The notes under the pieces were generated by a model, which worked only from the letters and a program-made list of their open reading frames with translations, did not search any database and was not told where the DNA came from. 64,000 nt of DNA from Sipunculus nudus (Eukaryota > Annelida > Sipuncula > Golfingiida > Sipunculidae): assembly GCA_026874595.1 (NCBI GenBank), contig CM049307.1, positions 40,492,362-40,556,361 of the forward strand, given 5' to 3'. Below, piece by piece: positions 1-64,000 of the stretch (position 1 is the first letter of the stretch; each line of letters begins with the position of its first letter). The position numbers and the translations under genes were made by a program.

Positions 1-667
1 ACATCTGTTAGCAGGGCACAAATCTTAAAGACTGGACCTCGAATCTTCATTCTTGACGCACTGAGAGACCTATGAAAAGTCTCCATGGAAACCAGAAATT
101 AGGTCTCTGTTACCCATATCCTTCAAGCCCCCAAAGTACCCCCCCCCCCCCGAGTATAGTAAAAAATTTCATACAAAAACTTCAATATCTCATTAACTCC
201 ATCACTGAGGGTCATGATTTTTGGCATACATATTGATCATGAGATATTTGATCAGTTTCTGCAGACTGGTGGCGCCACCTGTATTTTTCAATTTTTTACG
301 AATTATTTTCTCTATTTTTGAGACCTTTAAAAATGTGAACATCTGATAACAGGGCACAAATCTTAAAGACTGGACCGAGAATCTTCATTCTTGACACAGT
401 GAGAGACCTATGAAAAGTCTCCATGGAAACCAGAAATATGGTCTCTGTTACCCATATCCTTTGAGCTGTGGGGCTCCCAATTACCCCCCCCCCCCCAGAA
501 TAATGGAAAATTTGATAAAAAAAACTGCAACTTCTCAATAACTACAACACTGATGGTCATGATTTGTGGCATACATACTGATCATGAGGTGTTCCATCAG
601 TTTCTGCAGACTTGGTGCGCCACCTCTATTTTTTCTCAAATTTTTACGATTTTTTTTTCTCTAATTT
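1..667 (+). repeat. Outer family A-type element, tandem 338-base units (left part)
   Basis: Two copies of a 338-base unit (the block starting at GCACAAATCTTAAAG recurs at 17 and 353). Each carries GTGGCGCCACCT or a decayed form of it. The array is cut by the window edge on the left and by the family A insertion at 668. It resumes at 2264 and again at 5497. Confidence 0.75.
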
Positions 668-2263
668 TAGCTCAGCTGTCTATAAGGCACCTGAGCTATA
701 GTCATGGTCCATTGTCCGTCCGTCTGTCCGTCAGTCCTTCCGGATGTCCCTCCTTAAGACTGGCACGTTTTGACATACAGTTAGATGTCCCCAAAATCTC
801 CTACTATGCTGAAAATTGGGTCTTTGTGACTTTGTTCCTTTGAGAAATTAAGGAAAAACCTCAATTTTTTTTATTAAAAACATATTTTCACACATCAGGA
901 CTGCCTAATATCAAAACTACTCATCTGTTTTTCCTCATATTTACCATAAATATTCCTCTATATAGTTCCTATCTACATGCCAGAAATAAGGTCTGTATTA
1001 TATTATTTAAAAAGTTATGGGCTCAAACATAATGCATTTTGTAAAAAATCAGGAAAGATATTTGATCGCTTAACACAAAACATGTTAAAGCTAAGGACTT
1101 TTTTCCAGTAATATAACTTAAATTAATCAAAATTAAATTGTATTTCCAAAATGAGATCAAAATCTTTTAAATTTTTTAAAATATTAGCAAAATTAAAAAT
1201 TGGTACCTTAAATTTTACCCAACTTTGGCCACATCATGTTTTTTTCCTGTAAGTACTGTGGATTTAATTTTCACAGCATGTGCACATAAGGATTTAATCT
1301 GTTAAAATCTGAAATATGAAAAGGAAAGCTGCAAAATTAGGCTAGTTATTGATTTTTTTTTGGAGGCTCTTGTTGTATTCCCTAACATTGTCAAGCAGTC
1401 CACTTTTGTGACTGTAGGTCATTAAGTGCAACTCTCTATGCTCCCCAGGATGTTATGTAATCCCATCACTCTGGCAAGCCCTCTCTCTTGTTGAGCTTGA
1501 TCAGGCTGCCAGCATAAATACAACAGGGAGCCTTTCTCTCTCCCCCACCCACCCCATTCTGTTGACAGAACTGTACTTGAACTAGATGAATATTAAAATT
1601 AACATTTTTCTCAGCGACGAGCAGTAACAATGGAGACCCCTCCCCCCACCCACCCCTTCAATACACAGGACTAATAAACAATATGAATCTTATAATTTTA
1701 ATGTTAAATTAATTCTTTTTGATGAGAGTTGGACAATTTTAATTTTTTTAAAGGAAAAATTTCAGGAATTTAATCCTAATATTCAAATGTGATAAAATAT
1801 TAGGATCTAATGTAAGTGCTAACTGACAAGATTTAAGAAGATATAAATACTTGGTAGCATTTCATTCATATCTCTTAAAGTTGACAGGGCCTATGTGTGA
1901 ATAACACTGTTAACTTAGTATTAAAATTAGAAATATTGGCCAAACTTTGTGGGATTATTTTTTAACTCATATCGCCATATATTTAACTTTTGAAAACTTA
2001 ATTACCTTCACACATTATTTGTTTATGAAATGTTACTTTTATATAACACTTACCGTAGGCCTATTTGTTCCCTTGGTGAATCACTAAATGGTTTAGCTCA
2101 TGTCCATTATTCTATAATTTAATGAGTTTCATTTTAGCAGGGCCATTTTCTCATAGCTTTTCTAATGATAATATACATGAAACAACAAAAGAAATAAAAA
2201 TATTTTGCAGTTACTAATATTTTCCAAAATTCAGCTGAGCGATGTGACCCAAGGGTCCCTTGT
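668..2263 (+). mobile_element. Family A pearl/HINE-like element, copy 1
   Basis: Begins AGCTCAGCTGTCTATAAGGC and folds back on CACCTGAGCT. A GTCC-rich stretch follows, then about 1.4 kb of AT-rich sequence without coding capacity. It ends CAGCTGAGC ... GACCCAAGGGTCCCTTG. The host 338-base repeat is split at its ctctattttt|gagacc segment and continues on the far side, which fixes both ends to within a few T residues. The ends fit T|T insertion. The 1570-2262 part is nearly identical to 17620-18290. Confidence 0.75.
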
Positions 2264-2869
2264 TTTAGACCTTTAAAGATGTTGTTATCTGTCAACAGGG
2301 TACAAATCGTAAAAACTGGACCTAGAATCTTCATTCTTGTCATGCAGGGAGACCCATGAAAAGTGTCTGTGGAAACCTGAAATTAGGTCTCTGTTTCCCA
2401 TATCCTTCAACCTATAGGACTCCGAAGTATCCCTCAGAATAATGGAAAATTTGATACAAAAGATGAAGTATCTGAACAACTGATGCCATGATTCTTTGCA
2501 TGGATATTGATTATGGAGTGTTTCATCAGTTTGTGCAGACTGGTTGTGCCACCTACATTTTTTTTCAATTTTTTCGAATTTTTGTCTTTATTTTTGAGAC
2601 CTTTAAGGATGCTGTCATCTGTTAATGTGGCACAAATTGTAACAACTGGACCTAGAATCTTCATTCTTGTCATGCAGGGAGACCCATGAAAAGTGTCTGT
2701 GGAAACCCTAAATTAGGTCTCTGTTACCTATATCCTTCAAGCTATAGGACTCAGTACTATAAGTATCCCTCAGAATAATGGAAAATTTGATACAAAAGCT
2801 GAAGTATCTAAACAACTAATGCAGAGATCACCATGATTCTTTGCATGGATATTGACCATGTGTTTTTAT
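2264..2869 (+). repeat. Outer element, continued 330-338-base units
   Basis: Two more units of the array at 1-667, recognisable by CTGGACCTAGAATCTTCATT at about 2319 and 2647. The second is interrupted in its ...gaccatgtgttt segment by the family A insertion at 2870. Confidence 0.7.
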
Positions 2870-5496
2870 TAGCTCAGCTGACTATAAGTCATCTGAGCTA
2901 TAGTCGTGGTCCATTGTCTGTCATCTGTCCGTCTGTCCGTCCGTCCGTCCGTTCGTAGATGTGGCACGTTTTGACACCGTACGACCTAGGAATCCAAAAT
3001 TTGGCATAATGTTAGATGTCCCCAAGATCTCCTACCAAGCCGAAAACTGTCTTTGCGACTTCGTTCCTTTGAGAAATTAAGGAAAAACCTCAATTTTTTA
3101 TTAAAAACCTATTTTCACACTAAAGGACTGCCTAATATCAAAACTACTCATCTGTTTTTCCTCATATTTACCATAAATATTCCTCTATATAGTTCGTATG
3201 TACATGCCAGAAATAAGGTCTGTATTATATTATTTAAAAAAGTAATGGGCTCAAACATAATGCATTTTGTAAAAAATCAGGAAAGATATTTGATCGCTTA
3301 ACACAAAACATGTTAAAGCTTAGGACTTTTTTCCAGTAATATAACTTGAATTAATCAAAATTAATTTGTATATCCAAAATGAGATCAAAATCTTTTAAAT
3401 TTTTTAAAATATTAGCAAAATTAAAAATTGGTACCTTAAATTTTGCCCACATTTGGCCACATCATGTTTTTTTCCTGCAAGTACTGTGGATTTAATTTTC
3501 ACAGCAAGTTTTTGTAAGCATTTCAACTGGTAACACCAAACATTTGAAACCAGTTGATCAAAAACTGTAGATTTTATTCAAGTTTTCAAGCACCATGTAA
3601 CATATTGTTTACATCAAGCTAGTGTTATGCAGTTTGCAAGAGCTCAGCTCCCCAGCTTCAGCTCTCAGTTCCTAAAATCCGGCATACAATTAGATGTCTC
3701 CAAAATCCCCTACCATGCCAAGAATTTGGTCACTAGGACTTAATACTTTCGAGATATTAATGAAAAACTTCATTTTTCCATTAAAAACCCATTGTTACAC
3801 TTCAAGACTGCCTAATATCAAAACCACTGATCTGACTTTAATCATATATATATACATATTTTTAACTATACATTCTCTATGCACATGCCAGAAATGATGC
3901 AGTATTGGGTAATTGTTTTAAGTTATGGGCCCAAACATAATGCACTTTTTAAAAAATCAAGAAATATATTTACTCCCTTGACAAGAGGATTGCTGAAGCT
4001 AGAGATTTTTTGTCAGGGATGTAACATTATTTTATCAAGATTCAATTGAATACCCAAAATTAGTTCTGAATTTTTCAAATTTTATAAGTTATTAGTATAA
4101 ATATAAAATTAGTACCTTAAATTTTGCCAAACTTTGACCATGGCACGTTTGTTTCCTGTGAGCACTGTTGATATAATTTTCATATCATGCACACATAAGG
4201 ATTTCAGCTTTTTAGTTTAGAAAGCTGAAAGAAATTGGCCAAAAATTGTGGCTTTTATTAATGTTTTTATGAGACCATGTCAGACCTTAGCTCTCCCCAG
4301 CCCCTCTTGAGTCACCTGTATGTTGACCTTGTTGACCTTTCTATCAAATTATGCACGCTTGACGCGAGGCATACACTGGGGCAGCCAGGCAGCTTATGGC
4401 CAGCCACAGTTGATCTAGGTGTCCAACCCAACTCATCTGGTAGTTTTAACTAACAACATAACAATAAACAATAAATTTATAAATTTTTATTTGTTTTTAA
4501 TAACAAATAAAAGAAAAATGGAAAAGGAATTTGTTAGTTAATAAAAACAGGAAATTAACTTGCAGTTACTGATGATATAAGAATCTTGTATCGATTGATA
4601 GAATGTCACGTATTCCAAATAACACCATGCAGTCACCTATGGTATTTTTCAGTTCACTTTTAATGATAAAAAAATAAATCATATTATTCATTACTAATCA
4701 TTAGGGATCATATGAAGGAAATTAATGATAGACAAAGATGCAGTTGATAATATTAATCTAGATTCCTGCTGTGTCTAGTGTGTACATTGATGTGAAATTA
4801 GTCCAAAATGAATATATTACATTTATTTTTTTTTAATATGAATAAAAGCCATAAAACCAGGTACTTATGATCATTATTTGAATGAATTAATTTTGTTTAT
4901 TCTGGATTCTCAACATCATTGTTTGGTGAAAACTGAATAAATACCAGACATGGTGCAAATACTTTGCAAATGTATTTGAATACGAATATGAATATGAACT
5001 CCATTATTAAATTTCTTGCATAAGAATGGGAATTCAAGTAAAAATGAAAGTATATAAATACCAGTGCAAATACTTTCAAAATGTATTCATGAATGCATTC
5101 ATGAATATATTCTTTGATATTATTTTAATAATCATTTCAGTTGTATTTTATTTTAAAAAATCATATGATTCTCTTATTATTTTTAATAAAAATTATATTT
5201 GGGACAATTTGTAATTATTTTTAATAAATAGTTAAACTCTTATATGTTCTGCTAATAACTTATATGGCCAAGTCAAAATCTGTGTGACAATAGCACTCCA
5301 TTTGTTAACAAAATAAATGAAATCAATCCTCTTCCCTGTCTCCATAGATACTATCAAAATCATACATAAGCTAAACACCCACAACTCATAATACAGCTTA
5401 TATTTATTACCACACAAAACAAGCATGTGCCTCATTTCTAAATCATATTTTTTATCATATATAACAGCTGAGCACTGTGACCCATGGGTCCCTTGT
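2870..5496 (+). mobile_element. Family A element, copy 2 (long form, internally duplicated)
   Basis: Starts AGCTCAGCTGACTATAAGTC with the matching arm ATCTGAGCT, then GTCC repeats. It ends CAGCTGAGC and GACCCATGGGTCCCTTGTT. The host repeat resumes immediately with agtttctgcag, the expected continuation of its left side. A roughly 680-base block occurs twice in tandem (landmark TTAGATGTC at 3012 and 3690). No coding region was seen. Confidence 0.75.
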
Positions 5497-5714
5497 TAGT
5501 TTCTGCAGACTGGTGGAGCCACCTGTATTTTTTTAAAGTTTACACATTTTTTCTCTATTTTTTGAGATATATAAATACAGAAACAATCTTGGCCTGTTGT
5601 TTAATCTGTTTGATGCTTCAGGTGAATGGGTATATACTACCATTCAAATGATAAAATTTCCTTTTATGAATCTCTTCCCAGTCAGCTGAGCGTCATGACC
5701 CATGGGTCACTTGT
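5497..5714 (+). repeat. Outer element, 3' end
   Basis: Resumes the 338-base repeat (TTTCTGCAGACTGGTGGAGC), then finishes with its own family A terminus: CAGCTGAGC, GACCCATGGGTC, ACTTGTT. The host array is thus itself a family A-type element. Confidence 0.65.
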
Positions 5715-8429
5715 TTTATATTAAAATAAACTTGACATACATGGATGAATTGTAAACCTCCATTTGACTTTGTTCTTTTATATTAATGTCAAGGGCCTTT
5801 TTTATATATTAATGTAACTGTGACATACCCTGGTGAAATTTAACCTCCATTTGACTTTTATTCTTTTATATTAATGTAAACATGTTTTCGACTATGGTTT
5901 GCTTACACAATGGATTACCAACATGTTCATGGTATCTCATGGTGACAGACAATTATACATACTAAAAGATACATCCAGTCTGCAGCTCTGGGGAGCTTAG
6001 GCTGGCAGACTTGTATTTATAAATAGACTGCTGCAGACAAGAATCCTGCTTTTGTACAGTTGAATACGTATCACAAAGACAAGCCAAGTTTCTTAGACTG
6101 AGAGTCAACTCCACATCTTTTATTACCATTTGACTGTTGCATTATTGATCTCTGTAGGTTCTCTAGTTTCCTTAGGTATTTTTTTCTCCAGTTTTACTAC
6201 TGGACACAATGTCACAGTTGTACCCAGTGCCAGCAGTAACAGAGCCGACAATGATGAATCAAATAGCCATATATTGTATAGCGTAGAATTAGCTGATCAA
6301 GCATCTTGTGTTTTTATCCATCGCCATGGGTTATTATGATTGATTAAACCAGCGTGGCTGTTCTTCTAAATAATCATGTTGACGGTAATGTTGCCAACAC
6401 TACGGAGTTCAGCTCATTATTTTTCTAGTGTTCATTAGAAGTCACTTGTGTTCAGTGGATGAGAAAGATTTGTCATGATAGATTATAGATGGAAGACACT
6501 TTGCTGGTTGAAAACAGATATAAGCCAAGGTAAAAACAGTGAACTGATATATCAAGAATAATAAGTGACAATGATTTATTTCATATAGGCTTAATCCACT
6601 GTAGTACTCTAAAACACTCATCAACAAAACAAAAACTGAAGATGTTAAAATAACAGTAATACCAAGATTATTAAAGTAAAAACAGACATATCACATACCA
6701 TCACAGTCATACCATTAAAAAGTTCATATAGCTATTGGTGCACTATCAATCAATTTATGGCATAAAAAGGTTAATTTTCAGTCCCATTTTAAATGTGTCT
6801 AGATTAGAGTTTGATGTAGGTCTAGTAGGAGTTAGGTCCATAAAATGCAACACAAGGCTTCATCAGCAATCAGTGAAGAATTAATAGAACACACAAAAGT
6901 TCTCAGTTCTCTGATCGCAAATATCTCCCTGAGAAAATTAAAATAAAACAAAAAAACCTGTAAAATTTGTGTCGTAAATACATTAATATTATACTTGATT
7001 TAGGGTAAAAATACCAGGATTAATGACAATGACACACATGAGTTTGACATGACATGTGTCACCAGTTCAGGGAACAGTGGTGACACTATGTGACACCTCT
7101 TTCACTCAGGGTCCATGCTGAGAAAAAACGGGCCAGTAGTTGCTTTTTCCTATTGGTTGTATTTTTACCACCTCCTCAAGTGTCACCAAGTAAAGAACTC
7201 AAGCTTGTGCTGGACAGATACGGAAACTCATTCCTTAAAGGGACATAATCAGGAGCAATATTTTGCCTGCTCTTCCACACTAACAGTTCAGTTCTGCTTT
7301 ATACAAAAGTTTACCAGCAAAAACATCCCAGCACACAGGCTCAGGACCTCGCATACGGCGGTTTAGCACCTTTTTATAGCTCTGCATGTTGATAAACACA
7401 GTCAACTTGTGTTTGTTTACCAACACATCCCGCGTGACCGAAGGTCCGATTGTGAGCCGCAACACGTGATGTTTCAGCCAGCAGGAACATGTATTTCAAT
7501 TTTTGGGCCAAGAAGTCAGAAATCTCCAGAATAACACATGTTGTAGCCATGCGATGCATGCCCTGTGTTTATGTTTACACCTGTGATCGCGCCCGGGGCA
7601 CTGTTTTTAAAACTCGTTTACTGGAGTAAGCAAACGGTTTCAGGGCAGTAGTTTGGCTGGTACCAATTCATTTTAAAGGAAAGAGGCTATTTTTCAAGTT
7701 AATTCAACATGCTTTATAGATGATTGGGTGGAATTTAAGTGGAACATGAAAGAGGACTGAAATAAGAAACAAGAATTTTTGTTTAAGAAAAAAGGTCTGA
7801 AACGAGAAAGGTGAACATATTCTAGGGTAAAAATTACCTGAATGAGAATCATGAATATCTTCTTCGAAAAACTTTGGCTCTAGCAGCAGACTGATTAGGC
7901 TTGTGAAGCTGGGGGTTTATTGACACATATCCTTAGTGCCCCAATACATGACCAGAATGGGGCCTCCCTGCCACGTAAATCACCAAACGCAAGAGGGTTT
8001 GTGGCTGTACTGCCACTCAGAATGACTTGAATCGATACATTTATATTGTAAATGACAGGCAGACTAATAAATTTTCTCTGACAGCTGCTGTTTCTCAGAC
8101 AAGCATGAGAGAGCTGATAATATTGTATGATCAGATGTAATATTTATGTCACATAGTTCACCATCAGTGCTTTCATGAAGTATCACTCTGCATCCCATCA
8201 TGGTCAGACCATAACAGTGTTTATTTGTACCATTTTTTTCTCAGGGAAGTCCCAGTTTGGTGCCAATCGTAATTCATAACTCATATTTTAATTTATGAAT
8301 TTATACAAAACAAATTACTTTTAATTTATAGTCAAATCTGTATTTAAGGAAAGCATGTTTCTTATATATTTCAAACTGGTTTAATGAAGAAAGTAGTTTT
8401 TCTGTGTTTAAGAATGACCATGCCATTTT
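5715..8429. other. Unique region without a recognisable gene
   Basis: AT-rich unique sequence. It holds an imperfect tandem duplication of about 85-100 bases (5728-5800 against 5815-5880) and a CpG-rich patch at about 7330-7620 containing CACGTG and GCGCCCGGGG. No exon of the ZDHHC4-like gene could be found here, although it lies upstream of it. The short frame at 6130-6339 shows no family motif. Confidence 0.4.
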
Positions 8430-9618
8430 TAGCTCAGCTGACTGTAATTCATCTGAGCTATAGTCGTGGTCCTATGTCCGTCGTCCGGCCGTCTGGCCGT
8501 CCGGCCGTCCGTCCGTTAACAGGGCACGTTTTAAAACAGTTGGACCTACGAATCCAAAATTCTGCATACCATTAGATGTCCCCAAAATCTCCTACCATAC
8601 CGAAAATTGGGTTATTAGAACTTCGTTCCTTCGAGATATTAAGGAAAAACCTCCGTTTTCCATAAAAAAGCAATTGTTACACTTCAAGTCTGCCTAATAT
8701 CAAAACCACTGATCTGTTTTTGATCATATTTAGTATTCATATTCTTCCATACATTTTCTGTGCACATACCAAAAATTAGGTCAGTATTGGGTATTATTTT
8801 GAAATTATAGGCCCAAATATAATGCAATTTTTTAAAAATCAGGAAATATATTTGCTCACTTAACATGAGAATTGCTGAAGCTGAAGACTTTTTTTCAGGA
8901 ATATAACTTTATTTAATCAAGATTCAATTGTTTGCCCAAAATTAGATCTGAATTTTGCAAATTTTTCAAGTTATTAGCATAAATAAAAAATCAATACCTT
9001 AAATTTTGTCCAACTTTGGCAGTGGCACGTTTTTTCCCTGTAAGCACTGTTGATTTAATTTTCACAGCATATATACAAAAGGATTTAATCTTTCAAAATC
9101 TGAAATTTCAAAGAAATTGTTTGAAAAGAGTAGCTTTTATTCAAGTTTTCATACACCATGTCAAGTGTTGTTTCCATCTGGCCCACCTAGTAGTACAGCC
9201 TTCACTTGCTTTATGTAACCCACCCCAGGCAGCTTGCCTTGACCCAGCTTGGCCACTACTAGCAGGCTTCTCCTCTGCCCTGCACTCAACCCCCCCCCCC
9301 CCCAACAGGGGTGGTGCATAAACTAGATGAATGTTATAACTTTCTGTATTTTATTTTATTCTTGGACATGCTACATTTTAGATTTTGTATTGTACCACCA
9401 GGGTTACAATGATTAAAGTGCACATTTAATTGTGTCCACAAAGTGATGTATTGCTATGAAAGTGTGGATGTTCATCAGATAAGAAATGCTTTACTTCAGA
9501 AGAGTAAAACTTCACCAGGTGTAAAATTGACTATTAATTCCAGTTATTAATTATAGCTGAGATTGTAATTGTATCCGCCAAAACGAAGTTTTGCGGATAC
9601 TATGTTTTTGACCGGGTT

Positions 9619-9619
<1 letters not shown>

Positions 9620-9655
<36 letters not shown>
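9620..9655. repeat. (GCC)n microsatellite in family B
   Basis: About twelve uninterrupted CCG/GCC units directly after the 5' palindrome. The other copies hold far fewer units (30026-30040 and 53101-53110). Confidence 0.9.
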
Positions 9656-9810
9656 GTTCGTTTCCGGAGAACTCCTCTGAGACTACTGGACAGATTTTTC
9701 CGAAACTTACACAAATTATCGGGTCACATGTGAACTGGTGCCTAACCAAGTGACCTTGACCTCTGACCTTTCGTCTCTGCCCAGCGTCCGTTTGTGCGTC
9801 TGTTTACACA

Positions 9811-10930
9811 CATAAACCCATATATCTCGGGAACCGTTTGACCGATCCGGAAAATTTTTTTACACAAATGTAGCCCTGGGATAGCTTTATAACATACACA
9901 ACAAAAGGTGGCGCCACCTGCAACCATGTTTGCACAGTGTCCATCTGTTCATCTGCCTGGGGTTAAAATCACTCATATCTCTGCAGTGGTTTGACTAATT
10001 CACCTAAAATTTGGCATGCATATACATCCTAGATAGCTTTCTCAATTTTATGACAGGTGGCGCCACCTACATTCACGTTAACGCTCCACACATAAACCCA
10101 TATATCTCGGGAACCGTTTGACCGATCCGGAAAAAAATTTTACACAAATGTAGCCCTGGGATAGCTTTATAACATACACAACAAAAGGTGGCGCCACCTG
10201 CAACCATGTTTGCACGGTGTCCATTTGTTCATCTGCCTGGGGTTAAAATCACTCATATCTCTGCAGTGGTTTGACTAATTCACCTAAAAATCGGCATACA
10301 TATACATCCTAGATAGCTTTCTTGATTTTATGACAGGTGGCGCCACCTACATTCACGTTGACGCTCCACACATAAACCCATATATCTCGGGAACCGTTTG
10401 ACCGATCCGGAAAAAAATTTTACACAAATGTAGCCCTGGGATAGCTTTATAACATACACAACAAAAGATGGCGCCACCTGCAACCATGTTTGCACAGTGT
10501 CCCTTTGTTCATCTGCCTGGGGTTAAAATCACTCATATCTCTGCAATGGTTTGACTAATTCACCTAAAATTCGGCATGCGTATACATCCTAGATAGCTTC
10601 CTTGATTTTATGACAGGTGGCGCCACCTACATTCATGTTAACGCTGCAGACATCCAAGCTCATATCTCGGGAACCGTTTGACCGATCCGGAAAAAAATTT
10701 TACACAAATGTAGCCCTGGGATAGCTTTATAACATACACAACAAAAGGTGGCGCCACCTGCAACCATGTTTGCACAGCGTCCATCTGTTTGTCTGCTGTG
10801 GGATAAAATCACTCATATCTCTGCAGTGGTTTGACTTTTCCACTTGAAATTTTGCATGTGTATATATCTTGGATAGTTTCAAGTTCAAATAACAGGTGGT
10901 GCCACCTACAATCATGTTTATGTGGCAGAG
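9811..10930 (+). repeat. 280-base tandem repeats of family B (about four units)
   Basis: The landmark TATATCTCGGGAACCGTTTG (or CATATCTCGGG) recurs at exact 280-base steps (unit starts 9811, 10091, 10371, 10651). Each unit carries two copies of GGTGGCGCCACC about 140-150 bases apart, one followed by TGCAACC and the other by TACATTC. Confidence 0.85.
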
Positions 10931-12764
10931 ATCCAATACTAATATTTTACATATGTAACTCTATATCCCCTTGCCACTCAATCCATGCCTCACTTCACCC
11001 GTCCTTCTCTGATTTTGGCGGATACACGTAGTCGCTTGTCGACTACCCGTATTCTAGTTAGCATAATGATATTGTTTGTCCCTCATTCAACCAACAGTTA
11101 GTATACTTTATTTGAAAAGATGTTTTTATTTTATCAAATTTACTGAATTTTTTATTTTATTTGGTGAATAAAATTAAGCATGTCCTGAAAACTCCAATGT
11201 GCAAAACTTTTTAAAAAGGATTCAAGGAATAATTTTGTAGATGCCATGTTGTGGCATTATTTTCTTTTACATTCAGTTTAAACATTTGATTTAAAAATAA
11301 TAAAATATATGTGTATGCATAATATGACCCAATGTGAGCTACAATCTGGATATATAATGATTGCAACTTAGAATTCTAATATTTTAACTTATATTTTCAC
11401 TTTTATATAACAAATTTATAACACTTGTAACTAAAAAAAAATGAATCAGATAAAAACTATTATTGAAAAAGTGGATATGCTTAAAAAAAATAGGCTTATA
11501 TATTAACTTAAATGCATTATTCCCTTGAAAGTGAAATGACGGTATTAGTCCATTCTGTCCACTTGCCTGTCTATCTGTAAATTTTTCATATGCATCACAG
11601 TATCTCAAAACTTTTACTGTTTTTTTTTTCATGACAGTCTTGTCAGAGTATTAGTTTGCAATCATATATTGAGAACTTTACTATAACCAAGTAGGAGGGC
11701 CCTTTCCTCTTAGCTTCTCATATGCTTATATAAATATAAAACATTACAATAAAATATTTTTCATATTTTGCATTTGCTAAAATTTCAAACTTTTGTCGTG
11801 ACCCATGGGTCCTTTGTTTATATTCTGGATTCTCAACATCATTGTTTGGCTAAAACTGAATAAATACCAGACATGGTGCAAATACTTTGCAAATGTATAT
11901 GAATATGAATATGAATATGTACTCCATTAAAAAATTTCTTGCATAAGAATGGGAATTCAGGTAAAAATGAAAGTATTTGAATACCAGTGCAAATACTTTC
12001 AAAATGTATTCATGAATGCATATATTCTATAATGTTATTTTAATAATTATTTCAGTTATGTTTTATTTAAAAAATCATATGATTCTCTTATTATTTTTAA
12101 TAAAAATTATATTGGCACAATATTTGTTATTAAATTTTAATAAATAGTTAAACTCTTTTATTATGTGTGCTGCTTATAAGTTATATGGCCAAGTCAAAAT
12201 CTGTGTGACAATAGCACTCCATTTGTTAATAAAATAAATGAAATCAATCCTCTTCCCTGTCTCCTAATAAACTATCAAAATCATACATAAGCTAAACACC
12301 AACAACTCATAATAAAGCTTATATTTATTACCACACAAAACCAGCATATGCCTCTATCCCAAATCATATTTGTTATCATATATAACAGCTGAGCGCCGTG
12401 ACCCATGGGTCCCTTGTTTTTTTTTGGATCACATTTTTCGCATCTTATGTAAGGGCCTCATCTCATCAAAATCTCATCTGCCAAAATAAACAGACATTAT
12501 ATGTTATACTACTACTTACTAAAAAATTCTTAAGAAAATTGTTAAGTCTAAAAAAGTCACCACTAAACACAACCAGCTCATATTTTGAAAAACATTGGAC
12601 AAGCACAAATAAAGATTTGTACAATTTGTTATGTGAATCAGAATAATTGGGGATTTTTCACAAAAACACAGGATTTTCCTTTCTGGATATAAAATCATAT
12701 TATCCCTTACCTTTGCAGTTACCAGTAATTATTCATTACTATATTTATATTTCAGCCATTACAG

Positions 12765-13000
12765 ACCAGTGTGTATATAAATTTGACCACTACTGTGTAT
12801 GGACAAACAATGTCATCGGAGGGCGGAACCATAACTATTTCATGGCCTTCCTGTTGTCTGTGTGCATAATCAGCGGCAATGGAGCCATACTCTGTGTCCA
12901 AACATTACGGGTAATAACCAAGAAGACAAATTTGTGGGAGGCCAAATATTTAGATGACTCTGGAGTGCCACAAGCCATGACCTGGCATGTATTATTTCAG
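12765..13000 (+). CDS. ZDHHC4: ZDHHC4-like palmitoyltransferase, penultimate exon (catalytic DHYC core)
   Basis: Encodes the second half of a DHHC cysteine-rich domain and the following membrane helix of an S-acyltransferase that palmitoylates membrane-associated proteins, probably at the ER or Golgi. The exon reads QCVYKFDHYCVWTNN, then an IGGRNHNYF motif, then a hydrophobic stretch (YFMAFLLSVCIISG). The catalytic Cys codon is at 12794-12796. The order and spacing match ZDHHC4, including the acidic loop before the next helix. I place the acceptor at the AG of 12763-12764, because a preceding A then restores the usual Asn in the C-N-x-C-V motif. An AG nine bases upstream (12754-12755) is an in-frame alternative. 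The donor is CAG|gtgggt at 13001, and the exon ends in phase 0. Two oddities are DHYC instead of DHHC, and Val where the family has the zinc-binding Cys of NNC. Upstream exons with the first zinc ligands were not found in 1-12764. Confidence 0.88.
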
Positions 13001-13805
13001 GTGGGTTGTGAAGGGGTAAAGTTTCTTCGGTTTATAGAATTATTTCTCCACTTTTGTCAATTTATGTCCAGTGTCAAACTTGATCTATTGTACAGGTGGT
13101 TAGATTTGTTTAAATTATCAGATTTTTTTTTTTTTGGTGTGTTATTTAATAGTGTTCAGTAGTAAGTATATACTTTAACACAATGGAAAATATGTTAGTA
13201 TATCCTAAGAGAAAAAAAGAAGAAAGTAATTGAAGAATAAATTCTATGAGTTTTAATTATATTCTATGATATATGTATTTTCCCTAACAAGAGTTAGACA
13301 GAGAGAGATGCAATTTGTGCCTTGCTTCTTACTTCATGTGTGAACTACATTGAACTAAAGAGACTGTAATAATATTAAATTCATACTTGGTCGTGGTTTT
13401 ATTAATTCCGAGCTGATAACTGGTATGGGGGGAAGATATTTTCCTTTTGGATGTTTGTTTACTACAAAAATACGAAATACCAAGAAAAATGTCTTAATTT
13501 CTTGAAATTTCAGGAGGATCTATCAATCAAGGTGTATTACAATGATATAAAGATTCTTTTATCTAAAGATTATAAAATTCTCAGCATGATCCTTGCAATG
13601 TAATTGAACACATAATATGTTAAGTGAGTGTCCTTTGAGATAAGAACAAAAAAGTTGATTGATTCATGTCCACCAAAGCACTCTTGGTTGTGTGTGCTGT
13701 TTGTCTAAATTTACTTGTGACATTTCCCTTAGATTGATCTTTCGATCAAAGAACTGTGGACCTCATGTGTAGCTGTCTAAATTTACTCTTTGCCATTTCT
13801 TCCAG

Positions 13806-14072
13806 ACTTTGTTCATGGAGTTCCCAAGGTTGGTCTTCCTGACAGCATTCCTGGTGGTTCTCACCGTCACAATGACAATTTTCACAGGTTACCATAGTTA
13901 CCTGGTACTTAGCAACCAGACCACCAACGAACGTTATAAAACTTACTCCATGAAGAGGAGAAAGGTTCCTGTTTTACCAAATATTTACGATAGGGGAGTT
14001 TTATCAAACTTGTACGAGGAGCTTTTCCCTATGAGTGCATTGAGCAGTAGAAGTAATAAAAAGAAAAAATAA
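13806..14072 (+). CDS. ZDHHC4: ZDHHC4-like palmitoyltransferase, last coding exon
   Basis: Continues the same protein in frame after an 805-base intron (acceptor cttccag at 13805). The 88 residues begin TLFMEFPRLVFL and form the last transmembrane helix (VFLTAFLVVLTVTMTIF). Next comes the TTxE element as NQTTNERY, conserved in DHHC enzymes, and a cytosolic tail with a NIYDRGVLSNLYEE segment characteristic of the ZDHHC4 C-terminus. The protein ends in four lysines before TAA. Lysines at -3 and -4 fit a dilysine ER-retrieval signal, a position where vertebrate ZDHHC4 also carries KKxx. The frame is intact, which argues against a pseudogene despite the missing zinc ligand in the previous exon. 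Confidence 0.9.
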   Translation, partial: TLFMEFPRLVFLTAFLVVLTVTMTIFTGYHSYLVLSNQTTNERYKTYSMKRRKVPVLPNIYDRGVLSNLYEELFPMSALSSRSNKKKK

Positions 14073-14300
14073 TATTTGTACTAAAAACCTGTGAGCATTT
14101 CTTATTTCCAACTGACCAATATGTTCATCAGGAGAATTTGAAGTACTAAAGTAACTAATTATACAAATTTTATGCAATATTTCTGGAAGGAACTACCTCC
14201 ATGGTTGTTATTTTTATATGTGTAAGAAACTGTTATTTTAGATGATTAGTTTTTTTAGTTATTTATCAACTTTTAATAAAAAGAAATGTTTAATTATTTT
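14073..14300 (+). other. ZDHHC4: 3' UTR and poly(A) signal of the ZDHHC4-like gene
   Basis: AT-rich, non-repetitive sequence follows the TAA. A canonical AATAAA lies at 14275-14280, about 205 bases after the stop, with a T-rich and GT-containing stretch beyond it. The exact cleavage site cannot be read from the sequence. Confidence 0.6.
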
Positions 14301-14571
14301 GACCAAGATGTTTTCAATGTGCACATATTGTCTGAGGCAATGCTTTGACTGCATGGTATCAAGGTATATTAGTAGACGTAAAATTTAAGGACCCATTCAT
14401 TGTAGACCAGGATTGAATCAATATAGCCTTGTAAGCTATTTTTTTATAGGATGCAAAGGGAATTAAACCTTAATATAGCAAAAATAATTATTTTGTAAAA
14501 GAAAAATTTGATTTATATATCCATCTTCTTTGTGTAATTATTTCAGTTTGATGTAAATGTATTCTATTTAT

Positions 14572-15967
14572 AGCTCAGCTGACTATAAGTCAGCTGAGCT
14601 ATAGCAATGGTCCTTTGTCTATTGGCAGTCCATCTGTCTGTCTGTTAAACTGGCACGTTTTGAAATCATTTGACCTAATAAACTTAATGCTAGATGTCCC
14701 CAAGATCTCCTACCAAACTGATTATTGGGTCACTGCGACTTCTGTCCATAAAAAAATTAAGAGAAAACCTCAATTTTCCTTTAAAAACCTATTATCAGTT
14801 TAAGGACTGCTTGATATAAAAACAGCATATCTGTTTTTCTTCATATTAACTTTAAATATTCATATATATATTTCCTATGTACATGCCAGAAATAAGGTCA
14901 GTATTACCTAATTTATATATGCTATGGGCCCAAACATAATGTACTTTGTAAAAAATTAAGGAAAGATATTTACTTACTAAACACTCTAAATGTTAAGGTT
15001 AAAGACTTTTCCAATGACATAACTTTATTCAATCAAAATTCAATTGTATTCCCGAAATTAGATCAGAATCTTGTAAATTTTTTAAGTTATTGACATAAAT
15101 ATAAAATCATTACCTTAAATTTTGCCCAACTTTGACTACCAGGTACAACACATTTTTTTTCCTGTAAGTACATGTGATATAATTTCACAGAATGTACACA
15201 TAAGGATTTAATCTATCAAATTCTGAAATTTGCTAATAAAAGCTAAAACATAAGCTAGTTATTGAATATTTATTGGAGGCTCTATTGTATTCACTTGCAC
15301 TGTCAAGTTGCAGGCAGCCACTTCTGTCACTGGAGGTCAGCTATGCCAGGGTACCTGATTTGTTATAGGTCACTGGGGGAGATCCCCTGCTGTCACAGGT
15401 GTACAGTTATTCTTATGTCATCTAAACCCCCCTTTCCTGCCCATCCCCAAACCAATTGCAATCATGTTATTGTTTGAACTGTATTTCTATAAATTTAAGA
15501 CTATTTCCACTTCAATGTACAAAAGTTTTCTTGAAACAGTAATTTAAGGAGTAATCCAGAAGATGACTTGTTGTGGTAATGTAGCATTTTTAAAGAAATT
15601 AATTTCCTTTCAAATAATTTAAGTGAATTGAAATATAATTGTGCGAAAATATGGATGTGGATAAATAAAGGTGCAATTTAAATTTGTGAATTCTGGATCA
15701 AGTGTTATTTTTAGAAATTTATTGTTTTGCAAATTTAAAAAAATATATTTTTGTGGTAAAAACTATACATCTGTGTGCATAACGTGATGTTATCAGACAA
15801 AATTAGGGATAAATGTTGATACAGTTAAGAACTATTCAGATATATGTTATACTGTAAATGTATAAAATTGATGTAGTAACAAAAATAAGGATCTAATGCA
15901 AATATGTTTTCATTATTTTCCTGCCATAGAAGAATGGGAAATAAAGTGATTGATTGGTTTAGTTTTT
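14572..15967 (+). mobile_element. Family A element, copy 4 (5' part)
   Basis: Starts AGCTCAGCTGACTATAAGTC with the arm CAGCTGAGCT. It continues through the usual family A interior but has no 3' terminus of its own before the next copy begins at 15968. It is either truncated or interrupted by that copy. Confidence 0.6.
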
Positions 15968-18751
15968 AGCTCAGCTGACTATAAGTCATCTGAACTATAG
16001 TCGTGGCCCATTGTCCAACGTCCATCCGTCTGTCCGTCAGGATGTCCGTCCGTAGGACTGGCACTTTTCGACACCATTGGACCTACAAATCTCAAATTTG
16101 GCATTCAGTTAGATGTCCCCAAAATCTCCTACAATGCCGAAAATTGGGTCAATAGGACTGTGTACCTTCAAGATATTAAGGAAAAACCTCAATTTTTTAT
16201 TAGAAATCTATTTTCACACTTCAGGACTGCCTAATATCAAAACCACTCATCTGGTTTTCTTCATATTTACCATAAATATTGTTCTATAAAATTCCTATGT
16301 ACATGCCAGAAATTAAGTCAGTTTTATTTAATTTAAAAAAATTATGGGCCCAAACATAATGGACTTTGTAAAAAAATCAGGAAAGATATTTTGTCACTTA
16401 AGACCAAAAGTGTTAAAGGTAGGGACTTTTCATCAGTAATACAACTTTAATTAATCAAAATTAAATTGTATACCAAAAATTAGATCAAAATCTGTTAAAT
16501 TTTTTAAAAAAATTGGCAAAAATATTAAATTGGTACCTTAAATTTTGCCCAACTTTGGCCACTGCAGGTTTTTTTCATGTAAGTACTGTGGATTTAATTT
16601 TCACAGCATGTACACATAAGGATTTAATCTGTTAAAATCTGAAATTTGAAAATAAAGGCGGCAAAATTAGGCTAGTCATTGAATTTTTTTTTGGAGGCTC
16701 TTGTTGTATCCTCTTACATTGTCAAGCAGTCCACTTTTATGACTGTAGGTCATTCAGTGCACTTCTCTATGCTCCCGAGGCTGTTGGCATATGTTAGATG
16801 TCCCAAAGATCTCCTACCAAGCTGAAAACTGGGTCTTTGTGACTTTGTTCCTTTGAGAAATTAAGGAAAAACCTCAATTTTTCATTAAAAACATATTTTC
16901 ACACTTCAGGACTGCCTAATATCTAAACCACTCATCTGTTTTTCCTCATATTTACCATAAATATTCCTCTGTATAGTTCCTATGAACATGCCAGCAAATA
17001 AGGTCTGTATTATATAATTTTAAAAAGTTATTGGCTCAAACATAATGCATTTTGTATAAAATCAGGAAAGATATTTGAACGCTTAACACATAACATGTTG
17101 AAGCTATGGACTTTTTTCCAGTAATATAACTTTAATTAATCAAAATTAAATTGTATATCCAAAATTAGATCAAAATCTTTTAAATTTTTTAAAATATTAG
17201 CAAAAATGAAAATTGGTACCTTAAATTTTGCCCAACTTTGGCCACGGCAGGTTTCTTTCCTGTAAGTACTGGGGATTTAATTTTCACAGCATGTGCACAT
17301 AAGGATTTAATCTGTTAAAATCTGAAATTTGAAAATAAAAGCGGCAAAATTAGGCTAGTTATTGAATTTTTGTTGGAGGCTCTTGTTGTATTCCCTTACA
17401 TTGTCAAGCAGTCCACTTTGGTGACTGTAGGTCATTCAGTGCAGCTCTCTATTCTCCCCAGGCTGTTGGCATAATGTTATGCAATCCCATCACTAGGGCA
17501 AGCCCTCTGTTCACTGAGTTGAGCTTGATCGGGCTGTCTGCAGTTAATACCATACCACAGGGAGCCTTTTTCTCTCGCACCCCCCCCCCCCACCCCATTC
17601 TGTTGACAGACCTGTACTATGAACTAGATGAATCTTAAAATTAACATTTTTCTCAGCAACGAGCAGTAACAACGGAGACCCCTCCCCCCACCCACCCCTT
17701 CAATACACAGGACTAATAAACAAGATGAATCTTATAATTTTAATGTTAAATAAATTCTTTTTGATGAGACTTCGACAATTTTGATTGTTTTAAAGAAAAA
17801 AATTTCAGGAATGTAATCCTAATATTCAAATGTGATAAAATATTAGGATCTAATGTAAGTGCTAACTGACAAGATTTAAGAAGATATAAATACTTTGTAG
17901 CATTTCATTCATATCTCTTAAAGTTGGCGGGGCCTAGGAGTGAATAACACTGTTAACTTTGTATTAAAATTAGGAATATTGGTCAAATTTTGTGGGATTA
18001 ATTTTTAACTCATATGGCCATATATTTAACTTTTGAAAACTTAATTACCTTCACACATTATTTGTGTATAAAATGTTACTTTTATATAACACTTACCGTA
18101 GGCTTATTTGTTCCCTTGGTGCATCACTAAATGGTTTAGCTCATGTCCATTATTCTATAATTTACAGAGTTTCATTTTAGCAGGGCCATTTTCTTATAGC
18201 TTTTCTAATGATAATATACATGAAAAACCAAAAGAAATAAAAATATTTTGCAGTAACTAATAACTTTTTTCTTGTAAGCACTGTTGAATTAATGTTCTAA
18301 CCCTGTACATATAGGCAGAGGTGTTGTAACTTCCCCAACCCCCAACAAAAAAAAAATTCACCATCAAATTCATATGTTGACTGGGGACCTTTGTTATGTT
18401 GCAACTATATGCATTTTACAAAATTGAAAAAAAAAATTGTTATAATGAAAAAAAAAAACAGAATATCATTGAAAAAATGTGTAATAAGCCAACCTGTGAT
18501 CATGGTAATAGTATAGATCTTATGTTTACAAACTGCTCTGATGCTTCAGTTTCAGCATGAGGCAACACATGGTCAGATCACAAAATATTATTTGCAACAG
18601 TTTCTTACTCATCAATACAAACCAATCATGACAACCAACCGTGGCCAATATTACCTCTTCCTTTCAGATTTTATCTCCATCTTATATTAGTTTAGATTTT
18701 TACCTTCAAGGTCAATTTCAGCTGAGCACAGTGACCCATGGGTCCCTTGTT
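15968..18751 (+). mobile_element. Family A element, copy 5 (long form, internally duplicated)
   Basis: Starts AGCTCAGCTGACTATAAGTC and ends CAGCTGAGC, GACCCATGGGTCCCTTGTT. As in copy 2, a block of about 685 bases is present twice in tandem (landmark TTAGATGTCC at 16109 and 16794). The 3' two thirds are nearly identical to copy 1, which suggests recent activity. Confidence 0.75.
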
Positions 18752-21700
18752 TAAATACCTTAGGGGTTTATTTCATTTTTGTACTGGCCATTAATATTTT
18801 AAGGTAAATTAATCTTTCAAATTAAGTATAGTAACACGTACATGCGAGATTAGCCCAGTGTAACGGGATACATCTTTGGCTATAAAATGCAGCTGAAGGT
18901 AATTTACTGTAAACTGTTACGTATATCAAGGTAATTTAATATATGTATGTATGATTATATATGCAAACTGTGTTATGAAGATTTTGGAGTTAGTATAATA
19001 AAAATTCCAAAATACCTTTCTATTTTTCCGAGAAAATGTGTTTAAGGCACACACAATTATTTGTATTCAAGCTTGTCCAATGGAGACTAATACTTTTCAG
19101 GCACAGCTTCATTTTTTAGTACTATAGTCCAGCGCAAGCGTATATCAATATTCTTGAAAAAGAAGAAGACTGCCATTATAGTAGAGAACATAGATTTAAT
19201 TCAGGTACAAGTAAAATAGTAAAACATGATATAAGTAACGAATACAGTGCGGTCTTTTAGATTATACAAAATCCAAGTATACAAGAAACACATATGATAT
19301 GTTTGTTCAGAGTCTTACTAACTATTTAAACTAATTATGCAAAAGTATCCAGCACTGTGCTTGAGGTGGCTTCAACACAAATGCACGGCTTAGCGCCTTA
19401 TGTGAAAACCTCGTGGCAATACCCGACTACGTTTCCTCTAGGCGATGAAAGGTGTGTGTGTGTTCTGGCGTATCCGCCAAACGATTGGCTAAACGGAATC
19501 TGACAACTGAGTCGAAAAGCGTCAATGGTGCAATATTTTTTTGAACGGCTCGTGTATTTGTACAACCAACGTTACATTTATGCACTGACTTCGCAAAATT
19601 TATTTTGTTTTTGCAGTGAATGCACCAGGCTTAAGGATATATTGAGTGTGTAGTTGTTGCCTGAAGTTTTAAAATGACTGTACACATTTCATTTACTTCC
19701 TAAATGCTTTAGGGTTATATTTCCAGCTTTCCAGAAAACATCATTTTCCTTTATTTTAAGATGTATTGATAAGATTATTGATAAGAGATATTGATCTTTG
19801 TGTTATACCAATGGCATTAGACAGAAATTGTTTTCTAAAAAGAATATATAATAAGTTTGATAAAGACTTTATTTAACGCAAATTTAAATGTGTAGAAAAC
19901 AGCTTTGCTTGTAGATGTGGGAAACCAAATTTGCTCTAAGAAAATGTGTGATGAATGGCCCTTTATTTTGATGGACGTTATTTGACAGACACTGCAGTTC
20001 ATCAAGGACATTCCTGAGCCGAGTTAACAAATGACGCGTCACATATAGGGTGGGACGTTGCGGAGTCAGGAAAGAAAGGCAAAAATGCGAAAGCATAAAT
20101 CACAAACCGGAGAGCAGCTAAAAATATTTCTAATGAAATCATAGGACTCCTGTATTTCTCACATAAATTGTAACTACTAGTTGGGAATGTGATCTTCCAG
20201 TTCCCCCGGATTCTCGTCGCTACCATAAAATATCCATTAACTTGTGAAATTTATAGGAATGCTGGCTCGGGGTTCTGCTTATACATAAAACATTACCTTG
20301 CGTGGCGTTAATGCTTCATCAAAAAATACAATTAATATTAATAGTATATTGTCTGGTTTTAACAGCTGGGACAAGGGTAGTAGTGCAGCTGCAGAGCACC
20401 GGGTCATATATTATTATTTACGAGCCTGCGCTAAGATCTTAGCCAAGTTATTAAATAGATGCACTCGATATAGTGTTGATACACTGAACCAAAACAGAGC
20501 CTACTTTTGCTTATCTTGGTGAAACAGTAAGACTTTTAATGGCCTTTTTAGTATGATCAAGTACGTAATTTTACAACCAAAATATGTACCCATGCACACA
20601 AGTTTACAAGTATTGGTAAAATTTTTACTTATTCAACCACACAAGTATACAGGTATATGGGAAAATTTTTACTTATTCACGGGAATATGTGTTGGTTTAT
20701 GGCAAATTAGGGGATTAGTTGTTGACATACACAAGGAGATGCGTAAGATTTAGACATACAGTGCGGTTGGTATATCTCGGGGAAATATAAAGAATAAGTA
20801 AGCTTATATATGAATTAGTCAGGATTCAAGATACAGGGAGCTTTAAATTTTCAAAGAAAAAAAAACAGGTACAATCAGTTTGAAATCACCAATGTTCTTC
20901 GGACATTTAAACACAAGGTCTCAGGAACCTTTAAATGTTCGATGCACACAGTGTGAAATTTCACCTCGACGGAGAAAAAATGTACCGTTTATTTAGTTCA
21001 CGACTCCGTTCTAGAATAAAACGGACCAGAGCTCCCACCGGAAATTGAAATCGATGGTTCGTGATGCATTACTTAAAGTAGACCCTGCATTAATATGGCC
21101 GTGCATGCAAAAATACCTTCAACGGAAAAGTATATGGATTTCATGATTTCCAGGCGTGTTCTACGATCACATTTCTAGGAGAACCAGGAATCTGCTGACT
21201 CGGCAAAAACTTTAGGCCCTTGTTTAATGGATTACCGTGTACTAGCGACATACTTTCTCTTTAACATGCCGCACCCGTGTTCTTGCAGCAGGGTTTTTTG
21301 GACATGATTTGTACCACTGTTAATTGGGTATCGGGCTGGTAATAAAAACAAAAGACTAAGAAGTGCAAATTAGCCCAGGTCCTCATCCGCGTGAAGCCAA
21401 GTTTTGCCTCCCGCCAGAAGCAGCCTTTTTAAAACTCGTGATAAATGAAGCTACCTGAAGGCCATCTGTCCTTTTTTAGTCTTGACAGTTCCCGGTGTAT
21501 TTTGCACGGTTTGTAGGCAGCTGATATATAGTAATGGTAATCCATAGTGGGCAGAATTTGTAATCATACGAATGGTACACCTGATATTTTTCAGTTGATT
21601 TCGCTCAGCAAACTCCCGGTTTCGAGTGAGAGATGTGTTATTTCTTTTATAAAAAAATTCCATCTAACCCATCAGTAAATTTAAAATGTTATGAGTATGT

Positions 21701-22299
21701 TACATCCATGAAACATTTTACCCATATATAATTATATGGAATAGCATTTATAAAACACTTTTTTTCATTAATAACCATTAATAATGTGGTAAATTTTCAA
21801 AACAATGTTTTGAATGGAGTATCCTGGAATGACACCAGTTTATCACATTATCACACAAGTCATATATATTAGTCACTATAGCCTGTTTTATTATACCGAA
21901 CGACCAGCCTAACATTTGCTAGATGGTCCAATCTTTTGTCAGCTTTGGGAAATGAAAAGTGCAACAAAATACACGGTATTTAGAATAAACTTTACATCCC
22001 TGTTATCTATGGTCATTTAAAAGGTTGAAAAATACATGAAAGTAATTGCACTGGAGCAAGGTATAGATTAACTTTAAGCAAACATTCACCAAACATTGTT
22101 TGATAATGGTAGATAATTTTAATAATTCATGCATCAAGTTACACATAATATAACGGTAGATTAATTTTTAATAACAAACACATCAAAAAAATGCCAGGTC
22201 GGGATCATTTAGATAAAAAAAAACAACAACAATGTTACTAGATGGAATATTTAAGCTCAAAATGAGGCTTATATAGTTTGCCCAGATAATAATAGATAT

Positions 22300-22301
22300 T
22301 A

Positions 22302-22369
<68 letters not shown>
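22300..22369. repeat. (AT)n microsatellite
   Basis: About 70 bases of nearly pure AT dinucleotide, ending in GAGGTAATTTCG. It produces a spurious Tyr/Ile-rich frame on the minus strand. Confidence 0.95.
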
Positions 22370-22371
<2 letters not shown>

Positions 22372-24492
22372 GTAATTTCGATTCCACCCCAATATGGACT
22401 GACCCACGTTTGTACAGAAAAGAATTAGGAAATTGGGTGGAAATGTTTGGTTTGTGTAGAATCGTCCGGTAATGGTCTTCAGTGTTAAGTAACGTTTGGA
22501 TACAAATGTGATAAGAAATGCTTTGTGAGGATAGAGCAGCTGATCCAGTGAATTACAACCCATGTTAACCTTGACTGTGCAGATGTATGTATTGAGGGAA
22601 CATTACTCTTTATCATTTGCTGTGTATGCATAGAAGAAAGCATAAATAAAAATATATGTCAAGGCGATTTCTCTCTGGAATTGTATTTCAACTAATACAA
22701 TGTCGGCTAGGGTTTTCACGGAACATTAAGTAAACGCAGTATTGTGCTAGTTAATATCATTTAGGAGGAGCGAAAATATAACCAAACTAGAAAGAACCAA
22801 AGATTTGATTTAATATGAACTTATTCCTAGTTAATCGTATACGATATGGCTTCATCCATTTTTTTTTAATTTAGGATCACTGCCTGTTCAATGTCCACAC
22901 GAGCGCCAGTTTGTTCATATTCTGTATATGTAGATCTTTTATTCGCAGTGACTGTAAGTTTACAGTTTGTAACATGAGACATTTTGTAGAAATTAAAAGT
23001 CACAATCCGTGCACGGGTTGGAATCTCTTGATATTATATTTTACAAAGTAACATAAACGCAGATATATTAGAATTTCCTTTATTACACTCAATGTATAAA
23101 GTGTGCAAATATTTAAAGATACCCTATCAAACCCGATCTAATAAAGCGGTCAGAAAAATCATATATACAGAAAATTGTGGTAAACTTGGAAAACAATGTT
23201 AACATGTAACCACGGAAGGTAAGAAATCATTGTATAAAACCGATTAACTGAAACTCTTCACACATTCGAGGTAAAGAATAATTGTATGCAAATGAGCAAG
23301 ACGTCACTGCAATAAGACCATCGTAACCTTGCCAGAATCTTAACACTTTATGTGGATCCTGTCCCAAATCATTCCGGATTGTAATACATGAGATCAAGCT
23401 GTCGCAATAAATAACCTGAATAGAACGAATGAACACCAGGGATCAGAAATAATCTGTAAATTACCTCATAACAACCAATGTAACATTACTGTTTGCTCTC
23501 CGGAAATTATTGATGATTACTGCCCTAATGGGAATTCTCTTGGGAACACTTAATCGTTGTGTTACACAAATGTAGCATAAATTACTGAACCTAGCCGTTT
23601 AAAATGAAACCCCATGTTAGAGCTCATTATTGAACGCAGACACAAATACATTCGTTCATACTGGAGGGATGATATAGAAGTAATCCAATTGTTCAAGTAC
23701 TGTCTATTGGTCGACGAAGCATGCGTCGCTGGTGCATATAATTAAAATTTAATGATTCTGCTAATCAATCAAAATACGCATTACATTATATGTTACCCAA
23801 TATGCGCTTGTAATCTTTCGTATGGCATAGCGCCAACATATCCGGATCAGAATGAAATAATATCGAATAAGACAAAACCAAACGGGAAGTTGTTTGATTG
23901 AAACCGGTAACCATATTCGATATTATATATTAAGCGTTTAATTGCATTTCTGTGAAAACGAGATTAGACACGAAGACTATAAGCGTCTCATTACTTTAAT
24001 AAATTTACTTAGTCCTTTGATGAGAAGATTACACCGATCAACCTATAGGAGGGCCTCAACTAATCCAGACTGCGCGCCCAGTATTGGCGGTATTGATCCC
24101 AACTTAGACATGACTATGTATTTTATTGATTGTAACCATAGGAATGTGAGTTCGGATACTCAAGAAGTAACGTGATGTCAGTGAAAACGAAAATGAAGTG
24201 GTCCGGATGATCCTAAAAAATATCACTGTACCATTTTTATTTTTAGCATGCATGTGAAAAAGTGCCTCACATGATCTAAACTTTACTTCTCAAAGTTTTT
24301 CCGATACTGATCAATGTTTTTTGGTAACAATTAACTATAAAACGCACAACTTACATAACACCTGTTAACGATCCACATCAAACCCCTAGTCTTGCCGTTT
24401 GACATATTCCTCACGTTCCTTATGATATGGTGGATGGAAGATAGCCCAAACAGACCGACCTAAGAGTTGGGCATACCCGTAGGTCACGAATA

Positions 24493-24494
<2 letters not shown>

Positions 24495-24547
<53 letters not shown>
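24495..24547. repeat. (AT)n microsatellite
   Basis: Pure AT dinucleotide run of about 53 bases. Confidence 0.95.
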
Positions 24548-24549
<2 letters not shown>

Positions 24550-24743
24550 TTTTAACATAGTTTTGGTACAAACATCTTGTCTAAACATGTAATTAATGAA
24601 TGTCCTATCATGTCTTTCGCATTGCGCGATATGTAGCTACAGTATTTTACATGTTAGCAGTACTAGTAAATACAACAAGCAATCACGTTCTTCTAACACC
24701 TGCGGTGGTCTAGGATTGTGAATTCTACGTACATTAGCTGAGC

Positions 24744-24749
24744 TTTATT
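24744..24749 (-). other. Poly(A) signal for the FRD gene
   Basis: AATAAA on the minus strand, about 343 bases beyond the stop at 25092. It is consistent with an unspliced transcript of about 1.4 kb whose 3' UTR is otherwise featureless. Confidence 0.5.
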
Positions 24750-25091
24750 CGTTCCATCCTCAGAGAACGCCAGGGTTTCTTGTAATACTGTCTTTGGTTT
24801 ACAGCGTTCATAGGCTTAATTTCCCCAGGTGTGCGTGGAAGGGTCGGAAAGCGTCTCGGTGCGTACTTTCCCATCAATGTATGATCGCACGGCTTGGGGG
24901 GTGTTGGGCACGATGTGGTTTACACAAATCGTAGAGTTTGGCACAATATACCGAATCGTTGAGCACATGCCCGCTGAGATACATACCATTAGATGCCTAC
25001 CAAAAAATATTGGCTGGGTCAGTATTGACGAGGAGGGCCTAATTCTCGGCAATACATCAATTTATCTCCCCGGCCCAACCGTTTCACTTAA

Positions 25092-26072
25092 TCAAGAACT
25101 TGGTGCGTTCAATACTGGCAGCTTGCTTGTAATATTGATTAAAGCAAGGGGTAACAGAAAGGGATCGCTCTCCCTATGACAACTTTCTTGAAGATAATAC
25201 TGTCTTTTTTTAAGATCGCTTGTTTTAAAATGCGAGTGTTTATGCTTTTGCTTCTCTGCGGCCTGGGAAGGAAACACGTGCTCTCGTGCGGTCGAATCTG
25301 TTGTTGACGCGTGCTTGTATTTATAGACATAAAGCTTGTCATTGATTTGTGGTCGGTGTATGATATGTTGGCGGGCTGCATGTTCAATACTCTTGGTAGG
25401 GCCTTGATTGCGGACCCTTACAGAATCAGACAGTCTAGGTCTCAAGGACCAATGTGATATGCTATGCTTGATAACCCATCCAGCAACTAGTGTCATCATT
25501 ATGGACAGGCTTGGTATTCTTAGTGTAACTCCGCCACTTTTATCTAACGTCACATCGAACGTGAAACACGCGCCGTCGGCTTGTTTTTCAACTTCGAAGC
25601 GTCTACTTCTGCAAAAATCACTGCCGTTCCTGTATAAATCCCGTATGACTGCACCTTTGAGTGTAGCAGACCCACAAGCTCTGAAAAGCTCTTCACAAAA
25701 CTCCTCGCACACTGTGAGCCTCTCGCGTTTGTAAAAGTAATTTTGGTTAGGTGCACAAATGTAGCACATAAGGTAATTGATGTATTGTTGGCAAGCTCGT
25801 GATGCACCTTGCAAAGGCTTAACTCGACCGAACGTAGCCTCAATTTCCTGTTGAAGACAGCAACTGTTCTGTTTAAACCAAGTACAGTTCTTGAGGTCCG
25901 GTTGTGCAGTAGGCGCTCTGTTGGCAAAGAAAGGGCAGAACAACAATTCTTCTCGCGCGTACATAGTCCCTGTAGCTACACATACAGTAGTCATCGTTAG
26001 AAAGGCTAAACTTACGGTAATCAAGCAAGATTGAACCCCGCACCTCGCGTGCCCACCATCAACCGCCGCCAT
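25092..26072 (-). CDS. Folate-receptor-domain (FRD) secreted or membrane protein, single exon
   Basis: A 326-residue frame starting at the ATG at 26072 (context AACATGG, a good Kozak match); the open frame upstream of it has no other ATG. Residues about 14-36 are a hydrophobic signal or anchor. Residues about 46-170 form a Cys-rich folate-receptor-type domain: CPFF, NCTWFKQNSCC, a CxxYINYLMCYICAPNQ block, VCEEFC, AC, FC and CF. Two N-glycosylation sequons (NCT and NGS) are present. The domain resembles the N-terminal domain of the hedgehog-interacting protein family more than true folate receptors, because the Trp-rich folate-binding segments are absent; ligand unknown. A short hydrophobic patch (188-203) could be a GPI or membrane anchor. 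It is followed by a basic, low-complexity tail of about 120 residues with no recognisable domain. A consensus donor (T|GTAAGG) at 25421 could splice the tail away. No homologous neighbour gene is visible. Confidence 0.8.
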   Translation of the reverse strand: MAAVDGGHARCGVQSCLITVSLAFLTMTTVCVATGTMYAREELLFCPFFANRAPTAQPDLKNCTWFKQNSCCLQQEIEATFGRVKPLQGASRACQQYINYLMCYICAPNQNYFYKRERLTVCEEFCEELFRACGSATLKGAVIRDLYRNGSDFCRSRRFEVEKQADGACFTFDVTLDKSGGVTLRIPSLSIMMTLVAGWVIKHSISHWSLRPRLSDSVRVRNQGPTKSIEHAARQHIIHRPQINDKLYVYKYKHASTTDSTAREHVFPSQAAEKQKHKHSHFKTSDLKKRQYYLQESCHRESDPFLLPLALINITSKLPVLNAPSS

Positions 26073-26099
26073 GTTGGTGGAGACTGAATTTCGCACGTT

Positions 26100-28565
26100 T
26101 ATTCACAGCTGTATCAGGAGAAGACGGCCACTTTCCTGTTCACAACACTGGGTACCCCTGCCTGCCATGAGCTCGGATATAAGAACGTAGCTCTAGGTTT
26201 TGTGGGGGCCGATCAGGAGTGAATGCTCGGTGCTTCCGCTGCGTGGTGATCGATACCCGCTTTGGGGGTCTGGTGGCAGCGTTGTTGCTTGTCAAATCGT
26301 TGAGGCACTATCTTCAAGTAATAGGGAACTTGAATTCAAACTGCACAATTCAAATACACGGAGTTTTCCCCCAAGGCATGTGCGTGTCCAGATCTTTTTT
26401 TTTTTTTTTGGTGTGACGGTTGTTTATATCTCCTCCCTTGTGACTGGCCCAATCTATATATATTGGATAAGGAAACTCCAGAACAATGCAGAATTCTGGT
26501 CCCGCTTGCACTAAACTGAATTTACGAATGGAGGAGAGTAGTTTGATGAACAGGCCTTAGGTTGTTTTACCAAAGCGTTTGGGATCCCGTAGTTTTATTA
26601 TGGACACTTAAATGGATAAAATCGTATATTACCAAGTGAAAAGTATTAAAAAGACCAAGCTCATCCTGTTACCAACTTAACAGATACTCATCATTTTGGA
26701 GCAAGCCATAAGCTAACTAGTCGTGAGATGCGATTAAAAATAATTAACTTCCCCTAGTTTCACGTATTGGCACATAAAATCAAGATTGTTAGAAGGGCCA
26801 TAAGTTTCTTTCTAGAAATAGGTGAACAACTTAGCAGGATATTGTTTGCTCTGTGAGATTTTTACGACATTAGACAAGAAATGATTCGCTGTGCAACTTT
26901 ATTAACCCGCAACATTGTCCCATAAAGACTCGCAACATTTATGAATACCTGTGGGATATGAAATGACAGAACCAAGGTCAGGACCGTATTACGTGAGATA
27001 TAATTGGCTGTGGAGCCGTATTAACACAGGTTCCGATTACAATTATCTAAAGGGATAATGACTCTCAGTGAGTAATAAATCAATATTAAAGGACCAGTCT
27101 TTACGGCTTAGCTCGCCGTCGTGTCATTTGGGTATCAGCACCGAAGAAACATCAGTAACACACGTTCCTGGCACCTCCGGAAAAGGCAAACAAATAAAGG
27201 AAATATTGCCTAGTTCTATGCATAAAGGTCTAATTACTTTCACAAGTGAGCCGTCCTTCTTCGGGATAATCACAATGTGAGATGCTCAATCATTCTTACG
27301 ATCCAGCCAAGGTCTATTGATTTCGCCATCAGCTACTGAGGTTTTAACTCCTGTTCGGACGAGATCCACCGAGAGGGGACCCTACTGAAAACAGTAATCT
27401 TGCCCTGGGAAATAGCATGTGTTGAAACGCGGGTTTGATTACCGTAGCTTGCCTATTACCGTAGCCCAGGCAGGGTTGGCCAGGCATGGAACAGTCCTTT
27501 ATATTAACGGGCAATTCACATTTGAGAAACTCGTATCCTGCAGCGTATATCAGATCGTACACTACAATGCCTGTATTATTAAACAAATACCATCTGTAAG
27601 GATAAATTCGTTGATGTCCTTCATTTTATATGCTATATCAATGCTTCTGAAATGACATCGGTTTTCTCCATTGTTCTTGTGTCTCTGCCCAGGACTATCT
27701 ACTGATTAGTTCTAGTGCTCTGATAAACCTTGCATGAAAGCTTTATGTTTATTACTGCTGCCCGAGATAATGAATACAACAATAAAAGTCTCTTGGACAG
27801 ATTAAGGTTTTGTGGAAATCAATTGAAGATAATTCATGGAAATCCAGACCTCGGAGACGATGTAATTACAAGAGGTTATCGAGTCACTACAGAATGATTT
27901 GAGTTACGTAATTTGATATTTAGTCAGGCGTTGGTGATTTTTTTTTTATTGTTTTTTTTTAAATAAGGAGATTTTTTTCTATCATATATTGAACATGTTG
28001 GAATTTAATTAAACTGAATGCATGTATCTTCTGAATCTTCACGTTTTATTTCAATTCTGTGCTTATTTTGAGATTAAACAGAATTTAAGGTTCAGTCTGT
28101 CTTAAGACTGACAGATTTAGTCTTCCGAAATAGCAAAACTGAATCCTCCATTTTTGCACTGGAGTTACTTCTTGAGATTTTCTCAGAATTAAACTGTAAA
28201 ACTATATTATCTAAAACCATTACCCAGGACAATTTTTTTGGCCATTTTGTTTGTGAATATATAATTGTGTTACCGAGCTTATAAAGACTCCATGGTTTTC
28301 CTTGCCCTGTTGTATGCCGAATTTACTGTACTTCCTCATATGGAATGCCGAGGTCTCCTCGAGGCTGTTTTGTCGTGTAAGATCGTTCAGATCTTAAAGT
28401 TTTGTCATTTTTACACGCAGAGACTTCAGGCGTATGAACAGCTTAACAATAGCAATTTTCAGGATTTATAGATCACAGGCGGTAATTGGCTAAATATTTG
28501 TGTATATCTGTATAGTATTCGTAAAATATTATAATAAATGTTCAGATACTGTTTTATATAATTTT
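26100..28565. other. 5' flank of the FRD gene and unique region, no further gene seen
   Basis: Moderately CpG-rich close to the FRD start (26100-26400), consistent with a promoter on the minus strand, but no core element was identified. A T15-type run at about 26396-26410 may mark a retroposed fragment. The remainder to 28565 has no domain-bearing frame. Confidence 0.35.
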
Positions 28566-29986
28566 TAGCGAACCTGTGAGCTTATGCAATGGTCGTCCGT
28601 CGTATGTCGTGCTTCGTGCGTCGTACGTCGTGCGTCATGCGTCGTCTGTACGTTAACCATAGCTATCTCAAAAACGGCTTGAGCTAGCATCACCAATTTT
28701 TTGCAAATAATCATTCATCTGAAAAACTCTATCGGACTTTGTTTATATTTTTCTAACTGCATTTTCTTAGATTTTATAGGGGAAAAGCTTAAAAAAAGTT
28801 TTAAAAATCTTCTTCTCCGAAACTGTCCAGCCAAATTGTCCAATATTTCATAGAAATGATCCCTGGAACAATCTCTCTCAAGTTTGTTCGAATGGTTCCA
28901 GTTTTTTGGCCGAGTTACAGGAGGTTGAACTTTGTCATCTGTCCAAAAAAGCATATTAAAATTTCAGTCTCAGAAACGGCTGGAGCTATCATCACCAAAT
29001 TTTATGCCCATGTCGGTCACCTGAGTCATATCTGAAATTGAGGTAATGGTGGCGCCACCTGCATCGGCCTTTTTTTACGGGGTCATCAGTGCCTGTATCA
29101 CACTAAGGGCTACAAAAAACTTCTTATCTGAAACCATATGGCCAAAATGTTTAATATAGCACAGAAATGATCCTAGGTTAGTGCTATCCGAAGTTTGTTC
29201 AAATGGTCTCTGTTCAGTGACTTTTGGCTTAGTTATGGGAATCTGAATTTAGTCATATGCCATAACAGCCCATTTTAGCTCAGTGTCTACAAAGATCTTC
29301 ATCTCAAAAACCAATGGGCCAAATTCTTAAATCTCAGACTTAATTATAGTTTGTTCAAATGGTTTTGGTTCAGTGCTTTTTAGCTGAGTTACGGGATGCT
29401 GAACTTAGCCAGTTTGCTGTATCTTCCTATATGAGTTATTAACCTGCGAAACTTTTTCGACTGACACCACTGAAGCCAGTTTGTTAAATATTTTACAAGA
29501 ATAATCCCAACAATAATTCTTATAATAATTGTCTTCAATGGTTTTACATGAATGATTTTTGCTTGAATTATGGAGATTGAATTGAGTCATTTTACCATAT
29601 ATGTTAGCTGCGTGATGCAGTTACATCTAGCCTGGCACCAGTTTATCAGCATCTATTACATCATGCCACTTGACATTTAGATTTCAGGTTATCTTTGGTA
29701 AATATTGACAAGAATGTTTTTTAAAGGCTTTTTAAAAAATTAGATTTATGATTTAAGTTATTCATCATTTCATGGATTTTTTTTAACTTTCTGTGGTTAT
29801 ATCAAAACAACTGTACATGGATTATAAATAATTGGTATCCCTACTCAACTTTATTAAAGAATTTGCCATCAATGAGATATATCTGCATTATAATTTTGCA
29901 TTCAGTGTGCCTCTCTAATAATTTTACATATATTCCTGATTTCTTTTTTTATAAAAAGTTAGCTGAAAAGCATTTTATATTGGGAT
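28566..29986 (+). mobile_element. Family D degraded repeat with tandem interior
   Basis: Starts TTTAGCGAACCTGTGAGCTT, then a run of GTCGT/GCGTCGT variants (28589-28650), then degenerate units. These share phrases such as TCTCAAAAACGGCTTGAGCT and GTTTGTTCAAATGGTT, repeated at about 28885, 29195 and 29345. One GGTGGCGCCACC lies at 29048. No 3' hairpin terminus was recognised, and family B copy 2 follows directly. The internal part of its 5' palindrome seems lost. Confidence 0.5.
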
Positions 29987-31435
29987 ACTAAGTTTTGCGG
30001 ATACTATATCTTTTTGACTGGTTCCGCAGCCGCCGCCGCGTTCGTTTCCGGAGAAAACCTCTGAGACTACTGGACGGATTTTTCCGAAACTTACACCAGT
30101 TATCAGGTCACATGTGAACTGGTGCCTAACCAATTGGCGTTGAACTCTGACATTCCCTCTCTGCCCAGCGTCCATTTGTGCGTCTGTTTCCACACATAAA
30201 CCCACATATCTCGGGAACCGTTTGACCGATCAAGAAAAAATTTTTTGTACAAATGTAGCCCATGGATAGCTTTATAACATACACAAAAAATGGTGGCGCC
30301 ACCTGCAACCATTTTTGCACAGCGTCCGTCTGTTTGTCTGCCGTGGGATAATATCACTCATATCTTGGCATTGGTTTGACGTATCTGCCTAAAATTTTGC
30401 AGTTTTATACATCCTGGACAGCTTTCTTGATTTTATGACATGTGGCGCCACCTACATTCTAGTTTACGCTGCAGACATCCAAGCTTATATCTCGGGAACC
30501 GTTTGACCGATTTGGCCAAAATTTTGCATGTGTATAGATCTCACACAGCTCTTAATCATACACAAAACTGGAGGGGCCACCTGCAACTATATTTGCACAG
30601 CGTCCGTCTGTTTGTCTGCCGTGGGCTAAAATCACTAAATATCTAAGTAGTGGTTTGACATAACTGCCTAAAATTTTGCAGGTTTATACATCCTTGACAG
30701 CTTTCTTGATGTTATGACAGGTGGTGCCACCTACATTCTAGTTTACGCTGCAGACATCCAAGCTTATATCTCGGGAACCGTTTGACCGATTTGGCCAAAA
30801 TTTAGCATGTGTATAGATCTCACATAGCTCTTTATCATACACAAAATTGGAGGGGCCATCTGCAACCATTTTTGCACAGCGTCTGTCTGTTTGTTTGCCG
30901 TGGGCTAAAATCACTCATATCTCTGTAGTGGTTTGACTTATCTGCCTAAATATTTTTCGTGTTTATACATCTTGGATAGCTTTATCGATTTTTTGCAGGT
31001 GGCGCCACCTACATTTAGGTTAACGCTGCAGACATTCAGACTTATATCCCAGGACTGGTTGGACATATCCCCCTGAAATTTTGCACGTGTATAGATCTCA
31101 CATAGCTCTCAATCATACACAAAATTGGTGGCGCCACCTGCCACCATTTTTGCACAAGTCCTTCTGTTTTTCTGTTGTTGGATAAAATCACTCATATACA
31201 TGTAGTGGTTTGACTTTTCTGCCTAAAATTTTGCACATGTATACAACTTGGAGAGTTTTCTGGATTTGTGGTAGGTGGCGCAACCTACATACACATTTCA
31301 TCTGCAGACATCCATGCTAATATGCAACACACCTCACTCTATTTCCCGTTGCCACTCAATCCATGCCTCACTTCACCCGTTCCACTCTGATTTTGGCGGA
31401 TACACGTAGTCGCTTGTCGACTACCCGTATTCTAG
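29987..31435 (+). mobile_element. Family B element, copy 2 (5' end slightly truncated)
   Basis: Begins inside the 5' palindrome (AAGTTTTGCGGATACTAT), with a short GCC run and tandem units of about 280 bases carrying variants of GGTGGCGCCACC. The 3' end is intact: TTTTGGCGGATACAC, hairpin GTAGTCGCTTGTCGACTAC, CCGTATTCTAG. Confidence 0.7.
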
Positions 31436-31456
31436 TTTCATGTACGGGACATTTTT

Positions 31457-31830
31457 GTGTACAGATGGCAGCACTTGGTTTACCATTGGCAGATTGCCAG
31501 TGCCTTGATGTTGGCCATTAGCAAAGGTGATGTCAGCTGTATAAATAGTTTTGGCACAGTGCCAGGATTGGAAGAAGTGCAGCCTGGTATAGGTCAAGAG
31601 TTCACTCAGTGCAGTCGCTGCATTCTATTTATAGCTTTGGCAGACTGCTCACTGCATCAGATTTGGCACCAAAGTTCAGCCTGGATCTATTTATAGCTTT
31701 GGCAGACTGCCAACTGTGTCAGATTATGCAAGAGGTCATGGTTCACTCAGTGCAGCCAGGTACAGGTCAAAAGTTCACTCAGTTTAGCCAGGTGCAATAG
31801 TTCACTCAGTGCTGAAGCTTGAGGCAGCAA
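31457..31830. repeat. Compound minisatellite
   Basis: Imperfect units, GTTCACTCAGTGCAG four times and CTATTTATAGCTTTGGCAGA twice, interleaved at irregular spacing. It follows directly after the family B 3' end. Confidence 0.6.
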
Positions 31831-31959
31831 TTTTTCACAGTTCAATCGGGGGCAACTGCCTTACTCATCTAAGCCTCGTCAGCCCAGTGCATCAAACTGA
31901 AGGAAGTTTGATGTATTGCCCAATATTTTGACCTGTCTATGCCTTTTTGATGGTATTCT

Positions 31960-32201
31960 CATTTACAAGAGTCGAAGACAGGTGGTGCCACCTACATTGA
32001 CTTTTGCAGTGTATGCGCTTGCTTATTTCTACAGAGGAATTTGATACATCAGCCTAAAATTGAGCATATTTATACCTATCTGGTAGCTTTATCATGTCAA
32101 GACTTATGGCGCCACCTACAATAATCTTTGCACAGTGTATGTCCCTGCTTATTTCGCATGAGGGGTTAGACATATCGGTCTGACATTGGGCATATATATA
32201 T

Positions 32202-32263
<62 letters not shown>

Positions 32264-32295
32264 TTGTTGTATATTAGACTGGTGGTGCCAGCTAC
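31960..32295 (+). repeat. Family B-type tandem unit fragments
   Basis: Three further degenerate copies of the GGTGGCGCCACC block (near 31980, 32107 and 32280), spaced about 130-170 bases. They lie outside the terminus at 31435, so this is a separate or displaced fragment. The (AT)n tract at 32192-32261 lies within it. Confidence 0.5.
32192..32261. repeat. (AT)n microsatellite
   Basis: About 70 bases of AT dinucleotide with one AAA interruption. Confidence 0.95.
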
Positions 32296-33046
32296 AATCA
32301 TTTTTGTGTTGTGTGCACCCATGCCAGAATTTCAGCAGTGATGTTAGTGTGATTGTTTCTTGTTCAAAGTGTTTAGAACTTGCATTGTTCATATACATGT
32401 TACGCATGTTCTTGAAAAATAATGGTCCAGCACTGAAGCATTATACCTGGTGTAATCCCACTGCACAGGTTCGCATTAGGCCTGTAGGCCTTGTTTATTA
32501 CAAATATTAAATTCATTTTGAAAAGAATGCCCCGAGGTGGTAGTTGAATACATTTTACATGCGTACCACTTACCCTCACAATATAATGAATTATTGTATT
32601 TCTGAAGTCTGTATATACAATATATACACATCTAGCCTTAAAACCGTTCATGAACAGAATTCAACCAACAAAAATAAAATGGTCGTGATTGATATTAGAT
32701 ATGTAATAACTCCGACACGGGTTTCACCGTTTACTTCCATTTTACCAAGATGGCCGTCTCGCGCAACATGCATGCCGTGCATGTGCGACCCACTAACAAC
32801 GTTGCAATGTCGTTAAACCCCTTTTAGCACAAGATACTTATTTAACTCTGTACCTATTCCAGGCACATTACCTTTTTCATCCGTGATGATCTGCCCAAGT
32901 AACAGTCTTTCAGTAAAACATTCCGTTTGACAGGGAACTATCCATTAGGTAAAATTATATCGCCAAACCCAAGGCAAACTGAAACAAACTGTTGTATCAT
33001 ATATATTTACTATATATTTACTGTTATTTTAACTGAGATGTCTTCA

Positions 33047-33121
<75 letters not shown>

Positions 33122-34239
33122 AGACCAAGGCTGCGTGGTCGCCAAAGCTTCAGGGTTTTTTTTTATCCTTTACAGTCACTCTGACGTGTGAGTTGGCATG
33201 GTTACCGACCTGGCGTCGTCTACACACGTTACAGGCTCCTATAACAGAACGTTACTTATTCTCTGTCTGCACAGCATCTATATAATGCCTTACTTTGTTT
33301 GATATATTGTTTTGCATTTTATCTAAAAAATGTTTCCTGAATTACTCTTCAAAAAGATTGCCATACAACTAAGAAACTGTATCTTCAAAGAAATTTCTTC
33401 AAGTCACATTTGGCAGTATGATTGATCGTTTATATAATCCAATAAGGGCCTCCATTTTAAGCTTCTTCTTCTTCGTTTTTATAGAAAGTTACTTTCAGAG
33501 GTTTAGTATCATCTATTACTTTTAGATAATACCGAACCTGAAAACAGCCTCGTGAATGTTATTCCAGCCTTGCCCTTTATCTGCCCTTTGGACGTTTGAG
33601 GATGTTCTTCTCTTATATACGCAGTATGTAGTCTTGGTATTTTTCTTATATAACAAAAATATTAAGCGAACTTTTTTAAATAGTATTAATAAGGGCTTCC
33701 TGATTAAATCCTATATATAGGAATTTATACTACATGCTAGTAGTTCAGCATGTTCAGTTTATCAATTCATTGTTCATAAAGTAGTGCGGTTCCTTCAGAT
33801 CACTGTCTGTTGACTATACCTTAGTAATTGGCAATTAAAGTAATCGTCCTTGATCCAGACATAAACTGAATCTGATACAAAAACGTCACACAAGCATTTT
33901 CAATTTAAGCAGCTTACCTCTTCGGAGCATTGAATACATCTAATGCCATATAATTTATTTGTGTTGGTTAGCTGGATCATGTGTACGTGTAAGTATAAGT
34001 TTGACCGTTGGTTTGTTACAAGGATTATGCAAAGAGCCGAACTGATGTCCACAAACCTTTGTGGTAAGGTGGATAGGGGCCAGAAATTACCCTTTATTAA
34101 TTTTTGTTGCATGGGGATCCGGAAAAAAGGTTTGGAAAGAGAATACCTGTCGACACAGGTAATTTAATTTAATTATCTTTCAGTAAAATTAATTTTTTAT
34201 TAACATAATGGCCAACAGAATACATATTATATATAAGGA
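32296..34239. other. Unique region, no gene recognised
   Basis: Apart from the (AT)n run, only short frames without motifs. GTCGTTAAACCCC near 32810 resembles the conserved core of some invertebrate SINEs, but no tRNA-like head or tail was found. Confidence 0.3.
33053..33118. repeat. (AT)n microsatellite
   Basis: About 66 bases of pure AT dinucleotide. Confidence 0.95.
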
Positions 34240-35088
34240 CAGTGGCGGATCCAAAGGGATCACTCATTTTTTCTATATATTTTCACATTGATTCATGATT
34301 AATTTTCATTTTGCTTCTTTCGTTTTTATTCATTAGCAATTATATTATCGAGTTATTCACGGTTAAGTACTTTCTTTTGATAAGATGAGGATATTTATGA
34401 ACAGCTGTGTGATTTGCTTCATTTAGATAGCATCCAAATATTTATATTCCTTTTTTTTCTATTTCTGTTCGTTGTTATACTTTACTGGGCCATAACACTG
34501 AGAAACGATTTTCCTGTGACTGAGGCACGACCTTCCCATGGCTCCGCTGCTGATACCGGTACTCGTACTCACCATTTTGTGATCTGTTTAGTCCTTTATG
34601 TGCGCTGTCTATAGGCCACAGAAGCCGGTAAAATGCAAAGTTCATTATAAGAGTTCAACATATCATTGCAATATAAGCCTACTGTAATGGCATTTTCACC
34701 ATGCATTGACGTTGCAAACGATTGAAAGTTCACATCCTAAATATGAAGAAATATAAATATTAATGACTAAACCCCCCTAACATTTGACTACATCAGACAT
34801 TTAAGAGAAATAAACCCTTCTAACGTTTGACTAAATCAGACATTTAAGAGAACAGTAGCTGACGAAGAGAAAATCCTCTTATTTTGGGGTTTAAACTAGT
34901 GCCTCAAAATGTCCTCTTTACATTAAACATTTACAGATTTTCTCAATGTTTATCATGTTCACAGCCTGAGATATATTACGTTATGACATAAATATAATTT
35001 ACGAAACTAAGAACTTAATTTTCATAATACCCAGTAGAAGCGCCCCCCCCCCCCCCCCCCCCTTCTCGAATTTCTGGATCCGCCACTG
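34240..35088. mobile_element. MITE with 14-base TIRs and 5-base target duplication
   Basis: Left end CAGTGGCGGATCCA at 34240; right end is its exact complement, TGGATCCGCCACTG, at 35075-35088. Both sides are flanked by AAGGA (34235-34239 and 35089-35093), a 5-base target duplication. It is 849 bases, AT-rich, with a C tract of about 20 just inside the right end. No transposase frame. The superfamily is undetermined. Confidence 0.8.
35041..35062. repeat. Poly(C) tract
   Basis: About twenty consecutive C inside the right end of the MITE; its length is likely unreliable in sequencing. Confidence 0.9.
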
Positions 35089-35093
35089 AAGGA

Positions 35094-36564
35094 TATAAGT
35101 ATGTGAAATTGTCATTATTTCCTTTCTTATGATGTTCATATAATCAAAAGGATCACATGCATTAACAATAAACTTAAATTTGCATAATTTTTCCGCAGTT
35201 TATTATCTCTAAAACTTATTTTTTATATATTTATGTTATATTTGAAATACTGTGAGTCTGTGAATATTTTACCCCAAATACATTACTCTTTCTAACTTAT
35301 AACCATATTATCAACAATTCATATATTATACACTATAGTATATATTATTCTGCTAAATTATCCAGATATGCAAATAATCTCATTGAGTATGCATCGTAAA
35401 AAAAGTGCCCTTAGCAGGATTCGATTCTATCGGAAATATTATCCGAGGATCAACTTAGAAAAGTTTGGTAGTGACGATTATCAAATTGTTTTAGGTTTCG
35501 CCCTGTACATGTGGGTCCAGTAGAAATGTGGTGTCTGGGCGGAGAAATGAACTCAACTGAGTGTCTCTCTGTTTTTTTTTTTTATTTTTTTTATTTATTT
35601 TTTAATTTTACGGGGAAAGTAATTCCTTACAGAGCCAACAGATGGCACCACTGCTCAGGTTCTTCGACTGAGCACACTAAAATGTGATATACCGTCCCTA
35701 GAGGGTGATATACTGTAAGCATGTTTCTATTTTGTATATAGTCTAAATTAAAAGGTAAATTTATTATAAATACATATGTACTCTAAATAATATGATAATA
35801 TATACTCTGAATACTGCATGTATGAAAAATAAAAAATTTTTAGAAGTTTTCTTTCATTGTATATGTGTGTGAAGTATATTGTGTACTGTGTACATGTGTT
35901 TGTGTTTACAGCTAAACCATATTTAATGAAATTGTCAGAATTAACATTTTCTTCCCTTGCATTTAAAAGAAACCAGTGTCATAAATCAGCCTTTTTTTAT
36001 CAGGATAGCAAAATATGGACAAAAAAAGGTTCTGTACACGGGAGGCTTAAGGTATCACCAAACCAACCACATTTTATCAGAGTTTAAATAATATACCGCA
36101 AATTACAGGTCGTTGTCGACGTCACTTTATAACTCAGACGGAAGAAGTTTTCTAAAGTGAACTATTCTCTTTTTTAACTTTGGTTCTCATCACCTGAGAG
36201 TGAAAGGGCTATGTAAATATTTACAACGGAAATGAAGCGTTCAATATATATCGGTTTATTGGTGGTCACGTGGTAGGGGATCCGGGGAGGGGTAAGGTTA
36301 AAAATAAATTAATGAACTACATCTATGCAGGGACGCGGCACTTATTACAGTTTGCCATTCTCCACACAGAGGGCCAATCTATTGATATCAAGAGTAAACA
36401 TCTGCCTGGGACTGCCTCAACAGTTCTTGCCCCCGTGCGGAGGGTGATAGTTTGTGCCTGTTACACTATGAAGTGTTATTATTATCGATTGGTTGTTTTT
36501 TTTAATGTTTGTAAGTGCTGCGCGTTTCTGCTGCGTTTGTTGTAATAATGATATGATAAAATAA

Positions 36565-36608
<44 letters not shown>

Positions 36609-36624
36609 TAATAATAATAATATT

Positions 36625-36671
<47 letters not shown>

Positions 36672-36690
36672 CAATTATATGAATAATAAA

Positions 36691-36726
<36 letters not shown>

Positions 36727-38789
36727 AATAATAATAATAATATAAAGTATTAATGAAATATATTATAGTTGCTCAATATTTGTGTATAATGAAATACACT
36801 AAAATTTAATTCTTGTGATATTTTGTAAAAATGTATTTTCAAGCTTTAACCAGAAATTAAGGTTATACATTATAGCTGTTACACCCCTAAAGATATGAAC
36901 AACCAGCTTCTTTTAAAGTGTAAACCAAACTGGCTTAAAACCTATACATACATTCACTCTTAAACATGAATAAGACATGAGCTAACAAAACAAATCAATA
37001 TATTTAAAAAAAAGAATACACTTTCCTTTCTCTGGAGAGGCGCTCCATACATATAAGCATTGATGATCACAAGCGTCCAGTAAGAAACACAAAATCACCG
37101 TTATGTTCACTTGTGTATACACAGAGGAGTCCTCTGTTAACACTGCTCCTGACCACATGTCCGTCGCACACACATTACATTGGAATGTCAAACCGCTCAC
37201 TCATCCGCTCTTACTGTATACAAAACACTATCAGTTCACTTGTATCTACACATGGTCCAACCACTGACAGTTCCTCGCTGGAATACACGTTCGCCCCTCG
37301 AGGCACAGTTCACGCAGCACTGCATGACTGATAGGCTCACAGCCTATTCTTTATGAAATTATAATCAGTCTTTCACAGCTGATGTCTCCTGGAATCTGGA
37401 ATCTCCTAGGTAACTGATTATGTCTTTTCACAACGATATCTAGTACCTCTAAAGTTTCGCGTGTAAATAATGTCCTTGGCCTGTTACTGAATTCCGTTAC
37501 AGAGTTATCAACATGGCCTTCCTCAGACACTGACTGTTTATGCTTATAGACATCATCCCTCAGCTGTCCAGACTCTGAAGAACACAGACTTGCCTCCAGA
37601 CTGCAGACAATGGTCAGGCTATTCCCATCTGGCGCGCTGATCAGGCAATTGTAGCGATTTTCTTCCCAACCACGGCTTATATGTGCTTGCTGACGTCACA
37701 AGTCCTGACCGTCTTCTGGCCAATCATCACACTCTTATATGCCGGCCGTCAATAATTACATGAATATAAAAATGGACACAGGTGTACGGCCTTTAAAGTC
37801 TTCAATAAACAACGTTACTATAGAGATCGTCGAGACAGAGACGGCTCCAATGGAATTAAACTGTACTGAAATTAACATACAACGAGGCACGTGCGCTTTC
37901 TAACATAAGTTCTTACGCTAACATCTAAACATGATACTTCATACCAATGAATAATAAATAAAAAAAAAAATCATCTGGTTATACTCCCTCCTTGAAAATG
38001 CAATAGAATAACTAAGTCACAATCCTCTGGTGACAATAGCATGATTACGTCTAATATACAGGTTCCCATAAATGCCAAACAGTGCCTTCCACAGAAAAAA
38101 GTCTAAGTTGTCCTGGCCTGCAGCAGTTTTTTTTTTTTTATCAAAGTGCATGTGTGGGAAAAATCATTTAAGTTATTTTAATTTGCAATTTTTCTCAATA
38201 TAGTTGTAGATTACATGTTTAAATTTTCAAAGGAGGCTTATCGTACTTTAAATCAAAAGAAATATTTTCTCTGAATAATATATGTACTGCGTGACAATGA
38301 ATTTATTCGTTCTTTTTTCAGTACGTCAGTTAGTGATTTTGCTTATTTATCATTTAAAGATATTTTCATAAAAATGCGTTATCAGTATATGATATTCAAA
38401 ATGTCTGTTTTGTTAAGTATACATTGCATATTTATATATATATAGTATTTAAGTAAAAAATATTTAAAAAAATGCATCGTCTGAACGAAAGAAACCCAGC
38501 TTGGCAAATTTGATATATTTTTATCATGGTTTTGTTGCCGTTATTACTACTACTACTACTACTACTATTATATTTATTACCAATAAATTAACCCTCCTAA
38601 AGAACTTTCAACTCGAGCCTCATCAAGGCAGTTAGAAAAGTGGCTAAACATGGTCTTAAAAGAGGTGTGTCAGAGGCAGGCTGTATATAACTAGGTCTAT
38701 TCTTGTTTAAAGCCATTCAACTGCGTGGTTTTTTAAAGGACTCTGTCACGGACGTGCTGATGGACGTGACGAAGGCGCCACCTGCTGGC
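35094..38789. other. Intergenic region, no gene recognised
   Basis: Mostly AT-rich. It includes a long (AAT)n tract and an (ACT)n run at 38546-38571. The stretch at 37000-37930 has more balanced composition, with a TGACGTCA site near 37691, but no domain-bearing frame on either strand. Confidence 0.35.
36569..36735. repeat. (AAT)n microsatellite
   Basis: About 165 bases of AAT units with a few interruptions. It explains the poly-Leu frame on the minus strand. Confidence 0.95.
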
Positions 38790-38928
38790 CATTTGGAAAA
38801 TTAAGTATTTCATTTGACAGATGGACAAAAAGTACTCGTCAGCGCGTGACATGTGAACTTTGAGCTGCCGTACGTCGTAGAGAAACCGGTGACACAGTAG
38901 TTCAATGAAGTTTTGAAAAGGAGAAAAG
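38790..38928 (+). other. TMEM220: Probable non-coding first exon and promoter zone of the TMEM220-like gene
   Basis: A CpG-containing, non-repetitive stretch ends in a strong donor, AAAG|gtaagt at 38929. The next good acceptor on this strand (ctaatttcag at 40890) opens the first coding exon one base before its ATG, so a 5' UTR exon is required upstream and this is the best candidate. The 5' boundary is a guess. No TATA box was identified. Confidence 0.4.
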
Positions 38929-39170
38929 GTAAGTCAATGGTTCAAAGTGACATAAGAGAAAACATTTTCACAGCATCATTTCATCACTCGCGTGGGCGTG
39001 GAGGAGCTTGTTTACGTGAGCGATAAATGGGATGTTGCAACGTTTGACAGACAAGTGCAGTTTGGACCACGGTATATACCAACTACCATGTCAGTGATTT
39101 TGATCATCTGTTGTTTTGTTACTCAAGCGGCAGATAAAAGCTTGAGCTACCTGATATTATTTTGGCAGGC

Positions 39171-39266
39171 CTTATTTCCACTCCCCGGGAGTGGAAATAA
39201 GAAATGCTTATTTCTACTCCTCCTGGGGGAGTGGAAATAAGGGATGCTTATTTCCACTCCCCCTTG
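39171..39266. repeat. Palindromic 15-mer cluster, left
   Basis: Five alternating copies of CTTATTTCCACTCCC and its complement GGGAGTGGAAATAAG, with spacers of only 0-7 bases, so the DNA could form stacked hairpins. It lies in intron 1 of the TMEM220-like gene. An inverted relative lies at 40229. Confidence 0.85.
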
Positions 39267-40228
39267 TGATAAAAGCTGGTAAAGTATGGAGTATTTTGGC
39301 AGTTAAAGTGACCAAAACTTGGGTGTTTATTCTTTCCAATGATAAACATAGTTTAATAATTGCTATTCTTTACAAAATCCTCTCTGAAGTACTTCTATAG
39401 ACACAACCCTTGACAGGGACAGCTGGGACAATAGACAGTTACCGTGGCATATTTCTAGAACAAAGTTCTTTACACAATTAAGTTTTTCAGTTTTTATATT
39501 GAAATTGAATTTTATTTCAATGCATTTAACATAAAAGTTTCAAACAATAATGATTTGCAGAGTTACCCCTGACAATTATATTACAATTATGTATGACAAA
39601 AAAATTAAAAGACATATAGATTTGAATTTTTCCTGCAGTGCCATTTTTCCGTCTAGTTGTTTAATCATTTTGAAAATTTATATATTTGGATCATGAGAAC
39701 TAATTTAAAGTAGCACATGAAGAGTAAGAGTTTTCAACATAACTTGATAAACTGGCTGAGAGTCCTTGTCAGTAGACTCTCGGCACCTCATTATAATAAG
39801 CTCTGCGGGTTTTGTGTCCATATGCTCAGAGCTCAGACTGGTGCAATCAACTTTTGGCTCAGAATACAAGGTAAAGCCCAGACAGTTAAATTGGACTGGC
39901 ACCTGTACCTTGGTAGGTTGTTTCAGTAATTTGCCATACCACTGATTTCATCTTAAACATTTTCAGTGAGACTAATGTGGTGTCAAAATAGGTAAAAATT
40001 ACTAGAACTTTGATAAAAAGAAAAATTAAATTATAAATGTCACATTGGGTGCTTTAAGACAATTGGCACTATACTGATTAGATAGATATGCATCTCAAAG
40101 GTAAGCTTAATAACATTCATGTTTTATTTATGTATATACATCAGTGGTATCCTATGGAGCTGCTGTAAATGAATATCTATTCTAACAAACCCTTATCTGT
40201 TCCATCTAACATCATGGGGATTGGTAAC

Positions 40229-40291
40229 TCCTAGGGGGAGTGGAAATAAGCATCCCTTATTTCCACTCCCTGGGGGGAGTGGAAATAAGCA
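40229..40291. repeat. Palindromic 15-mer cluster, right (inverted copy)
   Basis: Three copies of the same 15-mer, in the reverse orientation to the left cluster. The complement of GGGATGCTTATTTCCACTCC is shared across the pair, so the two clusters flank about 960 bases like the ends of a foldback element. Confidence 0.85.
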
Positions 40292-40891
40292 CTTCCTATT
40301 ATTTTTCATTATCCTTATCTTATGGTGTTATCTGACACCCATATATTATGAAACAAGTGATCATGTGATGACAGTAATGGCTGATTAGATGATTGTGGGT
40401 GTACTTATAATATATATGCTGAAACATATTGATTGTTAAAATCATATCAGCAGCTCACTGCTTTACGTATGCTAGTGTAAGCTTGATTAACCATGTTTTA
40501 AGATGATTATTCCTGTTAAGATGAGAGCGTTATAGATTTTCATGTGTATATATATATTTAGGGATTTTACAAAAGGTGTGATATTATGGTTCAATAAACT
40601 GTCTAAATAAGGTGACACATTTGATGGGGCTAGAGAATAATAAGGCAAGTACTAGCAATATTTGTATCACATAAGATAGAAGAGAACTTATTAACATTAT
40701 AATTCACCAGTTTTAGGTGCCAGGCATTCCTATTCAATCACAATATTGGTGTTGCATCTTGTGTAAAATTATATCAGAACTGGAATGGAGAGGCTTAAGA
40801 AGAAAAAGAAGAATATAATGAGAAGTATCATTAAATTTCTTGGCTTGGTTGAATGGTAAATGTCAAGGTTTCATTTGGTCCTAATTTCAGA

Positions 40892-41032
40892 ATGAGCCAG
40901 TCTGAGTACAAGTACACCCATCTGGGGAAGGCAGTGTCTGGTGATGCTCCACCTGATAAACAGTGGCACCTGGTGTGGAGGGGAACCAACCTGCTCATGG
41001 TGGTGTTCTTCTGTCTAGCAGCAGCTGTCCAG
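40892..41032 (+). CDS. TMEM220: TMEM220-like membrane protein, coding exon 1 (start, helix 1)
   Basis: Residues 1-47. The ATG (context AGAATGA, with A at -3 after splicing) comes one base after the acceptor at 40890. A polar N-terminus is followed by helix 1 (LLMVVFFCLAAAVQ), ending exactly at CAG|gtatgg in phase 0. Joined to the next exon this gives AAAVQ-VNDPDPEVW, the signature of TMEM220, a small four-helix membrane protein of unknown biochemical function. The whole predicted protein is 192 or 193 residues depending on the last exon. The gene is spread over about 18 kb, with introns filled by transposons. All junctions are GT-AG and phase-consistent. Helices fall at about residues 33-46, 59-72, 84-104 and 126-137, plus a last one in the alternative exon, so the count depends on how the short second hydrophobic segment is treated. 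Confidence 0.88.
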
Positions 41033-41067
41033 GTATGGAATGGGGAAATTCATTGAAAACTGTGTGA

Positions 41068-41229
41068 TAGGACCACCTGCTGGTGTTTGGGAATGGTCTT
41101 AATTTACAGGTAGTCCCATTAGACAGGTCAGTTATAACCAGTGTGAATGCTTTTGGTTCACTGAAATGTGGTCTTAATAGACAGGTGGTCTGATTAGAGA
41201 GGTGGACTTTCAGACAGGTTCCACTGTAT
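41068..41229. mobile_element. ACAGTGGAACCTG-type MITE fragment
   Basis: Repeated GACCACCTG/CAGGTGGTC motifs and a right end CAGGTTCCACTGTA. Left end truncated. Related to 54396-54585 and 62188-62282. It lies in the intron after coding exon 1. Confidence 0.55.
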
Positions 41230-41668
41230 ATTACATTACACAGTAAATGCAGAGGAGATGAAGCAAAAATCTGATAAATTAGAGGACTTTGAGTAGAGGG
41301 CAAACACCTCCAAGACCAAACATTCAGACACAAGTAAAATGAAATGCAATAAAATTGACAAAACCCCTTATACTCACTAGTATATTGATTTTTAGTGTAG
41401 ATATAAAAAGAACTTAAAACCTAGTCATTTTAAGGTCAAGGCTGCTTAATTTGTAAATGGAAGATATTTATTTGTGAACTTGATAAACAGATAAAGTAAT
41501 CTATTTTATCTCCAAAGAAATGATTCAGAGTGTAAGAAATGTAAAGAAAACAGCAAAACACCTGCAGAGTGCATATATATGAGTATATTTATGTTTTGCA
41601 AATGAATTGTTATAGGTAATGTTACTAGTTATGGCTTTTTTAATATTGATATATTTTCCTTTTCTTAG

Positions 41669-41698
41669 GTAAATGATCCAGATCCTGAGGTTTGGATT
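41669..41698 (+). CDS. TMEM220: TMEM220-like, coding exon 2 (30-base microexon)
   Basis: Ten codons, VNDPDPEVWI, between ttttcttag and gtaagt, phase 0 on both sides. This is the most conserved stretch of the TMEM220 family, so the assignment is secure despite its size. Skipping it would keep the frame but delete the signature motif. Confidence 0.88.
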
Positions 41699-42114
41699 GT
41701 AAGTATACCATGTAATTTGACAAACTTCTTTTTAATCTTACACCTAGGTAAATATTAAATATTAGTTATGTGGTTTAGAATTTGACTTGGGACTTGAAGG
41801 TCCTATGATAAAACTATAACATCTTAAATAACTGTTAAGAATGTTTCTTTCATAGCCAGCTAGTATAATTTTGGACTTCACACTTAAACATAATTGATTT
41901 GATAAAGTAAGATTGCTCTAATGTACAGAAAATATATGCAAGTTAGATATTATGTATAAAACTTCTTTTAAACCAAGACATATTGCAGGAACCAACAACA
42001 CAGATATTTTAATAATTTATATAAATTGGTAAATCTGATGAATAAAATTTTGTAAATTTGCCTGTATCCACTAACTTGAGTGCAGGAATAGAATTTATAT
42101 TGTTTTTATTTCAG

Positions 42115-42175
42115 CCTGAATATGCTATTGCTGCCCTGCTGACACTGTGTATTGTCTTCAAGCCAGATGTTCAAA
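42115..42175 (+). CDS. TMEM220: TMEM220-like, coding exon 3
   Basis: Residues 58-77 plus one base (PEYAIAALLTLCIVFKPDVQ). Acceptor tttatttcag, donor A|gtgagt, ending in phase 1. It encodes a short hydrophobic helix and the loop after it. A full-length family A repeat begins 72 bases into the downstream intron. Confidence 0.88.
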
Positions 42176-44700
42176 GTGAGTCAGCTAAATGTTTTAACTG
42201 TAATGTTTATGAATTTCAGTCATTCAGATAGCACTGGTTTAATTTTTAGCTCAGTTGACTATAAGTCATCTGAGCTATAGTCGTTGTCCTTTGTCCGTCG
42301 GCTGTCCGTCCGTCTGTCCGTCCGTTAAACTGGCACGTTTTGAAACCGTTAGACCTACGAATCCGAAATTCGGCATACAGTTAGATGTCCCCCAAAATCT
42401 CCTACCATACCGAAAATTTGGTCATTAGGACTTCGTTCCTTCGAGATATTAAGGAAAAACCTCCATTTTCCATAAAAAAATCCATTGTTGCACTATAAGA
42501 CTGCCTAATATCAAAACCACTGATCTGATTTTGATCATAGTGAAAATGCATATTCTTCCATACATTTTCTATGTACATACCAAAAATTAGGTCAGTATTG
42601 CGTAATTTGTTGAAGTAATGGGCCGGATCATAATGCACCTCATAAAAAAATCAGGAAATATTTAACTCACTTAACATAAGAATGGCTGAAGCTAGAGACT
42701 TCTTTTCAGGGATATATCTCCATTTAATCAAGATTCAATTGTACACTGAAAATTAGATCTGAATTTTTCAAATTTTATAAGTTATTTGCATAAATATAAA
42801 ATCAGTACCTAAAATTTTGCCCAAATTTGGGCATAGCATGTTTTTTCCTTGTTAGTACTGTTGGTTTAATTTTCATATTATGCACACGTAAGGATTTCAG
42901 CTTCTAAATTCTGAAATTTGAAAGGAATTGACCAAAAACTGTAGCTTTTATTACATTTTTTATGAGACCATGTCACACCTAGGCTGTACTGAAGCCCCTC
43001 TATATGTCCCCATATTGACCTTTCATGCTTGAAGCGAGGCAAGCCAGCTCTTGGGTGGCCTCAGCTGGATATAGCTATTAAACCCCCCTCTTCTTGTAAT
43101 TGTTTGGCCAAAAACATAACAATAAACAATAATTTTAAAAAATTATTGGTTTACAATAACAACTTTAAGAAAAATAAATGGAAAAGGAATTTTTTGGTTA
43201 ATGTGTAACAGGGACCTTGCAATTACTAATGTTTTATGGATCTTTCATGGATTGCTGAAAATATATTTCAAATGACACCATGCAGTCACCATTGGGTATT
43301 TTTTAATTTCAATCATAAAAATGAAAAATAAATAATTAAATAAAATTGTTGTTTACTATAAGGGATTATGTAAAGCAAGTTAATGATAGACAAGGATGCA
43401 TTTGGTCATATTAAATATTCTAAATTTCCAGGTCTTTTCCAGGTGTTCAATTTGTTGGGTTTTTTTATTACAAAATTTACAAAAAGTGAAATATGTCAAA
43501 AATTCAAAAAATTACTCAGACAAGAGCTCATTAAAGATGTCAATATGTTTGAATAATAACATTCAGACTCATTACTGTATCAGCTGTTACATGATACTGG
43601 GTAAATAATCAAAATTTATATTTCTGATAACTTTATTTCAGTTAATAAAATTAAACATTCCCAACTCCAGTTTGCTCCTTGTTTAATATATTGGTTTGTT
43701 TTGATCCTTGGGTTATTTTTAACACATGTATTAGTTTCGTAGTAGAGATTATTTTCTTTTTTTTCTGATACAAATTAAAAAAAATAAAATTTTTAAAATC
43801 TGATAAAAACAGGTCTTAAAGACAAGTTCTCTTTATGATGTCTATAATGTTAATAATTGTCATAAGTGTCTTGACAGTGATGTGAAAGTATTCAAAAGAG
43901 AATATAATATTTTTTTTTAAAATTAAAGCCATAAAACCAGGTAGTTACAATCATTATTTAAATTTGTGAAATTTGTATATTCTGGATTCTCAAGAGTTTT
44001 GTTCGACTGAAACTGAATAAATATGAGACCTTGAGTGAATACTTAATAATTGTATTCAAATATGATTTAAAAAAATTCAATAGTTCAATAATGTAAATTA
44101 ATACAAATACTAATACAGGTAAAAAGAAAGAATTTGAGTGCAAATACTTTCAAAATGTATTCATTAAGGCATTCATGAATATATTTTATAATTTTATTGT
44201 AATCATTTATTTCAATTATATTATTAAAAGAAATCTTTTCAAATGTTACTGTTAATATTTTTTAATTAAAATTATATTTTGCCCAATAATTCCAATAAAT
44301 TTTTAATGAATAGTTTAACTCATATCATTTGTGCTAGTGGTATATTGGCTATGGGCAACCTGAAATTATTGAATAACAGTTAACTCCTTTGTAAAAAGCA
44401 TGCATGATAATTAACATGACTTACAGTGGATATTTATTTCCTGTTACTAGTGTTAGTGCTGTGGATTTAATTTTCACAGCATGTACACATAAGCATTTCA
44501 TCTGTTAAAATCTGAAATTTGAAACCAATTGATCAAAAACTGTAGATGTCATTTAAGTTTTCAAGCACCATGCCTTGATTGTTTTCATCTAGTCAGTGAA
44601 ATGTGTGCTTGGGCAGTATTACATAACTTTCAACTTCTGACCTAGCCACTGCCTCTGTGATTGTCTGGGTCAGGCTGGGTCAGGCAGTAATTACCAGAGA

Positions 44701-44862
44701 GCCTCTCTCTCTCTCTGGCAGTCTATATATCTCTCTCTCATGCTCTATCTCTCCCTCTCTCTCCATGACGGTCTAGCACACTCTCTATTGCTCTCTCTCT
44801 CTTTCGCTCTCTCTTTCTCTCTCTCTCTCTCTCTTTCTCTCCCATTCTCTCTCACCCCTAAG
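44701..44862. repeat. (CT)n-rich tract
   Basis: About 160 bases of CTCTCT runs with short interruptions, inside family A copy 6. Confidence 0.9.
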
Positions 44863-45687
44863 CCTCCCATTCTCCCTGCACCCCATTCTGTTGACAGGTA
44901 CTATAAACCAGATTAATTAGCGATGAATGTTGAAGCAATTTAGAAATGTGAATCAACTGAAATATTCATATATATATATGTTATACTGTAAATGTGTAGT
45001 TACATTTTTAAACCTGGAAAAAATGATGTATTGAAAAAAAGGAATAAAGGCAAATATTGTTAATTTTTCCTGGCTCAGTAGAATGGGAATAAAAATGATT
45101 TGTTTGTTTCTCCACCTTTCTGCCTGCTTAAATATGTAATAATTATGAATAAACATTTTTCTCTGTAAGCACTTGAATTCAATTTAATATCCTGTATGAA
45201 TATGCAAGGGTGCTGTAACTCCCACCATCCCCTTCCCCCACCCGATAGAGTCCTTGCTCTTTGGCACTGTGAACAATAGTTCTATTGCTTTTCCATAAAA
45301 TTAAATAATTAAAGATAATATATACAGAAAGACTGAGGCATTTTAACTCCCATCATAACCCCCTCCCCCCCCCCCCTCAATCTTCCACCTGTTAAGTGGG
45401 GACTTTATGGCTTCTGTATACATATGATAAAATAGAAAATAGGTTTATTAAAATAATTGGATCTCATTAAACAAATCTGTAAACTGTTGAACTGTCAACA
45501 GCTTATCAAAAAGGTAACCTATGGAACCACATGGTTAGATCTCAAAATATTATTTGCAACAATTTCTTCAATCATATCAACCAACCATGGCCAAGATTAC
45601 CTTTTCCGATCAGACTTTATCTGCTTTTCATAATATTTTAGATTTTAACCTTCCAGGTGTTTAAGTACTGTTGAATGCTCCATCCCC

Positions 45688-45695
45688 TCTCTCTG

Positions 45696-45739
<44 letters not shown>

Positions 45740-45752
45740 CTTTTCTCTCTAC
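45688..45752. repeat. (CT)n tract
   Basis: Nearly pure CT run inside family A copy 6. It gives spurious Ser/Leu and Arg/Glu frames on the two strands. Confidence 0.9.
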
Positions 45753-46951
45753 ATCCACCTCATAGCTGCCCTCACTGTTCCCTTCTCTGAGCCCCATCCC
45801 AATGTCAGCCTCAGTAAACAAGAACAAGATGAATCAGATATATTCATACTTAAATATTTTGTATAACTATTCGTCCATAGGTATCTATTTACATGCCAGA
45901 AATTATGTCAATATTGTGTAATATGTAGACATAGTGGGCATCAAAATAATGTACATTGTCAAGACTAAAGAGATATTGTGTCATACAGTAACAAATTCAT
46001 AAATCCCCTCATCAGCATAGTAAATTATTACATCATATCTGTCAAATTGAAATCTTGCAGACTTCCATACACTATAGATCCTTCAACAAATAGCCTATTC
46101 ATCATTCTACTAAGTACAGCTTATTACTGCTGTCATTGCATTCATATTTGCTCAGATATATCGCAATTTTCAACCCCTCCTAAAAAAATAAAAAATAAAC
46201 CACTATATTTTACTCTGTCAATCCATCAGTCAGGTTATTTCATTTATTATTTACTCACATATTACATTACATTCCTTTATAATAGCCCAACATGTCCATA
46301 ATATTCATAAGCTTTATCGACTCGATATAGTATCACAATGGAGAAACATTTATGGTCCAATCACAATCAGCTGAGCGCCGTGACCCATGGGTCCCTTGTT
46401 ATGATTCATTTGATGTAATATATCACCATTAGTTCATTCTACTGTAGTCTGCCTTAAAGTTGTTTATTTCAGTCTGGTTTACAGTAAACCATTTCATAGT
46501 GCACCCAGTTGAATCCATATCTGTTTTAGACCCAGTTTTGCTACCATATGACCCGATTCCGCGACCAATTTTAGAACATAACAAAAACTCATGTGTAGGT
46601 CAAGGATCAAATTACATATTCTGTTACAACCTATTATGCATTCAGTGTTGTTTGTTATCTGATATCTGTATAACAGGGTGTACTATAGTTTTATCTCATC
46701 TCAGATTAAAACTGAAAGTCTTCTTCAGTACATGTACAAATCAGTGTCTTGACAATGGGATGAGGACTGTAGACTTGAGATTGTCTACTTGAGACTTGAA
46801 GACATTCTTACATTAAGTTTCAAGTTTCATCTTTAACTTAAAATATGAACAGGACAGGCATTTGTAGATTTGCATCAGAAATATTCTTTTCTTTCTCATA
46901 TGAATAAATAAGCATTTTTCAGCATAATTCTTGATGTATATTTTTGTACAG

Positions 46952-47084
46952 GTAATAGTGTGTGGAGAGTGGCGTGTGTCCTACACCTGGCGATTAATGT
47001 CCTGGCAGCCATGTACCTGACAGCGCTTGTTGTGGAGCAGCTTGCCGTCAGAATGACCAATCCTCTTGAACATGAGGTCGGCAG
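46952..47084 (+). CDS. TMEM220: TMEM220-like, coding exon 4
   Basis: Residues 78-121 plus two bases. The acceptor is ttttgtacag and the donor is CAG|gtaaga. It starts SNSVWRVACVLHL, which aligns with the N-x-x-W helix of TMEM220, and ends in a charged loop (MTNPLEHEVG). The intron before it is 4.8 kb because of the family A insertion. Confidence 0.88.
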
Positions 47085-47102
47085 GTAAGAACAGCATTTG
47101 TT

Positions 47103-47554
47103 AGGCTGTATCCGCACTTGGTTCACACCTAAACAGAATTATACTAAACTTGTTTACTTTAGTCTCGAAGTAGTCTGCTTTGCGTCTGCACTGTAGTCCG
47201 CTTTACAAAAGCCTAAACCGGTTTATTCAGCACATTGTGAGTTTGCTGTCTGCACTTAGTTCATAATCTGGTTCAAGCCTGCAATGGAGCACTCCCTCAC
47301 TGAATGCCTGCTGGGGCAGCATCAAGGGTAGTGGTCAAGGCCGTTCGCTGACACTGGACTCATCCTGACTAGATGTGGATTTGCCTTTACACACTAGAAA
47401 CCAGTTTACTGTAAACTGGACTTAAGTAAACGGACTACTGTAGACCATCTATTAAGTGGACTACAGTACACCAAACTGACACAGAATAGTGGCTTAGTGC
47501 AGGCAGAGTAAACTGATTCACGATCTGGATTATTTGCTAGTATGGATACAGCCT
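47103..47554. mobile_element. AGGCTGTATCC-type MITE, copy 1
   Basis: Left end AGGCTGTATCCGCACTTG; right end TAGTATGGATACAGCCT, complementary over the outer 11 bases. The interior has GTTTACT/AGTAAAC and GTAGTCTGC motifs. The right subterminal region matches the left subterminal region of 61198-61592. It starts only 19 bases after the donor of TMEM220 exon 4. Confidence 0.65.
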
Positions 47555-48229
47555 ATGCTTACCTGTTGGTTGAGAGGGATGTACTTTAAGGTTAAGTTCC
47601 TCTTTGAACCCAGTTTGATTGTTCATTTAAAGATTTTCTGTGTGCCTGCCTGTGTGCGAGACATCTAAAAAAGTCTTGCTGGAGTTGCAGTGAACATTGA
47701 TGGGAGAGATGGGTGATTCAATATAATTTTATCATCCAGACTTTTTCAGGGTTGTTTTTTTAACATTGTACATATGACAGTGAACAGCAGTTTGTACTGA
47801 TATTTAGTTGTGGTCATGGTACCATAAGAGAGACAATGTAAAAAAGGAGTTCTATTCACTTTAAAATGCTTCACACTTTTTTTTTATAAGTAAACTTGTT
47901 GGCTTGTCAATATTATCAAAAATATGTATTCTGTTAATGCTTTCATGGTTCATTCGTCAACCATTTGTTACTTCTGAATATAGGTAGTTCTATCCAGCTG
48001 ATGAAAGTATATCTTTCCTTATAATGGCCAACATTGGCTAAATGATAAATACATAGCTGCTGAAATAAAAATGATTGAAACATGAATGAATCAGGTCAGA
48101 AAACAAAGTAAATGTAGTCTATTAAGGAATATTTTGCATAGTCTTGATATTAGTTGTTATAAAATGATCTCATAGAAATATTTAACTTACTGATTAACAT
48201 CATGCTGTTTTACCCTTGTCTGATTTCAG

Positions 48230-48295
48230 GGAGCTATCTGGCGTGATCATCCTCATCATATGGCTCTGTATCATCAGGTTCTCCTCGCTGGGAGG
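48230..48295 (+). CDS. TMEM220: TMEM220-like, coding exon 5
   Basis: Residues 122-143 plus two bases, RELSGVIILIIWLCIIRFSS. The GRELSG start is the conserved E-G-R-E-L-S-G block of the family. Acceptor gatttcag, donor GG|gtaagt, leaving phase 2, which both candidate last exons accept. Confidence 0.88.
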
Positions 48296-49939
48296 GTAAG
48301 TTTAACACCACGCTCTGTACAGCACTCTCACGCACACAGGCAGGAAACTACAGGCAAACCTCTGCTTAGTGCCACTTCCACATTCTTATTGGTACTTGAG
48401 ACAATCCCTGGTCTGTTACCTCTCTTATATTAAATAGCAAAAATAAAAACAAGTCCTTTGGCAGTGTCCATAATTGTTAAGTTCCTCTGTACTCGTATCC
48501 TAGGATTAATTAGGTTCATTCATAAACCAAGTTCTACTGATTCACTACTCTGATTTTTGTGGATCAGAATTTTTTTTGGCCAAATAAAGACCAAGTCCTT
48601 GGTTGATGCTAATTTGCCCTTATGGTGTAGTTTCCCTTAAAAGTACTCTTTAAGGTATGTCAGAGAAAATGGACCAAATTTTGTGTTGAAAATTTGCACC
48701 ATTTCAAGAAATTAAGCAATCTTTTAATTTTCAAGAAAGCTTACAAAGTTCCAAGTATTTTATGTTAACTAGTAAAAAAATTTGCTCACATGCACCATAT
48801 TTTTGTCTTCCCAGACTCTGTAGAACAGTAAATTTTGTGTGTCTGGCCTAAGGGGTCACAGGAAATGGCCAGAAAACTGGCTTAAAAATCATTTCAGTGC
48901 CACTAACATATTATATGATGTGTTCCCCCTGGTTGAAAAAGTGGGGGTCTGGGGGACTTTTCCGCCTGTCTCCAACCAAATTGTGCCCATGCTACTATTA
49001 ATGCTTGATGATTGTAGTCAGCAGATAGTATCAGTTTCCTTGTTTGAACTGAAATTAAGATGAAAATGTGAAAGATCACAAACTATACATTTTTATGAAT
49101 TCAAATTTGTTTTCTTAGAGCATTTCTCTTCAGGGCATTTAAGTATTTGGCATTTGTTTTTGAATGCAGCCAGAATAGTTAATACAGTAGCAATGCATAT
49201 GATAAAGTAGTCACTATAGGATGTAACAAAGAGTTAGTTTGACTGTAGCTGCAGAACCAGCTATCTTCCACTGATAGGTGGATTTTTACAATGACACATT
49301 TATTCCTGTTTAACAATAATTATTTAGACACAGAAATATGCAGGGGATGAGCTATGGGCATTAAACTACATTTTCACACAATGAAAACAAGAAAACAAAT
49401 GAATAATATATCTTTATCTCTCCACAAAGACAGCTGTTTTAATTCCTCTGGCAGGTTTATATCACAATAATATATATAACGTTTAAACATTTAGATACGG
49501 CAAGTTAGTTTTTTTCACTTATTTATTTTACATGGATTGTACAAATAATTATTTTAACTAATCAGGGCACTCTCCAAAGTGTGTTACCTGTGCATTCTTA
49601 TGTATAATCAAAACTATGACTTATTTTGAAAACTCATATTCAGACATAAGATGTATTCTGTTTCCTCCCCTCTTATGACAATGTTGCCTTTGGGAATTTT
49701 CAAGTATGTTATATTATCATGAGTAATGTTTTTGATTCTAGGGAAGATACAGGCTGTGAAGGCTTAAAATTGGATCAGAATAATTTTACTTATGCTAATC
49801 TGTGACACTTAGACAATTTTTTTAGGAGAAAAGCTTTTACTGGTGTGGTATTAGTAGTCCAATAATTTCCTATATTGCAGTTAGCCTTCTTATGGTCAGA
49901 GCTTCTAATGTATAATATAATGTAGCGATAGTAGAATAT

Positions 49940-49975
<36 letters not shown>

Positions 49976-50359
49976 ATTGAAGGTCCTGAAATTGAGGATG
50001 TACTAACAGTTAAAAAATACAAAAATGGCATTTTCAAAAAGGCATAAATAAAAATGCCAAAGGCATGTTGTGAATGTATCTGTGCCATTTAACTCACCTG
50101 ACTGTAAGTCATTTTATTTGGCCTTAATTTTCCCGTTATCAGTGGAAAGGTGACTGCACAAATAATTGAAATAAAAATTTACAGGAACAAACCTTCAGGC
50201 ACAACATTTTGATGATGTGCTCCCCCACTGCTTCCCCATCAGCTGAGCCTCTTGACCTGTGGGTCACTTCATAGTTCATGCCATTTTGTACATGCCACTT
50301 TGCACTAGCTTGCATTTACCCAGTACATCACCTGTAGCTGGTTGATTCTGTCCTTGTAG
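48296..50359 (+). other. TMEM220: Intron 5 of the TMEM220-like gene (proximal splice)
   Basis: Contains an (AT)n run at 49943-49971 and a decayed family A fragment at about 50093-50273 (AACTCACCTGACTGTAAGTC to GACCTGTGGGTCACTTC). No other exon is supported. Confidence 0.4.
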
Positions 50360-50507
50360 TAGTGGTCTATCTGCCAGATACATCCTGCTGGCCTGCGGGC
50401 TCCTTGGGAGCGCTCCTATTGTACTATGGGGATTCTGTTACATCGATTACTTCCACCATAGAATGAGTCACTGTCAGTACCTCTGCTCAGCCCCTTCTAA
50501 AGCGTGA
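50360..50507 (+). CDS. TMEM220: TMEM220-like, proximal alternative last exon (isoform A)
   Basis: The acceptor tccttgtag at 50359 joins in phase to exon 5. It reads GSGLSARYILLACGLLG, a final helix ending SAPIVLWGFCYI, then HHRMSHCQYLC and TGA. The residues align with the last helix and the T/S-H-C-x tail of TMEM220 (isoform length 192 aa). The nearest AATAAA (50738) lies inside the family C repeat that starts 152 bases downstream of the stop. Confidence 0.75.
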
Positions 50508-50658
50508 TTGAAGGTAACATATATTACAGACTCTAACAATAACTAAGAGCAGCTGAGTGTGTTGGTTAAGGAATTACAAATTCAGTTTGGTTGGACACTG
50601 TATTAACATAATCTAACACATTTTAAAGGTTTTAACAATAATCTGATCATACCATTTT

Positions 50659-52023
50659 TATGCCCCCGCCACAAAGTGGCCGGGGCATATAGTTTTACCC
50701 ATGTCCGTCATTCAGTCCTTCCGTCCTGTCCTTCCGAAATAAAACAGTTGTACAGAATTTTTTTCGCAATGCCTGCAGATATTGGCCTGATTTTTGGTGT
50801 GTGGGCAGATTATGACCAGTTACAGATCGAGTTCGCGTTTCGTCCCGGTTGACCTACTTTTGACCGTTTTACGGCTCCTAAACTTAGAAAATTTCATGAA
50901 AAATAGAAATTTTCATGACAAATACACATGTACGGACTTTTTTTCACAATGCCTGCAGATATTGGCCTGATTTTTGGTGTGTGGGCAGATAATGACCAGT
51001 TACAGATCGAGTTCGCGTTTTGTCCTGGTTGACCTACTTTTGACCATTTTACGGCTCCTAAACTTAGAAAATTTCATGAAAAATAGAAATTTTCATGACA
51101 AATATACATGTACAAACTTTTTTCGCAATTCCTGCAGATATTGGCCTGAATTTTGGTGTGTAGGCAGATAATGACCAGTTACAGATCGAGTTTGCGTTTC
51201 GTCCAGGTTGACCTACTTTTGACCGTTTTACGGCTCCTTAACTTAGAAAATTTCATGAAAAATATAAATTTTCATGACAAATACACATGTACGGACTTTT
51301 TTTTCGCAATGCCTGCAGATATTGGCCTGATTTTTGGTGTGTGGGCAGATAATGACCAGTTACAGATCGAGTTCATGTTTTGTCTTAGTTGACCTACTTT
51401 TGACCATTTCACGGTGGTCTAACATAGAAAATTTCATAAAAAAGTGCACATGTACAGACTTTTTTTGCAATGCCTGCAGATACAGGCTTGATTTTTGGTG
51501 TGTAGGCAGATAATGACCAGTTACAGATCAAGTTCTTGTTTTGTCCCAGTTGACCTACTTTTGACCATTTGACTGCTTTTGAACATAGAAAGTTTCATGA
51601 AAAATAGAAATTTTCATAACAAATGCATATGTACCAACTTTTTTTCCTCAATGCCTGCAGATACCACCCTGATTTTTTATGTGTGGGCAGATAATGACAG
51701 TTGCAGATCAAGTTCGCATTTCATCCCGGTTGACCTACTTTTCATTGTCTTACGGCTCCTAAACATAGAAAATTTCATGAAAGACAGAAATTTTTATGGA
51801 AAATGCACATGTATGGACTTTTTTTCACAGTGCCTGCAGATACTGGCCTGATTTTTGGTGTGTTGCTTGATAATGACCCGTAACAGATCGAGTTTGCATT
51901 TTGCCCTTGTTGACCTACTTTTGACCATATGACACCTCCTGAACTTAAAAATTTTTTCAAAATTTAACAAATGTTTCTAATTTGCCCCAGGCGGGGGCAT
52001 TCGTGTCGATCAGACACATCTAG
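50659..52023 (+). mobile_element. Family C Helitron/HINE-like element
   Basis: Starts TATGCCCCCGCC with the folding partner GGCCGGGGCATA, then a GTCC/TTCC-rich patch and a tandem array. It ends GGCGGGGGCAT (complement of the start), the hairpin GTGTCGATCAGACAC, then ATCTAG. It is flanked by T on both sides. It lies 152 bases after the stop of TMEM220 isoform A and contributes the nearest AATAAA (50738-50743). No coding capacity. Confidence 0.75.
50760..51950 (+). repeat. 180-base tandem repeats of family C (seven units)
   Basis: The landmark CCTGCAGATA (with small variations) occurs at about 50771, 50951, 51130, 51311, 51473, 51653 and 51833. The period is 180 bases except for one unit of about 162. 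Each unit includes GTTGACCTACTTTTGACC. Repeated reading frames here are by-products of the array. Confidence 0.85.
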
Positions 52024-53055
52024 TTTACCATAGAAAATCAGCAACATTCTTTTTTAATAAATGTTAAATAAAAAAGTTTGGTGTGTATTAAACATGGAAG
52101 CATTACTTCTCAACTGTTTCCCTGCTGCATTGAACATATTTTGGAAGGCAGAAAGATAAAAAATATCAGTCAGTGTTGAGTGATCATAAAGGATTTTAAG
52201 TAAATGTACATTACTGGTTTAATATTCAGTTAGATAACAAAGTTTGGTCTAATTTATTGCTTTAATTTTGCAAATAAATCCTTTAATTTGGCTTACAACC
52301 CCCAGAGCATAGATTAAATGTATAATGAATTAAGCATAAAAGCACCATTTTGCTATCATTTGATGGCATCATTAGTTGGTAGATAGCCCCACATGCACTG
52401 GCATTAGGTACTGTCAGGGGCAGACTCCTGATAATCGCTTCTTTTGGCAAATGATCCATGACACACTAATTACTTTAAAAAATTTGAGACAAGTGAGGAA
52501 TAATGGCCTGATTGCTGCCTTAGTTTTAATAACCCTACTACTGACAGTCCTTACCAGATTGATCAGTTAAGTTGTCAATGGGGTGCCTTATTATTGATGA
52601 CCCTTATGGCTAACAGTTTTGCTCCATGCAACCCTCCACTTTTAAATTATACCTTACTTAAAACTGTTACGTTAAGGCCTAATGGAACACATTTTTACAC
52701 TTAACAACTTAAGGAGAATGACAATTTGCTACAACTTCAAATGTAACGATCTACTTCTGTGATAGATCTAAGAGACTTTGACAAGTGCAGGTTCAACTGG
52801 CAAAGTCAAAGAGACAGGATGAGTTTTTCCACCAAAATTGTGGCTCTAAATGGGTGTGCTGATTATCTTTATTGAGTTTTGGTTGGTCTTTAAAACTCTT
52901 GTCATTCAAACACATACAACTAATTATACTGACTTATAACTTTTTCCATCTGTTTTGGCAATATTTTATTTATCAGCTGAGAGTTAAACTCAAATGAAAT
53001 TTTTAATATCAGTGGTGTAGTTAATTTTAATATATTAGAAATTAGTTTAATTGTC
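52024..53055. other. Unique sequence between repeats, nothing recognised
   Basis: AT-rich intronic sequence of the distal TMEM220 splice; no exon or repeat identified. Confidence 0.3.
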
Positions 53056-53952
53056 TCCGCCAAAACGAAGTTTTGCGGATACTATGTTTTTGACGGGGTT
53101 CCGCCGCCGCTGAACTCCTCAGAGAACTCCTCTGAGACTACTGGACAGATTTTTCCGAAACTGACACAAATTATTGGGTCACATGTGAACTGTTTCCTAA
53201 CCAAGTTGCCTTGACCTCTGACCTTTCCTCTCTGCCCAGCGTCCATTTGTGCGTCTGTTTCCACACATAAACCCACATATCTCGGGAACCGTTTGACCAA
53301 TCAGGAAAAAATTTTTTACACAAATGTAGCCCTTGGATAGCTTTATAACATACACAAAAAAAAGGTGGCACCACCTGCAACCATGTTTGCACAGCGTCCA
53401 TCTGTTCATCTGCCTTAGGTTAAAATCACTCATATCTCTGCAGTGGTTTGACTAATTCAACTAAAATTTGGCATGTATATACATCCTAGATAATTTTCTT
53501 GATTTTATGACTGGTGGCGCCACCTACATTCATGTTAACGCTGCAGACATCCAAGCTCATATCTCGGTAACCGTTTGACCAATCAGGAAAAAATTTTTAC
53601 ACAAATGTAGCCCTTGGATAGCTTTATAACATACACAAAAATGGTGGCGCCACCTGCAGCCATTTTTGCACAGCGTCCATCTGTTGGTCTGCTGTGGGAT
53701 AAAATCACCCATATCTCTGCAGTGGTTTGACTTTTCCACCTGAAATTTTGCATGTGTCTACATCTTGGATAGTTTCTCATTCAAATTACAGGTGGCGCCA
53801 CCTACAATCATGTTTACTTGGCAGAGATCCATTCTAATATGTAACACATGTAACTCTATTTCCCCTTGCCACTCAATCCATGCCTCACTTCACCTGTCCT
53901 ACTCTGATTTTGGCGGATACACGTAGTCGCTTGTTGACTACCCGTGTTCTAG
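53056..53952 (+). mobile_element. Family B element, copy 3 (short)
   Basis: Intact 5' end (TCCGCCAAAACGAAG with partner GTTTTGCGGA) and 3' end (GGCGGATACACGTAGTCG, TTGTTGACTAC, CCGTGTTCTAG). It holds only about two 280-base units and a very short GCC run. The 3' hairpin has one mismatch compared with copies 1 and 2. Confidence 0.7.
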
Positions 53953-54395
53953 TTTAATATTTATTCTGCTGACAGTCAAGAACATTGAAATATACAACAA
54001 ACAGTGATTGGATGTTGGTCTCATGAATATTAAATTTGAGAAAGCTTTGAAGTAATGCGGATGCAAGTTAACATAAGGCTGCCAATGTGTGGCTTCAGTC
54101 ATACAGTATTGATTAGTCATTAAATATAATCATATTGGGATTAAGCTTATTAATTCCTATATAAAGTATCAGTCCTATATGGAGGTTATTGATGCTTTTA
54201 CCAAAATCAAAGTTTAGAAAAAAGTATTGACAGGATATATATTTGATATTGGTGAATACAGTGGATAGTGTAAACTTTTTTAACTTTTTATTTGTAGTTA
54301 CTGTAAATAGTATGTACTAGGTAAGTTAACGGACTGAAGTTTAGACATGGTAAACATTTGACCATATGTGGGAACATAGGAATTTTTAATGATAT

Positions 54396-54585
54396 TACAG
54401 TGAAACCTGTGTTATGAGACCACCCATGGGACTGGCCAAAAGTTGTCTGAATTCACAGGTGGTCGTATAAGACAGTTCAGTTATAACCAATGTGAATGCT
54501 CTTGGTTCTCCAAATGAGGATTTAATAGACAGTTGGTCTTATAAGACAGGTGGTCTAAATGGTCTTTCAGACAGTGTCTATAGAA
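54396..54585. mobile_element. ACAGTGGAACCTG-type MITE, copy 2
   Basis: Left end TACAGTGAAACCTGTGTTAT, repeated GGTGGTC/GACCACC motifs, and a degraded right end (CAGACAGTGTCTATAG). It shares TCAGTTATAACCARTGTGAA with the copy at 41068. Confidence 0.6.
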
Positions 54586-56349
54586 CATGATATGTCGTCA
54601 TTGATGGTACTAAGGCTAAAGATTTGACTGTAATTCACATTCACTGGCATTTAAATTCAGGAACATACATATGATTAAAATATCACAAGGCAAGGAGACT
54701 TTTTATATGGGTTAAACAGGTACAGTTTCAGAAACCAGTTGCTTTCAGTAAAGAGAACATATTCAAAGGGCATTTTCATTCATTCAGTGCTGTCATCAGC
54801 GTAATTCTAGAAGATAGTCACCATCTGTGATGAAGTGGTTGGCTGGTCCCTAAATTCCCCATAGGATACAGGCAAAGTTGTTTGGGCACAGAGCAAAAAT
54901 AAAGTTTTTGCTATATATAATTATGTCAGGAAGTTATTTCAGATATATCATGGATTATATGCCTATGTGTATGGTTACATATTACATGACTAATGGGATA
55001 GTTCAGAAATTCTAAGGAGCCTGTCCACTTAAGAATTGGACCCCTAATGTTTTTAGTCTTATCAAGAGGGTCAGTTAAGATACAGCTGTTAGAAACATCA
55101 AAATATTTTAAACGAAACATACTTGTGTATGTAGAGATAATGGTCTTGAAAAAAGAAGCCCTACAGCTGGATTCTAGATTAAAAAAATATATATACAGTC
55201 GAGCCCACTTTGTTTCATATCGGTTAATAGAAAATCCTGTTTATTATCACATCAATCTGAAATCCCAAACCATTTCCTATATAAACAATCTGACCATTTA
55301 ATATCATGGAATATTGTCATAATCTCGTTAATTGTCATGTTTGGAACCCTTGGCAGTGATACCAGATCGCAGTTAATATCACATCAGGTCCCGACACATC
55401 GATCAGAGAAGCCAAGAGCCTGTAATCGGTCAGATGTATCAAACGATCACATCTCCCACCTGTGTGCTGTAGGCAAGTGCAGTGATGCATGCAGGTCACT
55501 CCACCATCACTTAGCAAATTAACGTCTTAAAATACTATAGTAATCCAGATCATTGCCTTTCTTCGTACGTTAACAAGGGCGATGTTTGCGATCACATGTC
55601 ATACATAATAAACTCCTGGCTTTTGCAAGGCCGTTGTTTACACCTCGATGTAATTTCGCCGAGATGATATTAAGCACAAGCTCTTAACATTGCTTACGAC
55701 TGGAAATCCCCTTATACGGCCCAGGAAAAGCTGGAGGTTTTTTAGAGTACTGGAGGAGATACTCGGTCCAAAACCTCAATCGCGGCGAAACTTCTGATAG
55801 ATGACAATGGCATGACAATGCCCCCTCCCCCAACAGTCATATCATAAAGATGATCATGGAAGTTTGGGTCATTAATAATATATATCCAGAAATAAGGCGC
55901 AATAGTCTGGGAAATAATTATTTAGTAAAATACTTTGCCTACGCATAATGTTATGACCTCATGACCCAGGCGCTACCTCTCTTTCTGTTGGCATGTTGGA
56001 TTTTTGTCAGTTATTGCGGCATGCGGCACAAAACTTACAGTAAATAAATTGTCAGGTGTGCATAAATGTAATTTGATATGCTGTTGTGCAATAAAAATAT
56101 TCATAAACGATTCTGTTTCCTTTTTGTTGACGATTTATTTAATATCATTTGAGACATAACGCTTTTTCTATGAATAAAAAAAACATCGATGTTGAAGCCT
56201 GCATAATGTCACATCCTGGTTATATCAAAATTTATGCATGCACCACCGATATGACAATAAGCAGGCTTGACTCTATTTAAATTGATAAAGCACTTGGTGT
56301 AGTACAGATTAGCTCCACTAAATCAAAATACTGAAAAAAAAAAATAGAT

Positions 56350-56425
56350 GTTTTTGTGTAGCGGGATTCAAACCACAATCAGTGTGATAATGAGACCTTC
56401 ACACTGCCACTGGACTTACCTTGCA
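56350..56425 (-). repeat. tRNA-like relic (possible SINE head)
   Basis: On the minus strand GGTTTGAATCC matches the RNA polymerase III B box with one change, and is followed by CGCTAC. An upstream AGTCCAGTGGCAG could be a decayed A box. It does not fold into a convincing tRNA. Confidence 0.3.
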
Positions 56426-56957
56426 CCTGCTGGTTAAACAGTCTACTGAACATGTACAAGGTTTGATTGACTCATGGGATACATGGGGGCAGCCGTATCC
56501 CGAAACTGTACCTTTACTAAGACCAGTTCCAAAATTCCAATTTCAACATTTCTCCTAATACTAATGTCAATTATCTTTAAGATTTTTTGGAAACATGAAA
56601 AAAACCCTACTAACAGTATAAAGTATTTTTAAAGAGTAAGGTAATGAAACAGCTTGAAGTAAAAATTATGTCTATGACTATGTTTATCCTTAATTTATTC
56701 TTATGAACAACCAAAATGGTTAAGGATAATTATCCAGCTTCCATATATATTGGAGTTATTCTTTTTTTTTTACAATAATACTATCAAGGTGATTAGGTTT
56801 AGAATCTGCCACTTAAGTGTATTTATAATTCATAAGTTATCTTTGATTGTTATAACTTAAATTTAAGAACAACATACAGATTTTGTCATTTTTGTTAAGC
56901 ATTCATAAAGTATTAGGCATACAATGTTAAAGTGAATTTCTGTTGTTTTCTTTTCAG

Positions 56958-57108
56958 AGCAGACAGCAGCAGTAAGAAAGTCCAGAATGTTCTTCTTCTG
57001 GTCACCGGAATCCTGGGATTGCTTCCATTTGTGTTCTGGTCGTTTTGCTTCTCGGAAACATTATCCCATAAGTTACATTACTGTAAAGATGTGGTAGCTG
57101 CCACCTGA
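56958..57108 (+). CDS. TMEM220: TMEM220-like, distal alternative last exon (isoform B)
   Basis: The acceptor ttcttttcag at 56957 also joins exon 5 in phase. It reads GADSSSKKVQNVLLLVTGI, a final helix ending GLLPFVFWSFCF, then LSHKLHYCKDVVAAT and TGA (isoform length 193 aa). The SSSKK start and H-Y-C-K tail look closer to the vertebrate TMEM220 C-terminus than the proximal exon does, so this may be the ancestral one. It resembles the proximal exon in helix position, W-x-F-C pattern and His/Cys tail, so the two look like products of an exon duplication. Confidence 0.8.
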
Positions 57109-58885
57109 TCAGCACACCAAAACTATCGTATTTCACTGTAATTTCACCATTTATGAGGTGTTTTGGGTAATAATGTTAACTGAAATAGGTGCTTTATCAC
57201 ATTCCAACACTTTTGGTGTTTATTATCATTTAGTCTCCAGGATACTCATATTAAGGAATACTCTATGTAACAATTAGCAGTCCATGTTTTGCCGGCCACA
57301 CACAAGGGACTCTGTTGGTCACATGTTGCATATGTGTATGACAAATTATGTCATGTTTCCAGTGTTCTCCAACATTTTCAAGTTTTGCAACATGTTCTAT
57401 TATCATGCATCATGTTGCGAAGTTACATTCCAAGGTTTTGCCAATGAAATCGCAGGATTTAAAGTCACTGCACCAGGGACCAAAGAGCAATAAGGCTTAA
57501 AGACAGAGGACCACACTGAATGGATAAAACAATCACCAAGTTGTTTCAGGTACATGCTGGTTATGTGTGTATAGGGGGGGTCATGTTTCAAGAAAATTTG
57601 TGAATAGAGTAACGTTTCAAGAAATATGGGTGCAGCACGTTGCACAATAAATTACCAGGTGTATTGCCTGCTTAAAATGCACAAAACGAAAATGGTTTTT
57701 AAATATTGGTCATGGTTCAGAGGAGGATACATCAAAATTGTGAACAAGAAATCTGGACAATTTGTGACTTGTATGGTTCTTGCTTCTGCAAACTTCCTAC
57801 CATGATCAGATCAGAAATATTATAATATGATCGAATATTCAATTTACTTATGTAATATATGTATTTATATTTTTGGATATATATATGTTATAGAATTTTT
57901 GTTGTTGAATTACATTGAATATTACATAATTTTGTGATTTCTGCAAGTAAATATTAATGCCTTTGTCATGATCATTTCCTTATTAACTAATATTGTTAGG
58001 CATACATTACATCACATCTTTGGGTATTGAAATTGTGGAGCTTTGATATAGTAGAATTGTTTTTATAAACATATTAATATATGTGTGTGTATTTATAAAG
58101 TTTTAAATCAGGTTTAATTTATGGATTCATCAGGATAACATGTTCAATAGATAAATAACCATTATTTATTGTCAATGGAAATAAGTATAAAAATATGTGG
58201 TGTTGTACTGGTATGTGGTTGTGAACTTCATGATAATGTATTCAAATGGTGATATTCAGAGGGCATTCTTAGCCATCTAGAGTTTACCAATACTAATGTT
58301 CCCAGCGGGCCAATGGTGTAAACATAATCTTGATGTTTGTGGGCCGAAGATATGAATAAAATATTAATGCCATTTAGGCCTATGGTACTAACTTTAATAT
58401 GCTTTCAGTTACATTTCTATAGTTAATTCTATTCATCAAATACATCTCACAGTTTATGAAAACTGACAAAGCTGGTGATTCCATTTTTATGATGTGCTTA
58501 GTGACACCTGTGTGATAGCCTGATTTGGTCAGTTTATTCAAGCCCCACCTACTTATGGTACAGTGTGTGGTGACTTTTCAATGGAAGTCTAGCACATAGT
58601 CTAGTTACAGGCATATGTATGTAGAACACATTTTGGCATGATTCTACTGTTTACTACAGTTTATATTTTTATGAATTACAAGGCATTCAGTTCTCATAAG
58701 ATTCACATATGTAAGAGACTTAAATTTTGTAGTAGTCTCAAACCATCATGTAGCTTATGACTTTGCTATGTGTGACAGACTTTATACTTATTTGTATATC
58801 TTTTGTGTATATGTTATTCTTATATAAATTGTTCAAATGTTATTCTTGTGGGCTTTTGGCAATAAAAGAATAATCCTTCCTTAAT
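57109..58885 (+). other. TMEM220: 3' UTR of TMEM220-like isoform B with poly(A) signal
   Basis: Unique AT-rich sequence with no coding potential. AATAAA sequences occur near 57645 and 58355, and a clear one at 58861-58866 is followed by T/GT-rich sequence. Use of the last would give a 3' UTR of about 1.77 kb. Confidence 0.5.
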
Positions 58886-59130
58886 ATTTTTCAATAATGT
58901 TCTGGAGTCATTAAAAAAGGTTTTTATGGCATATTGTTCATATGCTTTATGACCTGGGATAAAAGAACACAATAGTTGTAAAATTTTAAGGTTTCTTTAT
59001 AAAATGGCTTTGGCAGCATTTTTTGGGGGAAAAACACTTCAGTATCTCTAAATTGGTTGCTGCAGATTAGACATTGTATGCTGTGCTCAAGGAATGCGGA
59101 GTGATCCATCCTTAGCAGAAATTTTTATTT

Positions 59131-59750
59131 TAAGGCTTTATCTGCCCTTGCAATAATCTGGATCAGGAATCAGATTACCGCTGGCCTTCTTGGTCCACAC
59201 AAGGCCACTAATGTGCACCAGTTCAGTTAACTGTAGTCTGCTTGAAAGGTGGTCTACAGTAGTTCTGTTTATTTTAGTATCCTAGTTCCAATTTTAGTTC
59301 ATAGTGCTTGAAAGGTGGTCTAGTTCTGTTCATCTTATTCTGGTTTATAGAAAATGGTTCCTAGTACATGCAGGCAAATCCATTTCTAATTTCTTCTAGG
59401 CCAGTAAGGCCACTAGTCTGCATCAGTTCAGTTTGCTGTTGTCTTCTTGAAAGGTTGTCTAGTTCTGTTTATTTTAGTCTGGTTTACAGTTAACTGGTTG
59501 CTAGTGCATGCAGGCATATCCATTTCGTGTCTGTGCTAGGCCATCCTTCCTGAAAAAAATAAATCTTTTGCAGCCCAGTAAATTGGATAAAAAACCAAGA
59601 ATGGACAGCAAGCTTACATTCAGTTGAATAAACTGCTTTAGGCTTTTATAAAGCTACCGGGGGGAAGCAAAGTGTACAACTCCCAGACTAAAGTAAACCA
59701 GTTTGGTATAATCTGATTAAGATGCAAACCATGTGTCCATACTGCCTTAA
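59131..59750. mobile_element. AGGCTGTATCC-type MITE, copy 2 (diverged)
   Basis: Left TTAAGGCTTTATCTGCCCTT; right GTCCATACTGCCTTAA, inverted with mismatches. Left subterminal CAATAATCTGGATCAGGAAT parallels the other copies. The interior contains repeated GTCTGCTTGAAAGGTGGTCT segments. Confidence 0.5.
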
Positions 59751-61197
59751 ATGTCTTTTTTTTATTAGTATTGCTTTTACATTTACCAAGGAGACTACAT
59801 GCCACCTTCAGTGGATTTTTAAATGAATTTCTGAGGCTAACATAGACCCATGCATTAGCAATTAACTCCCACGTGAAGTTGTAGCTTCTTTATCTGAATT
59901 GGACCTTTGTATAAATGAAAATTAACAACATCTGGTATACACATTTATTAATACACTCCTGTTTGTTAATACACACGTTACTCTCCGGCAAGCAGGGTGT
60001 GAAATCCTGAGCTATTTGCCACACCACACTTCACAATGTTTTCATATAACATGCTAAATCCATATAATTATCATACCCCTAATCAGACAAGCTATTTACC
60101 AATAAATTAAATCAGATTTTGTGATCACACCACAAAATCATTTATCAAGTGCATCCACACACATCATGAATTTTATACAGTCTAAACAATCTTTTTTTTT
60201 ACAGTGAGCTCTTTCAGTATATACATGGGTGATATGGAACTGATCTATTGGTAAATAATAGACTAGTACCCTGCCCTGTTACTGTCCACTGATCTCACCT
60301 TGTCATCATATTGACAAACAAACACTGGCCTATCTATATATACACTTGCCTTGGGTGATCTATCCAGCCAAATCTTTAGGATAATTCTAAATCATACGTC
60401 CATACAGTTTATTTTCTTAATTTTCATGCAAATATCACAAATTATTACATCACCTATGACATTTAGTATTTATGCTTTTTATAAACAATCTGATGGTTTA
60501 AATGTTGTCTACTGTGTTTTTCAATGTTCACAACAATTTCTATATGTTTATACATATTATTATATTACAAAAAGGACTGGAGATCTTCAACAATGAAATA
60601 AATTAATTGATACTCCTAAGCAGTTTATTTATAGCTTTTTTTTAATTTTCAGCATTTATTGGATGTGGAAAATAAAGGAAACTAACAGTTTCCCCTGGGT
60701 TCAAGCATCCCAGTCGAGTACTTGTGTCCATCATTGCAATTGTTTAAACATCCAGTACATAGCAGAATGACTTTGACCTGAATGTAAACTCTGGATTTTC
60801 CTCTTCAAACACAAAACATAATTCACAATGAATCTTACAGTGACAGACTGTGAATTAGCTAGGAATTGGTTTTACCAGGTACCACATCCCAGCATACAGT
60901 TAAGTCTCAAAACAATTGTACACACCCTGGACCGACTGCTGCTGAAGGTCACGAGTGCTGAGCCATTAAGTCAGATTAACTAACATATATATTTACATTT
61001 ATCTCAGTCAACTGGCCAGCATCCAGACTTGGAAGAACTTCAACAGGATTGGGGCAGTCACATGGTAATACAAGTATCCATGGCAATGCATCTTAATCTT
61101 GAGTGCACAATAAAACTCCAACAATCACCAATGTGATCATTATCCCCTTTATCTGTACATTTGTAGTCTTATATAATAAAATATATACATATGTCAA

Positions 61198-61592
61198 TGG
61201 CCATATTCACACTAACAAATAATCCAAATTGTGAATCGGTTTACCCTGCACTACACCACTAATCAGGTTTTTCAGTTCGGTTTATTGTAGTCTGAGAGGC
61301 AGTCTACACTAGTTCAGTTCATTTTAGTCCAGTTTATATTAACCTGGTTCCTAATGTATACAGGCAAAACTGTTTCTTGTCTGCTTGGGGCCAGTTTGCT
61401 CCCATTTGATCTTATCCTTTTGTGGTCCAAGTAAATCGGATAAACAAAGGTTTTTTAGATCAAATTTATGTTTTATTGAGTGAACCTATTTAAGCTTCAG
61501 AAAAGCTAACTACAGTGGAGACACAAATTGTATTCCTTTTAGACTAAAGAAAACTGGTTTAGTATAATACTATTAAAATGTGGATATGGCCA
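61198..61592. mobile_element. AGGCTGTATCC-type MITE, copy 3
   Basis: Left TGGCCATATTCACAC; right GTGGATATGGCCA. Subterminal AACAAATAATCCAAATTGTG and GTTTACCCTGCACTA match copy 1 read in reverse. No clear target duplication. Confidence 0.6.
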
Positions 61593-62187
61593 AATTGCTC
61601 ATTCGTGAGGCATTTATGTTGACTAAAACAACAGACTGGCCTCAGTGAATGTACATTGCTTGTGCATGGAGTGTATGCTGCTTAATACAAACTACAGAGG
61701 AATACCCAAAGGCTACAAAATACCACTGGTGCCAAAGTCGACATAGTTACATCATTTTTATGAGGTCACCACAAAAACATATTTTCATTCAAATGTTTAC
61801 ATCTTTGTGTCCAATCATGTTTTCACACTACATTTAGTAGTTATCATTACCATGACAATGCTTTCCCTTGCAGTCTGAAAATATAGTTAATCCGTGTCAA
61901 TTCCTGTTTTCCATAATATTAACTTTATATCATTTCACATTTTATAACATTTCACATAATTCATGTTTCCCACATGTTCACATTTTATAAGATAAAATAT
62001 TCTTGGTCCTAATACCTCTAATAATCACTTGGTGTTGATATGAGCATGTAAAAATATGGCTGTTTTATAAACCTCATAAAAAAAATATATTTACCAAAAA
62101 ACATATATCTGATCATTTTTACAAGTTTCTTGAAACCATGAAATGTTACTTTGTTGAGAAATTGTACCCTGACTTGGCTCAAAGAAA

Positions 62188-62282
62188 TACAGTGGAACTG
62201 GTCTAAAAGACCACCTGTCAAGTAAGACCACATGTCAAATAGGCCAGTCCCTTGGTGGTCTTAGTATACAGGTTACACTGTA
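62188..62282. mobile_element. ACAGTGGAACCTG-type MITE, copy 3 (95 bases)
   Basis: TACAGTGGAACTGGTCTAAA at the left and ATACAGGTTACACTGTA at the right form imperfect TIRs. Both ends carry TA, as in Tc1/mariner-like MITEs. Confidence 0.6.
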
Positions 62283-64000
62283 TATAAAAGGGGGAGCAAG
62301 GGGTGGAGAGTAGTGAATAAGTCCAAGCTACAAACTGTGCTTCAGTGTAACATCTCAGATACACACATACAGATGACATGGCGAGCTATAATATACCTGT
62401 ACAATGCAAGCAGTGTTTTCATTAAATATTCATGCTAAGATCCGAAAAAGCAAAGGCGTTTCTTTGGGATGCTGAGAGGGCTCCACCCAATGACACAGAT
62501 AAACACCCAATTCCCTTGAGTAACCTAAAAGGAAGTATTATATAATTCCTGACTTGTGAGACCATGTAATGTTATCACATATGTAACACTTTTCCTTAAA
62601 AGGTGCTCTGAATCAGATTTTTGGTGCATGGGTTTCAGCCTTAATGAGCCTAGCTCTATCAGGAAGGGGGGGGGGGGGTATTCTGTATCCTGAAGAATAC
62701 TGTAATACTGTTGCTACATAGGATTACATGGTACATGGAATATAACAATTCTGGTATAAGCCAATATTGGTTATTGATCCCAACACTCACAATACCCCTA
62801 ACATTTCTGGAGCTTATTTCAAAATTTTTCTTCTCTTTTGGCTGTAATGTAAGAGGCACATTATATAACTCTGAAAATGGGAGACTATCTGTCACTCACT
62901 CCAATTTATAGAATATTCTCCCTTGGATATCTTGTGTTTGGAATGCTCACTAGGTGGCAGTGATCACCAAAAGAGGTACATTTTACAGTAAACATTTGAT
63001 TGTTTAACTGTGCCCCATCAGGGCATCAGGACTATCAGTCTTATGCTCCTTGCCAAAACTTCACATATAACTCGCAAATATGGACTGACACAGAGCCACA
63101 TGTAAAAAAAATAAAAGACTGAAACAAATGTATCATGACTGAATAAATTTATTACAACTAAAATGGAATTGCACAGATGAAAATAAAATCCCACTTCTCC
63201 ATTTTTCAGGCACTCTGGCCAAAAGGAAGAAATTCACCAGGTATGTGCACTTTCAAGTTTATAAGAGATCTAGTAGCGTGCACAAAAATGGCCGATTAAT
63301 ACTAAAGGTGAAAGGTTAGACATTGCTGCCTGATCTACAGTGTGCGGAATTAGTAAAGTTAACATCTACATACATTAGAAGTGTAAATCTAAGATTATAC
63401 TGATTAAAATTAGTATTATGGTACCGGGAAACTTTTTCTTACCAAGAGGAAACTGAATTAGACTATGAATAACAATATATTCCTAGTGAAGCACAAATCT
63501 TAACTTGCCCATGCTCTGGTATGGAAGTTTCACTTTAATTAAGCTTGAGCTTTCAGTCTCACATTCGCACCCTTCTTAATATATACATTTCAAAAACACT
63601 TGAATGACAACACGCCCTATAGGTTTAATGTAAACCATATACTCTACATCAAGGTGAATGAATGGTCCAGGTGACCAGACTTGTTGTTCTTGTCCGATGT
63701 CACACTAACACAAGGGTTTCTACAAGTCTTAACACCACACGAAGATTGCAATTAACTATCTACATCACCTTATCTTGACACTTACTGGGAACAAGATATA
63801 TATATAGCTGCCAATCAAATGCAATATCACAAACAGCTTACTCTTCATATCTAGTGAATCTGTACTTTCATTGGCATAGCATACCTGACAATACTAAGTG
63901 GGAAACAGCACTGATGTTAAGCAGAGACCTCGTCAGATTTACTTAAGGGTGACAATGTTGATATGATGTAGAGGTGCACAGTATTTTCTCTTTGATAACA

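Follow-up and report, generated by a model that had tools for sequence, protein, structure and literature searches.

Tandem copies of the last coding exon in a TMEM220-family gene of Sipunculus nudus predict two C-terminal ends

The window analyzed here is a stretch of 64,000 nt from Sipunculus nudus (assembly GCA_026874595.1, contig CM049307.1, positions 40,492,362 to 40,556,361, forward strand), numbered from its first letter. It contains five coding exons followed by two related versions of a sixth, 6a and 6b, which would end isoforms a and b. Splice sites were scored with matrices of general consensus values, not trained on the Sipunculus nudus genome. The shared part of the gene reads as follows:

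38929..38934, + strand: putative donor AAG/GTAAGT of an upstream non-coding exon (score 8.59)
40892..41032, + strand: coding exon 1, ATG start and helix 1 (tblastn match; donor 4.61)
41669..41698, + strand: coding exon 2, VNDPDPEVWI motif (acceptor 8.83, donor 2.87)
42115..42175, + strand: coding exon 3, helix 2 (tblastn match; splice-site scan)
46952..47084, + strand: coding exon 4, helix 3 (tblastn match; splice-site scan)
48230..48295, + strand: coding exon 5, helix 4, the last common exon, ending in phase 2 (tblastn match; donor 6.49)

The donor at 38929 outscores the donors of all five coding exons and is likely joined to the acceptor that immediately precedes the start codon at 40892; the upstream exon itself is putative. 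With its 10 codons, exon 2 was too short to give a separate tblastn match. Exons 1-5 (40892-48295) sum to 431 nt, which leaves two bases of a split codon at the end of exon 5, the phase that an earlier note on this DNA had assigned to it.

Judged by sequence, exons 1-5 encode a protein of the TMEM220 family (PF15071). Isoform a, isoform b and the shared part score 85.2, 84.6 and 86.1 bits, respectively, all above the gathering cut-off of 27 bits, and the domain (E-values 3e-24 to 9e-24) lies in the part common to both isoforms. The match stops at residue 138, ahead of the fifth helix, and is therefore uninformative on exon 6a or 6b. A hydropathy scan places five helices in the protein, the fifth on exon 6, which corrects the earlier note's description of this helix as the fourth. 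Endogenous human TMEM220 was reported at the Golgi, which is perturbed when TMEM220 is knocked down (PMC6979480).

Downstream of exon 5, the two versions of exon 6 are separated by a long interval that includes a repeat:

50360..50507, + strand: coding part of exon 6a, the proximal, diverged copy, with helix 5, tail ...SHCQYLCSAPSKA and stop TGA
50514..50519, + strand: donor-like AAG/GTAACA, 6 nt past the 6a stop (score 2.97)
50654..52020, + strand: high-copy repeat with internal units of ~180 bp, holding an AATAAA at 50738 (right end set by eye)
56958..57108, + strand: coding part of exon 6b, the distal copy, with helix 5, tail ...LHYCKDVVAAT and stop TGA
57109..58880, + strand: probable 3' UTR of 6b, its end placed from AATAAA positions

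An acceptor precedes each copy, the frame is kept in both, and their lengths (49 residues for 6a, 50 for 6b) agree with those first proposed. The predicted W-x-F-C pattern (LWGFC in 6a, FWSFC in 6b) and His/Cys tail are likewise present in both. The stops, at 50505-50507 in 6a and 57106-57108 in 6b, yield isoforms of 192 and 193 aa. The 6b acceptor, TTTCAG, is strong (9.21). That of 6a, TTGTAG, is weak (3.84, equalled or bettered by 6.05% of the AGs in the window), and another AG three bases later creates a TAGTAG pair. AATAAA occurs downstream of 6b at 57646, 58355 and 58861, and the 3' UTR likely ends after the last of these.

To compare the copies, we aligned their peptides locally using BLOSUM62. 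They share 13 of 37 residues in a block without indels and score 86, compared to a shuffle mean of 21.0 (SD 4.4); none of 20,000 shuffles reached this value. Of the 2208 open segments (six frames, 20 residues or longer) in the window, 6a gave the top non-self match to 6b, well ahead of the next at 43. A third copy of exon 6 in the window was rejected, as the runners-up among the segments reach 43 and 40, compared with 86 for 6a. The relationship holds across all 1.43 Gb of the Sipunculus nudus genome: 6b is the best non-self match of 6a (E 8.4e-4; the next, at 0.13, contains a stop), and 6a is the best non-self match of 6b (E 0.0023; the next, at 0.088, also contains a stop). Under looser nucleotide scoring, the likeness of the coding parts is above chance (reached by 2/2000 shuffles), while the upstream flanks show no likeness (1670/2000) and the downstream flanks are borderline (90/2000). 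Stringent nucleotide scoring stayed at shuffle level throughout (coding 232/1000, upstream 561/1000, downstream 430/1000).

The copies occupy one gene, one strand and one phase, as expected of a tandem duplicated exon pair. A whole-genome tblastn search with isoform b gave six matches at E up to 1 (12 candidates scored), one each for exons 1, 3, 4, 5, 6b and 6a, all at this locus. On this evidence the exon alone was duplicated, not the whole gene; TMEM220 appears as a single-copy gene, with no second copy reported.

We next consider how both copies might be used. The donor-like site at 50514 is moderate, with 1.85% of the GTs in the window scoring as well or better. It tops the 19 GT sites listed in 50360-50700 and is close in score to the exon 2 donor (2.97 vs 2.87). 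Its use would define an internal exon 6a at 50360-50513. The nearness of this site to the 6a stop was noticed after the fact; among the 1249 TGA triplets in the window, 12 are followed within 10 nt by a donor at least as good. We rejected a further donor inside 6a that would fuse both helices into one protein, since none of the 18 remaining GT sites listed in 50360-50700 reaches -1.2.

With confidence a little above even, we favor a reading in which the locus carries two old tandem copies of the last exon, both coding, and splicing picks the end of the protein by including 6a ahead of 6b or skipping it. By default, exon 5 would be joined to 6b through the strong acceptor to produce isoform b. 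Alternatively, 6a would be included through its weak acceptor, and the stop inside it would produce isoform a. The message bearing 6a would most likely continue into 6b through the donor-like site past the 6a stop, turning 6b into 3' UTR and giving both messages one common 3' end. By the general 50-55 nt rule, nonsense-mediated decay should remain untriggered because the 6a stop lies so close to the junction. The products would be isoforms of a secretory-pathway protein that differ in the packing of the last helix and in the tail. Transcription of both copies, their alternative use and the mode of inclusion are all predictions from DNA.

A competing and less probable view is that these are true alternative last exons, 6a being cleaved and polyadenylated through the AATAAA at 50738, ~230 nt past its stop, and 6b separately. 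Exon 6a does bear its own stop, and the part of PMC9013439 available describes mutually exclusive duplicated terminal exons in Drosophila pip. The hexamer at 50738 is also followed by GT-rich sequence that 2.2% of sampled positions equal or exceed; the figure is 22.8% for the signal at 58861 presumed to serve 6b. The hexamer could thus work despite its repeat origin. However, that origin is a problem for this view. The first 127 bases of the repeat have matches of 91-95% in 39 other scored places (1607 first-look candidates), and AATAAA is found in 17 of the 29 repeat copies examined. Because it lies inside a high-copy repeat and is carried by other copies, the signal is likely younger than 6a and not made for it. 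Between the 6a stop and the repeat there is no AATAAA or ATTAAA, and a search of these 146 nt for 14 signal hexamers found only the poor variant TTTAAA at 50622. The donor-like site directly behind the 6a stop is a further difficulty. Combined with the missing signals, it makes 6a at least as likely to be a skippable exon, so that a model of optional 6a inclusion explains the sequence no worse than one of alternative last exons. Thus, from the earlier note, a duplication with two possible C-terminal ends stands, based on the frames, the homology and the single gene, but "alternative last exons" is only a candidate mode of use.

It is also conceivable, but improbable, that 6a is a relic, an old copy now unused or used at noise level. 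Its weak acceptor would suit such a fate. Against a provisional human TMEM220 tail sequence, the one vertebrate sequence with which the H-C-K tail of the earlier note was compared, 6b scores 45 (0/5000 shuffles) and 6a scores 30 (88/5000); the proximal copy thus seems further from the human tail, which is a lead only. Base composition cuts both ways: the GC content of 6a is 0.507 against 0.344 across the whole preceding intron, but the 148 bases upstream of 6a already reach 0.486, so high GC is not peculiar to the exon. Stronger arguments against decay come from the coding sequence. The 6a frame is open, its 37-residue block aligns without indels, and identities to 6b by codon position are 18, 25 and 14 of 37. 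Simulated decay left 340 of 2000 unconstrained copies open, of which 35 attained the observed score. Together, the codon-position pattern and the simulation favor constraint on 6a and 6b, as evidence from within the gene. NG86 estimates between the copies are dN 0.62 and dS 2.09; dS is saturated, making dN/dS rough.

That the likeness arose by chance or convergence of hydrophobic segments is almost certainly wrong: both copies are membrane helices, which inflates scores, but shuffling segment by segment with the hydrophobic block preserved reached 86 in none of 20,000 trials, and the copies are mutual best non-self matches that agree in gene, strand and phase.

Further searches gave no matches. 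In asking whether helix 5 is ancient, we found no relative in prokaryotic genome contigs (two queries, two peptide patterns each), viral contigs (one query, two patterns) or plasmids (tblastn); with so few patterns, the prokaryotic and viral scans are no proof of absence. A PDB sequence search returned no match. Searching the Sipunculus nudus genome with PF15071 gave no match even at this locus and detected 0/14 controls, a result uninformative on absence; we attribute this blindness to the splitting of the gene into short exons. Among the matches listed, the TMEM220 literature mostly concerns cancer and lncRNA, and none of the papers that use the full name alongside the symbol has a molluscan title; neither is a test of absence.

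Duplicated last exons are a known phenomenon, and TMEM220 is a further example. The closest case we found is the oyster AOX gene (Crassostrea virginica and C. gigas), in which, according to the excerpted text of PMC5589949, the terminal exon 10 is tandemly duplicated. As in TMEM220, one gene for a membrane protein carries tandem copies of its last exon, each with its own stop, giving proteins of equal or nearly equal size, and greater divergence falls to the proximal copy, which seems to be the alternative form. The AOX message for the proximal copy contains both copies and has the second as its 3' UTR, the layout that a donor behind the 6a stop would yield. The AOX copies are far closer to each other (26/41 residues identical in C. 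virginica, against 13/37 in TMEM220), and cDNA and a stress response establish them, whereas the TMEM220 pair is known from DNA alone. The mode also differs. In the excerpt, the mode named for AOX is an alternative 3' splice site; PCR on genomic DNA yielded the long fragment only (PMC5589949). The AOX copies therefore seem to lack an intron between them and to need no donor, whereas 6.4 kb with repeats separates the TMEM220 copies and a donor would be needed. Consequently, the oyster gene supports the message layout only.

Extending the favored reading, we can imagine a very old TMEM220 duplication kept in this animal lineage as a regulated switch, perhaps responding to tissue or, as in oyster AOX, to stress. 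Depending on whether a stop-bearing exon is included or skipped, a Golgi-type membrane protein would receive one final helix and tail or the other, and the younger repeat would add a second, poly(A)-based ending for the proximal form. This full scenario is speculative and, taken whole, rather doubtful.

Comparable events are catalogued elsewhere. The available portion of PMC9741552 lists 236 human tandem duplicated exon substitutions, 77 of which swap the C-terminal region, with terminal events enriched; of the human and fly genes involved, nearly half code for one or more membrane helices. These events resemble TMEM220 in placing homologous exons in one gene, with isoforms otherwise identical, but they were annotated from transcripts, while the TMEM220 pair is predicted from DNA. 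If both forms are expressed, the gene offers a natural swap experiment on the C-terminal end of a poorly understood Golgi protein; as gene architecture, the locus is otherwise ordinary. Among other animal genes with tandem duplicated terminal exons, the excerpts name TPM1, Tm1 and lev-11 (duplicated 3' exons; PMC9741552) and Drosophila pip and PGRP-LC (duplicated 3' regions; PMC9013439). These differ from TMEM220 in being other genes, mostly with more copies and with known splicing, and pip is cited there as an untranslated-region case (PMC9013439).

The TMEM220 gene carries two copies of its last exon, 6a (proximal; coding part 50360-50507) and 6b (distal; coding part 56958-57108), either of which could be spliced onto exon 5 of a shared set of exons (exons 1-5, 40892-48295). 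Locating and translating the exons gave a shared coding length of 431 nt, with exon 5 supplying the first two bases of a codon that exon 6 completes. With either 6a or 6b this codon reads glycine and the frame stays open to a TGA, yielding proteins of 192 (isoform a) and 193 (isoform b) amino acids, which bears out an earlier proposal that either end continues exon 5 in frame. Exons 1-5 encode a TMEM220 protein: their match to PF15071 scores 86.1 bits (cut-off 27) and stops at residue 138, ahead of exon 6. Translation also placed the 6a acceptor in a tandem TAGTAG (50357-50363), from which a variant one residue shorter is possible. Two sites, scored like all splice sites here with general consensus matrices, suggest a non-coding exon upstream, near 38.9 kb:

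38929, strong upstream donor, score 8.59
40891, acceptor immediately 5' of the exon 1 ATG, score 3.74

A hydropathy scan of both proteins identified helices at residues 32-48, 55-71, 84-100 and 124-140, followed by a last helix that spans residues 152-168 of isoform a and 155-171 of isoform b. Isoform a has an additional weak window (143-159) that overlaps its last helix. The earlier note had assigned a fourth helix to the last exon; with four helices preceding it, the exon 6 helix becomes the fifth on hydropathy.

The same note had described 6a and 6b as homologous, and this stands. An ungapped alignment of their peptides spans 37 residues, 13 of them identical, and has a score of 86 that was reached by 0 of 20,000 full shuffles and 0 of 20,000 shuffles in which the hydrophobic block was kept together. 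Among 2208 open segments in the window, 6a was the top non-self match. We then searched the genome (1.43 Gb, 153 contigs). With isoform b as query, the best 12 candidates scored gave six matches at E up to 1, every one in the TMEM220 locus: exons 1, 3, 4, 5 and 6b, and 6a as the sixth (E 0.078). The 6a peptide found itself, 6b (E 8.4e-4) and two further matches (0.13 and 0.57) among the best 4 candidates scored, and the 6b peptide found itself, 6a (E 0.0023) and three others (0.088, 0.20 and 2.4) among the best 6. Across the genome, each copy thus has the other as its best non-self match, and a second TMEM220 gene did not appear among the best candidates scored; because these numbered 12, 4 and 6, the result is strong rather than absolute.

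Could 6a be a relic? In a simple simulation, an unconstrained copy was taken to the observed amino-acid identity; 340 of 2000 copies stayed open, and 35 of these 340 reached the observed score. Because the simulation lacked indels, it is generous to a relic. Codon positions 1, 2 and 3 of the aligned block agree at 18, 25 and 14 of 37 sites, and NG86 gives a dN of 0.62 and a saturated dS of 2.09. Nucleotide similarity varies with the scoring used: under stringent scoring the coding parts do not rise above shuffles (232/1000 reach the observed value), whereas under looser scoring they do (2/2000), with no excess in the 300 bases upstream (1670/2000) and a borderline result in the 146 bases downstream (90/2000). 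Under the looser scoring, then, the likeness is retained mainly in the coding part. GC content is 0.507 in 6a against 0.344 in the preceding intron, and is also high (0.486) in the 148 bases directly upstream of 6a. Together, the sequence data favour two coding exons under constraint and an old duplication.

The acceptor of 6b scores 9.21 and that of 6a 3.84, near the exon 5 acceptor (3.97). Six bases past the 6a stop lies a donor-like AAG|GTAACA (score 2.97, close to the 2.87 of the accepted donor of exon 2), the best of 19 GT sites listed in 50360-50700. Of 1249 TGA triplets in the window, 12 are followed within 10 nt by a donor that scores at least as well, and 36 within 30 nt; since the coincidence was spotted after the fact, it is suggestive only. 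In our preferred reading, 6a would be included or skipped ahead of 6b, its stop falling 6 nt before the junction, and we think it somewhat probable that TMEM220 splicing chooses the end in this way.

The rival reading, true alternative last exons with their own poly(A) sites, requires a signal behind 6a. We searched for 14 signal hexamers between the 6a stop and the following repeat (~50654) and found only TTTAAA, a poor variant. The first AATAAA past the stop, at 50738, lies within the repeat:

50654-52020, high-copy repeat with about seven ~180-bp units inside; starts tgcccccgccacaaagtggc and ends near ggcgggggca

Of 1607 first-look candidates, 40 were scored, and the repeat start matched 39 other places at 91-95%. 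The same AATAAA occurs in 17 of 29 other copies examined, which were among the best matches rather than a random sample, and a single base that differs among the copies makes or breaks it. Most likely, then, the repeat brought the signal in, which makes it an improbable explanation for earlier use of 6a. Its GT-rich context does speak for it, being reached by 2.2% of sampled positions compared to 22.8% for the presumed 6b signal at 58861, and a second, repeat-borne way of ending the transcript is possible. Overall, we regard true alternative last exons as unlikely. Of the "alternative last exons" first proposed, the two homologous in-frame ends remain, but the donor-like site and the repeat-borne AATAAA lead us to prefer inclusion or skipping of 6a. 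A second repeat-like block, with units ~279 bp apart, lies between the copies at 53050-53930.

Alternatively used duplicated exons are common, with tandem duplicated exons in about 10% of animal genes (as cited in PMC9013439), and of 236 human tandem duplicated exon substitution events reported, 77 swap the C-terminal region (PMC9741552). The closest case we found is the oyster alternative oxidase (AOX). As reported for AOX (PMC5589949), terminal exon 10 is duplicated, messages hold the second copy alone or both, the proteins are of equal size, and the diverged first copy turns dominant under air exposure. An alternative 3' splice site is named as the mode, and genomic PCR gave the long fragment only, which suggests that the two AOX copies are adjacent. 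The message layout, proximal and distal copies in one message, resembles that inferred for TMEM220. However, the TMEM220 copies are 6.4 kb apart and require a donor. Because AOX supports the layout and not a donor between copies, we slightly lowered our confidence in inclusion or skipping of 6a and slightly raised that in true alternative last exons. The duplicated last exon is real, of a known kind and well supported at the DNA level; as an alternatively spliced duplicated exon it is a candidate, contradicted by none of the tests made on the DNA.

Against a human tail sequence, which serves as a lead only, 6b scores 45 and 6a 30, compared to 86 between the copies. On this lead, the exon would have duplicated after the vertebrate lineage split off, and the distal copy would be the more conserved, as in oyster AOX. 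A report on human TMEM220 (PMC6979480) places the endogenous protein at the Golgi and an overexpressed, tagged one at the ER, and describes knockdown as disturbing Golgi structure and secretion. The simplest expectation is that a swapped end would tune how the protein packs, which partners it has or where it is located.

Elsewhere in the window, a single open frame on the reverse strand (25092-26102), some 15 kb before the first TMEM220 coding exon, matches the folate receptor family (PF03024) at E 5.8e-16, and an exon-like open frame on the forward strand (12647-13162) matches the DHHC palmitoyltransferase domain PF01529 at E 3e-17.
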